Source: Caenorhabditis elegans
Lineage: Eukaryota > Nematoda > Chromadorea > Rhabditida > Rhabditidae
DNA length: 64,000 nt
Assembly (NCBI RefSeq): GCF_000002985.6
Contig: NC_003282.8
Location: 8,742,001 to 8,806,000, forward strand
Direction of reading: 5' to 3'
Shown: positions 1 to 64,000 of the stretch, in pieces
Layout of the letters: each line of letters begins with the position of its first letter
How positions within the stretch are numbered: the stretch's first letter is position 1
Notes under the pieces: model-generated
Told to the model about the DNA's origin: nothing
What the model saw: the letters and a program-made list of their open reading frames with translations, nothing else
Database searches by the model: none
Position numbers and translations under genes: made by a program

Positions 1-1
1 A

Positions 2-2410
<2,409 letters not shown>

Positions 2411-3627
2411 TCAATGCCATCCTTCTCTATAATCTCGAACTTCCGCATCCTTCAACTGTGGTAGAGGTATTTGCAATACCATATAGTCGTAATAATAAAC
2501 TTTAGTGAACAAATCCAAGACATCAGCTCTTGAGTAAATGAATGATTTATAAAAACTGCTGATTTTCTCGTAGGAAGAAAGAGAATCAGCTAATAATCCG
2601 TCGTTGTCTATTCTGTCAGGCCGCTTAAATGTTAAAAAATAAAAACGTTTTAAGCTAATTTTGTATGTCTAGAAACTCTAACTCACAAGCATTTCTGCAT
2701 ACGCCGGATTAGTTGGTTTTGCAAAAAGCGAGTAATCTACAAAAGTGAATTTTTGATTCATCTCTTCCATTTCACAAAACCAATTTTGTGGTACGTATTT
2801 CATATGATCTTCATCCACTTTTTTAGTTTTTGAATGTATTTGTGTGAGTTGTGTCCAGATTTGAATAAGATAACATCTCAGATCCAACTTGCAATTGAAG
2901 CAAGAACGATCTTCTCTGAAATTTTATATGACCTTAAACTTTATACTTTTGTAGTTTCGTCGATATCTGATCGTTCAGTTGTATAGGTATGTACATCTCT
3001 AGGTTTATGTGCTACACGAAAATATAATTTGTTTTACCTAACACACGCATCCATAAAATGATCTACAAATCGTTCAATTGGATCCTGTCTTGGAAATAAT
3101 AATTTCCAATTCGTAAAGTTTGCATTCAACTCATTTTCTCGTTTCAAATCGTCGATATCCGCAAAATATGTTAGTGAATCACTATCACACACTCTGAAAA
3201 GCACAATATTCATATTTCGTAGTTAATAATGAACCTCACGATTCATCATTAAATTTCTCTTGGAGCCCGCATAATACTTGCTGCCCAATTAAAGTATCAG
3301 TTTCACAGATTGCAGTTCTATCATTTCCGATAGCCTCAAATAAGATTTAATCTTAAGCGAGTGTTCTGATCAATTTAAATATTTGATACTCACCGCAAGT
3401 TTCTTCGAAACTTGTTCGAAAGCTGGAATTTTAGAATATCCTTCAAAACTTTTTTCCTCGCCCTCATCAAGCCATAATAAGTTTTGATCAGCAATATATT
3501 CGAATAAATTAGTCTCTGATAAATCTCGTATCACAATCTTTTTTTCTACTCTAAAGAATACAATTTTGATAAGAATGATAATAATTATAATTATAATAGT
3601 TCGTCGCTGAGTTGATGAAGACCACAT
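2411..3627 (-). CDS. Nematode sulfotransferase-like type II membrane protein, probably catalytically degenerate
   Basis: Five exons by my model: 3394-3627, about 3241-3337, about 3041-3194, 2686-2919 and 2411-2626. The N-terminus has a short basic stretch followed by an isoleucine-rich hydrophobic run (residues about 11-26), fitting a Golgi signal anchor. The body resembles the nematode branch of carbohydrate sulfotransferases (Sulfotransfer_2): a 3'-phosphate-binding-like RQDPIERFVDHFMDAC, a CFNCKLDLRCYL cysteine cluster, VPQNWFCEM, and a C-terminal VYYYDYMVLQIPLP. The region that should hold the 5'-phosphosulfate loop (usually a lysine followed by a small Ser/Thr turn) reads AICETDTLIGQQVLC, with no basic residue, and the usual Ser after the RDPxxRF motif is Asp. 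This family often binds PAPS and sulfates glycans in the Golgi; this copy may have lost that activity. The acceptor of exon 2 (TTTGAG) is weak, so that boundary is uncertain. Confidence 0.72.
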
Positions 3628-4291
3628 AATTAGTTTAATGGCAAGCTATGCAACTTGTTGAATACTAATAGGACTTAGCAAATCTTATCTTGAACCTTTT
3701 TCATTCGAAAGAAAAATGAGATCGAATCTCGTTCAAACTGTGGAGTAGTCAGTTAAGAAACTTGTTTCTAGTTTGTGAGGAGACACTGGAGAACGTGAAA
3801 GTATTACCCATACGCAATATTTTTGCGGCGAAAAATACGGTACCCGGTCTCGACACGACAGTTTTTAAAACTTGTAAATAGGTATGTAAAAGAAAACTTT
3901 AATTTTAAACGTGTTGTTTCGGAATTTTCATCGTTTTGTCATAGTTATTCTACAAATAATTATTTATGAAAAAAAAACTAAAATATAACTATAATAACAC
4001 CTGAATATTAACAAATCGATCGAAAAAAAACTATGAAAAAAATGGATGAAAATTCCGCAGCAACGAGAGTTTGAAATTTCAGTATTCTTTAAAGGCTTAC
4101 CGATTTCAATAAATAGTGACACTGAAAATTGTAGTTTTAAAACTAGTTGGTTAGTATCATCAAATATTCAATCCTTCAAAAATTCCTCAATATTAACGTA
4201 TTTTCTCTAATTGTCTTCATTATCTAAAAAAAAGTTGCAATATATTTTTCCAGGCAGAAATAGACTTTCACAAAACACATCGACACTTCGA
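3628..4291. promoter_or_regulatory. Divergent intergenic region, parg-1 promoter and leader
   Basis: Lies between the sulfotransferase-like gene (minus) and the PARG gene (plus). At 3836-3865 there is a copy of a motif (ACGGTACCCGGTCTCGACAC) that recurs in the introns of the PARG gene. A TTTTTCCAG acceptor at about 4245-4253 precedes the PARG ATG by roughly 40 bp and could receive a spliced leader or a 5' UTR exon. The rest is AT-rich with no recognisable gene. Confidence 0.45.
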
Positions 4292-7200
4292 ATGAGCAAG
4301 AAGTTTATCGAACTGGGTGATCCTGTCACTCAAGACGTTAGTTATAGTTTTTATTACTTGAACATTATCATCTTTTTACAGGAGAAAGACTACGAAGACT
4401 ATGTCGGAGTTGGTTTCGCGCATCAAGTCCCGACAATGAAAAGGCGGAAGTTGACAGAACATGGAAATACTACAGAATCAAAAGAAGATCCTGAAGAGCC
4501 AAAAAGCCGTGACGTATTTGTCTCCTCGCAGTCAAGTGATGAGAGTCAAGAAGATTCGGCTGAAAATCCGGAGATCGCTAAAGAAGTGTCAGAAAATTGT
4601 GAAAATCTGACAGAAACTCTCAAAATTTCTAATATTGAGAGTTTGGACAATGTTACTGAAAGATCTGAACACACTCTTGATAATCACAAAAGTACTGAAC
4701 CAATGGAAGAAGATGTAAACAACAAGTCCAATATTGACGTTGCGATTAATTCTGACGAGGATGATGAACTTGTTCTGGAAGAGAATAATAAAGAAATGAG
4801 GGATGGAGAACAAGTACAACAGGTCAGGAAATTTTACAAGTGAATGAAATAAGTTAATCACCAAAATGAATAAGGACATTTCCCATCAGAAAGGTCTTCT
4901 GAATTTTAGGTGTAATGTTAATTTTTTGCTGTAGTTTTTCCCATTGTTTGAAATTTTTGCCAAAATTAGTTATTGCATACCCTTCATGTTTTTGAAGATT
5001 GTTTAGGAATGAGAAAACATTTTGGACGCTTTTATTATTAGGACACCAAACACTTTTTGTTGAAAAAACAGCTCGTTTAAAAAAAGCTTTTTCCAAAAAA
5101 TCTGACGCAAGGCTTGTGAATTTTCGTTTTCCCCTGATTTTTAAAATTTCTCCTAAAGTTTTTTGCTAATATTTTTCGCTATCGCGTAATTTACTAGTGA
5201 ATCAACAAAAAATTTTTTTTTTTTCATAGATTTTTTATAAGTTTTTGAAAACATAGATTTAAAACTTAAACTTAAATTTTGACAAGGCGAGAGGAAAAAA
5301 TTAAAAATTGCTGAACATTCAGATGCCGGTTACCTTATTTTTGGTTCAAAAATCCCAATATTACGCGTCTGGGTTATAGTCATTTGCCTTTATTAAATTA
5401 ATGGTGTTCCTTGGAAAAGTAAGTTCTGTTTTGTTTTCAGCTTATCACTTCATCAAACGGAAGGAAAGGTTGATTAAGGAAAGTAAACATATTTTATGTT
5501 GTTCTTGTCACTTCCTCCATTTCGCAATAATATAACTCGAGAAATATAGAATTTTGTTCGAAGTTTTCTTTTTCCTTCAACATTTTAAATATTGTTAGTA
5601 TTACCCAGAAAAATAGAAAAAATCGAAGAAATTTGCAAAAAAGCAGACGTAGAGGCTACGTACTTCTTAAGCACGCCCCTTTTCTTTTAAATTTGTTCGG
5701 TCGTACCGAGATCCGGTACCTTATTTTACAACGTTTTCTGTTCCAAAAATAATAATGTACTGCAGTTGTCACAGGATTTATTCGCTGATGATCAAGAGCT
5801 AATTGAATATCCAGGAATTATGAAAGACACTACAACTCAACTGGATATAACAGATTCTGAAGTGGAGACTGCTCAAAAAATGGAAATGATTGAAGAAACT
5901 GAAGCAGATTCGACATTTGTAGGCGAGGATTCAAAAGTGAGACAAAATCATTCTGACAAGGATTCCTGCGAGCACTCAGTCAAGAGCGAGTCACGGCAAC
6001 TCGGTCCAAAACCATTTCTAATTAGTAAACTCTCAAAAACCACAACTAAATAGCTTAAAACCTTTGTAAATTAGCTTATTTTTGCTAATTAGCAATGATT
6101 TTAAGCTAATTAGTTGTGGTTTTTGAGAGTTTACTAATTAGAAATGGTTTTGGACCGAGTTGCCGTGACTCGCTCTTGACTGAGCACAAGCAAACTTTTG
6201 TGGATGTTGAGAATCAGCGGCAAAGTGGCACTACTAGTGACGAAGTTGACGCAGATTCTCAGATTAATTTGGTAAGACAAAGAAAATATAAATTTTATTA
6301 CCCAGATGCATATTTTCATGATTCTGATGCAAAAAATACGGTACCCGATCTGGATACTACAATTTTTGTAAAATGCGAAAAGGTTTGCACCTTTAAAAAG
6401 AACTGCAATTTCAAACACTTGTTGCTGTGGATTGTTTATCGGTTTTTAATATTTTTTGGTGAGAGTAAATGAGAAAAGCGAGTTCCCGCATTATCTGTGT
6501 GCGATTTGGAATACAGTACTTTTCAAAGACGCACACCATTTTGCATATAACAAACATTTGTCGTGTCGAAACCGGGTACCGTGATTTTGCATTAAAAGTT
6601 GCAAAATTTCACATAGTTTTTATAATTTAGGCTACGAAAACTGTGAGGACATCCAGTTCAAGTTTCCTGTCAACTGTTTCAACATGCGAAGCCCCTGCAA
6701 AAGGACGAGCAAGAATGTATCAAAAAGAGTTGGAAAAGCATGTGATTGCATTTACTGAGGGAAATCTCACACTACAACCAGATTTGAACAAAGTTGATCC
6801 CGACAGAAACTATCGATATTGTACAATTCCGAACTTTCCAGCTTCCCAAGGAAGTACGTTGTTCAATAAAACATACTAGGTATATAATTAATTATTTCAG
6901 AACTTCGAGAAGATAATCGATATGGCCCAAAAATCGTTTTGCCTCAAAGATGGCGAGAATTTGATTCGGTACATTTCTATTGAATTAATTATATACTACT
7001 TACTAGAAACACCATGGAGAAAGAATGCAAAAAATTGAATTTTAAAAACTAATTTTTTAATTTTGGCTAAATTTTCAGTTTGAATTTAATCCAAAATGAA
7101 AACTGCGACCAATCAATGACTTTTCAAAATCACTTTTCAACCAATCAAACGGAGTGTGCTGGGCTCGAAGACGCTGATTGGTTCGGAAATGGGCGTGGTT

Positions 7201-10200
7201 TCTCATTTTGGAGGGAATTCAAAAAAAGGCATTTGGTCACAGTTGAAAATCATGTTTTCAAAAGATGCATTTTTTATTCCTTCTCGATTTTTTTTGATTT
7301 TCTTTTGTGGTATTTCTGAATTTAAAGGTGGTGTAGTCGAATTTTTTTATTGCTTTATTAGACTCAAAATTTTCTGAAAACGCCAAATTTCATAATGAAA
7401 CTTCTTGAAAACTCTTCAGCAAAAAGTTATGACGGCTCAAAAAATGGCCTAAAATTAGTTAAGATTGGAGATTTGACCGACTTGTCAATGTCGCAGCGGC
7501 TGGAAACAATTTTTTTTGAAATCACCGTCAAATTTTAAGTATACAACTTGATTATTTTGCGTTTTAAACTTTATTTAGGTATTTAAAAGTCGATGGACGG
7601 CGAGTTTTGGCTCAAAAAAATTAAAAATCTCGCCGTCCATCGATTTTTAAATACCTTAATCAAGAATAAAACAAAAGGTAGGCAACTTGTATATTCAAAA
7701 TTTGACGGTGATTGCAACTTTTAACTAATTTCAGGCCATTTTTTGAGCCGTCATAACTTTTTTCTAAAAAGTTTTCAAGAAGTTTCATTATGAAATTCGG
7801 TGTTTTCAGACAATTTTGAGTCTAATAAGGAAATAAAAAAAATTCGAGTACACCACCTTTAAGAAAATTTTGGATTTCCGCTACGCTAATCCACCTTTAA
7901 TCAAAAATATTTGAAGTTATTCAAAGTTAAAGAATTATATTTTCAGAGGGGCCGTAGAAGAGACTCATATTTCTATTTCAAACGTAAGCTCGATGGATAT
8001 TTGAAATGCTACAAAACAACTGGATATTTTATGTTTGTTGTAAGTTTTTGAAATACAATTCGTTTGAAGATTTACTCTATTTTCAGGGACTTTTGCACAA
8101 CATGTGGGAATTTGACCCAGACATCACATATAAACTGCCAGCACTGGAAATGTATTACAAAGAGATGTCGGAACTTGTTGGTAGAGAAGAGGTTTTGGAA
8201 AAATTTGCACGAGTTGCCCGCATCGCAAAAACTGCTGAAGATATTCTGCCAGAGGTATGATTTATGAGATATACAGCATTTCCTCTAATAGTATTGCATA
8301 TAAACATTTCACTTTGAGGTTATATCTTGGTTTATTTTAAAAATATCAATAAATACAAAACAATAGAAAAATGATAAAAAAACATTTTGTCAGTTGATAA
8401 TTTGGGTATAGTATTCATTCATAATTTGATTTTTTTAGCGAATTTATCGTCTTGTTGGTGACGTCGAATCAGCTACCTTGAGCCACAAGCAATGTGCTGC
8501 ACTTGTTGCGAGAATGTTTTTTGCCCGACCGGACAGTCCTTTCAGTTTCTGCCGGTGAGTAATACAAGAATGCTCATATTTTTAGAATCAATATTTGCAA
8601 GGAACTTTAATCTTACGTACGTCTTAAGATGAGCATTTTCGCACATATCTTACGCGCACGAGTCTCGACACGCGAACATCGAGCTTCTGTAACTCGTATC
8701 AATTTACAAGCCGTTATTACATCAGTTTTTAATGAATTTTAAGAAAATCGTGCAAAAGTAGTGTCGAGAGCCATTCGCGTAAGATATGGTGAGATTTATC
8801 ATTTTTAGACGTCTAGTGGATATCTAACAAAACTTTATACATTTTTATTTCAGAATTCTCTCGTCTGATAAATCTATTTGTGTGGAGAAACTTAAATTCC
8901 TGTTCACTTATTTCGACAAAATGTCAATGGATCCACCGGATGGTGCCGTCAGTTTTAGACTTACAAAAATGGATAAAGATACGTTCAACGAAGAGTGGAA
9001 AGATAAAAAATTACGTTCTCTTCCTGAAGTTGAATTCTTTGATGAAATGCTTATTGAAGACACAGCTCTCTGTACACAAGTTGATTTTGCGAACGAACAT
9101 CTTGGTGGCGGAGTTTTAAATCATGGGTCTGTTCAGGTAGTTATTTAAAGGAATATAAGAATTTGAAGTTTTATTTTTTTTATGCAGGAGGAGATCCGTT
9201 TCTTGATGTGTCCAGAAATGATGGTTGGAATGTTGTTGTGCGAGAAAATGAAACAACTGGAAGCGATTTCAATTGTTGGAGCTTACGTTTTCAGTTCTTA
9301 TACTGGTTATGGTAAGTCTAGACTTTCAAAAAAAACTGTTCCAATATGTCAATATATTTCAGGTCATACTCTAAAATGGGCAGAACTTCAACCAAATCAT
9401 TCTCGTCAGAATACAAACGAATTTCGAGATCGTTTTGGACGTCTTCGGGTAGAAACTATTGCAATCGATGCAATTCTGTTCAAAGGATCAAAATTAGATT
9501 GTCAGACGGAGCAGTTAAACAAAGCAAATATCATTAGGGAAATGAAGAAAGCATCTATCGGATTCATGAGCCAGGGACCGAAATTCACAAATATTCCAAT
9601 TGTTACTGGATGGTGGGGATGTGGAGCATTTAATGGGGACAAGCCACTGAAGTGTATGTTATTTCATTCGTTAAATATTGAAGATGGAGGAGAGTGAATG
9701 GGGATTTTGCTTCTTTTGCAAAATGGCCTCCCTATGTACCTGAAAAAAAAATGAAAAAATCGAGAAATATTGAAAACCAAACAACGAATTTTTCACAATT
9801 TTGCCTAAATTTTTGAATTTTCGCCAAAATCGGAATCAGCGATTCGCTCCACCCATTTTTCCGCCAATCATTTATAATGTGCGGAGCTCAAAAACACTGA
9901 TTGGCTAGAAAGTGGGCGTAGCTTCTTATTTCGGAGGAAATTCAAATAGGGAAGTTAATCTAAATTAAAACAATCTCGTTAAAAAATGTTTCTTTTTTCA
10001 ATCTTCCCTATTTGTTTAAATTTTTCTTTTTAAAGATCGTCTAAAAGCTACCAGTATCTGATTCAATTATCGGTTTTTTTCAGTCATAATCCAAGTAATT
10101 GCTGCCGGAGTCGCTGATCGTCCACTTCATTTCTGTTCATTTGGAGAACCCGAGCTTGCCGCAAAGTGCAAGAAAATTATAGAACGAATGAAACAGAAGG

Positions 10201-10443
10201 ACGTAACACTTGGTAAGTCATGTTTTTCAATCTTCAGTTGATTTGAAAAAGTTGTATCGAGTTGGAAACAGCTTTTAATCTAAATTCTGCTAACTTACAG
10301 GCATGCTATTCAGTATGATAAACAACACCGGCTTGCCACATAAGCACTTTGAATTCTACGTCTTCGATAGAATTTCTACTTATCTCAGTAGTTCGGAAGA
10401 TGTTGAGTCTTCGAAATCATCACCTTCAGTATCCCGAGCATAA
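4292..10443 (+). CDS. parg-1: Poly(ADP-ribose) glycohydrolase (PARG-1/PME-3 type)
   Basis: Removes poly(ADP-ribose) chains in the nucleus. Fourteen exons in my model, all phase-consistent: 4292-4336, 4382-4822, 5766-5936, 6191-6271, 6631-6853, 6901-6968, 7947-8039, 8087-8254, 8439-8554, 8854-9136, 9188-9311, 9363-9653, 10084-10212, 10301-10443, giving about 791 residues. The N-terminal third is acidic, low-complexity and contains a basic KRRK nuclear-signal-like patch near codon 35. The catalytic signature GGGVLNHGSVQ-EEIRF is present with both glutamates; the intron at 9137-9187 falls between Gln and the Glu pair. Downstream family landmarks are SSYTGYGHTLKWAEL and VTGWWGCGAFNGDK. The C-terminal AGVADRPLHFCSFGEPELA matches the metazoan PARG macrodomain end. 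The start is the first in-frame ATG after an acceptor. Introns after exons 2, 3, 6 and 9 are enlarged by repeats. Identification is secure; the third exon's start (5766 or 5775) is less so. Confidence 0.95.
4823..5765. other. Large intron 2 of the PARG gene
   Basis: About 940 bp, AT-rich. It contains two diverged copies of the GGTACC-type dispersed motif (about 5320-5360 and 5700-5760) and a minus-strand open frame at 4854-5096 that shows no family features. No RNA gene recognised. Confidence 0.5.
5975..6184. repeat. About 210 bp near-perfect foldback element in PARG intron 3
   Basis: The left arm (about 5975-6060) and right arm (about 6098-6184) are reverse complements over about 85 bp with only one or two mismatches. 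For example, CAACTCGGTCCAAAACCATT on the left is mirrored by AATGGTTTTGGACCGAGTTG on the right. The roughly 37 bp loop contains a smaller AT-rich hairpin. This has the form of a palindromic MITE. The right arm ends 6 bp before the acceptor of exon 4 (exon begins 6191), so the insertion supplies or abuts the splice-site context. Near identity of the arms suggests recent insertion or arm homogenisation. Confidence 0.85.
7050..7240 (+). repeat. Dispersed repeat, copy 1 (PARG intron 6)
   Basis: A block with GCTGATTGGTTCGGAAATGG followed by GCGTGGTTTCTCATTTTGGA resembles 9830-9960 (CTGATTGGCTAGAAAGTGGG, then CGTAGCTTCTTATTTCGGAG) in the same orientation. The copies are clearly diverged. It is a non-coding interspersed repeat sitting directly upstream of the palindromic element. 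Confidence 0.65.
7321..7862. repeat. About 540 bp palindromic DNA transposon (TTTAAA-ended type) in PARG intron 6
   Basis: Outer arms begin TTTAAAGGTGGTGTA at 7321 and end TACACCACCTTTAA at about 7862. Inner arms near 7580-7610 and 7627-7656 read GGTATTTAAAAGTCGATGGA and its complement around a 24 bp centre, so the whole element can fold on itself with mismatches. The termini and overall form agree with the C. elegans palindromic non-autonomous family I remember as PALTTTAAA; the family name is from memory. No transposase frame inside. A TTTAA-type target duplication is plausible but cannot be separated from the element ends by eye. Confidence 0.8.
8645..8787. repeat. Short imperfect foldback in PARG intron 9
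   Basis: ATATCTTACGCG...TCTCGACAC at 8645-8671 is mirrored by GTGTCGAGA...CGCGTAAGATAT at 8761-8787, with a six-base mismatched centre in each 27 bp arm and a loop near 90 bp. It has the form of a small non-autonomous element and is the third foldback in this gene. Confidence 0.65.
9750..9960 (+). repeat. Dispersed repeat, copy 2 (PARG intron 12)
   Basis: Diverged second copy of the repeat at 7050-7240, sharing CTGATTGG, GGGCG and GGAAATTCAAA blocks in the same order and spacing. Part of a 430 bp intron whose remainder is AT-rich. Confidence 0.6.
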
Positions 10444-11386
10444 TTCGAATCGCCCACACGGCCATAAAGACCGGTTCCTTTCGATTAAATTCTGTTAAAT
10501 ATGCATGCTCCGTCTTTAAAAAATCAGTCCCCGTATTTTAAACGTTTTGATTTTAATGTTCATATTATTATCCGAAATTAGTATACTCGCCGTCATGAAA
10601 GCCCGAGATATCTAGTTCGCAAGTCAGAAATTTTTCGGAGCATCGTCGTGATATATGAATAAATACATTCCTGTTTTTCACAAGTGTAGTGTGAAACCAA
10701 TCCATGCAGACGTTTATTTCTGAATTAATTTTGAAACAGATTTCAGAGACAGTGAGGTTGACATTAGATATGGGCAAGTAACAATAACAGCAGGGCAGTT
10801 ATTATGATTATGGATGCTGATATAGGAAAGTCAGAACAGTATAATCGACGAGAATAAAAAGAGATGAGAAGATAGGCGAGAATAAAGAACGTTAACGAAA
10901 ATCACTGAAGAGCTACATTTCCAACAGAATAAGAAATGTAGTTGGAAATCCCTAATCAAACAGAAAAGCGAGAAATCATGACTTTCGAGATAAAGAGATT
11001 TATCTGCAAACAATTCTTGAACATAAAATTAAAGCACCACAGACTGTCCAAATTATAAAATCAGTTTCTCGCTACAGTCTGGGGGTACTCTAGTTCCATT
11101 CAAAAACTTCTTGCAAACAAAGAGAAATAAACAGACTTGTACGGGACACATATAAAATCTAAGCATGCTTTGAAAAGCGGAGAACATACGATCTATTCGG
11201 GGATATACATATATATATATATATTTCATCTCATCTAGAGGATCACCATCGTTACTCATCAAATTGGTTGGTGTGGTGGAAGTTATGAAAAGAGCAATTT
11301 TAACCGAAAATCACCAAAACAGAAACCAAATTAATGTATAATCGACGAGAATCATGATGAGATGATGATTTGCTTCTAGCAGAAGT
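10444..11386. other. Convergent 3' region between PARG and the next minus-strand gene
   Basis: Holds the 3' UTRs of two convergent genes. A GAATAAATA poly(A)-type signal for the plus strand is near 10655. The 16-mer TATAATCGACGAGAAT occurs at about 10839 and again at about 11337, a small direct repeat. An (AT)n run lies near 11208-11224. No coding sequence supported. Confidence 0.5.
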
Positions 11387-12225
11387 TTAGAAGCACATGC
11401 TATCATTCATGCTCACGATGACGATAGGTTCGTTATGCATTCTTGAAGCCAATGACACTTCCATTGCTCCTTCTCTTGCGCTCACACAATTTCCATTCTC
11501 GTCGTAAATCGTTCGACTTTCGAATATCCACATCTTACCGGGCGGCACTTTTGGCCTGGTTTGGCAGATCTGAAATAAAATCTTTTCATAATTTAAAGTC
11601 TGATATCCCGAGAAACAATAGCTGAATTGAAACAGAAGAATAAATCTCACCTGAATATCCACGTTTGCAAGTGAAGTTTCTTTCACAAACGGCTGTGTTT
11701 CCTCATAGAGATCATCTGAACCGTAGGAGAATGGACGGAGCAAGTCGTTCAGCTTCCTCATGTGCTGTTCATTTGCCGGTCTCACGTGCTTCTTTACGGG
11801 AGCAGTGGCGGCAGCATACGCTGATTTAGATGCTCGCATAGTGTCATTCCTACGACTTTGAGGCTTCCTTTCATTGTTGTAATGCGGTTGCATTTGGAAC
11901 GGTGCGTTTTGAAATCCTCGCATGACTTGAGACGATTGATGATGCGATGGTGGAGGAATGTCTGCAAGATTATAGTTATGTATTAAAAATCAAAAATTTG
12001 TGTGGTTCCCATTTTAAAATAAAAAAAAAATATTTTTACGCACTTTGCTGAGGCAACCGATAACTATTTCCTCGCTGGCGACTACTTCTCTTATTGTGAG
12101 CATTATAGCTCATGTTCTCATGATTGAGTTGACCTGAACGATCAAGGTTAAAACTAGGCCTAAAACTAGTCAAAATTACTGAGTTTCTCCTTCCACGTCG
12201 TCTGTCGAGCAGGCTCCGAGTACAT
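11387..12225 (-). CDS. Unrecognised basic/polar protein (possibly 3' part of a gene starting at 12812)
   Basis: Four phase-consistent exons ending at the stop 11387-11389. The protein of about 212 residues begins [17 protein letters not shown] at 12225. It has a low-complexity His/Gln/Asn/Arg-rich first half ([35 protein letters not shown]), then a more ordered end with [39 protein letters not shown] and [20 protein letters not shown] do not recognise a domain. The acceptor before its ATG leaves the sequence TAAAAATG, which would be in frame with an upstream exon ending in phase 1. The exon at 12566-12742 could end in exactly that phase, so this may be the 3' half of a longer gene starting at 12812. 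Confidence 0.7.
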
Positions 12226-12494
12226 TTTTACTGGAAAACTATAATAAATTACAAAAATCACGCCGAAAATGGGGAAAAGAATTGAAAAATTGAAGGAACA
12301 CAGAACATTTTTTCAATGCGTCTCTCACGTTCGAGACTACTGTATTCGTGGTGAGACCCAACTCCCTCATAAAAGCATGCGCCTTTAGTTTTTTAATTTA
12401 ATTCATGTTGCCAATATTGGCCAATTAATTTCAAGAGACTCTGATTGAAAGTGTTATAATTAAACTACATATATTTAAGCTTTCAGCATTTTTT

Positions 12495-12812
12495 TCAATG
12501 CACTTGAGACGCAAATTGAATAATCAGGCACGTAATGTGTTTTCGAGGACGACTATAAATTGTACCTTTGCTATCCAGTGGGTTCTTTAATTTTCCCATT
12601 CCAATCGATTTTTTCTCCCACTCTGGCAGTTTCTTTGTCATCACTGGACGAGGGCATTGGAATGGGAGATGATTCATGTGACAATCCACACATCCTGCAA
12701 TAATGACATTATTTTTTAAAAATGTTAAGATGATATGCTTACCAGGAGTAAATATCATATCCTTTTCTTTATTAGTTGGCTTAGCCTTGCGGCCACGTTT
12801 ACCATTTGACAT
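12495..12812 (-). CDS. Unrecognised small Cys/His protein or 5' exons of the 11387 gene
   Basis: Exon 1 (12743-12812) encodes [19 protein letters not shown], a lysine/arginine-rich AT-hook-like start. Exon 2 encodes a [16 protein letters not shown] cysteine/histidine cluster, then [20 protein letters not shown]. If exon 2 is read to its own stop the gene ends at 12495 with about 102 residues. If the GTACAA donor at about 12565 is used, it joins in frame to the exon starting near 12230. The intervening 12240-12560 contains a dispersed-repeat-like segment (GCGTCTCTCACGTTCGAGAC). The basic start plus a Cys/His cluster suggests nucleic-acid or metal binding, but that is only an impression. Confidence 0.6.
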
Positions 12813-13279
12813 TATAGTTACCTGAAAATTCAAAAAATTAGATATTCAAAAAGGTATAAATATAATATAAATGCGATTTGGTAAATACGGATGTAATGGG
12901 CAACCCATTCTATACAGGAAAACCAAAAAATTCCCGCAAAATTATTTTTTTCCGAATAAAATGATCTACTTTGTTTTATGGTGCCGCTCTATGTGTTATG
13001 ACCCTTCGATTAGTAGATAGAAAAGAAAAAGGAATGTACGAGAATATCGTTTATTATTTATTATTTGAAAAATCCCAGAGACATAAAAAATCACACAGAA
13101 AAGGGAAACAGTATTTCTGACAATGTTCAAAAGTTTGGTTTCAATCAGCACTAATAATGTGAAAGGTAACCGTATCAATAGTGATATTTTCTTATTAAAA
13201 AACTGTTCGAGACTACAAGAAGGCCTGAAAAAGCCCGCAACGACGACTAAATTCGAAATTTCGAATTAGGTTTTAAAGA
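12813..13279 (-). other. klp-11 3' flank with poly(A) signals
   Basis: Minus-strand AATAAA signals overlap at 13050-13062 (TTTATTATTTATT on the plus strand), about 220 bp past the distal klp-11 stop. They support transcription through to the distal terminal exon. The stretch nearer 12813-12990 is AT-rich and probably promoter of the 12812 gene. Confidence 0.55.
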
Positions 13280-16200
13280 TCAGAAGATCGGCAGAAAAGT
13301 ATCTGATAAAAATATAAGAAATCGGAATAGGAATGCGATGAGGAGGTAGAAATATGGTGAAGAGATACAGAAGAATGAGGTAAGATCGGATGAACTTGAA
13401 GCACTTTTTGAGATTTTTGATGGTGAAGTTGGTGGATGTAGACGTTTCATGGAACATCTGAAAATTAAGATTTTTCTAAAACACATTTTCTATAGAATAT
13501 AATAGAATGCCAAATAGAGAAACTAGACTTACTTGAATTTCTTTCGATTTCTGTCTTTCAACCTTCTAACTGAAATCAACTTTCGACGTGTTCTCGGTGT
13601 TTCAACAACACCATCAACAGAACACTCAGCACCAAATTCAGCATCGGAATCATCAGAAGAAGACTCATCGGAATCCAAATAGAAATTGGATTTAGTATTC
13701 ATCAATTCAAAAGAATCCAATGATACTGTCGATTCAGCAAGTTGGACTGAACTTGATGGTTGACTACGAACCCATTGAGGGCGTCGAGGCAGAAGTCGAG
13801 AGTATGAGGATGCAACGTGGATTGATGATGACGTCAACAATCTTTGGTGTTGAGATGAAGAAGTGGCTGATGCAGATGTTGACAGACGGAATGGAGATGA
13901 GTGAAGAGCAAGAAGACATCTGAAAATTTGAAACGTTGTTTATGTGGACAGTACTGTAAAGATCTTACCTTGGATCATAACTACTTGCCCTCTGTTTTCT
14001 CTTCTCTTGACTTCTACTTAAAAGCATTTCCGTCTCGATTCTCCGGTTACTTGAAAATCCAACTCCAGAATTTTCAGCACAAAGCTGCTCTCCCGAACCG
14101 TAGACTGTTGCACCACGTTGAGGGGTTGACAAGGATCTGAAATCAGATGTTTAAAGCATGGCAAGTAGAGCAACAATGTTAACCAAAATTTCTGAAACTT
14201 TTTCGAATATAGTCAAAAATTGACAATAACTCAGTTTCACCTATCATAGTTTTGGAAGTCAACCAAAAATTTTTGAAATTTCATAAAAATTCCAAACTTT
14301 CTAAAAATTTGGAAGATTGATATGATTGATATGAAAGTATTTATATATTTTTTAACCTGGCAGACGATACTTCACCATTAAAGACACACATGTGGAGAAG
14401 AATTATTTTACTTTTAGTAATCCAACGTTTGCACTTACCTTGGAGCATGCAAGCTTTTAGTCATTAAAGCTGGAATTCTAGATGGAGTTCTTCTTGGTGT
14501 CGACATTGTTGAAATAAACATTCGTGGTTCATTGATTGATGATGACGTCATAGAACCACGCCCAGATGACAATGGATTACGGTAGTCATCAGAATCAGTA
14601 GATTCATTCAATTTTCTAGTCATTTCTTCTGTTTTCTGGAAAATTAAATTTTAATTAAAGATCTAACAAAAATCTGGCACTTACATTAATAAGATAATCA
14701 ACATATTCTAACTCATTCATCGTTTCATTATTTTCTAATTCTGGCTTCTTCTCATCGAACCGTTCGGTGGCATTGTGTCGTTGCGGGCTTGACCGTTTTT
14801 TGAATTTCTGAAATGTTTTTCATGCAATTTTTGTTCTTATTTGTGTGTCATATACAGTGAAAATCAAAAACTAGTACAAACTAATTCCGTTTAGTAAATA
14901 AAAAATCGATGTAAAATCTCAGCAAAGCCAAGATCTTGGCGGGTCCTTATATCCAAGTTTTGTTGCCATTTTATTTCAGATATTCTTTTCGAAAGTCAGA
15001 AAATTTGAATTTAGAATCGAATGGACCCATTTCTTGTTTTTTTTTGTTGCATTTTTTAACTGTACTTTTTTCGTCAGCATATATTTTCACTATTAAAACA
15101 GAATATTCATGACAATAATTCCACAAAAAAACGTACTTTAATATCATAGTCGATTGGTTCAGAATTGGAACGAGAACCTTCGACGCGTCGATTGTCAGAT
15201 TCTCGATTGATGGACGACGTGCTGACTGAAAATTTCTGGATTGAAAAAATATTCAAATGAAAAAATAAATGAGAAACTCAAAGTCTAAAAAATGAATGTT
15301 GTTAATAACGAATATTTCTGATGAGAAGAGGATAGAGAAAAAAAACGAGTCTAATAAAATGCATGTGATATCCTGCATAAAAATCCCTTCTTTTTTCACT
15401 AATCCTTCGCTCAATTCATTCAAATAGAACTTTGATTTCTATTAGAGTTGAGGTTGTTTGAACAATTTTAATAAATTAACAATAAGCCATAAAACCTCGA
15501 AACGTACCATCATCATTGAGTTTGAAAAAGTGGACGGATCCGAGTCAGTCACCTCTGGAACAAATCGTTCCAGAGCACTGAAAACGACAACGTTCTCCCC
15601 ACAGAATCGGATTGTCTCCTCGGGAATTGTCGCCTCGACAAACGATCCTGAACCTGAAAATTTTCGATTTTTGTAAGCTCAATGGATTTTAAACTGAAAA
15701 TGTAGTCAAGAAGTCAAGAAAAACTGATGGAGTTCTAAATTCGGTGTTAGGTTTTGAAAAGATCGTCAAACAAACAAATGCATAAAACTAGGTAGGGAAC
15801 AAATAGTGAAATAGAAAAATGAAAGGCGACAACTGCCGGGAGCAAGAGTACACACAAAGAAAAAAAGTTGCGGAAGAGCACAGAGAGCGTCAGTCCATCA
15901 GAACTGCATAGATAAATAGATAAAGAGAAACATGAAACATAAGGCCACCCGGGAGAGACGACAGGCCAGTTTTCCGGTGAAGATGAGAGTGCGAGAATTA
16001 GATAAGAAAACGGAAATTGTGATGAAACTTTTTCAATCCAAACTTCTAGAATTATAAGAGACACCTAAAGTAATTAGATAAGTGTTTTAAGTGATATTTT
16101 AGATTCACTGTATCATGTTTAAAAAAGATATTTCAAAAATATATACCTGATATAGGAGGCCTCCTCTGAGCACCGAATTGTTCTCGAGCTGTTTCCACGA

Positions 16201-19200
16201 GCATCCGCTCACACATTGACATAGGCCGTCGACAGCCAGGAGTTGCCACCTGAATAAATAATTATTCAATTTAAACCTAATTTAGTAATGGTAACTTTGT
16301 AAATGATGGTGGATAGCTCATATAAAATTTGAATTGGTTCTAAAGTTATACAAATTTTAATTTCGGTCAAACTTATGAACTGTACTTTTGAGTTATACTA
16401 TTACAATAATATTACCCAAATTATTGTATTCAGATTTTTGTAATCAGTACTAACAGATTTTAGGCAACGTCCTGCCAGAAACATGGGAATATATTTGAGC
16501 AGTTTTTAGTAAGTTGCCACAGCTTGTATAAGGGAATTGTATCAAAATGTACTTAATACTTTCTAAGCACTGACATAGTGAACTACAAAAGTCGGTATTA
16601 TACAATGCCACTACAAATAAAAATATTCAGAATTCGACTGAAAAATGAGAAAAGGAACAACTGAATTGGACACACGATGTCGTGATTTTCAAGAACACAA
16701 AAAAAAGAAAAAGAAATCGAAAATGTTGTTTGCCTCTTTTTCTTTTTCTATATGAGCTAGAATCTCGAATGCATGCCTAATGGAGCCACTCGCTCTCGTT
16801 TCTCTAAGTCTCTTCTCACCAGTCTTTTGTCCAAAAATTGCGATGTCGCAGGCGTCCCGTTTCCGCCGCTCACGGAGACACCACTATCGGCACCAGATGA
16901 TCGTGTAAAGACACCGTCTTCGTTGACTTCAATTGCTGAAATAAGAGGAATTAGTTTTGAATTGGAAATCTGATTAAATAAAAGTCCCCTATTCAATCTA
17001 ATTAATTTTTAAACACAAAACTTACTATTGTTTAATGGTGTTGACGAATTAGAAGAAGTTGATTGAAATGCGTTAACATTCCATTCAAAGCTATCTTCAT
17101 TCCATTCTGCTCGTTCTTTTATCCTTTCACTCACGTCTCGAGGGATGAAGTTTTCAACAATAAGAAGCCTGAAAACTTATATTATTCTATTAAAAAAAAT
17201 GAACATCAAATCCTAACGAAAGAAAATTCTTCTGGGGGGAAAAGGAGAGAATTGTGAGAATAAAGAACCTGCGCTGTCGGTATCAAATTACACTATTTGA
17301 ATTCAAATTAGAATACGAAAGAAAGTGAAAGAAATGAAAATGAGTGAGAATCTATTAAATTGTAATTGAGATATCACTGAACTTACTTCAACTTCAATTC
17401 CTTGCTCACTTCCGCAATTGTCTGATCCAGATCTTGTCGTTCGTCGGAATATGCTCCAGACACATCACGAATCTCATTGCGAGCCTGAAACATTCACAAA
17501 CCTTATCTTGACACCTGGTACATCTGAAGTCAAACCTGTCTCAACTTTATCAACATCTTCTTTAACTTTTTTGTCTTTGCCTCCACCTCTGTCCTTAAAT
17601 CCGAAAATGTTTGTTTCAAATCCACAGTATCCTCTTCCTGCCGTTCCAATGCTTCAACCATTTCTCTTTCCCTTCGTTTTTGTTCGGCAAGTTCTCTTCT
17701 CTTCTTTTCCAGTTGTGCATGTTGTTCTTTTGTCCTTGATTCTAACCTTCCATCTTCTTCAGATCCTACGATAAGTCGACTTTGAATGTTTGCTATTCTT
17801 TCAGCAACCCGTGCTTGTTCTATCCGTTCCTTTTCTAACAGATCATGCTTCTCTTGAATTTCTCTTATTAATCGATCCTTTTCATGTTTTATCAGTGAAT
17901 CATCTTTTTGAATTGCTTCAATATCATCTTCAAGTTTTGCTCGTTCAGCATCATAAAAACTTTGAGTTGCTCCATCCCTCGATCTTGTCTTTCTCTGCTT
18001 CAGTTGCTCACGGAGCATTTCAATTTCTTCTTGGAATTCTCGCAGTAAAGCATCCTTAGGATCTTCATTAATTTTCGGTTGATTCTTGATGTTTTTAGCT
18101 CGATTTGCATATCGTAATGTACCAAGTGTCTCCTCAAAATTGTAACTTGCAGGTCCAATACAAGCAACCATAACTGTCTTTGAATTTCCACCGAGAGAAT
18201 CTTGAAGAAGTCGAGTCAGTTTTGAATCTCGATAAGGAATATGGGCAGATTTCGCATCCACCAATGCACTGATTACATTTCCAAGAGCCGATAATGAAAG
18301 ATTGATTTTCGTAGCTTCTTTAAATCTTTCGCCAGTTGCTCCTGTTTTCGATTGCCGTTCTGAACCAGCTAAATCTACAAGATTTAGTCGACCAACTGTA
18401 ATATGACTTTCTCCGTCTTCACCAATTCGGGAACATTCAACAGTAATGATAAAGATAGCGTGGGAACGAGACGAATGCTCATTCATGTTGGTTCGCCTGA
18501 AAATTTTAGTAAAATCAAATCCAACGGCGACCACAGAAATAACTTACCCTACAGACCGATGCCCATTTCCTCGAATCATCACTTCGTGTATTTCACCTAC
18601 TGTCCTTGTTAATTTTGACTGAAACTTTGAAATTTATAGTCGTCTTCTATTTCAGAAAACTATCACTTACCGTTAAATCTTTCACATAAACTCCTCCATC
18701 TGGACGTTCTTTAATTTCTAATTTCTTATTCGATTCGGCTTCTAATAAATCTCGAAGTTCCTCCTAAAGATTTCATTTTTGTAAATCACACATCCTAACG
18801 CCTTACCTGATAAATTTCCAAATAGCTAGCTCTAACTAAATACTCTTGATTATGTGATGCTGCCATGTGCTCAAAAATATGGTCAATACACTTATAGATG
18901 ACACCTCGTTGTTCTGGATCCGATGATTTTCCTTCCATTGTGTGAGTCTTTCCAGTTCCAGTTTGACCATATGCAAAAATCGTGGCATTATATCCGTTTA
19001 GAACCGAATCAACTAGATCTCGAAAGGTTTCTTCATATAGATCCGATTGTGTGGAACTATAAAATATATATTTTTAAAAAAGAGAACTCATAAAATCATA
19101 AACATAAAATTGTGGAGAAATAATTTTGAAAAATACTAATATTTCTATAGCAGGTGAAAAAAAAGTGATGTACTCCTAGAAATAAATAATCTTACTTTTC

Positions 19201-19754
19201 ATCATAAATTGCATCGAATGTAAAATCCTTCGATGGCTCATCTTGCTCTTTTGGATTTTTCAGCTCAATTTGCCCACGTTGTGGTCGCATATGTACTATT
19301 CTGAAAATGATCGAAATTTCAAAATATAAATATTTCAAACTTTACTTACTTTGAATAATTATTTGCAATTTCTTGTGAAGATAACGGTCGACATCTCACA
19401 ATTACCTGTAAACATAAATAAATACATTTATTTGAATTTGGAAATGTATAAAACTGGATTATGAAATTTTTAAGCTGGTGGTTTTTGTATGAGAAGTAAC
19501 GAAAAAAAGTACAATTTACTTAGAGTCTTGTGATTTTTCTTTCAAATGCAAAACTCAACTGAATCATAAATAGTGATGCTTCGAAAAGTTTTTAGAGGAA
19601 AATTGTATTTTTAGTAAAAACTAATATACGTTTTGGACTTAAAAAAAAATTATGTTAAAACTTGAAAAATTACGTTTATTAGTGCTTATATTAAAATACG
19701 GTTTCAAATTAATTTAAAATTAAAATAACTCACCTTTTGGTCAAAATCAGACAT
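13280..19754 (-). CDS. klp-11: Kinesin-2 motor subunit, KIF3B/KLP-11 type, with alternative C-termini
   Basis: Plus-end microtubule motor of heterotrimeric kinesin-II, which carries intraflagellar transport trains in cilia. The ATG is at 19754 ([20 protein letters not shown]). The motor domain spans about residues 1-340, with P-loop [13 protein letters not shown] near residue 91, switch I NEHSSRSH and switch [14 protein letters not shown]. It is followed by a charged coiled coil ([20 protein letters not shown]) and then a tail with the KIF3B-like [20 protein letters not shown]. Conserved tail blocks continue to NSMMM at about 15505. From there the frame can end at 15442 (about 740 residues) or continue through six more phase-matched exons, to about 15137-15234, 14690-14812, 14445-14638, 13971-14140, 13533-13922 and 13280-13450, giving about 1,120 residues. 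The extension is Ser-rich and ends in a hydrophobic segment. Another possible end is read-through at 16757. The motor is certain; which 3' end dominates is not. Confidence 0.95.
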
Positions 19755-22700
19755 TTTAGAAACTAGCATGTACTTTATTACGTTGAATATAACTTATGTT
19801 GGAAAATGGAAAATTTGAAGACAGGTGAATTTTAGTTTTTTTTCTTTTTCGTACTTCTAAAAAATACTTCATTTATTTTACATTTTGAGAACTAATTTTT
19901 GAACATGTTTCGAACAAAAAAAAAGATTTTGAAAACCCCAAAAAAACTTACTTTGACAGTCTCCTGTTTTGAAGATTTTTTCATTATTTCCACCATTTTT
20001 TGTCACTAAATATTTGGCTATCAATGTAGGTGTCAAGGAAAATTTTGGTGCATTCCTGATTTAGTGAGAGTGGTCTGGAACTTAAGAAGATTAGTTTAAT
20101 GTGGAAAAATAATCATATTGTATCGAGAAACGGAATTTTGAAGCAATAACCGCTAGAGAAAGTGACTAAAAACCAGAAATTGTAGTCGTGGAATTTCAAT
20201 ATTTTTGGTTTTATGTCACATCTGGACAATCGGAAAAATATGCATACATTTGAAATTTTTAGAAATATTTTGAATTAACTTTAAAGGAAAAAAATGCATT
20301 AAAAAGATTGAAAACATCATTGACGTTGAAAAATGGAGAAAATTTCTAATTTCTCATCAAAATATTAAAATATTAAAGTTCTTCAATAATATGAAAATGT
20401 GAATAAAATGTCTAAATAAGCAAAAAAAACAGATCCTATTCATTATAAAATGTTCACACAAGTGTTACATTTCGTACAAAGAAGTACTAAAACGGATGGA
20501 CTAAAGTAATATTGTCACTCCCGAAAAGACGAGGAAGAAGTAATCGGAAGAAGATGTCGGAAGATGAGTGATAGTAAAAATACGAAGAGACGCAGATAGA
20601 GAGTTTGAGAGAAGGAGACTTCTGGAGGAATAAAAGGTGGTTTCAAGATGGGGGACAGAGAGGGAGAGGGTTAAAAGAGCACAAAATGTGCATAATATCG
20701 ATCCTGCGCAGTTGAGAGACGCAGACAATGTGAAGAATGGAGCATATGTTTCTAGTGAACACTCAGAAGTAGTTGTTCATGTGTCCGAAACTTTGGAAAC
20801 ATATACATTTTAAACTTGACGTTTTTGAATTATAAAGGGATGGAGGTGCTTCAAAAAGTAATCATAGACATGTGTAGATTTTAAATTAAAACACAACTAG
20901 ACATAGGATGAATCAGAAGCTTACCATAACATTGTTGATTTATTTAAAAATGAGAAAAAGTAAAATTCCGGATAGTCTTCTTTGAAAAAATTCACAGAGA
21001 AGTTATAATGTTTGATGATATTCACTGATTTGTAATACATTATTAGTAGCATGGCTTCTATGTATATAGACTATTTTTATATCACATACATGAAAAAGGG
21101 TTAAGGCATGCGCCAGGGCCTGAAAACGCATCTACCTACCAGGGGAGCTCTAGCTCTTAGTTATTAATTCAAGAGACTTTTGAAACTTGATTTTTTGAGA
21201 TTTTATTCAATGATTGGTTTAAAAAAAAAGATTATTTGCAAAAATTACAAATTTTAATGTCTATACTCTGACATCGGTTTAGAACAATTTTAGACAGGCT
21301 GCAATGAAAGCAATGAAATAAAATTTCCTTGAAATTATAATAGAGAATCAGTAAAATGTTGCAGATTATTTGAAAATGCATGCAAGAATTCGCAGAAAAT
21401 TCAGTGAAGCAGAAAAGTGCGACAGGAGACCGAAGTCTAAAAAAGTGAATTATGAATAAAAACAAATCATGTGACTGGATATAATTGAAGGTCTTGATTC
21501 GGAAAAGATAATTGGAGCTCTTTGCTTAGGCCAGGCTCTAGATATTTTATTGAAGCTTTTCAGAAATGTTCAAAATTATCAGGAACAGTTCTCTTTGCAC
21601 TTTCTCTATGGCTCAACTACCAGGGCTTTTCCTTTTTCTTCAAAAAGTAGAATTTTAAATTATAATTTTAAAATTTAAATACCAAGCAAAAAATCATATA
21701 CTCATCATATCATGTGATCATATCATATAATCATATAGGGCTCGTTCTTTTTTTTTTCAAAAAATTAAAAATTTACTAGAACCAAGCATATGACAATAAA
21801 ATATTTTGAATTCACTTTAATGGGAAAAAAACAAGAAAATTTCATTAACATTATTGAAAACATCGTTGGCAATAGGAATGTAGAAAATCAAATCAAAATC
21901 AAGTGAGATTAGGAAAGAATCGAAATTAGGTAGAATTGGAAAATCTCGATTTTTTAAGTTGGATTCTTACACGATTTTTTCGGGATATTTTTCATTTTTA
22001 TTTTGTAGTATTTCAGCCTAGACGGCTGAGAATTCTTTTCAAACCTTCCAATTTCAAAGAGATTCTTCCATAATTTAATATAATTTTCATTCGATATTAG
22101 CATCCATTATATACGTATGATTCCCCTTTTAAAATCGATTCTCCTTTTCAACTGACTCATCACTTAAGAATTGTTGAGTCATCAACTGATAGTGAGCAGA
22201 CACCAACAACCATCTCTTTAGTTTCCGTTCCGTTTATTTTATTTTGGAATCTAACATATTCAAGAAAATTAACTTGAAATTAGAATAAATGTTTCTTGCT
22301 AGATTTTTTTGTCATAAGTATTTCTTATTTGGATTATAATTTTCATCTCGAAATCGTAGAGAGTTTTTCACTATTTTTTTTTGAGTTCTAAACACTTCCT
22401 TCCTCATCGATGATGAAGTTTTTGACAAATCAACTAGTTTTTTACTCATATCTCACATCAATCTATGATTTTATTCAAAAACAGTTAAATTTTTTTAACG
22501 AAATTAAAATGGTCATCGGACCGAGCAAAAGCTTTCAGAATCAACTGCTTCTTTAAATTCTTTAAAATTCAATCAACTTTTCGTGTCCAAAGTCACAAAC
22601 TACACCTTTCAAAAAATATTTCTACATTATTTGCCCACATCTTGGCACAGTTTTCTTGCCATTCTTCAATATTTTCTTCTCTGCGTTTCCCACACTCTTA

Positions 22701-22879
22701 TTTTCTGACTGTTGACTTTTCCATTGTATAGACTCAATTTTACTTTCGTTTTTTCAATTTTTTTTTCTGCGAAGTTCGGTGTTAAACCTCCATTTTGCAA
22801 TATTAAAAATTTCAATATTGCCCGTTTTGGCTTGAATCTATTAAAATTATGCTGTTTTTTTTTCAGAAAGCACCAAAAC
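19755..22879. promoter_or_regulatory. 3.1 kb divergent intergenic region (klp-11 / CDC50 promoters)
   Basis: Shared upstream region of klp-11 (minus) and the CDC50 gene (plus). It is strongly AT-rich with homopolymer runs. A purine-rich segment (about 20520-20680, many GA repeats) produces a spurious minus-strand frame. A repeat-like GC-richer patch lies at 21105-21160 (GGCATGCGCCAGGGCCTG), and an ATCATAT-rich stretch at 21690-21740. I searched by eye for an RFX/DAF-19 X-box within about 300 bp of the klp-11 start and did not see a convincing one. No RNA gene recognised. Confidence 0.5.
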
Positions 22880-25306
22880 ATGCCAGATGATATTCCAAAA
22901 TTGCCACGACACAGAGGAAAGAAAAATCAGCCGAAAGGTTTGAAAAATTTAGAAAAATCTGAAGTTACTTTTTTAATTCTTTAGACACACCTTGGAAACA
23001 ACAAAAACTGCCTGCTTTACGGCCTCATTATAACATAACTTCAGCAATTCCAGTTACTCTGATAACAGGAGTAGCCACGTTGGCAATGGGAATTGCTCTT
23101 TATTTCGGACATAATGGATGTGAGTTTTTAGAGTTTATTATCCCAAAAACAAAAATATCAATTACTCTTTCCTGGTAATAAGTAAGAAAAAGCTAAAGAA
23201 AACAAATTTCTTGTCAAAATTTTACATTGTAAACCGATAGCAACAAAAAACAAGTGTCATAAAAACTGTAAGAAAATCGATAATTTTGCTACAATTTCAC
23301 AAAGCTAAAAAATATTTTTTATTTTACCGTGTTAGTACCGGAATGTTCTGCACTTGAGCCTTACTATTAGTTACACAAAATGGATCAATTTTGAGCAATT
23401 TGTTGTGAATCTGACAATAATTAGTCCTATTGATATAGCTTTAGGCCACTCATTCGTGTTCGTAATTTTCGTTTTCCTTGAACTTGTAAAGGTACAGTTT
23501 TTGAAAACAGGGATGTAGTCCAAGTAGTCAAATATTGATTCTTGTAGCATTAGAACAAGAGATTGTGTACACGGATTGTGCTCTTTCAAATGGAACACAA
23601 GCTTCACGAATTATGAGAACTGAAATGGGAAATCAAACATTTAAATGTGCATATACAATTACTTTGAATGACGATTATACTGTAAGTTGAGTTTTAATTT
23701 TTAAATCATCAAAGAAAACATATGTATATTTTTGCGAAGGAAATTTTGGATCTGGTCTTAGGATGAAACGACATTGTAACATTTTGATTAAAGAGCCCTT
23801 AGTTGGAAGTGAGTGTATCTGGTAAAAACACAATTCGAAAATATTTAACCAAATATGTATAAAGCCTAGGTTGAACCTGCTCTGCAGTTCCTAATTTTTC
23901 ACATTATTTTTCTTCAAAATATTACTATGATATTTCAAAGCCCGGGGTACCATCTTAAAATCATCATTTGCAAGTATCACAATTAATGTTCAACATTACA
24001 GGGCGAAGTGAAGTTTTATTACGGTCTTTCCAAGTTCTATCAAAACAATCGATTATACTTCAACTCACGAAACGATCAACAGCTACGTGGAAAAGTTACT
24101 GAAACTGACGGATGTGATCCATTAGAATATGTGGATGTTAATGGAACTAAAGTTCCCATTGCGCCGTGTGGGAAAGTGGCTGATTCAATGTTTAACGGTG
24201 CATTTCAATTGATTGCTTAATTTCAGTATTGCAACATTTTTCATTTTTTATAATACATCTAACTTCAAAATTTGTTTTTTTTTCAGATACCTTCGAATTA
24301 TTTTATATCAATGATAAAGCCTCAAACGCGGTAACACGGGTTCCATGGACAACTCGTGGAGTACTCGGTGCAACTGAAATGAAAAGAAAATTCAGAAATC
24401 CGATTCGAGCGGAAAACCAGACATTATGTGATGTGTTTGCGGTTGAAATGAAATAAGAAAAAAAATAAATTAAACTCCATCTTTTAGGGAACAATGCCTC
24501 CGCCATCATGGAGATATCCGATCTGTCAATTGGGACTAAACAGTATTGATCCAGATGTTGGCATTGGTTTCGAGAACATTGATTTTATGGTTTGGATGAA
24601 GGTTGCAGCTCTTCCAAAATTCAGAAAACTGTATAGAATACTGAATCGACAAGTTGATATGTTCAGTAATGGATTACCTAAAGGACAATATCAGTTGACC
24701 ATTAATTACAGTATGTTTATGTTAATGTTGAATTTATGTATTTATGCAAAAAATTTACTGCAAAAGTTCACAATAATTCCACCCAAACCTGCTTAAATAT
24801 GGAGATGCAAGTTTTTTGTTTCAGATAAACAGTGGCTCCAAAAAACCAATCTTTGTTATAAAACCTCACAAAAATTTCTCGATATTTCTTTATTATGGTT
24901 CAAACTTTTGAGAAAAAAGGGAAATTTAGAAAATTCTTTCAAGCGAAATTGTCAAAATTTTTCAAAACCAAATTTGATTTTCCAGATTTATTTTTTGTCG
25001 ACTTGACAATAGTAAAGAAAAAACAAGTTGAATTTTTCTATATGAATTCTTATAGCTGAACATTTTTGATCAATTTGAAAATAATCAATAGACAATTTTT
25101 CTCCATACTACTGATTTTCAGACTATCCAGTGGATATGTATTCGGGCGACAAGTACTTCGTTATAGCCAATGAAAACTGGGTTGGACCCAGGAATCTGTT
25201 TCTACCAGTAATCTATTTGGTTGTTGGAACATTCTTACTTCTCGTTACTATTCTCTTCATATTGATTTGGTTAAAACAGAGACTGTCGAGGGTTCATCCA
25301 ACATGA
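22880..25306 (+). CDS. CDC50/LEM3 family P4-ATPase beta subunit (TMEM30-like)
   Basis: Chaperone subunit that carries P4-ATPase phospholipid flippases out of the ER and supports their activity. The worm homologues are named chat genes; I am not sure which number this one has. Seven phase-consistent exons: 22880-22937, 22985-23119, 23548-23681, 24002-24197, 24287-24441, 24488-24710, 25122-25306, giving 361 residues, the normal family length. Order: cytosolic N-terminus with DTPWKQQKLPALRPHYNITS, TM1 about residues 38-60, a large extracytosolic loop with N-glycosylation sequons (NGTQ, NQT) and cysteines in the family pattern, YYGLSKFYQNNRLYFNSRND, IAPCGKVADSMFND, DFMVWMKVAALPKFRKLYR, and TM2 near the C-terminus (FLPVIYLVVGTFLLLVTILF). 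Everything expected is present. Overlapping AATAAA signals at 25427-25437 mark the 3' end. Confidence 0.95.
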
Positions 25307-25884
25307 ATTGGAAAAACTAATTGAAAATAGACGGATGAACTTCAAATTTGTTTACAAGAGTTGAAGTCTCAAAATAAGCTGGTAGCATGTATTGTACGGG
25401 AACAGATTTGTATACTTTGCTTTGTAAATAAAATAAAATGTTATTATATTAGTCTGTAATTTTATGTATAGTTCAATTTAATTGAAATACATAATACCCC
25501 CTTCAGTTTATCAATTAAAGCTCCAACTATCATTCGCTGGTTGAGATTAATTGTCGAGTGAGGGCATCTGAAATGTAAATTTAAAATTACAAAATAAATA
25601 ATTGTAAGTGCTATCAGATATAACAAATGATCATTTAATTAAGGAGGAAAAACAAAACATTAATTTAAAAAATTTATCAAAAAACAAAAAAAAACGGTCA
25701 AATATTTTTTCAAACAAACAAAGTAAAGCTAATTTCTATTAAAGTTGATCTAAATACTGGTTGTGTAGGCATACTATAGTTGATTTCAACGGGAAGAAGG
25801 CCAAATCAGCAAGTGTACATTGTGTTCTGAAAAATTGAAATTCAACAGTTGAATATAAGTAGAAACTCTACCTATTGCTAACAT
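25307..25884. other. Convergent 3' region between CDC50 gene and the coiled-coil array
   Basis: Contains the CDC50 poly(A) signals (25427-25437) and the 3' flank of the first coiled-coil gene. Two minus-strand CAG acceptor-like sites (near 25570 and 25829) could serve non-coding 3' exons. Otherwise AT-rich with nothing recognisable. Confidence 0.45.
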
Positions 25885-28116
25885 TTATTGCAATTCTTCT
25901 GTGTTTTGAACAATATCGAGATCGCTCCATCCATCGGATAATTCCGTATGATTTGATGACATCTCATCTACAGCTTCCAATTCTCCAATTATCTGATCCT
26001 TCAGTTTCAGCTTAATATCAAACGATTTTTGAATTTCCTGGATATTTGCTTCATAAACTCTCGAGATTTCAGATTTAACTTGTTGAATCTCTTTAAATTG
26101 CTCTGAAATCTTCTTCTCAAGAACTCTTTTCTGATAATATAGCTCAGTGATTTCTCGAGTTCTTTCTTTCATAATCATTTCAGTATTCATTTGTTCTTCT
26201 TTAACATTTTCTTCAAGTTTTTCAATCTTTCGTACATAATCACAGAAATGATCAACCACCTGCAACCATTGCGGGTCATTTCGCATAGTTTTGAGTCCTC
26301 CGGGTTGTTCAAGAATTGCGACAAGACTTTCTGTCTGTTCAAGTTTCAGTTTTTCTAATGTTTGCTCAAGTGGGAATTCTCTGACCTCCTGGTTTGCCTC
26401 TTCGGAAGGATCAGAAATTTTTTCAGAATGGAACGTCAAAATTTCTTGTTCCAAATGGGGATATGTTCTACTAGTCCCTTGACTAGAAGTCTCACTAGAG
26501 ATTTTAAGTGTCAGTTCTCGAACATTACGCTCCAATTTCGGAGAATTTCCAGATTCAGTGCTCACATGACTCTTTAATTTGACAATCTCATCATTCTTAT
26601 CAAAGATTTGATTTTCCAGTGCAGAGACCTTCACTTGACAATCTTTTGTCTTCCATGACAATTCATCTGCCAACATCTTGATCATGTTCTCATTCGAATC
26701 AATCGTTTTTTTCATATCTTTTATCATGTCTTCATCAGTTTTGATTGTAACATTTTGCTTTGAAATTTCACGTTTCACAGAATTCAAAGCAATTTTCAAA
26801 GAATTGTTGAAATTTTCGAGCATCAAACTTTCAACACCTTCGGATTTATCATTCTTGGCAACATTCCGATCATTATTTAGTTCAGTTGATATAGAATTGG
26901 TATCATCAACTGAGAATACTGTTAAATTCTGGTGTTGAAGTTCCAAAAATTTCTCCATGACTTTTTCAATACTATCCTTCTGATAAACATTGAAGGATTC
27001 TTGAAGCATTTTAATCTCTTCATTCTTTTTCTTGAGTTCGGAAAACAGAATATTCTTTCTTTTTTGGAATTCCACTGTCACTAAGAGATAATCATCTTTG
27101 TTTTCCAAAGATGTAACCAGCTGCGATGGATTCAAACTTTCCAAGTTTTTCGTAAGATAGTCAACTTCGTCTTCAAGTTTTTGAATGATCTGTTTGTTGT
27201 CTTCCATCTTTTTTGTTATAAGTATAGGATCCTTGAAATAAAGAGAAAACGTGACTATGATCTTGTCAATAGTTTCCAGCAAGTGGAAAATGTCATAATA
27301 ATCTCCATCATTTAATACTTTTAATTTGTCCAAAAGTTGATCCATCAACTTCTCTTGTTTCGGTGTTTCATCACCAATTAATATTCCACCGTAACCGTTA
27401 ACCGGATATGGCGACAAATCATAAAATTGTTTTTGAAGATCCTCATATTTAGTTTTGAGAATTGAGAAATCTTCATTTCTCATTATCAACAACTTCTTCA
27501 ATCTTCTAGCTTCTGTCTCTGCTTTTATTTGGAAAATTTCGAATTGCATTTCAGCTAGTATTATCTCATCTTCTTGTTCATCGATTAATTTCTCAACTTC
27601 TTCTTTTAATTTTTTGATATTTTGATCTTTTTCTGCCATAGCATTTTGAAAATCTTCTAGTGTTGCAAACTGATATTCAGTGGATGTACTCGTGGATTCT
27701 TGAGTCGAAATTTCAGTGTTCTTGTTTATTCGTTTTACTTCGGAGCTTCTGACTATTTTCTCTGGAGTCCAAAACTTGTCTACTTCCAAAAAATGTGTTT
27801 TTTTGCTTCTGAAAAACATATATTAAGTAACATCTTTAAGATATTCAGGTGCACTTACATTTTTGAAATATTTGGTGACAAACTTTGAATTATCAATCTG
27901 AATTCTTCTGCGGTTCCAGTGAAGCAAGCATAATTCTGAAAATAAAAATTACAGCTTTTGAAACCAATGAAACGAAACAACTATTGTATTTAAAAAATGC
28001 TCACTTCAACTCCATTCTCTTCCACCGCTGCTTCTTTTTTCACACTTTTCCAGTTTATCAATTAAAAATTCAAGTTTCTGTTGTTCAGGTGAAGGCTGAG
28101 ATGCTGTGAACGACAT
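25885..28116 (-). CDS. Coiled-coil array member 1 (longest), 5' frame uncertain
   Basis: The main exon 25885-27808 encodes about 640 residues dominated by charged heptads (EKDQNIKKLKEEVEKLIDEQ, LKLEQTESLVAILEQ, EEQMNTEMIMKERTREITEL), predicted to form a long coiled coil. It ends in an acidic/serine tail with SDGWSDLDIVQ, the array's tryptophan motif. A preceding exon (about 27860-27937) encodes NYACFTGTAEEFRLIIQSLS in matching phase. The first exon begins with the ATG at 28116 (MSFTASQPSPEQQKLEFLID) but does not connect in frame to the next exon: a run of six A (28035-28040) puts it one base out. This is either a frameshift or an undetected splice. There is no recognisable catalytic domain; a scaffold or adaptor role is inference only. 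Confidence 0.8.
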
Positions 28117-29953
28117 AGTTCTGAAAATAGTTAATTTAAATGTAGCAGAAAAATCTTTTCTAGAAAGTAAAAAAAATCAGTAAAAACAAGTACTAAGAGA
28201 AATTGAATAAACCAATCACAATAATGACTTCTTAACAAGCTGAAAAATAATGCAATAGCAAAGAAAAACGAGTAGTTTCGGTAACTCCATAGTACATTAT
28301 TTCGTTATTGGGATCATCATATCATTTATTGATGAGGATATTATGAGTTAATTCTAATAACCCGAGAGTAAAGGCAAAAAATAGCATGGAGTGAAAAAAC
28401 GGATCAAGCAAAGAAATCGTGTTAACTTTTATAACATCTAGTTGACACTGTCAGACCAAAAACTTAATAAAATTTTCACTTGTACATAACAGCTAGCTGA
28501 AACTGTAATTTAATTTTATATTCCCTCGGTCAATTCTAGCTAAATTAGCGATTCTGAGCTAAGCCTTCATTTCAAAATTAACAAAAAAAATGCAATGAAA
28601 TTTTCACTTGTACATAACAGCTAGCTGAAACTGTAATTTAATTTTATATTCTCTCGGTCAATTCTAGCTAAATTAGCGATTCTGAGCTAAGACTTCATTT
28701 CAAAAATAACAAAAAAAATGAATTGAAATTTTCACTTGTACATAACAGCTAGCTGAAACTGCAATTTAATTTTATATTCCTTCAGTCAATTTCAGCTAAA
28801 TTAGCAATTTTGAGCTAAGTGTTGTTGTTTCTTAAAACAATGCAAATTTTGATGGTTTTTCGTGTTCAGTGAACAAACAAACAAACAAAAAAATTCTGGT
28901 AAATAACCACAAGCTGAAACTGTGAGATAATTTTTTAGTGACCATTGAGTGACTGCTCATAGACAGTGGCTTGGAATTAAGACTAGAATGATTATCTCTC
29001 ATGATAACATATTATACAGAGAAGTTGGGAAGAATGTAGGTCATTGTAAAGCGACAGACAGGTCGCATTGATCAAAGAGAATATAAGTCGAACTCTTTCG
29101 TTTGGTAACTTGAGGGCCAATGTTATTTGCTATTAGGGAAAATTAACATTTAAGGAGCAAAGGATTGCAAACAAAATGCGATAAGATATATGATTATAGT
29201 ATTTTATCTTTTGTAAGTGTTGCCATAATTTCAGTAACGAAAAAAATAACAAGGCAATTTTAGATGTTAGGAAAATCGAATTTGTCTGACTAGCCAACGA
29301 ATGTTCTCAATTGAAGTTATTGTTCTTTTTTAAGATGTTTTCATACAAATTAGTCAGTTTTCGAAGCTTCAGCCACACTTATCCGAATTGAGCAATTTCA
29401 AAACTATTTTTTGTAAAATAAAATACATCTCCGAAAATTTACATCGAGTTCCCAACAATACTGTATGGATAGAAAATACCTACCAATACTGCACATGAAA
29501 CGCTCTGAAAATAATCGGAAAGGAAATGAGAACCTTTTAAATATAAAATGAGCACAATAAGTAATACTAACTTTATTGAGAAAGAACATAATTGTTATGA
29601 GAATAGTTTTTAAATGAGGTGAGAAACAGAATATCCCTGAGAATAAGTGAAGATACTTGAAAATTTGTGAAATAGTAATAAGTAAAATGTTTTCACATTA
29701 GTATAAACAATGACAGAGTCACGCAAAAGTACGGGAAACATATGAAGTTTATAATACAGTGCAGTACAGAAAAGGTACAAAGTTTACAAGAATACAATTG
29801 TTTTTTAAAAATAATTTTTTGTTGAAGGCTTAAGGTAATACGATTAAAGAGCTACTTTCTTCCAATACGAAGTTGAATTTAAAATTTAAAAGGAAAAAAG
29901 GAAAAAAATTAAAAAGCATATGAAAAATCGGGGCGCATTTTTAGTGCAAAAAA
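28117..29953. other. Intergenic region between coiled-coil members 1 and 2
   Basis: About 1.8 kb. Contains the 128 bp tandem repeat array (28471-28820) listed separately. The rest is AT-rich; a minus-strand frame at 29404-29589 has no supporting features. Confidence 0.5.
28471..28820. repeat. 128 bp tandem repeat, about 2.8 copies
   Basis: Units start at 28471, 28599 and 28727 with AATTTTCACTTGTACATAAC, giving a period of exactly 128 bp. Each unit contains CAGCTAGCTGAAACTG and CTAGCTAAATTAGCGATTCT. Copies 1 and 2 are nearly identical and copy 3 is slightly diverged. A further fragment (AAGCTGAAACTGTGA) appears near 28911. Located between two array genes, well away from either coding region. 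Confidence 0.9.
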
Positions 29954-31188
29954 TTAGATGGCATTTATTTTATCCCATCCATCTGAATCTTCACTGTGTG
30001 TGGATTTATTGTCGTCATCTTGATCGATCATTGTATCATCAGCTTCTCCTTCTTGATTGATAAGAAGACCTTGCAGTTTTTCCGAAAGTTCCGAAATCTT
30101 CAAATCCTTCTCTCTCAATGCATCATGCATCTTCTGAATTTCAGCGGATCGTTCGCTATTTTGAATAAGTTCCATCAGACACTCAATTTTGCTATCTTTT
30201 TCCATGATTTCTCTTTTATGATTTGCAATCTGTTCTTCTTTTGATTCACATTCTCTCTTTGAATTGGCTGAAATAAAAGAAAATGCTTACAGATGTGTGT
30301 AAAACCCCTAGAAAACTTTCACAAGCTTACCTGTCAATACTTCAAATTGCCCCAATAAGTTGTGCTTCCACTCTTCAGTTCGAAGTTTAAGATCTTCAAC
30401 TGATGTATTAAGCGTGGCTTTTTCCTGCTGAGTGTTTGCAAGTTGCATCTCTAACGCCATGACGGTCGAGTTATGTTGATCCAAAATATGACTGATGTCT
30501 TGTCCCACATGTTTTTGGCGTTCTTCTGAAAATTATAGATGGTAATTTTTAATTAATACTTTAATATATAATAGAACAGCTCGTTTTTTCAATCAACTTC
30601 ATCTGTTTTCTAACCAATGTTGGCCAACTTTCAGTAAAACAATAGCTTACCTTCAAGATCGGATTCCAATTTAGCAATTCTATCTTCCGCTCTTTTGGCA
30701 CGTCTACACATCTTTCCTGTATTCATATCCGCTGAGCACAGTTCTTTTCTCAACGTACGAATCTTTGCCTTCTTTCTCTCAACATCACCATCGATCTGTT
30801 TACGAAGATTCGAAATTGTTTTGTTTTTTCCAAATATTTCTTCTGAATGAATATTTTCCATTTCTTCCTTCTGTTGAATCAACATGCGGCTCTCTTCCTT
30901 ACACCTCTCAATTTCTTCTGATTGCTTTTTGAGTAACTCCTCCTGATTTTTGATAGTTGCCCGAAGCTCACTACCACATTCTCCAGGTTCCAAAAGTTGC
31001 TGCTCAAGTTGAATAATTCGTGCTTCACTCTCTCGAAAATCTTTTTGAAGAATCTCCGTATGTAGAGAGCATTGCTCAATAAGCTTATCTCTCATCACCA
31101 ATTGTTCCAAAGTTTCCCATTGTTTCTTTTCCAATTGATCGATGTCGATTTTCGCTTGTGCCAATTCAGCTTTCAGGTTGTCCATCAT
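29954..31188 (-). CDS. Coiled-coil array member 2
   Basis: Three phase-consistent exons: about 30651-31188, 30331-30526 and 29954-30267, about 345 residues. The start (MMDNLKAELAQAKIDIDQLE) resembles the N-terminal segment of the other members in a shortened form. The middle is charged coiled coil (EELLKKQSEEIERCKEESRM). The last exon begins NSKRECESKEEQIANHKREI, has the block EKLQGLLINQEGE shared with member 3 (EQLQGLLINRDKE), and ends HSEDSDGWDKINAI, the clearest copy of the array's tryptophan tail. It is intact in every respect. Function unknown; the tail would suit binding to a small recognition domain (see findings). Confidence 0.85.
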
Positions 31189-31562
31189 ACTTTCCAGTCC
31201 AAGTTACTAAAATATCAATTTAGACTCCATGTATTGAGGTAATAAAAAAGGTATTTGAAAAGGTGTAAAACCTTCCAAAAATCACAAGAAGTATTTGAAA
31301 AAAATGTAAAAATTTTATAACGACGAGGTTGAAAAAAACACTGAAAAATCAAGTAAAGCCCTGAGAGGAAATAGGTCGAAATGGAATTTTAGAATTATTG
31401 AGGAAAAGATTCAAGAATATGATATACAACTTACACGAAGAATTTACAATTTTGAAGAACAAAGGAAAATGAATAAAAATGCAAAATAGTTAATTTGAAT
31501 ATTAAAATAAATAGAATTTGACAGAAAAAATTCAGAAAATTGAAATTACGAATTAAAAAAGC
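31189..31562. other. Short intergenic gap upstream of array member 2
   Basis: About 370 bp, very AT-rich. Presumed promoter of array member 2; no other feature seen. Confidence 0.4.
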
Positions 31563-31643
31563 TTAAGCATCGCTCATATGATCCCATCCATCTGATTCTT
31601 CACTTTTCAATGATCTACTGCACGAGCCCAAGTTAAACAAAGC
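31563..31643 (-). pseudogene. Orphan terminal exon of the coiled-coil family
   Basis: After an AG acceptor at 31644-31646 (minus strand) the frame reads ALFNLGSCSRSLKSEESDGW followed by DHMSDA and a stop, i.e. the family's last-exon tail. No coding exon lies immediately upstream in a matching phase. Member 3's exons end in phase 1, which would give an immediate stop here. It is therefore either a stranded remnant of a lost array member or a rarely used alternative end. Confidence 0.65.
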
Positions 31644-31900
31644 CTGAAAATTCGGTTTTCCCACTTTGTCCAGGTCTTCAAAATAGAATTTCAAAACAAC
31701 AAATCAACGAAAATTCGAGAAAAAAAATTAAAAACTCATTATGTATTAATTGAGAAAAAAAAGGAAAAACAAAAACGAAACAAGATGAAAATTAGATACC
31801 AGAGCTTGCTACTTACAAAATAAACAAAAATATTTACATACATGTTGCATCACTAATAAAATGAACTTAACGTATCAGTTAGAACATGGAAAAATGGAAA

Positions 31901-33274
31901 TCAAATGTCATTCATCAGATCCCAACTATTAGATGCTTGACTCTTTGAAGATTATCCGTCAGAATCCCCATCGTATTCGAATTGCTGCAAATCCTCCACT
32001 TTTGTTTCTTTGTCCCGATTAATCAGAAGTCCTTGAAGTTGCTCGGTAAGTTTCGAAATTTGCTCATCTTTCTCTTTCAGAGCTTTTTGCATTTTCTGAA
32101 TTTCTTCATTTTTCAGACAATTCTTCATGCTTGCGATAGGATACGAGGAAGAAGCTAAAACAATTTCTTCAGAGTTAATCAGATATTATTAAAACAAAAA
32201 AGCTCACCTTCCAACTCTTCTGAAGAAATAACTCTTCTCTTTTTAGTTCCACTAGAACTATGGGAGTTGGTTTCCATTGCATTATCTTTACTGCTCGCTT
32301 TTCCTCTATTTTCTGAGTGGTAGATTAATTCGATGTCAGGATCCCTCTGTTTCATGAATTGAGATGATAAACTTTGTGATTTTTCTGAAAATATAAAAAC
32401 ATACTTTTCTGTTCTTGCATTTTTCCGGTAAACATGTTCATAAAAATTTCTTACCATTTCGAGACTGTGCTTCTCTCAAGCTATTTTCTCTTCTCTCGAG
32501 CTCTTTTCTCAATCTTAAAATTTCTTGGTTCTCATGCTTTCAATATACTTTTCAAGCTTCAAAATTCTCTCATCTTTTTCATTCATCAGTATCTTATTCT
32601 CTGTTGTAAGCTTCTGGATCTTCCACGTTTCAGATTGTTTCTGAGCTTCAAGACTTTCCTTCAAAATGTCAATTTCACTATCTCTAGCAGGCGATGAACG
32701 AAGTTTCAAAATTTCTTTCTGAAGCATTGAACATAGTTCATTTTGATTTGGAAGTTGCTCCAGATAATTCAGCCGTTCATCTTTTTCTGCCAATTTTTTC
32801 TCGAGATCTTCGATTCGCTGAGTAAGCTTCAGATGATGCGCTTCCTTAAGTTTGAGCTGATCCTTTGCATTTCTGTAGTTTTCTTCGAGTTTTTTAGTCT
32901 TCAATTTATTATTTTCAAAAATCATCTCAATTTGATCATTTGCCTGCCAGAGTTCAGTTTTCAAGCGCTCATGTGCATTTGCAGACTTTTGAAAATCCTG
33001 AAATATAGTATTTTAATGAGTAAAGAGCTTATTTTTAAACCTTTAGTATCTTGAACGGATTATCACTGTCAAGAAAACCACTTCCAGGAAAAGCACCAGA
33101 GATATATTTTATCAAAAGACGTCGTTCTTGTTTTTCTTTTTGTTTTGCCACCTCACAGCGCAAGCATTTAGAGTTCTTCCCGTTCACTTTTTTGATATTT
33201 CCTGAAGAGGGAACGGTGCCTTTACGATGAGCTGTAGAGCTTGAAGCTTCAGAGTTACGATCGTCCATGCTCAT
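31901..33274 (-). pseudogene. Coiled-coil array member 3, carrying a frameshift and a premature stop
   Basis: Five exons can be traced: 33041-33274 (MSMDDRNSEASSSTAHRKGT, with a CLRCEVAKQKEKQERR block), about 32475-33000 (TELWQANDQIEMIFENNKLK, the family N-terminal segment, then heptads), about 32213-32385 (ending SSGTKKRRVISSEELEG, a basic nuclear-signal-like patch), and a last exon about 31901-32154. Two lesions are visible. Near 32530-32540 the frame breaks by one base, exactly where the close paralogue (member 4) reads KYIRNNENQDVV and this gene reads KYIES then ENQEILRLRKELE in another frame. At 31952-31954 a TAA lies where member 4 has Glu, cutting off SSKSQASNSWDLMNDI. All other splice phases still fit, so decay looks recent. 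Confidence 0.75.
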
Positions 33275-33694
33275 CTTCCTGCTGACTGGTAAATTTCTTT
33301 AAAAGTGTGTCGAAGTTCTGTAATAGAAACAATATTATATCAGAATGAAAATACAAGAAAAAAAAATTCGATATTCAAACGGCAATGATAACCATCTATT
33401 GAAAAAAAGCAAACCACATGCTTTGAAATATAAAGATTTTTTTGAATAAGAAATATTGACATAGAAAATATTCCGCCCATGTTTTTATCGGTTTTATGTA
33501 GCTGAAATTTCAAAACCAACTGTGGAATTGTGCACGGGGGAACTTTAAAAAGGTCATCAGTGGGAAAACAATATGAGAAAAAATGTACATTCCTGAGTAA
33601 GTTGAATATTTGAAAGGTAGAAATATGGAAAATGAAGAAACAAAAATAATACATCAAAGCAACAAAATTGGATCATTAAAAGAGTGAAACTAAC
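33275..33694. other. Short intergenic gap between members 3 and 4
   Basis: About 420 bp, AT-rich. It must hold the promoter of member 3 and the 3' end of member 4. No other feature recognised. Confidence 0.4.
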
Positions 33695-36106
33695 TCAAAA
33701 AATATCATCAATTTGGTCCCAACTAGAAGTTTCACTTTTTACCGACTCTCCATCCGATTCGTCGTTATAATCATATTCATATTCTTCTATTGGATCCTCT
33801 TGATCCACGCGTTTATTATTCTGATTGGTCTTTTGTTTGAGATCAGAAACTGTTTGATCTTTCTCTTTCAGTTGGGCCAGCGCCCCGTGGATTTTTTTAG
33901 CTTCCATAAAGTTACCCGAAACATCCTCTGAAGGTCCTTCTGTATTAATTAACGTGGTAACATCTTTCTTCGTAGTTTCGATTATTTTTGCTAATTCCAA
34001 AAACTTTGCATCGTCCAAATCTTCATAGTTGTGGAATAAATCTTTAAAAAGGCAACGATATTGAATTGAAGACTCAAATCTTTACCTTCAGGATCGTCAA
34101 CCATTCGACGTTTTTTCGGTCTACCAGATGGGCCTGGGGCTTCTGAAAAAAAAAGATTGTTAAAAATTGGATATCAAAAAGTCATTTCTGTAATTTGAAT
34201 TAAAAAATTGTCTAATTTTTTAAGAAAATTTTATGAATTTTAATTAGACTTGCAATTCATTCTTAAAGGAAGATTTGATTGAACCAATTATGATTTTAAA
34301 TATAAATATAATCTTAATTTTGGTTTTTTTTTTCAAAAATGGGACATCACTTGCGGTCGAAGTTCTCACACGATATTTTGGCAATCTTCCAGTATAACAA
34401 GAACATGCACTCACCTTTGTTCGTAAAAATATTTTTCGATATTTGACGGAATATATTTGCATAATCTTTGATTTCAAACTTTGCAATTTTAACATTTTTC
34501 TCATGAATTTCTTTTGATTGCTCCCGGATGAGATTTTTAATTTCCGAGTTCCTTTCCTCGATTAATCTTTCAATTTGTTCAGCGTTAATTTCTTGTCGTT
34601 TACTCAATTCCGCTTCAAGCGTTTTGATCATTTTTGCTTGAGCCTCGAGTTCCAATCTGTGTTGTGCCATCGAGATTTTTATTGTCGAGTCATCAGTTGA
34701 GGGTTCGTCTGAAATGAATGAATTACTTTGCAAAAAAAAACAAAAAATTTTACTAGTTTTCCAGAATTTAACAAAATATTACAGAGCTTATTCTTATTTT
34801 CTTTTTTTAACAGTTGAAAAAGTTAGATAAATGTTACTTTTAGAATTACAATTAAAATGATCAAAATATTTCAAAATGTCAGTATTTCATATGATCGTAA
34901 CACTAGTTACCTTTTGTAGCCTGACTTCTAAGTCTTTCCAATTCCCTAGTAAGGGCAACGACATCCTGATTTTCGTTGTTTCTAATATACTTTTCAAGCT
35001 CCAAAATCTTTTGATCTTTCTCCGCTAATTCTAGCGAATGTTTCATAGTAAGCTGACAGGTCGTTTCATATTCCCGTTCCTCAAAATCGTTCAGTTTTTG
35101 TTCTTTTGTCTCCAATATGCTTTCGAGGTCCTCAACGCGTTTCATGCATCTCTGGATGATTTCTTCCTGGATTTTCTCTTGGGCTTTTGCTTCTAAGTTT
35201 ATTTTATTAAGAGCATCGAGTTCCAGCTTATTGTGTTCAACAATCATATTAATCTGATCGTTCGCATGTTTCAGTTCGGCTTTTAATTTTTCTTCTTGCT
35301 CGATGCTTTTTGTCAATTCCTGAAACGAAAAAATAAGTAAAACCTTTTTTCAGTTTACTTTAAAGTCCAATCAGGAAATTAGTCACATAAAAATTTATTA
35401 ACTGCAGAAATGTTTTCGGTTTCCCTATTTGCATTGCTGATAGTTTCATTTTTTTTAGCGACCAAACATAGGGAAATGAAAAATATTGTTTTTTTTTCAA
35501 ATTCGTGCTTTGAGCTATTTTTATTGCCTGGTATAAGGTCTTAAAATTTCAAGAAAATAACACTGCACTTTGAAAAAAATTCAAGCCGGAACGGTCAAAA
35601 GTCGGCTCATTTTTGTACATCAAACGGCTATTAACCGGTGACTGGCCAAAGAGGGGCCGAAGATTGCTCGAACTACATCTTTTGTGGCATTTTCAGAAGT
35701 CGTTTTTTAACAAAATCTTTAATAATAATGTTTCAATTCGATTAAAAAAACATACATCTCTTAATCGCCATTTTTGAAGATTTCGAAGAAAACTAGGAAC
35801 ATTGTCATCCAGATTGGAATAAAAAGGGCGTTGTATTGGATTTGATAGTGCTGGCTTCTCGGAAAACCGTTGAAGTACGACAAACATCTCATCAATTATT
35901 GTTCCATTTGCTATTATGTCATTCACAATTTTTTCGAGGCCTTCCTTTGTGATAGTATTCAAAATATTCAACACATTCTTCGGGTGTTGATCATCTTCTC
36001 CAACTTCATTTGCTTCATCTTCCTCGGTTTTTTGGGAAATTTCAAGTAATCGCTGGGCAATGGATTCTAAGTTAGCTCTACGCCGTGTTGTAAAACGATC
36101 TTCCAT
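33695..36106 (-). CDS. Coiled-coil array member 4
   Basis: Five phase-consistent exons: 35752-36106, about 34910-35319, about 34420-34712, about 34087-34142 and 33695-34042. The first exon (MEDRFTTRRRANLESIAQRL) is mostly globular-looking and acidic. The second opens ELTKSIEQEEKLKAELKHAN then DQINMIVEHNKLELDALN, the family N-terminal segment, and continues as coiled coil ending KYIRNNENQDVVALTRELER. A tiny separate exon encodes EAPGPSGRPKKRRMVDDPEG, a good nuclear-localisation-type cluster. The last exon ends SVKSETSSWDQIDDIF, the tryptophan tail. The gene is intact and is the best reference for the broken member 3 next to it. The 430 bp first intron contains no recognisable element. Confidence 0.83.
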
Positions 36107-36720
36107 GATTGAAACCTTATTGAATCAGGTAACAGAAGAAATTCTCTGAAATTTCAAAAAATTCCATTTGAAACGACTAGAAAATCAATCATAGACTCCG
36201 CCCTTATAGTAAGTTTTTTTTTCGCTCAAAAGTTTTAGTAGAACAAAATGAGACCAAACTCAAACAAGTATAAAAAAGTATTAAGAAACAAGTTTAGAAA
36301 TAAAAAAGGTGATTCCAACCTTCAAGAAACATGATTTGAAAAGATATATAATAAATTAATTAATAATATTTATTTTGTTCTTGAGCAAGAAAATAGGTTT
36401 AAAGTATAATAATTGGTTTCCGTAAAAATGAAATCCTGAGAATGAATGTGAGCAGTTGAAATAAAAATAATGAGAAAGAAGGAATCAAGAGGCATACGAA
36501 TGAGAAAATGCATTTAAAAATATTAATGAATCACAGAAAAACTGTCGTCCAAAATGAAATATCGAAATCCTTATTTTTGAAATAAAAAGTGAAATTGAGT
36601 TACCGCGAAAGACAAACAAGAGTTTTTTGGAAAAAATAAAAAAAAAGTTATTAACAAATTACGGACCCAATCTTTTTCAATAAATATATAGCAAGACCAT
36701 GTAGAATTTTTTAAGGGATT
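36107..36720. other. Intergenic gap between members 4 and 5
   Basis: About 610 bp. AT-rich, no coding frame or structured repeat noticed. Presumed promoter of member 4. Confidence 0.4.
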
Positions 36721-38872
36721 TTAAAAGTCATCGTCATCTGATTCAACATCATTTTTTTCTTGTGTTCCTGTGATAACGTCGCCTAAACTTATCATACTCT
36801 TCATCAACATCTCAATTCTTTTCTCATTCAGTGCAACGGTAGATTGAAGTTCCAATACTTGTTTCTTGTGGGAGGCTTCTTGATTTCCATTGCATGATAC
36901 AAGATTTTCCATTCTTTCTCAGAAAAAATTCAAATTAGATTAAATTGTAAAACGAAGCTGTAACTATAAATTTTTGGTTGTAACAGAATCTAGATTAAAA
37001 CATGAATTTTTAAAATTGAACTTTATTTTGTCCCTTACAAAATAAAACACTATTTCTACTATTTTTCTGATTTCTTAATTTTATGTCAGTACTTTTAATA
37101 AAAGATTTTTGTTCGTCAAAAATCGGAATATTAATTAGAAAAAGATTCGGTCAACTAGCAAAACACCTTTCTGTTCATGCGAACGTGTTTTTTTTCAAAA
37201 TGAACTTACAACATATCAATATCAATTTAAGAAAATGACATCTTTAAATCTACAATGTGCAAACATAAACAAAACTCGAAACATTTCGGATAGAATTGCA
37301 AGCATTAGCACATACCTACCTACTATGGAAGCTTACAATGAAATAAATACTGACCTTACATAATAGAAACTCACTTACCTTCTAGACTCTTAACCTTCTT
37401 GTTTAAAACCTTCACTTCATCGTTATTTTCAACGCTAACATTTCTAGATGTACAACAGGAGTCGCTATTAGTCAGATTTTCCTGCAGGTTATACATGGGT
37501 CCAGCGTTCAATGCGGCGTCAACAATTTTTTGGTAGTTTTCATCGAATATCTTTGCCATCTTTTCAACTTCAGTTGAAGATAAAACTGATTTCCTTCCAA
37601 TTTTTTCTTTAAGATCTTCAATTTCCCGGTCTTTCTCAACATTTTGTCTATCTTTCAATTCCTGAATTTTCTTGATCTGCTCAGATAATTCTTTCCGTTT
37701 TATTTCTTCTTCCTTGAGAATTTCCGCTTTTTGCTCTGAAATGTTTTAATTTAAAACAGTTAACAAGTGTTTAAATTTTTTTGAAAACAATAAAATAATT
37801 ATCAAATGCTTAATTTCCTTACCTTCAAGTAACTTCTGAATTCTTTCGCTCTCACTTGATTTGTATTTTTCCATGTTATCATTTGCCGTTTGAAGATCTT
37901 GATAAACAGTTTCAAAGTTCATTTCTAAATTTCCAAGATTTTCAACTTTGAGTTTCAACTCCCAATTAATTTCCTCTGAGTACTCTTCCAATGTGGAATA
38001 TTTTCGTTTTATCTTATACATTTCTTCCGAATGAGCTTCTTTTAGATTGTCAATTTCAATATGATAATGTTCCATCAAACGTTTAGTTGTAGATCCGCCT
38101 TCCTTAAATGCGTCGCTGTCCATAATTTGCTGAAAATCAGCTTTCAGAGAATCAATTTCCATATCTTTTTTCTTAAGTTCGTCTCTATGCGCTTCTTGAA
38201 GAGATACAATAAATGTTAGATGTTGTATTCTTCTTGTATTCATTTTACATTCGTCTGGCTGAGCATTCTCAAGAATTCTGAAGTCAGTACGGCACTCATT
38301 TTTCAATTTGTATGAATTCATCGGGCCTTTAACCAACCTTAGTTCTTCTTCAAGTTTATGACATTTTGTTCAAGCATACCATGGGAGTCTAGTACAGATT
38401 GGAGAACAGATGACAAAATATCCATATCTCCTTTAAGTTTATCAACGGTCCTCGTTTCTTCTTGAAGCTTCACTTCGGAGTCTTTCAGAAACGTTAAGGA
38501 TGCTTTGAGCTTATTATTATCGGAATCAGCTTCAGTGTATTTTTCATTCGCTTTCTCTAACTGCTCTTGAAGTTTCTCAATTTTGTCCAAACCTTGGAGA
38601 AAGAGGAGATGAAGTTCTTTAGATTTTTGCTCAGAACTGAAATACAAATCCAATCGTTTAATTATATCTTTCTGTTCTTTTAAATCGGTTTCAAGAGTTA
38701 CACGTTTTTGATTCAATTCTTTAATTCGATCGTCTTTCGATGATAATTGTCTTGAGGTTTCATCAAACTTCACTTGCCACATTTGTCTTTCTTTTTCATG
38801 ATGTTCAACAATCATTTCAATTTGCGCTTGAGCTTGTGCTAGTTGGGTCTCTGGCCCAGAAGTTGAGTCCAT
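36721..38872 (-). CDS. Coiled-coil array member 5, lacks the tryptophan tail
   Basis: Exons about 38398-38872 or 38339-38872, 37825-38344, 37378-37740 and 36721-36915. The start MDSTSGPETQLAQAQAQIEM then IVEHHEKERQMWQVKFDETS is a clear family N-terminal segment. Long heptad regions follow (KIEKLQEQLEKANEKYTEAD, EDLKEKIGRKSVLSSTEVEK). Between exons 1 and 2 the frame changes. It can be joined by a 53 bp GTATGC...AAAG intron (donor after GGT-less SHG, entry at GPMNSYKLKNEC). Read with one extra base, the same 53 bp would instead encode continuing coiled coil (KLEEELRLVKG). The last exon ends NDVESDDDDF, acidic but without Trp, and its acceptor (TTTCTGAG) is atypical. So this member has either diverged or lost its true terminal exon. 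Confidence 0.75.
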
Positions 38873-41376
38873 TTTTTTGTATTTACTAAATGAAATTAAT
38901 AACAGTTCACGCTTTTAGAAAATAAAAGGATATGATAAGAAATGCATCAAAATATACGAGAAAAATCGTATTTTCCCTGTTAGACTTGAATGCTTAGCGT
39001 TGACAGCTTATATGTATCTCGCTTTGCTCTGATTTTATCATAAAATTGACAATCTACAAAAATGTCAAACTTTTTCTTTTTCTTTCGACTGATCAATCTT
39101 ACAGTGTTCTCTATAGTGCCTTTCTATAATATATTTTAGGGTTCTTTCTGTATTAAAATATTCTATTAAAAAATTAGTAAACTTGTCTGCAACTGAGTTT
39201 TGTTGAAGAGCTTTCAATTTTGCTTTCAAAATTTTTTTTTGATTTAAAAAAATGCTTATCACCTATAAATCTGGAACTCGACCAATAACAATACTTTTTT
39301 CTACGCGTTTTGTTTCAAGGGACGGGGCGTTTGAGGAAACGAAATCTCCAAAATTTCAACTTGCGCAGTTACTAAGTTTGTTCTGCGCAGATAATAAAAG
39401 ATGTGAATTTTTTTTGGAGAGTCTAATGATTTCTGGAGTGTTTTATTGAGATATCCGGTCATATTGAAATATTTTGAGAGAGTTTTTACAAAGCTCAAAT
39501 TACTTCCAATAGCAAATTTATATAGAAATTATGAAATAAATCGCTTATGGATTGCTCTTTGAAATATCGGAGTTTTTGGTGTTTGCGTACTTTGATGAAG
39601 TTGTTTGCCAGTTGGAGAGAATCAATATTTTACGCACATTACCTTTTTGAAAGGGGCGGGACTTAAATTAAGAGTTTGAAGTCACGAAATCTCCAAAATG
39701 TCAATTTACGCAGAGTTACTAATGAGAGTTTGTTTTGTGCATACAAAGAAAAAGATAAAAGTAGTTTTGAAGCCTTTGTTTACACAATGAAATAAATCAA
39801 TAAACAACACAAAAAGTACATTCGAAAGTTTTCGAATTTGAAATTATATTGACCAATGACTATTGAAACATGGAAAGTTTTTGAATTGAAATGTAAAATG
39901 AGGTGATAATACTTATCAGAAAAACAACAAAAACAACAATATTATAATAGATATAATTCCTCAAAATAAATTCGAAAATGTTGACTGAAAAATGAGAGTT
40001 TTGAGATATGAGATTTCTTGGCTCGAAATGAGAATGCAAAAACTTGAGATCTTCAAGAAAGTAAAAATAACAAACAACAACAAGAACAATAGTAATAATA
40101 AAAAAATGAGTTCATTTCCAGGGTTTGATGTGTTAATCTATTTGGTACAGTTATTCATGAAATAAAAGAGTATTTAAATGTGTTTCGAAACGACAACACA
40201 AACAAACAAAAAACATGCGAATCTCAAATTGATGGAGAAGTGCGAGAGAAACACGCTCGCGTACTACGCTCATATGCGCGATGGCAAGTAGCGTCTTTTC
40301 TCTGACCTCCATTTCTCTGACTGCCTGAATCTCTGACATCCATCGCATTCTCTCGTCTCTCACGCAAATGCAACATCAGCTGAGCGGGCTTCAGACCAAC
40401 ACTGTACACCCATTGTTGTGTTGCCTCGCTTTCCTGCATAGACGGGAGAAAAGACCTCCCGGCAGGAGGACACTGAGAGAAAATGACCCATTGAGAAAGT
40501 GTGAGATACGCAGAGAATGACGTATGCATAAATTGGACATCGAGAAAGCGTGAACAGCTGGGCCGAGAATAGACTGGGAAATGCTTTATAGGTCAAAAAA
40601 TTAGTAGAAAGTTGGATTACATCTGAACACCGGACAGAAGTATATAATAAATTCTTGAATTTTGTCTGATTTAAGGAGCTGAATAAAATGTGGTAGACCA
40701 TTCCTATTTCAGAATAAAAAAATAAAATACTTCAGCAAAAAAATAAAAAACAATCGAAAAAGAGGATAAAATATTTTGTTAGCTGATAATGTTTTTTATA
40801 ATCAAAAAAAAACAAGTTGGTAAGTTAAGAATTTTGCTAAACGACTGATAGAGCAAATACGTAGTATAAACTTACTACCAAATGTTCAATTCACATATTA
40901 AAAGGCTTTTCGAATTTTTCTTCCTTTCTTTAAATTCTACAGAAGTCAAAAAAACCATTGTCTGTAACAGACTCGGGTCTGTTCTTTCTTTTGAAAAATT
41001 GCGATGCTTTTATAAACATTTGGGTTGGTAAACCAGACATGGACATCCGGGCAGGTATCTGGTTTTAGAATTTTATTTTGTTCAATAATTTTCTGTGTTA
41101 TGAGATAACAGGACAACGAGTTTTTCGAAATCCAGGGAGGTTAAAACGCAAAGTAGATAATAACGAAACGAACCCGAACAATTTATTTTTTTTTCTGTTT
41201 CCTCGTAGGAAAAACATTTTAAATTTTTAAATGAATATTTCTAATCTTTCTTAAAATGCTTGACGACTAATTCAGAATCATATTATTTATTAAAACATGA
41301 AAATATGTAGATAATGCGTGGAGGTAGTATGTGAGTTCATGTCAGACAATTGGTATATATGCAGAAAATAACAGAA
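38873..41376. other. 2.5 kb intergenic region within the array
   Basis: Contains a pair of diverged direct repeats (39317-39400 and 39688-39770), listed separately. A small minus-strand frame at 39065-39262 (KKILKAKLKALQQNSVADKF) might be a stray coiled-coil exon but has no motif support. The 40220-40570 segment is less AT-rich and full of CTCTGA/GAGAGA words with CCTCCCGGCAGGAGG, suggesting a regulatory or repeat region. No RNA gene recognised. Confidence 0.45.
39317..39770 (+). repeat. Diverged direct repeat pair
   Basis: ACGAAATCTCCAAAATTTCA at about 39338 and ACGAAATCTCCAAAATGTCA at about 39693 open two blocks that continue with similar words (ACTTGCGCAGTTACTAA and ATTTACGCAGAGTTACTAA, GTTTGTTCTGCGCA and GTTTGTTTTGTGCATA). 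Spacing is about 355 bp. This suggests an old local duplication or two copies of one repeat family. Confidence 0.55.
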
Positions 41377-42854
41377 TTAAAAATCTGAGCCTTCATTGAC
41401 TTTTTCCCATCCTTGCGAATCAGTGGAATCCGATGAGCTAAGCACTTTCTCTGCTACCACATTATCATTCTTCCCTTCATCTTGAATATTTTCTTCTGGT
41501 TCAATTCCAATGTCTTTCAACGCTTGTAATGTCATGCTAAGATTATGAGCTTGTGTTTCCTTTTCTTCAATTAAGCTTGAAAGTCGAGCGATAGTTTCAT
41601 CGCTAATTTCTTCATTCACTTTTTCAGACATCGATTGATAACGCGCTGAAATTATATTTTGTTAAAGGAGTTTGCGTTTCACTTAAAATTTTATAAAAGA
41701 GAATCTCATTTAACATATACCTGCCTGTGTACATGCTTGATTGAATTTTTGCTTGAAAAATATTCGTAATTTTATAATTTGGAATTTGTTTCATGGAGTA
41801 TTTTTGCATAAACTCTTAATCCTGACAAACTCTGAGCTCCGAGACTGATTAGAGAACGTTAAAAAGCAATATAAATGAGTTTACATAAATATCAAGATAG
41901 GCATTTTTAAATCTTCCCGGATATTTAAAGTTTGCAGTATTCAAAACAAAACTAACCTTCCAATCCATTTACAATATTGTCGATTCTTTCAAATTGAACT
42001 TTCATTTCATTCCATTTTCTTGCATTTTTTCCCGTTGCAATGATCTTCGAAAATTTAGAAATTTCCATGTCAGTTAGTTCATTAGTTGCAGATTTGTTGA
42101 TTTCTCGTTTCTCCTCAAAAGTTTCAGTTTCTTTCAATGTTTCCAATTTCATTATTCGGTTTTCAAGTTCTTCAATGCATTGTTCCTTATCTTTCAAAAT
42201 CCTTTTATGGACTGCTTTGGTGTAACTGAGTTCATTTTTCAACTGGGCATTTAGGGATGCAACAGCTTTTGAGTTATTTTTTACTTTCTCAATAAGTGTT
42301 TGCTCCGACTCGCCGAAAATAAGTTTTGGATTGAGTTGTGTTACTTGTGTTATTTGTGTATTCCTTGGTTGCCACTCGTCTTTTTGATCAAGCAAATCGG
42401 ATATAATTATTCTTAAATGTTCATTCTCCGAAAATTTTGCTTCGTCGAGCGATTTCTTCATTTTTTCCATCTTGCGATCCGAAGCTTCCTTTTCAGACAC
42501 TGCATCCCCAAGTGCAAATATCTCTTTTTTCTTTTTTTCTACCAAATCTTTGTATTTTTTCAGTTCTTCTTCAAGTTCTTTTGTATCTTTTTGAAGAATT
42601 TTACAGTAATCCTCGGATTCAAAACATTGCTCCAATTCATAGATTCTTTGATCTTTCTTCACATTATTTTCTTGCAAAAGTTCAATTTTTCTTGTAATTT
42701 TTTCAATAACCAAATCCTTTTCATTCAGTTGAGCAGAAGCTTCACTGAGTTTGACTTGCCAAACAGTTTCTTGTTTTTCATTGTATTCAATGATGAGATT
42801 CATTTGGCTTCGAAGCTCCGTCAACTCTTCGTTCATTGTACTGCTAGGATCCAT
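41377..42854 (-). CDS. Coiled-coil array member 6
   Basis: Two exons in matching phase, 41958-42854 and 41377-41649, about 390 residues. The start MDPSSTMNEELTELRSQMNL then IIEYNEKQETVWQVKLSEAS aligns with member 5 (QIEMIVEHHEKERQMWQVKF). The coiled coil covers most of the protein, with a Thr/Gln interruption (TQITQVTQLNPKLIFGE) near residue 165. The last exon ends SSDSTDSQGWEKVNEGSDF, the tryptophan tail. Intact. A nearby frame upstream of the ATG would extend the open reading frame into AAAATTT sequence and was not used because MDPSST follows a TTTTTTCAG acceptor. Confidence 0.85.
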
Positions 42855-43763
42855 TTTACTGAAAAAATAAAGTGGTATCCATGGAAAAGTCAGAATATAA
42901 AACAAGACGTTTTAAAATGAGAAATTCTATAACAAACTTTTGTCTCGATGAAAGAGTAGACGCATTGTATAAAAGGGTGATGAAATAATTCCCTGTTTTA
43001 TATTTGATTTTCTAAACGCATGCTTCGTTTGTGTACGTATTGCGAAATCTTTTTTGAAAAGCGAAAACTGGGAAAAATTAATAAAAAACTATCTTACCAT
43101 TCATTGGTTTTTCGACGATCAATTTCCAACTTTTTCCATCTTTCAGATTCACAATAAGTATACAAATGAAAGTCCCTATTTCAAGCTCAATAAAAGAATC
43201 CCGAATTTATTTGAAAACTGTTCAGGAAAACGTAAACATATTCCCTCAATCAATAAAGCGATGCATCGTCCTTATAAAAAGTGGACACACACTGCATAGC
43301 ATGCGGGAATGCCTCTTGCTGCGGACCCCTTTACTCGCGAAGGTCTCACCATGAGAATAGTAACAGATCGATAATCTGAGTGCAAACATAAGAGAACGTA
43401 AGATTATGATATCTTTGTGTTGACATATGGGTGAAGAAGAATTTGAGTTTGCCTTTTTTTTAAATCGCAACTTGAAGAATAATCGAATACTAGCATACAA
43501 TAAATATACATTTATTCAAAGGATATTTATTTTATAAAGCACACGCAAAGAATTTATTTCTTCAAATATAACCAGTGAATGGTGACAATTAAAACAAATT
43601 TAACATGTCTTCCGTAAAATTAACCAATAAGGATCATGCAAAATATAAGTAGAATACTATAGAAAATTGGAACACTATTTGGCAAGGAACTGCAAAAATA
43701 TTGAAAGATCGTGACATATTTGGCAATAAATTGATAATTCAAATTTTAAAATATGAAAATATT
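42855..43763. other. Intergenic gap between members 6 and 7
   Basis: About 910 bp with no supported gene. Short plus-strand frames at 43054-43354 overlap each other and have no motif or phase support. Probable promoter of member 6. Confidence 0.4.
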
Positions 43764-44650
43764 CTATGAAGCATCATTATCACTAATTCGATCCCATTGT
43801 GCAGATACTCCACTTTTTGCTGAACTCGTCGATTCTCCATCAATATCATTTTTCGACTTCTCTAAACTTCCCATTTGAATAATTTTTTGAATAGTTTCCA
43901 ATTGATTTGTGAGTCTTTCTATCTGCTTATTTTTTGCTTCTATTGAATCTGAAATGTTTTATACAAGAAACATTATTTTAAAATTAAAAAAAAACATTTC
44001 AACTACATACATATGTATTCGGTTTTCTTAATTCCAAAAAAATAACTAAAAAGCGTGTAATTAAAAATTAACAAACCTTCTATGGGTTTTACAATATCTG
44101 AGTTTCCCACTGAAACGCCTTCTTCAATTTTCAGACTTTCGACCTTCATATTTAGGGTTTCATTTACTTTACTTAACTCCGATTGCTCAGATAATTTTGA
44201 CTCCAAAACCTCTTTTCTGAGTGCATTTACTTCGGCTTCAAGTTTCTGATTTTCTTCTTGTGTTTCATAAATTTCAAGTTTATCTTTGGCATTCTGAAGC
44301 TTTGATAGATCCAAATCTTTCCGAAGTGTTCTGACAACTTCCATGAGACTTTCCATATTTTTCTCTAACATTTGACAATAATCATGAGTGCTCAGGCATT
44401 GCTCCAGTTGCTGCACTTTTTTCTCATTTTCCATGTTTCGAAGTTCCATTTCATCATATTTTCGAGTCCAATCTCGAATTAGTTGATTTTTATCAGTAAT
44501 TTGGTTTAATGATTCAGAGTATTTGATTTTCAGCTTCTCATACTTCTTTTTATTCTGATCGATTAGCATATAAATTTGATCATTTGAAATTGTGGAATCA
44601 GTTTTCTGAAGGCTTTCAGATGATGTTGAATGAGCATCGCTTGCTTCCAT
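43764..44650 (-). CDS. Coiled-coil array member 7
   Basis: Two exons in matching phase, about 44075-44650 and 43764-43949, about 250 residues, the shortest complete member with a tail. It starts MEASDAHSTSSESLQKTDST, followed by the family segment SNDQIYMLIDQNKKKYEKLK and heptads (EQCLSTHDYCQMLEKNMESL, similar to EQCFESEDYCKILQKDTKEL of member 6). The last exon DSIEAKNKQIERLTNQLETI ends SGVSAQWDRISDNDAS, the tryptophan tail. The donor GTTTGT is weak but used consistently within the family (GGT at the Glu-Gly junction). Members 6 and 7 look like the closest pair after 3 and 4. Confidence 0.83.
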
Positions 44651-45473
44651 ATCTTATTCTGAAAATAAAAATTGTTGGAACAATAAAACTATAAGGTTGA
44701 GAGATAACAATTACATTAAAAATTAATAACTTCATACAACATCTCCGGTCAGATAAATTGACAAACCGATTTGTCTTTCGTTTCTTATCTCTCTCTTACT
44801 CTTTTTCATATCTTTCTGCTCTTCACAGTCTCTTAATCTTGTGTACTATTTCTCCAACTCTTTCGCAACAGCAACTGGGCTCTTTTCTCAACAAAAGATT
44901 GGTGTGATCGGGAGCCAACGGTTATTGAGATTTGAGTTACCAATAAACAGGGTAAAGGTGTGCAAGGTAAAAGGCAAACGTGTGAAAAATTTATTAATAA
45001 AATAAATTATTTATTATTTATTATTTAAATCAATAAAACCATAAAATACCATATTGGATATTTTCAGAAACACGCGTCAAAAATATTCTAACCATAGAAA
45101 GTAACAACTAGTTACTTGTCAAATTACTAAAATTTACTGTTTCACTGTTTCAGCTTTAGGAAACCAGCTGTGAGAAAGTTAGAAATGTTCTGCAAAAAGT
45201 TGCAACAAAAATGATTACCGGAAAATTACATGAAAAAGATGACAAAGATTAATAAATTTCCAAAAAGAGAGGAGAAACAAGTAGTCAAATAGACCTTACG
45301 TACGGAAGATATGTATGAGATTTTGAAATTTTACAGAGGTAATTCCTCTGTGCTCAGCTGTTCTGAGAAAATTATTTAATTTTTGATATGATAAACAAAC
45401 ATCGAGATAAAGTTTTAATCTTCATTACCAGAAGATATCATTCTAGTTTCATTAATAACGTTTCACATTTTAT
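44651..45473. other. Intergenic gap between members 7 and 8
   Basis: About 820 bp. Pyrimidine-rich words (CTCTCTTACTC) just upstream of member 7 and a TTATTTATTATTTATT run near 45005-45025. No gene supported. Confidence 0.4.
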
Positions 45474-45887
45474 TTATTCGAAGCCTGGTTTTTTTTGCAT
45501 CTTTCGGTTAGCCAATTTTTGAATCCAATATGATTTCTTTGCGTTGGCTTCTTCATTTTTGTCAATTTGTTCTACACGTGCCATCATTGTACGATTTAGC
45601 AATCTAGTTTCCTTTATCGGGCTCTTTAATTGTTTTTCCAAACGTAAATCCGTCTCTCGATATTCCTTTATTTCAGCTTTCTTCTCATCTGGTGATAAAT
45701 CGTTCATTCTAAAAAATTTTAAATTTTTAAATTTTAAAACTATTTTTTAAAAACAATGATAAATTTACTTGTTTTTGTGATTTTGATTTTCCAAATCCAT
45801 TTGGTTGATAACATGCTCGCTGTCTTGTTGTAACTGCATCAACTTTTGTTTCCATTGTGCCACTAAATCCTTATTTCGAGAAATCAT
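45474..45887 (-). CDS. Coiled-coil array member 8 or short remnant
   Basis: Two exons, about 45770-45887 and 45474-45710, joined in phase, about 117 residues: MISRNKDLVAQWKQKLMQLQ ... NKMNDLSPDEKKAEIKEYRE ... KSYWIQKLANRKMQKKPGFE. The first exon (VAQWKQKLMQLQQDSEHVI) recalls the xxWQVKLxExxxQL part of members 5 and 6, so it probably belongs to the family. It lacks a tryptophan tail and most of the coiled coil. A TTTTAG acceptor directly precedes the ATG, so an upstream exon carrying the true start could exist. It is either a small truncated gene or a remnant. Confidence 0.55.
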
Positions 45888-46448
45888 ACCTAAAATGATG
45901 ACCAAATTAAAATCAACACATAAATGACAGAAAAACTATTATGAAGATGATTAATGGTAAACTAGATCTCAACGTACCTCAATTTTTTACATATTCTGAA
46001 AACACACGAACTCGTTCCAAAAAAAAAGTCTCATGGAGCAGATGTAAAACTAAAACTAGAAAGCATTTTATTGTAAACCGTACGCTGAGTAACCCCAAGT
46101 TTCTAAAACATATATCAGATCTTGAATAACGAGATGTCTGACAACTGATGATTGCAACATGAACTACCCACATAATATTCATTGAGAGAAAGAAAAAGAG
46201 AGACAATTCGAATTTTATTTACAACTGGTGATTCTCAGCAGAGCACATTTTCTGTATCAAACAATACAATTAAAATTAAAGTGTTTAAAGTAATACTTGG
46301 CGTGTGCTTCAAACGACTTTGCAAATTTAAAGGCAACGAGGCATCAGCTGACAATGTAACACAATGCAATACTTATAATTGAAATACAGTAATAATAGTT
46401 TTGACTTGCACTCTATATTCAAGTAATTTCCAAGTTATATGCAACTAA
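45888..46448. other. Gap between the array and the chemoreceptor gene
   Basis: About 560 bp, AT-rich, with short frames on both strands and no motif. The 3' end of the receptor gene and the promoter (or missing 5' exon) of member 8 lie here. Confidence 0.4.
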
Positions 46449-48244
46449 TCAAATCTGTGTCTGTGCGTTTATCACAGAAATTGTAGACGTGGAGTTTGCG
46501 TTTTTCTTTTCCGACATGAACATCGGATGAGTTAAATATAAAATCCATGGCGTGACACAGGTCTCAATATCATTTCCAATTGGTCGAGTAAATGTGAAAT
46601 AGTCTCCATATTTTGGAAAACTGAGATAGACAATCTGAAAGTTTTAAAACTAATCTTGAACGTCAAACTCAGAAAAAAAGGTACCGCCCAAGCCGTATTG
46701 TTGGAAAATGGAATCATTGCAGCGATTATTGTTATAGTAAGAGACCGTTCAGCTTTTGACGAGCTTTTCTTCGTTTTCATGGATCTGAAAGATACTTCAT
46801 TAATGCTAGAATTGACTAAATGTTGAAAACTTACATATTGCTATTCAATGATGTTGCCCTTAATTTGAAAAACATTAGAGCTGTACATAAAAGTGTTAGA
46901 AAACACATTATAATCGACATCATTAAGTGAATGTAAGAGTTTCTCCACTAGAAATTTTTGCTTAAATTTTTTCCTGGAAATTAATTAACAGTACCCCAGG
47001 CCACCCTCCTGAGTAATATATAGCTATCGCTCCAAACTTCAGAGGATAATTTAATATTCTACAGTAACCCACTGCAGGAATCAGAAATGCTGTACATCCT
47101 AACGGTATGATTATAAGCAAAGGAATCAGTATAAACATAAGTTTGGGGCAAATCTGAAATGTTGAACAGTGGAATGTAATTCTACTGAATTCATCGGAAT
47201 ATTTAAACTAACAATATCATAATCTCTAGGACGCAATAGAATAACAACTCTTATGAGTGATATGTAGAATGGAAGCATCAGAATACAGTAGTTGAAAATA
47301 TAGGTCGATATGAAAATTAGTTTGAAAAAATGATTTGGACGAACTGAGGCACACCATGAAGTGAAGATTCCAGTAGCAGGAAGAGTGATTCGGAAGTAAT
47401 CAGAAAAGAAAAATGAGAGGCTCTGAATATAAAAAACTAATTAGGTTGACTTAAATACTGATTTTCATTGGTTTTTTGGTCGCCTAGGAATCCTTCGAAG
47501 GTATTAATTTTATATATTAATTTTATATTTTTTTATTCATTCCGTGATTATTTTCATTCCGTGATTATTTTCATTCCGTGATTATTTTCATTCCGTGATT
47601 ATTTTCATTCCGTGATTATTTTCATTCCGTGATTATTTTCATTCCGTGATTATTTTCACTCGGGAATCGCTCGCCCACTATGGGGGAGTCTACGCAAGGA
47701 CAACGCAAGGACAAGGACAACATTCTAATGGAATGGAAACAATTGCCCGACTGCACCAATTCTAGTTCAAGCGAACAATGATAACTTTTGTATTCTGTAT
47801 TCCTTCACGTCTCCCAGCGAGCGTAATAAATTATTATTATTATTATATAGTTAATTTCTGTTGGACACTTAAGAAATGTAATAAACAATTTTTACGGTTA
47901 AAAACTATTAAATTAAGAAAAAAAAACAATTTTTTTTGAAAACTAAATTTCGAAAATGTGTATTTTACTCTCTTTTTCCATGGATTCTTCTTCAACTTTT
48001 TTTTCAAATGCATTCTGCTCATTTTCGAAAGAGAACTTACACAGAAAAAGTTTATTGAAATAAAAGTAAAAATGTGTCGATCCATGGAAACGTTCTTCGA
48101 TTTCCAATATGTTAGAACAATTTTAAACATAACAAAAATAGTTGGTGGCATATAAGACAACGGAATTGCAGCTATAACAGTTGAAAATGTAAAATAATAA
48201 TGGAAATTCTTGTATTCTTGAAGTCCATGAATTGAACCTTGCAT
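46449..48244 (-). CDS. Nematode serpentine chemoreceptor (SRU-like seven-transmembrane GPCR)
   Basis: Exons 48041-48244, 47213-47422, about 46995-47157, about 46835-46947, about 46685-46780 and 46449-about 46635, in compatible phases, roughly 330 residues. It begins MQGSIHGLQEYKNFHYYFTF and has successive hydrophobic segments. Landmarks are ITLPATGIFTSWCASVRPNH, YIFNYCILMLPFYISLIRVV, AFLIPAVGYCRILNYPLKFG, and the seventh-helix block RPIGNDIETCVTPWILYLTH followed by a short polar tail. These blocks fit the Srg superfamily of worm chemoreceptors, most like SRU as I remember it. Such receptors sit in sensory cilia and signal through G proteins. The first intron (47423-48040) is enlarged by a minisatellite and a possible retroelement fragment. 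No lesion was found, although the exon ends in the middle are approximate. Confidence 0.8.
47538..47656. repeat. 17 bp minisatellite, seven perfect copies
   Basis: CATTCCGTGATTATTTT is repeated seven times head to tail without a mismatch, inside intron 1 of the chemoreceptor gene. There are no unique spacers, so it is not a CRISPR-like array. The perfect identity points to recent expansion. Confidence 0.95.
47657..47850 (+). mobile_element. Possible retroelement 3' fragment in a receptor intron
   Basis: Directly after the minisatellite the base composition jumps (CGGGAATCGCTCGCCCACTA, GGGGGAGTCTACGCAAGGAC, CTCCCAGCGAGCGTAATAAA) and then ends in a short ATT-repeat tail (47827-47846). A GC-richer body with a simple-repeat tail inside an AT-rich intron has the form of a non-LTR retrotransposon 3' end. 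No coding frame remains and I cannot name the family. Confidence 0.4.
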
Positions 48245-49344
48245 TATTTTTATTTATTAAATTTATAAATATGAAACTAGCAAAGGTTTGGAAAATAAAA
48301 CACAAAAAAAAATGATTTATTGGTTTTTCATGACGCGAATTGGTTTTTATTTGAATTATATAATTGCCGGATTAGAATGGTTTGCTTTTTTGTGCTTTTG
48401 AAGCTTCAAAATATTAAAATTAACAAACCACCTTTTCTTCACTCTTCTCACGTTGTTCTCCTGGAAACTGCCTCTGAAATTAGAAGATGGAAAAATGAGT
48501 AAAATCACAAAAATACGGTGACAATTTACGCTTATTCGAATATCTTGACACAAAAAGCGACAAGGGCGAGTGAGAAACCGGAATGAGGCGCCTACAGGAC
48601 GCCTCGACAGTATGGAAATTTTTCTGGAACTTCCAAACTACAGTATGCATAGAAAAAGAAAAACATTTTGAGTAATAAATGTGTATACAGTTTCGTATCT
48701 TTGTGAAGTTATGTTGGTGGATATTTATACAGAATCCTTTTAAAAACAAAATTGATTTATTGTTCTTATTAACGATAAATTTGTTGTCAATTCAGGATAT
48801 TAAAAAGAGCAAATAAGTAGCAGAGAACATTTGGACATGGTATTTGAGAAATCTGAGAAAGAGTATTGGAAAGGGTTATTGGGCGGGAGCAATGTGGAAT
48901 AAAAGGAATGGTATGGGGAGTGTTTACAAAGTTTTCGGCAACGTTTCAGAAATCCGACAAAGGAACTGACGGATTTCTGAATGGCACTATGAAAGGGCAA
49001 GCAGTACATATTTTACTAAGATAAATGTAGGATGCAAACGAGCTCTGATTGAATTTTGTTGAAAGGAATTGAAATAAAAACAAAATAACAGCATGACACT
49101 GGCTCGTATTATCCACTAAAACAACACAGAATATTACAAATGACAACTTATTTTCACTGGTTTTCCAATTGCAACCATTTTGCCGACAGAATGCACGGGG
49201 GAACTAATAGAGGTAAGATAAAATACATCGGGAAGGTCTAATGACAAAATAACTAAAAACTACTGAAATTGTATCTAGCGGAAAAATAATCGTACCATAA
49301 GAACAAAATAAAACATTATTCAACATATCAAAAAAGTGAAGAAA
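48245..49344. promoter_or_regulatory. 1.1 kb intergenic region upstream of the chemoreceptor
   Basis: Holds the receptor's promoter and the 3' end of the C2HC gene. At 48586-48606 there is a perfect 6 bp inverted repeat GAGGCG-CCTACAGGA-CGCCTC, followed by TTTTTCTGGAACTTCCAAAC (a TTCTGGAA core like a weak heat-shock element, more likely chance). Nothing coding is supported. Confidence 0.4.
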
Positions 49345-50902
49345 TCAATTTGAGATTACTGTAGGTTGCAGTCCGCCTGCACAAGCTGCCAAACGAGCAA
49401 TTAACTGCTCGGCGAGCTCTGTCAAATCACTTGTTGGAGCAACAATGGACTGATGACAATATTGAGGTTCAGGGCTTTTCAAAGGTACAGGAGGCGATGG
49501 AAGTGCAAATGTTGGTGTTGATTTTCCAGGTGAAGATTTTGAAGATTTTGGAATTGGTGTATCTGTTGTCGACACGTTTACAAATCGGGATTTGCATAAC
49601 TTTTGGTGTATGTAACATGTTGTTTCCTGAAATAAAAATTGAAAAATACAAAAAACGTTTTGTAAGGAGAAACAGTTTTCGAACACACCTTTTGAAATGG
49701 CATTTGACAAAATTCACAAATAAAAGGAGTTGTGAATCTTCGAACCATTGAGGTTTCCTCCTGTAGTCCATCACCATGTACACATGCTTCTCCAGTTATT
49801 GAGCAACAATTCTTTTGTCTGAATTACTCAATTTTAATTGCAAATACTCATTTGAAAGTTGAAACTCACTTTTTCCCTAATAAATTAGCTATATCTGCAT
49901 CAATGGCGGCGATTTGTTGAAGGCAGGTCTTCGCATAATCTGCAGGGTCTGGATTTTGATTGAACTTGGAAAATTCAAGAGTTATTTCTGTTTTACGATC
50001 ACGAAGATCTTCCAGAGTTTTCTGCTCGCGGTCGTGTTCTTTCCTGAAAATTTAGTATAAAAAACTGACTTTATGCTCTAATAGTAAGTTCTGTATTTCT
50101 GTAAGCGCTCCCAGTTGATACAAAATTGTCTTCTCGGCTCCTTATGCTTGAAAGCCACTCCCTGCATTTTTTGTGGCGTTTAGCGTTAAAAGTACCCGGC
50201 GATTATTTTCTTTTTGAGAAAACAATTGATGTAGGTTGCCTTCAGGCACTTGTCTTTTGCGCGCCTAGATGTACAATTTGAATTTCGTATACTTACTTAA
50301 ACTGCTCTCTCCACCAATAAAACATTCGCCTTGTCGGTCCCTTTCCCCAGATCCTCGTGAATTTATTCGCAGCTACTGTGGTCCCCCAGTTGTTTTCATA
50401 TGCTACATCAAGGAAATGCTTCTTCTCACAGTCGGAATAAGTCTGAAAGAACAAGTTTTTTATTTTCATTTTAAATTAATTTAAGCAATTATAAAAAAAA
50501 TTTAAAAAACATACAGTAAAGAAATAAGAAATCTCTTTTTTTGCTCGTTTTGCTCACCTTACTCACATTTCTGTTTAGTTCACTAGCAACAAGTCTTGTT
50601 GGACTTGCCAATGGACTTGACTTTGATGACTTTGATTTTCTGGATGTTGATGAAAATGATGTTGTTTCAGGACATCCAATTACATTAGGAGGTGATGAAG
50701 TATCTGATGGTGGGGATACTGTTGGTGATGGTGTGATTAGTGAAAGTTGAGCGTGTTGGGCAAGAAGTTGAAGTTGCTGACGGAGTTGATGTTGAAAGAT
50801 TTCTGTTTCCAATAGGGGTTCGAGAGGTATATGAGTAGGCATATTCCATGAAAATGACCTCATCAGGTCACCAATAAGCCCTATGGGCATATTTTCTACC
50901 AT
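49345..50902 (-). CDS. Unrecognised protein with Ser/Pro-rich N-terminus and C2HC finger
   Basis: Five exons in consistent phase: 50558-50902, 50297-50442, 49870-50043, 49689-49818 and 49345-49626, 358 residues. The start MVENMPIGLIGDLMRSFSWN lies immediately after a TTTTCAG, so a 5' leader exon or trans-splice is likely. Residues 30-115 are Gln/Ser/Pro-rich (LRQQLQLLAQHAQLSL, SRKSKSSKSSPLASP). Next comes a folded-looking block with many aromatics, DVAYENNWGTTVAANKFTRI then GKGPTRRMFYWWREQFKKEH, reminiscent of a helix-turn-helix DNA-binding fold, then a helical linker. A CEFCQMPFQKETTCYIHQKLC finger (C-x2-C-x12-H-x3-C) follows, and finally a Pro/Ser-rich tail. The combination suggests a nuclear, perhaps DNA-binding protein, but I recognise no named family. 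Confidence 0.75.
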
Positions 50903-53900
50903 CTGAAAACTTAATAGTAGTTTAACTCAACGGGTAATCAAAGATCAGAGATTTGTTATAAAATTTGAAACGAATATTTAATCCATGGATTTATTGCACG
51001 TATTTATTTATTTTATACCAGGATTTGGAAACGAATTACTTTTGATTTCAAAAAAGATAGTTGGGAAACCGTTGTGGATCTGATTTTGTGATATTCAGAC
51101 AAATTATAGAGTAAGAAATATGATGATGCAAAATGCAATAAAATCAAGATGTTCGCGAAACCTATGCAGACAGAAAATTGTTCGAGAAAAATGAAAAAAA
51201 GTGAAGAAGATAGAGAAGGAACGGTGTATGGACAAAGCGAGCGGAATGATAAATGATAGTGAAGGGTGGGCAGCAGCAGCAATTTGGTTGCTGCAGAAGA
51301 ATTTCGGAATCAGAATCACAAAACGAAATAACGTTCTTATCAGAGGACTTATCAATCAGACGGTGGTGAGTAGCCAGTGTCTTTTTTTTTCGAGAATTGA
51401 GACAGGTTCAAGGTTATTTTCACTGGGCGGGCGGAACACAGCGAACAGAGATATGAATGAATTCGGAAACTTTTTTATTGGAACTGTAGATAGACAAGGG
51501 TTTCCATTCGGAAAAAAGATGAAGATAAGTAGGAGTTCATGCACTTTGAAAAGTGCAAGTGTTGACTAGTTGACCTAATAATTTTTGGGGCTAGACACTT
51601 TTGATAAGGCACAGTTTGATTTACATCGTTCTGTGCTTTTTTGAATACAGCCAAATGAACTGAAGATACCGTAAATTTCATATTGGTAAAAACCAGTGAA
51701 TTGCCATTGAAGGTTCATTTTGCAAATATCAAAAAGAAAAAGAAAAAACAGAAATTTTGTCAGTTATTAATATTTTTATAAACCAAAAGATAACCGAGAT
51801 AAGAGTGAAAGTTGAGCAATGAGGTACAAGACTAACAAACAAAAAATAGTGTTAATGTGGAATGTTGCATGAAGTTTTAAAATCTGATGTTCGGACTCGG
51901 CGGCTCAAGCGATTTGTTTACAATTCAAAAGTTGAAGATCATGCTTTTCGTTCGGTCTATGTTCAAAAATATATTTTTTCTCGGGATTGGCAAATTATGG
52001 CATTTCACTTGACACGAGACATTCTAGACACTCAAGCACATCTGCATGAACTATGATTTCTTATTGGAAACTCGATTACTCTCATTTCCGCGGAACCTGA
52101 ACTAAAAATAGCAAGTTGATGAAATTTGTGAAGGTGTAGAAGCATGCAAAAAATGTTTGGGATATCTGTTGTGATGAGCCGTTGAGGCAGAAGTGCAGTA
52201 GCCACCTCCTGGCACACACACACTCAAGTCTAGTTCATGCGGAAGAACGGAAAAAAATGTTGAAAGTTGGAGAAGGGAAGACTGAGAAACATGAGCACGT
52301 CTAGAGCGTTCTTGAAAAATTAATTTTATTGGAATTCGAATTTTAATATATATCACAGCCAGTCAAAAACTATAGATCTTCAAAAACTACCGTAGTGGTA
52401 AGCAGAAAAAAAAATGAACGCGGAGATGACACATTGTTCTGCAAAAGTACGGATTAAGAGAGATTATATACTTCTAATTCGTTGCATTTCGAGTCATATT
52501 GCTCTGTGGTGAGTTAAGATATGTGGATATGAAATCAAAATAAAATGCTACAAAAATAGTCAGGAAACCAAAATTTTGGAAGTAAATTTGAACACACGTG
52601 ACAGTAAGCCTTCCACGAAGGCATGAAAAGGGTGAGCTTTGCCTGCTGTTTTCGCAAGTTGATATATATTTTTGTGCCTATTTGAAGAATTCAGGTGAGA
52701 ACGGGGAAGTCAGAAAAGCCGTTTTTCCAGTACACTTTATCGTGTCTTCTAACAGTCTTCTAACTTGTTTCAGTGGGACCGAACACCAATTACTTTCAAA
52801 AAAGATTAAAAATCTTATAGAACCGAGCAACCTTTTTGGATTGAGATACTTTGAGAAGTTGCTCCTATAAGAAGTTGAACCTAGGCATCAGATCCTTAGA
52901 ATACTCTTGTAATGCTTATTACACAACACATATACACACACACGCCCCCTTTTGACAAATTGGATGTCTTCAGAAGGAAGCACGAGGCACAGAGAGGGCG
53001 AACAACTAGAAACAATGTGGGAGGGACGGGGGGACGGGGACGGGCATGAAGAAAACGACGACGGGGTGAGGACGAGAAGAAAATAGAGAAGGCAGCGAAA
53101 AAAAGTGCGAAGCGACTAGTGTCTCGGGGGCAAGAGACACAAGTGAATGATATGAGATGGAGGAGTTAGAGAAAAGAAAGGAGCGAACATCAAACGGACG
53201 GACGGGACGGGACGCCGCTCCTCTTCTTCTCGCTCCGTCGTCGTTGTCGTCGTTGTCTCGGGGTGGTCACGAGAAGGCGGGCGGGAAGGAGAGGGCAAAA
53301 TTGAGCAGCATAGAAGACGAAGAGGCGCAGAATCTCCCCCCCCCCCCCCTCACAAGTCGACCACGAAGAACAACATGTTCGAAACGAAAAAAAAAAGAAA
53401 AAGAATGGGAAGAAGAAGGAAAGACATGATGATGATAAGGAATTCGATACGTGTGTGTGTGCGGGGACAAGGGACAGGGACGTGTGTGTAATAAGGAAAA
53501 TTGGTTAGTGCGAACGAGAGCGGTGTGGCGCCGAGATAAGGGCTATTGGTGGTTTAGAGGCGCTGTGTCATCCGATTATCACAGTTTAGAAAGGATATCA
53601 AAAACAAAAAGTTAGGAATATCCGGATGCGATAAGTCAGGTGCTTGATATGAGAACAGGATACCGAAAGCTCAGTCCCACAAAATGGATAACTTTTAACT
53701 TGGAAATTAATATTGAAATCTATAGCAAGTGATGATGTTAGTGGAAAACAAGGTATATAAGTGTAAAAAATAAACAATTGTTTCTAATTGCCAAAGAATT
53801 TTGATTAGCCAATATTAGCAACTACCGATCTCAAAACTTGAAACACCAAGTTCTTCATTTTGTTTTACCTCGTTTAGTGATGTTATTCCGATATATCGCG

Positions 53901-54880
53901 ATAGTACGTACAATTGTGTTGTGCATTCATTTTTCCATTATTGTGCTCTAAAAATTTTGCGGTTTTCCGTTAGTGAAGCAATGAAATTCACCGAAAACAT
54001 TTATCATGATTCAGTGTTGCACCTCCAGTAGCATTAGAAGCCATACCGTATTTCCATAATACAGAAATAACTCAACGAGCCCAAATTGGCATACATTATG
54101 ATAACTAGGATTAAAACATATTTACTTTTTCCTTCAGATTTGAGATTGAGACATTTACATAATTGGATCTGATATGGATTTCTATCATTGAAACTTCCTC
54201 GATCTTCACGAAACCCAAAAAGTATACCACCTTCACATTCTCTCGATTTCTCCCATGCACTTCTCCAGTTTCGTTCTTCTTCATCTTCTATTTTCTTCTT
54301 CGTTCCTTATCCTTTGCCTCCCTTCTTCCTCTTCTTCTCATAAAAGAACACCGTGAGTAGGGGAGCAGGGAGCAGCAGTAGAAGCAGCAGAAAGAGCATC
54401 AAAGGAGAGAGTCGAAAAATGAATTTATTGGCTGGTCGGAAGAGTGCATGTGCATGTCTGTGCAGCCAGATATATTCTGAAGAAAAGAACAACTTAGAAG
54501 AAAAAGAAGAAGAAGGAAAGAAGGATGAAGATGATGATGAGAAATGTGTGCGTGTGTCACCGGTACTCTTCATGCTCAACGGAACAAATTGCTGGCACTG
54601 ATGATGATGATGCTTGCGGGAAAGGGCATAAGAGAACCATGATTAACTTGTAATAGGCCTTACTAGGTCTTACTTTAGAACTTTAGTAATAAGCCTTACT
54701 TTAGTAGGGTCTCTATAGTTTCTGAAAAAACTAAATAGTTCTTAATCACCATATTTTGATACCACTATGGATTCCTAAAATATTCATTTTACAAACACTA
54801 AACAGCGGATACTACGCTAAAAAGTAGAAAATAGACAGATACATAATCAAGGAAATATGTGCACATGTCTCATACAATTC
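50903..54880. other. 4 kb gene-poor region with GC/purine-rich island
   Basis: No supported gene on either strand. The 50903-52900 half is AT-rich with several unsupported frames. From about 52950 to 53550 composition shifts sharply to G/A-rich sequence with CGTCGTCG words, a G-quadruplex-type stretch (53019-53044) and a C14 run (53336-53349). At 54230-54560 there is a pyrimidine-rich then purine-rich segment with GCAGCAG and GATGATGATG repeats. The likely role is a long promoter or 5' leader region for the C2HC gene at 50902, but no exon could be defined. Confidence 0.5.
53019..53349. repeat. G-tract motif and 14-base poly-C run
   Basis: The plus strand at 53019-53044 has successive runs GGGAGGGACGGGGGGACGGG then GACGGG, at least five G-triplets separated by 1-2 bases. 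At 53336-53349 there are 14 consecutive C, i.e. G14 on the minus strand. Both can form G-quadruplexes in principle and are rare in an AT-rich genome. Confidence 0.85.
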
Positions 54881-56515
54881 TTAAAATTTTACAATGCAGC
54901 TGTGAGCATCGCAGTGCCCAGTCTTTGCAGTTCCACCAAGATATACTTGTTTACCCTCTGTCAAATAGTCTCCACTCGAGCAACCACTGAAAGTAAAAAA
55001 GTTAAGTATTTGAATACTTTTTCAATAAAGAAGAAGACCAAATCAATATATTTCTTACTCATTTTTATAAGCATCCACAAGTGAAAATTGGTGATCTTTC
55101 AAATAAGGCTTAACATCCTCGAACTCTTGCTCAATTGCCGTGATGGGGAAACTTTCCACATTAAGAATGTTTCCAACTCCCTTACATGCATCCTTCAGTT
55201 CTTGAGTATTGTACATTTCTTTTCCTTGCAATTGAGTGATTCTGAATATGGCTTTCGTTATGAAATTTGATGGAGCAAATTCGAAATATGTAGAAAACCC
55301 ACGTGTAATAACTTTGCGTTGGAATGATAGCACCATGTTTGTACACATGTATCGGATAAATTTCAGAGTATCGATGTGCCAAATAGTACATCTCAGCCAT
55401 GGTCATCGGTGGAGTGTACTCACATATCACTTGATGCTCCGAATTTTGATCAAACATCATGATGGAACCAACACGTTCATCGTGCCTGTACGCTGCATCT
55501 TGTACATAGACAGCTGCGTGGCCTTTCCCATTTTCGTAATAATCTTCAAGATTTGGCACTGACACCCAGGCTTTTCGGATGTTTTCAATCTCCATTAGAA
55601 ACAGATGCATATTTCTCGCAAAGAAATTTGCTACTTTTGGAGACAATTCAGGTCCGACTGATTGCTTCGAACAAGTGTCTTCAGCTTCTTTATACGTGAA
55701 CTTTCCATCATACACTTTGTAGCATTTCCCGAGAATTTGCCAATAATCGGGTTCACATGCAACCGTAACCACTAAAGATGAAAGGTTTTGAAATGGAAAT
55801 GGGTATTGATTATTTAATCAGTTTTCACTTTGTAAGGCTGTGAATGAGGAAAATGTTCTCACTTGAATGAGAAACGAGTCTCATCATAATAAAAAGAAAA
55901 GTAAAGACTCGAGAGAACGATCGTTTCTCACATTTTGAGTCTTTTCCAAAAAATTAGACGACTTCCTATTAGCCCTAGTTTCTAACCAAGAATATGAGCT
56001 CTTACAAAACAAAATCCCATTTCTTCACTTCTTTTTTTTTTGGAATTTGACTTCATGATGCGCAACAGTTCTAAATGTTAAAGCAAAAATTACAAGAACA
56101 CGCACGGAATGTACATCTAGTTGAAGCTCCGCCTGGTCGATGTCCAGTGATGTAAAACGGTAATTTACTATTGCAATAATCTTTTGCCTCTTTTTCGTCC
56201 GCAACCCATCCAGGAATCTTAACCGTGCAAGTGTATCCTCTATCCGGGTAATCTTTCTCTGCTTCATGAATTGTTCCATCAAACATCCAACAAGTCTTAA
56301 TCGAGCTCAGATCAATTGTTTTTTCGTAGATATTTTGAAAGTTTTCAAACGTCATACTGACTGAAACTGCAGGAGCTACTATGTGTGAAAAGAGCACCAA
56401 GAAAAGCTGAAAACAAAAATTCTTGTAAAGAAAAGCAAAATATGAAAGTTTCAGACAGAGGATCTTTGCCTAGTTACCGCTTGATAATATATTTATTACT
56501 GACCATTGACTGCAT
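54881..56515 (-). CDS. Secreted C-type-lectin-like protein with a frame break
   Basis: Exons 56504-56515 (MQSM), about 56120-56407, about 55061-55773 and 54881-about 54984. The N-terminus MQSMLFLVLFSHIVAPAVSV is a signal peptide. The first domain has TCWMFDGTIHEAEKDYPDRG, CTVKIPGWVADEKEAKDYCN. The second has ACEPDYWQILGKCYKVYDGK, FTYKEAEDTCSKQ and DQNSEHQVICEY, the usual CTLD cysteine/tryptophan layout. The tail GCSSGDYLTEGKQVYLGGTA plus KTGHCDAHSC matches the end of multi-domain nematode CLEC-type proteins. Between about 55310 and 55350 the coding frame moves by one base (from YPIHVYKHGAIIP to KVITRGFSTYFEFAPSNFIT), with no intron-sized splice available. It is therefore either a pseudogene, a polymorphic frameshift or a sequence error. 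Lectin-like proteins of this sort are often immune-responsive; that is general knowledge, not shown here. Confidence 0.7.
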
Positions 56516-57468
56516 TTTGAACTGTGTATAGTTTCAATTCTACTCTTAAACTAATCGCAATCGATTCTCTATTGCGAACAGCTTGCTAATAAATTATGAA
56601 TTTAAATGGGAAAATTATCATTTTATAAGGAGTTGATCTTGATAAAAAAAATTACGTGAAATCATCAATTACAAAAAAACAAAAAATTACACGCTACTTT
56701 TGAAAATAAAAAAAGAAATGTTTTCGTCAAATTTTGAATCAGAAGTATGTGAATATGTGAACTGGTTGTTAGTTATTTTTACGAAAAGCCGAGAGCACGG
56801 TAGAATTTTTGAGTATTTTTGCTTAAATTCCATGTTTAATGTTTTAAAACAAAAAGGCTTTAAACAGGGTTCATGACATTTGCAATCCAATGACATTGTC
56901 AGTTCAAAAATTCTATCAGAAAATGCTGAAACTGTAAAACTATGGAAGCACTAAAAACCGCGTTTAGTGTTTTTAGTTGTATATCATTTCTCTTTTGAGA
57001 TTTAAAATTTAACATTACATAATTTTCGATGACCTAAATTGTGTTGACATTCATAAAAAAAAGCCAAACACAGTCCAAATAATTTAAAATTAGTGTTATA
57101 GTTTATTAAATGTTCAAAAAAAATTAATAAAACTCGTGGAGAAGGAGAAGGTAGTAAAAGAGACAATTTGGTCATTTCAAGGTCAGAAAATATTCAGATT
57201 GCAGGAGTTCAAAATTTCAGATTCTACGATGACTAGAATTCGAGAACAGATATGTGTTCAGGCGGAACGCACTTGCGTACGATTTTAGTAGTGAGTGAGA
57301 GAAGAGGGATGAGATGAGATGAACGTATTTAAAAAATATAATCAGTTCGGAAAATTTGGATACAGTTTCAACGAACGAATAATAAGAATTGAGAGAAAAA
57401 CAAGAATAGAACACTGAAATAACTAAGAAAATAAACATATGTCTTGGCTGGGTGCCAAAAAAGAATCA
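56516..57468. other. Intergenic region between the lectin-like gene and the RhoGEF gene
   Basis: About 950 bp, AT-rich. Contains the promoter of the lectin-like gene and the 3' UTR of the RhoGEF gene (a TTTATT-type minus-strand AATAAA near 57102). A short frame at 56687-56896 has no support. Confidence 0.45.
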
Positions 57469-60400
57469 TCATTCAGATTGCTCGGATCCAGAATTCCGTT
57501 GATTCTTCAGATGTGCGTTTGCGGCTAAATCCAAAATCGCCAACCATTTCATTTGGGTTTGTTCGTCTTCAGCGGTCATTGTGTACATTCGACGGGCTCC
57601 GACTCGAACCGAAAATGTGAATTTTTCTCCACACATCTTTACTTCACATCCTGGAAGTGGCAGCATAGCCAAGGCACATATATCCTAAAAATATGATAAT
57701 ACAACAAATTGCAGAAATGACTGATCAAAAACATACCTCTTCTGATGAATAAGTGTACATACAGAAATCGTCTCGAACAACCATAAATCGATCTAACAAT
57801 TTCCCCAAAGATCCACGGAACTGAAATATTATCGGATGAGTAACAAATAATTAAAAAAAACAAGATTATCAATAATTTCACTAGATAATAGCAGTTATGA
57901 AAGATTTGTTGGAGCTCTGGTTTTTGGCGAAGGTGCTAGAATTAGGTCAAGTTTATTTTAAAAAATCTATTCTATTAATTAGCTGAAATCTATTTAAAAC
58001 TGTTCTAAGTCTTACCCTAATCTGGCTTGAATGCAATACTCCTGAACCCTTAGCTGGTAGTTGAAGAAGATTCCTTCGCATATTACTTTGAGTTGAAAAG
58101 CTTCTTGGAATTCCATCTAGATCCATATTTTTGGTGCATGTATCACATATTCTGTGCTTTTTCGACTCATTTCTGCGACGACCAAAACATTTTTTACAGA
58201 GACGACGACTGCATTTGACACATTTCGAACCCCGTGATAGGAACCTGACAAATTAGAAAAATAATTAAAGTTAGAAATGTTGAACTTTAAACTTACCCAA
58301 ATTCAATATCACAATCAGCGCAGTGTTTCGATTCAATTGAATTATTGTTGTTTTCGCTTATAGAACTTCTCTGAAATTAAACTCATAATTTATTGTCCTA
58401 CATAATAAAACTAACCGAGCTTGAAGTAAAAGTTAGACTGTGAGCTTTAGCTTCATCTATGATTGAGAAAATCGAATCAACCCAATCATTTTTCTCTTTT
58501 TGTGTTGGAGTGAACAGTTCAACACATCTCTTTGGACCAGTTCCATCGGATCCTCTTAGGTAAAATGAGTGCTCACGCTCCAAATTATCTCCTTCACAAA
58601 CCTGTAAATTTAATGTTAATAAAATATTGGAATTTCGGCACTTTCTTGTTACACTAACCTGCATATGAGAAGCACTGAAAACTGCTCTCAACTTGTACTT
58701 GGAGACTCCAATCATCTTTCGTTCACTCGCCAAAATTACTAAATCATTAAACAAGAATATGAATCGTTCCTCGGTTTTCTCAGTTGTCGATGAGATTTTT
58801 TGAACTGATCCAGATTTGAGAAGTTCGCGTCCTGGGGATACTAGAGATATTGAGTTGCCTAGCTGTTCCTGAACTTCAATCACTTTCCCAAATCGATCCT
58901 GAAAACAAAATAACCTTATAGGCCTATACTTATTCCAAAATGTTATTTACCAATTTTTTCATCATTTCATTTGCATGTGCAGCTGCTTGTAATACCAATT
59001 CCAAAGCTACCGTAGTATCATCAAAATCAACATCACTCGGTTGAAGATGTTTCTTATATTCTTGTAATAATAATTGATATCTCATTACTCTCTGTACTGG
59101 ACAAATTAAATGATGTCCAAGTGGAAGACCTTCACACTCTGCTTGCTTTTCAATTTCCTTAACTACATCTGCAAACTTTTTCTTCTTTTTCAGTTCTTCA
59201 AATAGTTTCGTGGCTCTATCGTAGTTATTCGTGTATTCTGAATACATTTTGAGGAACGGAGCTTGTTTTCGAACAACATTGGCGATTCTAAATTTTTTTA
59301 AATTTTGCAACAGACAATTAGAGAATATAAATGTTACCTTTTGGTTGTGTGCCAGTCTCTGATAGATTCCAATAGTTGCGGAAGGAAATGCGTATTATGA
59401 AATTGGTATAATGATGACACATTGGCAAGAAGTCGAGTTATTTTGTCATTTGTGATGAGTTCTTCTTTGATTAACCGATTTCGGAAAGTCTGAATATTTA
59501 CTTGGTACTGTATGTTTCTAATTATTTTATGAGAAGTATTCAATACTACTGAAGTTCAGTAAACTCTTGAAAACGTTCCGTGTCAAAATAACTCACATCA
59601 CCAAGAAGTTTCAACTTGTCCACATATCTCTGCTCACTATCCACCAGCTCTTTTGCCGCATACCAAGCTTTTTGATATCTCTTATCCAAATCAGTTTTTG
59701 GTGATGGACCAGTAATATCAGATTCCGAATCAATTTCAGAATAACATGATTGACTTAGGCTTGTATCATCATCTTCTTGTTCATCTTCTGATAATTCAAA
59801 TTCATCTCCATCTGATAATTTCACTTGGAATCCACCATCCGGGCCCTAGACATATTTAATTTTAGTGGATGTTGGTTAGCTGGAAAACTATACCTTGTAC
59901 TCAACAAATGCACGAAACTTGCTTTTTGACATCTTTTTTACACCATTTACATAAGTCTCTTGGCGGGAGAAGTGAGAGCTGTAAGTTAATTTTTTAAAGC
60001 TTGTGCTAGATTTTCATTAAAAAGTTGAAACAGTGAAAAAATTAATTGATTGAAAGGTTCAATTTTTTTGTAAACAAAAGTCACAACAAAAAATGTTGTC
60101 CAAACAAAGTATTTTTCAGGAAAAAAAGGAAAGTTGAAAACTGTGTCGAAAAAGGGGGAATTCTGTTTTGCATGAATTCTCCCTATCGGACATGGATTAT
60201 TTTCCAATTTTTTCAACAAAAAAGTATTTCTCGGAGATTTCACTCAAAGGATAGGTAGAAGTTTGATTTTTCAATTTGAAGTTTCCAATTACCAACATTT
60301 TTTAATATATAAATCCTATCAACATTTTTAAGTTTCCATTTCAAAAAAAACGTAAGAATATTAAAAAAAAAGGGAAAAACAAAAGAAAATCCGTAGAAAC

Positions 60401-62858
60401 AGGAAAACATTTTTTTAAATGTTAAGAGAATTCTAAATTATTTTTACCGTTAGGCCCATTCAGCTGCTAATACGATAATTTTTTTGGTTTTATTAATACA
60501 CTTCTTTAATAAAACAACGACTCTATAAAATAAATTTGAACTGAAGTATATGCAACAATTTTAATTGCAAAACCAGCTTACCTATAAGATTTACTACTTT
60601 TCACTCTTGTTGTTGTTGATCCATCAGGATTTGTTATGATTTCCGTAGTAGTTGATGGTATTAATGAGGACTCTGTCCTCATTTTTTCAAACAGCTCTGG
60701 ATATAATTTTACTGAAAAAGATAAAAACATGAAGTTGAAGTTTTTGTTATCGCAACCTACCAAACATATCCTTTTCCCGGCTCAACAAACTCATGAATGT
60801 ATTTGGAACTTGATTCAAAACACGAGAAATCTGTTGGTCCTGGAATGTAATTTCAGAAAGTTTCAGAAACAAATATATATTAAAATTTACCTGTTCATCG
60901 TTAGGATCCAGTTGCAAACTATGTTGATCCAAGCAAATTTGTTTTGAATTATTTGAAAACTCGATTGGTTTCATTCCTTTGATATCTCCACTTATTCGTT
61001 GGCTTTTTTCAACAACCTGAAAAATTATATAAAATTTATTTGCATTTGAATTTTTTTTTTCGTAGATTTACACCAACTCAAACTTACATTTGAATAACCA
61101 CTTGATGTTTTTCTCTCAATTTTCCAGGTCACAAATTTTTTGAGATTTTCATCCATTTTATGAAAGAAAACTGAAAGTTTTCCTAGAAACAGTTTCAGAA
61201 AATTGCCAAAAAACTTCTAGAAGCACAGGAAAAAAGTGGCAAAAAGTGTGACAAATTCAAGTTTTATGTCCGTGTTTATGACCTGCTGGGACCGAGTGTG
61301 AAATGTATGAAAATAGGGGAAAAATGAGAGAAAGAAACATGGAATTCCCGTTTTTTGTCTCCGTTTTTCACCGTTTTTCAAACAGAATCATTTCATTTTT
61401 TATTCGGTGAATACCAAATGAATGGGAAAAGGGTTTTTCTGAAGGGACGAGTTGAAAAAAGGTTTCTTTTCACAAATTTGGAATGTTTATTTCAGTTAAA
61501 TTAGTGCAGATTTACGAGAGAACAAAGAAAGTTAAAATTAAAATTGAAAGTTTAAAAAGTGTGAGGCAGGAAAACATCATCAAAAAACGATGCTTTTGAA
61601 GTTTTGTTGATATTTCAGAAAATAGGATATGAAAAAACTGTGAAATAGCATTTGAAACATTTTCAACAAAAGTGATTTTTCAAGTATATTAGGAAATGAC
61701 TCAAAAACAGTAAATTTTACAAACCGAACTCTAAAAGCGATACTTTTCAATATTTTTGGGCGGTCGACAATTGTGAAAAGTATTGGTTTTGTTGCTTTAA
61801 AATGCTTTGAACACGGGCTCTTTCTACCCATTGTTCAAATGTTTGCACACTTTCAGTGAGCTCGGAACTTTTGAGTTTGAACAGAGATTTTAAAAGAAGG
61901 GACAGTTTTAATTTGGATATTATTCAATAAAGTCTTCAGAAATAATTTTCAATTCTAACTTACATTAGCTTCTGATCCAATCATTTTAAGACTTCGCATC
62001 GTTTGAGTACAGTCAAATTTAATTTTTTGCCGAACTGTTTTCGTGAGTTCTTCCATTTCGTCGGCTGATAGAATACGGTATGTGAATACTCTTACAGTAC
62101 AACCGTCTACTGGATCGATCTCTTCTTCCTGTGAGAATAAAATATTAAAATATGTAATTTTTAGGGTATGGGGAACCATTAAACGTCTTCTTCTAAAAAA
62201 GATCAATGAAACTGAATACTATTCTGACCTCACCGAACGGAAATTAGAAAAAAGTATGAAACGAGGAACGGAAATTTCTCAAATTTCCGGCTGAATGAAT
62301 GGGGTTGAGAAGAAGAAAAATGTATCGAAAATTAACTCAAAAATGTGAAAAATGAAGTTTTTATCAGTTACTTGTCATATATTATCATGACGAAAAATTT
62401 GATAAAAGTTTACAAGACGCCTACTTCGAATATGTAAATAAAATTGAGAGGAATATATTAGTCATTCTTCCTTAATTTCAATTTTTAACTTTTTTCACAC
62501 TTTTATTTATCAAAGCTTTATCAATTGTTTTCAAAAGACAGAGAACACCAACAATTCAGAATAAAACTTGAAAATTTCGAAATTTGAAAAAAAAATGAAA
62601 GTTGGTTTCCTATTTTTGAAACTTTGAAAAATTATCAAATTGAATAACCGATCAAAAAAGTTTAAAAATACGAACCTCGGTAGCATCAATCAACGTTCCC
62701 CCTTCTAAATCAACGGGCGGCACATTCTGAAAATTGCGAACCGCATCAAAGTCCAATTGAAAAGCAGATGATGGTTGGGACGGTAATTGTACCAACGATG
62801 ACATCTTCGGAGCCAAAAAAGATGGCACAAAGTCGTTCCACTCGTTCGATTGTGGTCC
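57469..62858 (-). CDS. exc-5: FGD-family Rho/Cdc42 guanine nucleotide exchange factor (EXC-5 type), 5' end partly outside window
   Basis: Activates Cdc42/Rho GTPases; in worms the FGD homologue maintains the excretory canal lumen. Domains in order: N-terminal disordered region (TTTEIITNPDGSTTTRVKSS, then an acidic DGDEFELSEDEQEDDDTSLS), DH domain (YQKAWYAAKELVDSEQRYVD near 59690 through LICPVQRVMRYQLLLQEYKK near 59090), PH1 (ELLKSGSVQKISSTTEKTEE to TQKEKNDWVDSIFSIIDEAK, 58880-58440), a FYVE-like finger (CADCDIEFG...CVKCSRRLCKKC...CDTC, 58310-58130), and PH2 (FRGSLGKLLDRFMVVRDDFC to MKWLAILDLAANAH, 57820-57510). At the 5' side exons about 60897-61018, 60761-60848, 60582-60713 and 59890-59985 are phase-linked. 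They can be reached from a local ATG at 61156 or from upstream exons at 61965-62130 and 62668-62858. The latter begins in phase 1 after an acceptor, so its first exon lies further right. Confidence 0.93.
61088..61156 (-). promoter_or_regulatory. exc-5: Alternative first coding exon of the exc-5-type gene
   Basis: ATG at 61156 opens MDENLKKFVTWKIERKTSSG and ends in phase 0 at a GTAAGT donor (Asn codon last). The upstream exon 61965-62130 also ends with an Asn codon in phase 0 at GTAAGT. Both join the exon starting VVEKSQRISGDIK, so this is a second promoter giving a shorter N-terminus. Confidence 0.6.
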
Positions 62859-64000
62859 TGTAATATTTGATGAATAGGTAATTTAATATGATTTTTTTTT
62901 GAAGTAATCATATGTTTTCGTTGGAAACAGGAAGTGCTGATAAAAACATTAACATCGAGCAAATAATTTAAGAATGAAGTGCGAGAATATGAATCAGCAA
63001 AACATTTGTTCAAAAGCAGATTTAGTGCAAAAATAAAAATATTATGATCTCAATATTCAGTCACATGAAAAAACGTTATCTTTCCGGTTCAATGAACGGA
63101 AGTTAAAATACTTTCGAATCGATTTTGCTGAAGTGTAAATGTTATTTTTGGCGAATTATAAGAAAATTCAGAAATTATAATATTCCAAAATTAAAGGTGG
63201 CATTAAAATTATTTTGTACAATCTTCTAAAGAAATTATTAAAAAAAAAACGGAAAACATTCTGTTGGCTCTCAAAAACTATGATGGATTTCAAAACCTCA
63301 AAAGCTATCAAAATCACGAAAGTTTGCTTTTTCTGCTCAACCAGCAGGTATAATCACAAATTGATCAAACATGCGTCCCGACACACCCCCTCTCTCTGAC
63401 AAAAAAATGTTCAAGTACAAATGGAAAGTGGGACAAGGCACCCGGCGGAAAAGGTAAATATTTGGGAAAAGTCCGTGATAAAATGGTGATAACGGAAATG
63501 AAAAAGGATGGATTCTAGGAGGAATAGAATTTGGACAAAAAAATCATTTATGGTTCCTGCGTCTTACAGGAAATTCAATGATTAATGATAGTCTCTGGGG
63601 AGAATTTTGTGAGGAGGGATAAAAAGTTTGACATACTTTTTTCTACATTTTCGTTTTTTCTCATGGCCATGACCATGTGGGGAGAAAAAGAAGATGATCA
63701 ATTAAGCGGAAGAGGAGAAAAGAAAATGGAAATATGAGAGAGCACAGAGGTGGAAACAAAGTATTATGCTTTTCATTCTTCTGTACAGGTTAAGCATTAT
63801 CACTCCCTCAGTAAATGGTTTTTTTGGTGGTTAATCAGCTGATCGGAATGATTATTGACAGGAAGGTTATGGGAAAATGGATAGAGGGAGAGAGAAATAA
63901 GAAAATCATGAGCCTCAACAAATTGTTCGCATTGAAATTTCAGAGGACTGAAAGAACATTAATATGGGAGGTAATTTCCTATAGAATGTTTAAATATGTA
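62859..64000. other. Right-edge region, upstream intron or promoter of the exc-5-type gene
   Basis: No exon recognised. Short frames on both strands lack motifs. Probably intron sequence leading to a 5' exon beyond the window. A plus-strand ATTTCAG followed by an open stretch and GTAATT (about 63938-63972) could be a small exon on the other strand but is unsupported. Confidence 0.35.

Follow-up and report, generated by a model that had tools for sequence, protein, structure and literature searches.

The closest described systems are two worm proteins, SEPA-1 and EPG-2, which self-oligomerize and link their cargo with LGG-1 or with other Atg proteins (PMC12005284). The motif recognized by LGG-1 and LGG-2 is given, in a review (PMC7615515), as [W/F/Y]-x-x-[I/L/V]; there, the aromatic residue of the LC3-interacting region (LIR, the Atg8-binding motif) is preferentially preceded by an acidic residue or Thr, Met at position +3 is found in very few LIRs, W is accepted by LGG-1 and Phe is preferred by LGG-2.

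With these systems we compared a gene array in a window of 64,000 nucleotides (C. elegans chromosome IV, 8,742,001–8,806,000), which also contains elli-1 (F20C5.3). A preliminary description of the window had proposed a tandem coiled-coil family with a shared head and a tryptophan tail, corresponding to no named family. This observation was partly confirmed, standing for six genes (G2–G7), and its interpretation was partly supported.

Gene models and paralogy of the array

Eight genes (G1–G8) were modelled side by side on the minus strand of the window, in agreement with the consecutive minus-strand genes described earlier. The gene finder at first merged neighbours, and the intervals were then modelled apart. 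Exon borders are provisional, since the splice weights were assumed and the codon scores came from training on the window, in particular the G5 junction at 38379 and its last exon, both of which have weak support, the G3 introns at 33040 and 32548, where the splice sites are weak, and the G4 intron at 34085. No Rfam match in the window reached the gathering score.

Among the family members, G7 (43764..44650, 252 aa, 2 exons) carries the head DQIYMLIDQNKK and the tail SAQWDRISDNDAS, and G6 (41377..42854, 388 aa, 2 exons) carries the head SQMNLIIEYNEK and the tail SQGWEKVNEGSDF, with TTTTTTCAG immediately 5′ of its ATG. G5 (36721..38872, 516 aa, head AQIEMIVEHHEK) is a 4-exon model that combines both runs, the separate-interval modelling having given two pieces; it lacks the W tail and its C-terminus is DDDDF. 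G4 (33695..36106, 485 aa, 5 exons) has the head DQINMIVEHNK and the tail TSSWDQIDDIF, and no relatives were found for its first exon (117 aa). A KKRR run is present in G4 and in G3 (31952..33274, 371 aa up to an in-frame TAA, head DQIEMIFENNK). G2 (29954..31188, 348 aa, 3 exons) ends in the tail SDGWDKINAI. The flanking genes G1 (25885..28116, 688 aa, a coiled-coil protein with the tail SDGWSDLDIVQNTEELQ) and G8 (45474..45887, 117 aa) were not placed in the family.

In heptad-block shuffles, eight of the 15 pairs within G2–G7 gave z values of 4.6–10.3, which none of 100 shuffles reached, and these pairs link all six genes; of the remaining pairs, two were weaker (z 2.1 and 2.9) and five lay at z 0.9–2.0. 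Whole-genome searches gave cross-matches of E 3.7e-4 to 2.5e-8 exclusively to array neighbours. With the myosin background match (E 0.007) as the limit, all better cross-matches fell within the array and none was found outside it. Because the heptad-block shuffles were beaten and the genome cross-matches stay in the array, we conclude from sequence comparison that G2–G7 (44650–29954) are six true paralogs of one real family, and the seven to eight members originally claimed are an overcount. Identity to G2 is low (21–25%), and G2 and G3 share 76% DNA identity across 88 bp of the last exon. The family is probably young. G1 showed one weak link to G2 (z 3.5, reached by 0 of 100 shuffles) and no family match in the genome search or in HMM tests, and G8 showed no family link in shuffles or HMM tests; G1 is at most a candidate member, and G8 is not supported as one.

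The head segment (QIxMIxExNK) attributed to members 3–7 was recovered in all five by leave-one-out HMM, G3–G7 each ranking first of 62 with scores of 32.5–56.2 bits versus 12.4 bits for the best decoy, while the G2 head was missed, ranking 11th of 62, at background. The charged heptads also reappeared in the gene models: heptad power was above the shuffle mean in G2–G7 and G1, and not in G8. By this simple test, the periodicity was strict only in G5 and G1 (0 of 200 shuffles) and weak in the other family members (10–36 of 200). No Pfam family reached the cut-off for the six members (best E 0.011) or for G1 and G8; MitMem_reg, Vac_Fusion and other weak matches below the cut-off were dismissed as coiled-coil noise. 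A PDB search with G6 and the G2 tail, the sole two queries, gave no matches, and a literature search found no paper on the G2–G7 family.

Phase-1 introns, described earlier as lying at a Glu-Gly codon, make up 12 of 15 introns in G2–G7 versus 16 of 58 in five nearby genes modelled with the same program (Fisher p=3e-4, the introns of paralogs not being independent). The phase stands, and the Glu-Gly feature largely does not: in 7 of those 12 introns it comes from reading through a GAA-G|GT donor, and it is mostly the splice-donor consensus plus phase, rather than a protein feature.

The last exon and its tryptophan tail

A final exon with a single tryptophan, as first reported, is present in five gene models (G1, G2, G4, G6 and G7), in the post-stop continuation of G3 and in an orphan exon, which together give seven W tails. 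In G2, G3, G4, G6 and G7, the last exon was scored with an HMM from the other members: it stood above decoys in two of five (G2 and G3), and G4, G6 and G7 were at background. The post-stop continuation of G3 (31901..31951, minus strand) reads SSKSQASNSWDLMNDI, followed by a stop; its W tail lies in frame right after the TAA, and the G2 query matches across the stop. This segment is a W tail that either is severed by the stop or can be reached via a weak alternative splice. The orphan exon (31563..31643, minus strand, ALFNLGSCSRSLKSEESDGWDHMSDA) has a strong acceptor, TTTTCAG, and is open in phase 0 only; the phase-0 donors listed in the last stretch of G3, which a G3 transcript joined to this exon would use, are weak, the best being −2.4 at 32215 and −2.5 at 31999. 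The in-frame G3 stop, the orphan exon, the W-less G5 and the DNA identity between G2 and G3 are consistent with turnover, and the array may be actively evolving, as first suggested.

All seven tails fit one short linear pattern, S/T-x-x-W-[DES]-x-[ILVM], with I/L/V/M at W+3 and S/T at W−3 in every tail, D/E at W+1 in six of seven, and G, S or Q, never an acidic residue, at W−1. When residues were shuffled within each tail, a hydrophobic residue at +3 in all seven was obtained in 0 of 20000 trials, and in all five in-model tails in 1 of 20000, values that overstate significance because the paralogs are not independent. The tail core (−3 to +4) showed a mean pairwise identity of 39% among seven tails, compared with 27% for the eight residues upstream (six tails, G1 left out). 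The exact pattern DGWDx[IM] was not enriched in the genome (six places versus five for the reversed control), and the W was seventh from the ORF end in only two of the six, G2 and the orphan exon, lying 28–272 residues before it in the other four.

Candidate partners of the tail

In form, the tail matches an LIR, which the preliminary description did not name. The ELM LIR pattern was matched by five of the seven tails, the two failures carrying Met at +3. Shuffled versions of the eight proteins gave a mean of 0.5–10 matches to the general LIR pattern, indicating that such matches are common by chance. Against an LIR stand the tailless G5, the G3 tail behind a stop, the tail of G1, a gene of doubtful kinship, the last exons of G4, G6 and G7 at HMM background and the missing acidic residue at −1.

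The proteins start with a short head and continue through long coiled coils into an acidic/serine linker; most members then carry a C-terminal W-x-x-hydrophobic element. With such a layout, the coiled coil may form multimers and bind a partner or cargo, and the linker is probably disordered; the tails of a multimer could then dock side by side in the LIR-docking site of LGG-1, a W-tolerant, GABARAP-type Atg8. The adaptor or scaffold function suggested earlier is plausible, and would be sharpened by a tail of this form. We tentatively favour, as a real possibility short of a probability, the reading that these coiled-coil proteins self-associate and present an LIR near the C-terminus to LGG-1. 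By analogy with SEPA-1 and EPG-2, they would then serve selective autophagy as receptors, as scaffolds or as substrates that deliver themselves, the cargo and the tissue concerned being as putative as the binding. Both the Ser/Thr at −3 and the acidic flank hint at tuning by phosphorylation. Rather more doubtful is the full picture of a young, locally amplified autophagy receptor or scaffold family, in which the cargo coils would have diversified and the LGG-1 hook been kept, with G5 (by loss) and G3 (by its stop) as hookless partners.

The coiled-coil layout and the conserved tail would also suit a scaffold family whose W tail binds another partner, as a structural, cytoskeletal or embryonic adaptor, which we consider only slightly less likely. 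An RNAi screen in which C33D9.6, a coiled-coil gene, was reported as synthetic lethal with sdn-1 (PMC4418752) would fit such a role; however, C33D9.6 is at best a putative counterpart of one of our gene models, the W-x-x-hydrophobic element with its acidic/Ser flank is that of an LIR, and nothing indicates another partner. C33D9.6, which may be a member, has the same cosmid prefix as exc-5 (C33D9.1).

Alternatively, the array could consist of decaying coiled-coil duplicates that are weakly constrained, with the tail as a relic of shared ancestry, which would account for the stop ahead of the G3 tail, the orphan exon, the W-less G5 and the low identity to G2. We regard this as unlikely, since six long gene models have survived this degree of divergence, and the core of the tail is more conserved than the residues preceding it.

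That the tail is an Argonaute hook of the GW/WG type, with the proteins acting in a small-RNA pathway, is highly improbable. GW occurs in four of the seven tails, in a Ser/acidic context, but the G is not kept in the other three (S, S and Q). An Argonaute hook is not known to need a hydrophobic residue at +3, which is kept throughout, and each tail has a single W. The neighbouring elli-1, separated from the end of G1 by some 14 kb, is presented in the title of its paper as modulating RNAi activity and P-granule accumulation, but was unmatched in the genome searches with G1–G7. As a candidate family member, elli-1 was rejected because its guide sequences lie at about 11.4–11.5 kb of the window, outside the array, and because its protein is described in that paper as mostly disordered and without discernable domains.

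The W-acidic cargo motif of kinesin light chain fits the D/E after W in six tails, but its consensus requires an acidic residue directly before W, which none of the seven has, making it the most remote of these readings.

If the tails do bind LGG-1, a model animal would have, clustered at this locus, a group of unstudied adaptors for selective autophagy, cargo-side evolution could be observed among neighbouring paralogs, and redundancy could account for single-gene work drawing no attention; on the hook reading, one locus would provide a lineage-specific set of such adaptors. If they do not, G2–G7 would still be a clean coiled-coil family limited, within the reach of the searches, to a single locus of 15 kb, and its W tail would be an obvious handle for partner finding.

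Comparison with known systems

Myosin-tail coiled coils resemble the array in their charged heptads and in a weak match of G2 at C1:7927379-7927678 (E 0.007), which overlaps a myosin-tail match at C1:7927328-7927687. The best links among the array genes are stronger than this match, and no match to PF01576 at E<=0.1 was found in the six members scanned. Canonical LIR/AIM proteins (p62 and others) share the W-x-x-[ILV] core after acidic or Ser/Thr residues (PMC7615515). The array tails differ in lying near the C-terminus with one W each and a mostly acidic +1, in having G, S or Q at −1 and in carrying Met at +3 in two of seven, and their binding is only predicted. SEPA-1 and EPG-2 are worm self-oligomerizing proteins that take part in selective autophagy via LGG-1 or other Atg proteins (PMC12005284); G2–G7 would match them through a predicted coiled coil and an LIR-like tail, with any kinship in sequence at most putative.

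Kinship and genomic confinement of the array genes

Eight minus-strand genes, G1 (28116-25885) through G8 (45887-45474), were modelled with a small gene finder based on splice weights. The six paralogs G2–G7 (44650-29954) are a real coiled-coil family, restricted to one locus in the searches below, with a tail resembling an LC3-interacting region (LIR, Atg8-binding). Kinship was assessed by comparing Smith–Waterman scores with those of shuffles permuting seven-residue blocks, in which local heptads are kept. Within G2–G7, eight of the 15 pairs (G2–G3, G2–G4, G2–G6, G3–G4, G3–G6, G3–G7, G5–G6 and G6–G7) gave z 4.6-10.3, a score reached by 0 of 100 shuffles, and these pairs connect all six genes. 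Weaker values were obtained for G4–G6 (z 2.9), G4–G7 (z 2.1) and five further pairs (z 0.9-2.0). Of the flanking models, G1 reached z 3.5 with G2 only, and G8 was at background in all seven of its pairs.

Whole-genome searches with seven single-sequence queries (G1–G7), in which the best candidates alone were scored, gave seven cross-matches at E 3.7e-4 to 2.5e-8, all within the array (C4:8.772-8.787 Mb). Among these candidates, the top match outside the array was G2 to C1:7927379-7927678 (E 0.007); as it shares sequence with a hit of the myosin-tail search (C1:7927328-7927687), the coiled-coil background was set at E 0.007. Weaker outside matches were G7 to C1:9416152 (E 0.14) and G1 to C4:7191342 (E 0.25). 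Because the array links G5–G6 (E 0.005), G3–G7 and G7–G3 (both about 0.2) lie close to this background, they carry no weight alone; since the queries were single sequences, distant relatives may still exist outside the locus. In their last exons, G2 and G3 share 76% DNA identity across 88 bp. The family is probably young.

No Pfam family was found above cut-off for the array models, neither G6 nor the G2 tail matched the PDB, and no paper on the G2–G7 family was found among openly licensed articles. Three named genes may be members: C33D9.6, which has the entry 'Coiled coil domains' and shows synthetic lethality with sdn-1 (PMC4418752), C33D9.3, entered as 'Nematode-specific' (PMC4850687), and F20C5.6, a pro-longevity gene by machine prediction (PMC7728194).

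Head, last exon and intron phase

Leave-one-out HMM tests were run against G1, G8 and 59 decoy ORFs (at least 100 aa, forward frames, off-frame included). The decoys came from 25 loci that a search for the myosin-tail family had picked up, 6 of these loci lying under the cut-off of the myosin-tail family. Decoys reached 12.4 bits at E 3.5e-4, indicating that coiled coils inflate the E-values and that the bit gap is the deciding measure. With the profile of the head, the N-terminal QIxMIxExNK segment, left-out G3, G4, G5, G6 and G7 each ranked first (32.5-56.2 bits, E 2.5e-10 or better), and G2 ranked 11th (1.0 bit). With the last-exon profile, the top rank went to left-out G2 (40.8 bits) and G3 (31.8 bits), with G6 third, G7 fifth and G4 38th, all three at background. 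Thus, of the shared head and tryptophan tail proposed in the preliminary description, profile comparison upholds the head in five members (G3–G7) and the tail in two (G2 and G3), but not the head of G2 or the last exons of G4, G6 and G7.

Introns had also been described as lying at a Glu-Gly codon in phase 1. Phase 1 was borne out, at 12 of 15 introns in G2–G7 versus 16 of 58 in models of PARG, CDC50, RhoGEF, kinesin and SRP54 (Fisher p 3e-4), both sets being gene-finder models, with kinesin and SRP54 identified by eye. The sequence GAA-G|GT accounts for seven of these 12 phase-1 introns, so that 'Glu-Gly' is largely the splice donor viewed across the phase-1 junction. Some exon borders of the array models are weak. 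G3 and G4 have in common a phase-0 intron directly before the head and an SG..KKRR exon ahead of a phase-1 intron. The first exon of G4 (36106-35756; 117 aa), with neither a Pfam match nor another genome match, could belong to a gene of its own or represent a domain fused to G4. TTTTCAG-type acceptors, the expectation for trans-splicing, stand immediately ahead of the ATG in G1, G6 and G7.

The W tail as a linear motif

Seven tails were compared: SDGWSDL (G1), SDGWDKI (G2), SDGWDHM (a lone exon at 31643-31563, minus strand, between G3 and G2), SNSWDLM (past the G3 stop), TSSWDQI (G4), SQGWEKV (G6) and SAQWDRI (G7); G5 is without one. I/L/V/M occupies W+3 in all seven, versus 17 of 156 other tail residues, and S/T occupies W-3 in all seven. 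When residues were shuffled around the fixed W, 7/7 recurred at +3 in 0 and at -3 in 1 of 20000 trials; with the set narrowed to the five tails that belong to gene models, the figures were 1 and 19 of 20000. As the tails share descent, these figures describe constraint and are not probabilities. DGWDx[IM] alone is not enriched, occurring at 6 genome places versus 5 for the reversed control in an exact scan; among the 6, W is the seventh residue from the ORF end only in G2 and the lone exon. At C5:9968940-9968956, DGDGWDLM follows an acidic stretch in a 392-aa open frame, far ahead of its end, possibly an internal LIR-like site of an unrelated gene.

The G3 frame reaches TAA, then SSKSQASNSWDLMNDI, then a stop, and the G2 query aligns across the G3 stop at 48% identity. 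Splicing out 57 bases around this stop would use poor sites (donor -2.5, acceptor -3.4). The lone exon has a strong acceptor (5.7), and all in-phase donors within G3 are weak. The G3 stop and the lone exon would fit decay and turnover in the array.

Genomic setting and possible likeness to autophagy scaffolds

Two guide sequences from the ELLI-1 paper (PMC5325599) match exactly at 11524-11542 and 11407-11425, identifying the window (C4:8742001-8806000) as part of C. elegans chromosome IV that includes elli-1 (F20C5.3). By Pfam, PARG and CDC50 lie left of the array and a RhoGEF/PH protein lies right of it. A table row of PMC3121877 gives the guanine nucleotide exchange factor exc-5 as C33D9.1, and we infer that the RhoGEF of the window is exc-5. 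Next after the array come Sru-class chemoreceptor exons (46.9-48.3 kb), amid which the 17-bp unit TTCATTCCGTGATTATT is perfectly repeated 7.2 times (47536-47658). Directly upstream of G1 is a 128-bp tandem repeat (2.8 copies, 28466-28819), with 11 more matches (pieces, 76-87% identity) grouped at IV 16.543-16.551 Mb. A predicted secreted protein at 55055-56515 (minus strand), C-type lectin-like by eye, has no Pfam match at E<=0.001.

The LIR core is described as W/F/Y-x-x-I/L/V, positions -1 to -3 being occupied by residues that are acidic or can be phosphorylated, and very few cases having Met at +3; of the worm Atg8 proteins, LGG-1 accepts W and LGG-2 prefers Phe (PMC7615515). The general LIR pattern is matched by five of the seven tails, the other two missing it solely through Met at +3; such motifs often arise by chance in proteins of G1–G8 composition. 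SEPA-1 and EPG-2 form oligomers with themselves and link cargo to LGG-1 or further Atg proteins (PMC12005284). By analogy, a coiled-coil multimer carrying C-terminal LIR-like hooks would act like the worm autophagy receptor/scaffold SEPA-1/EPG-2.
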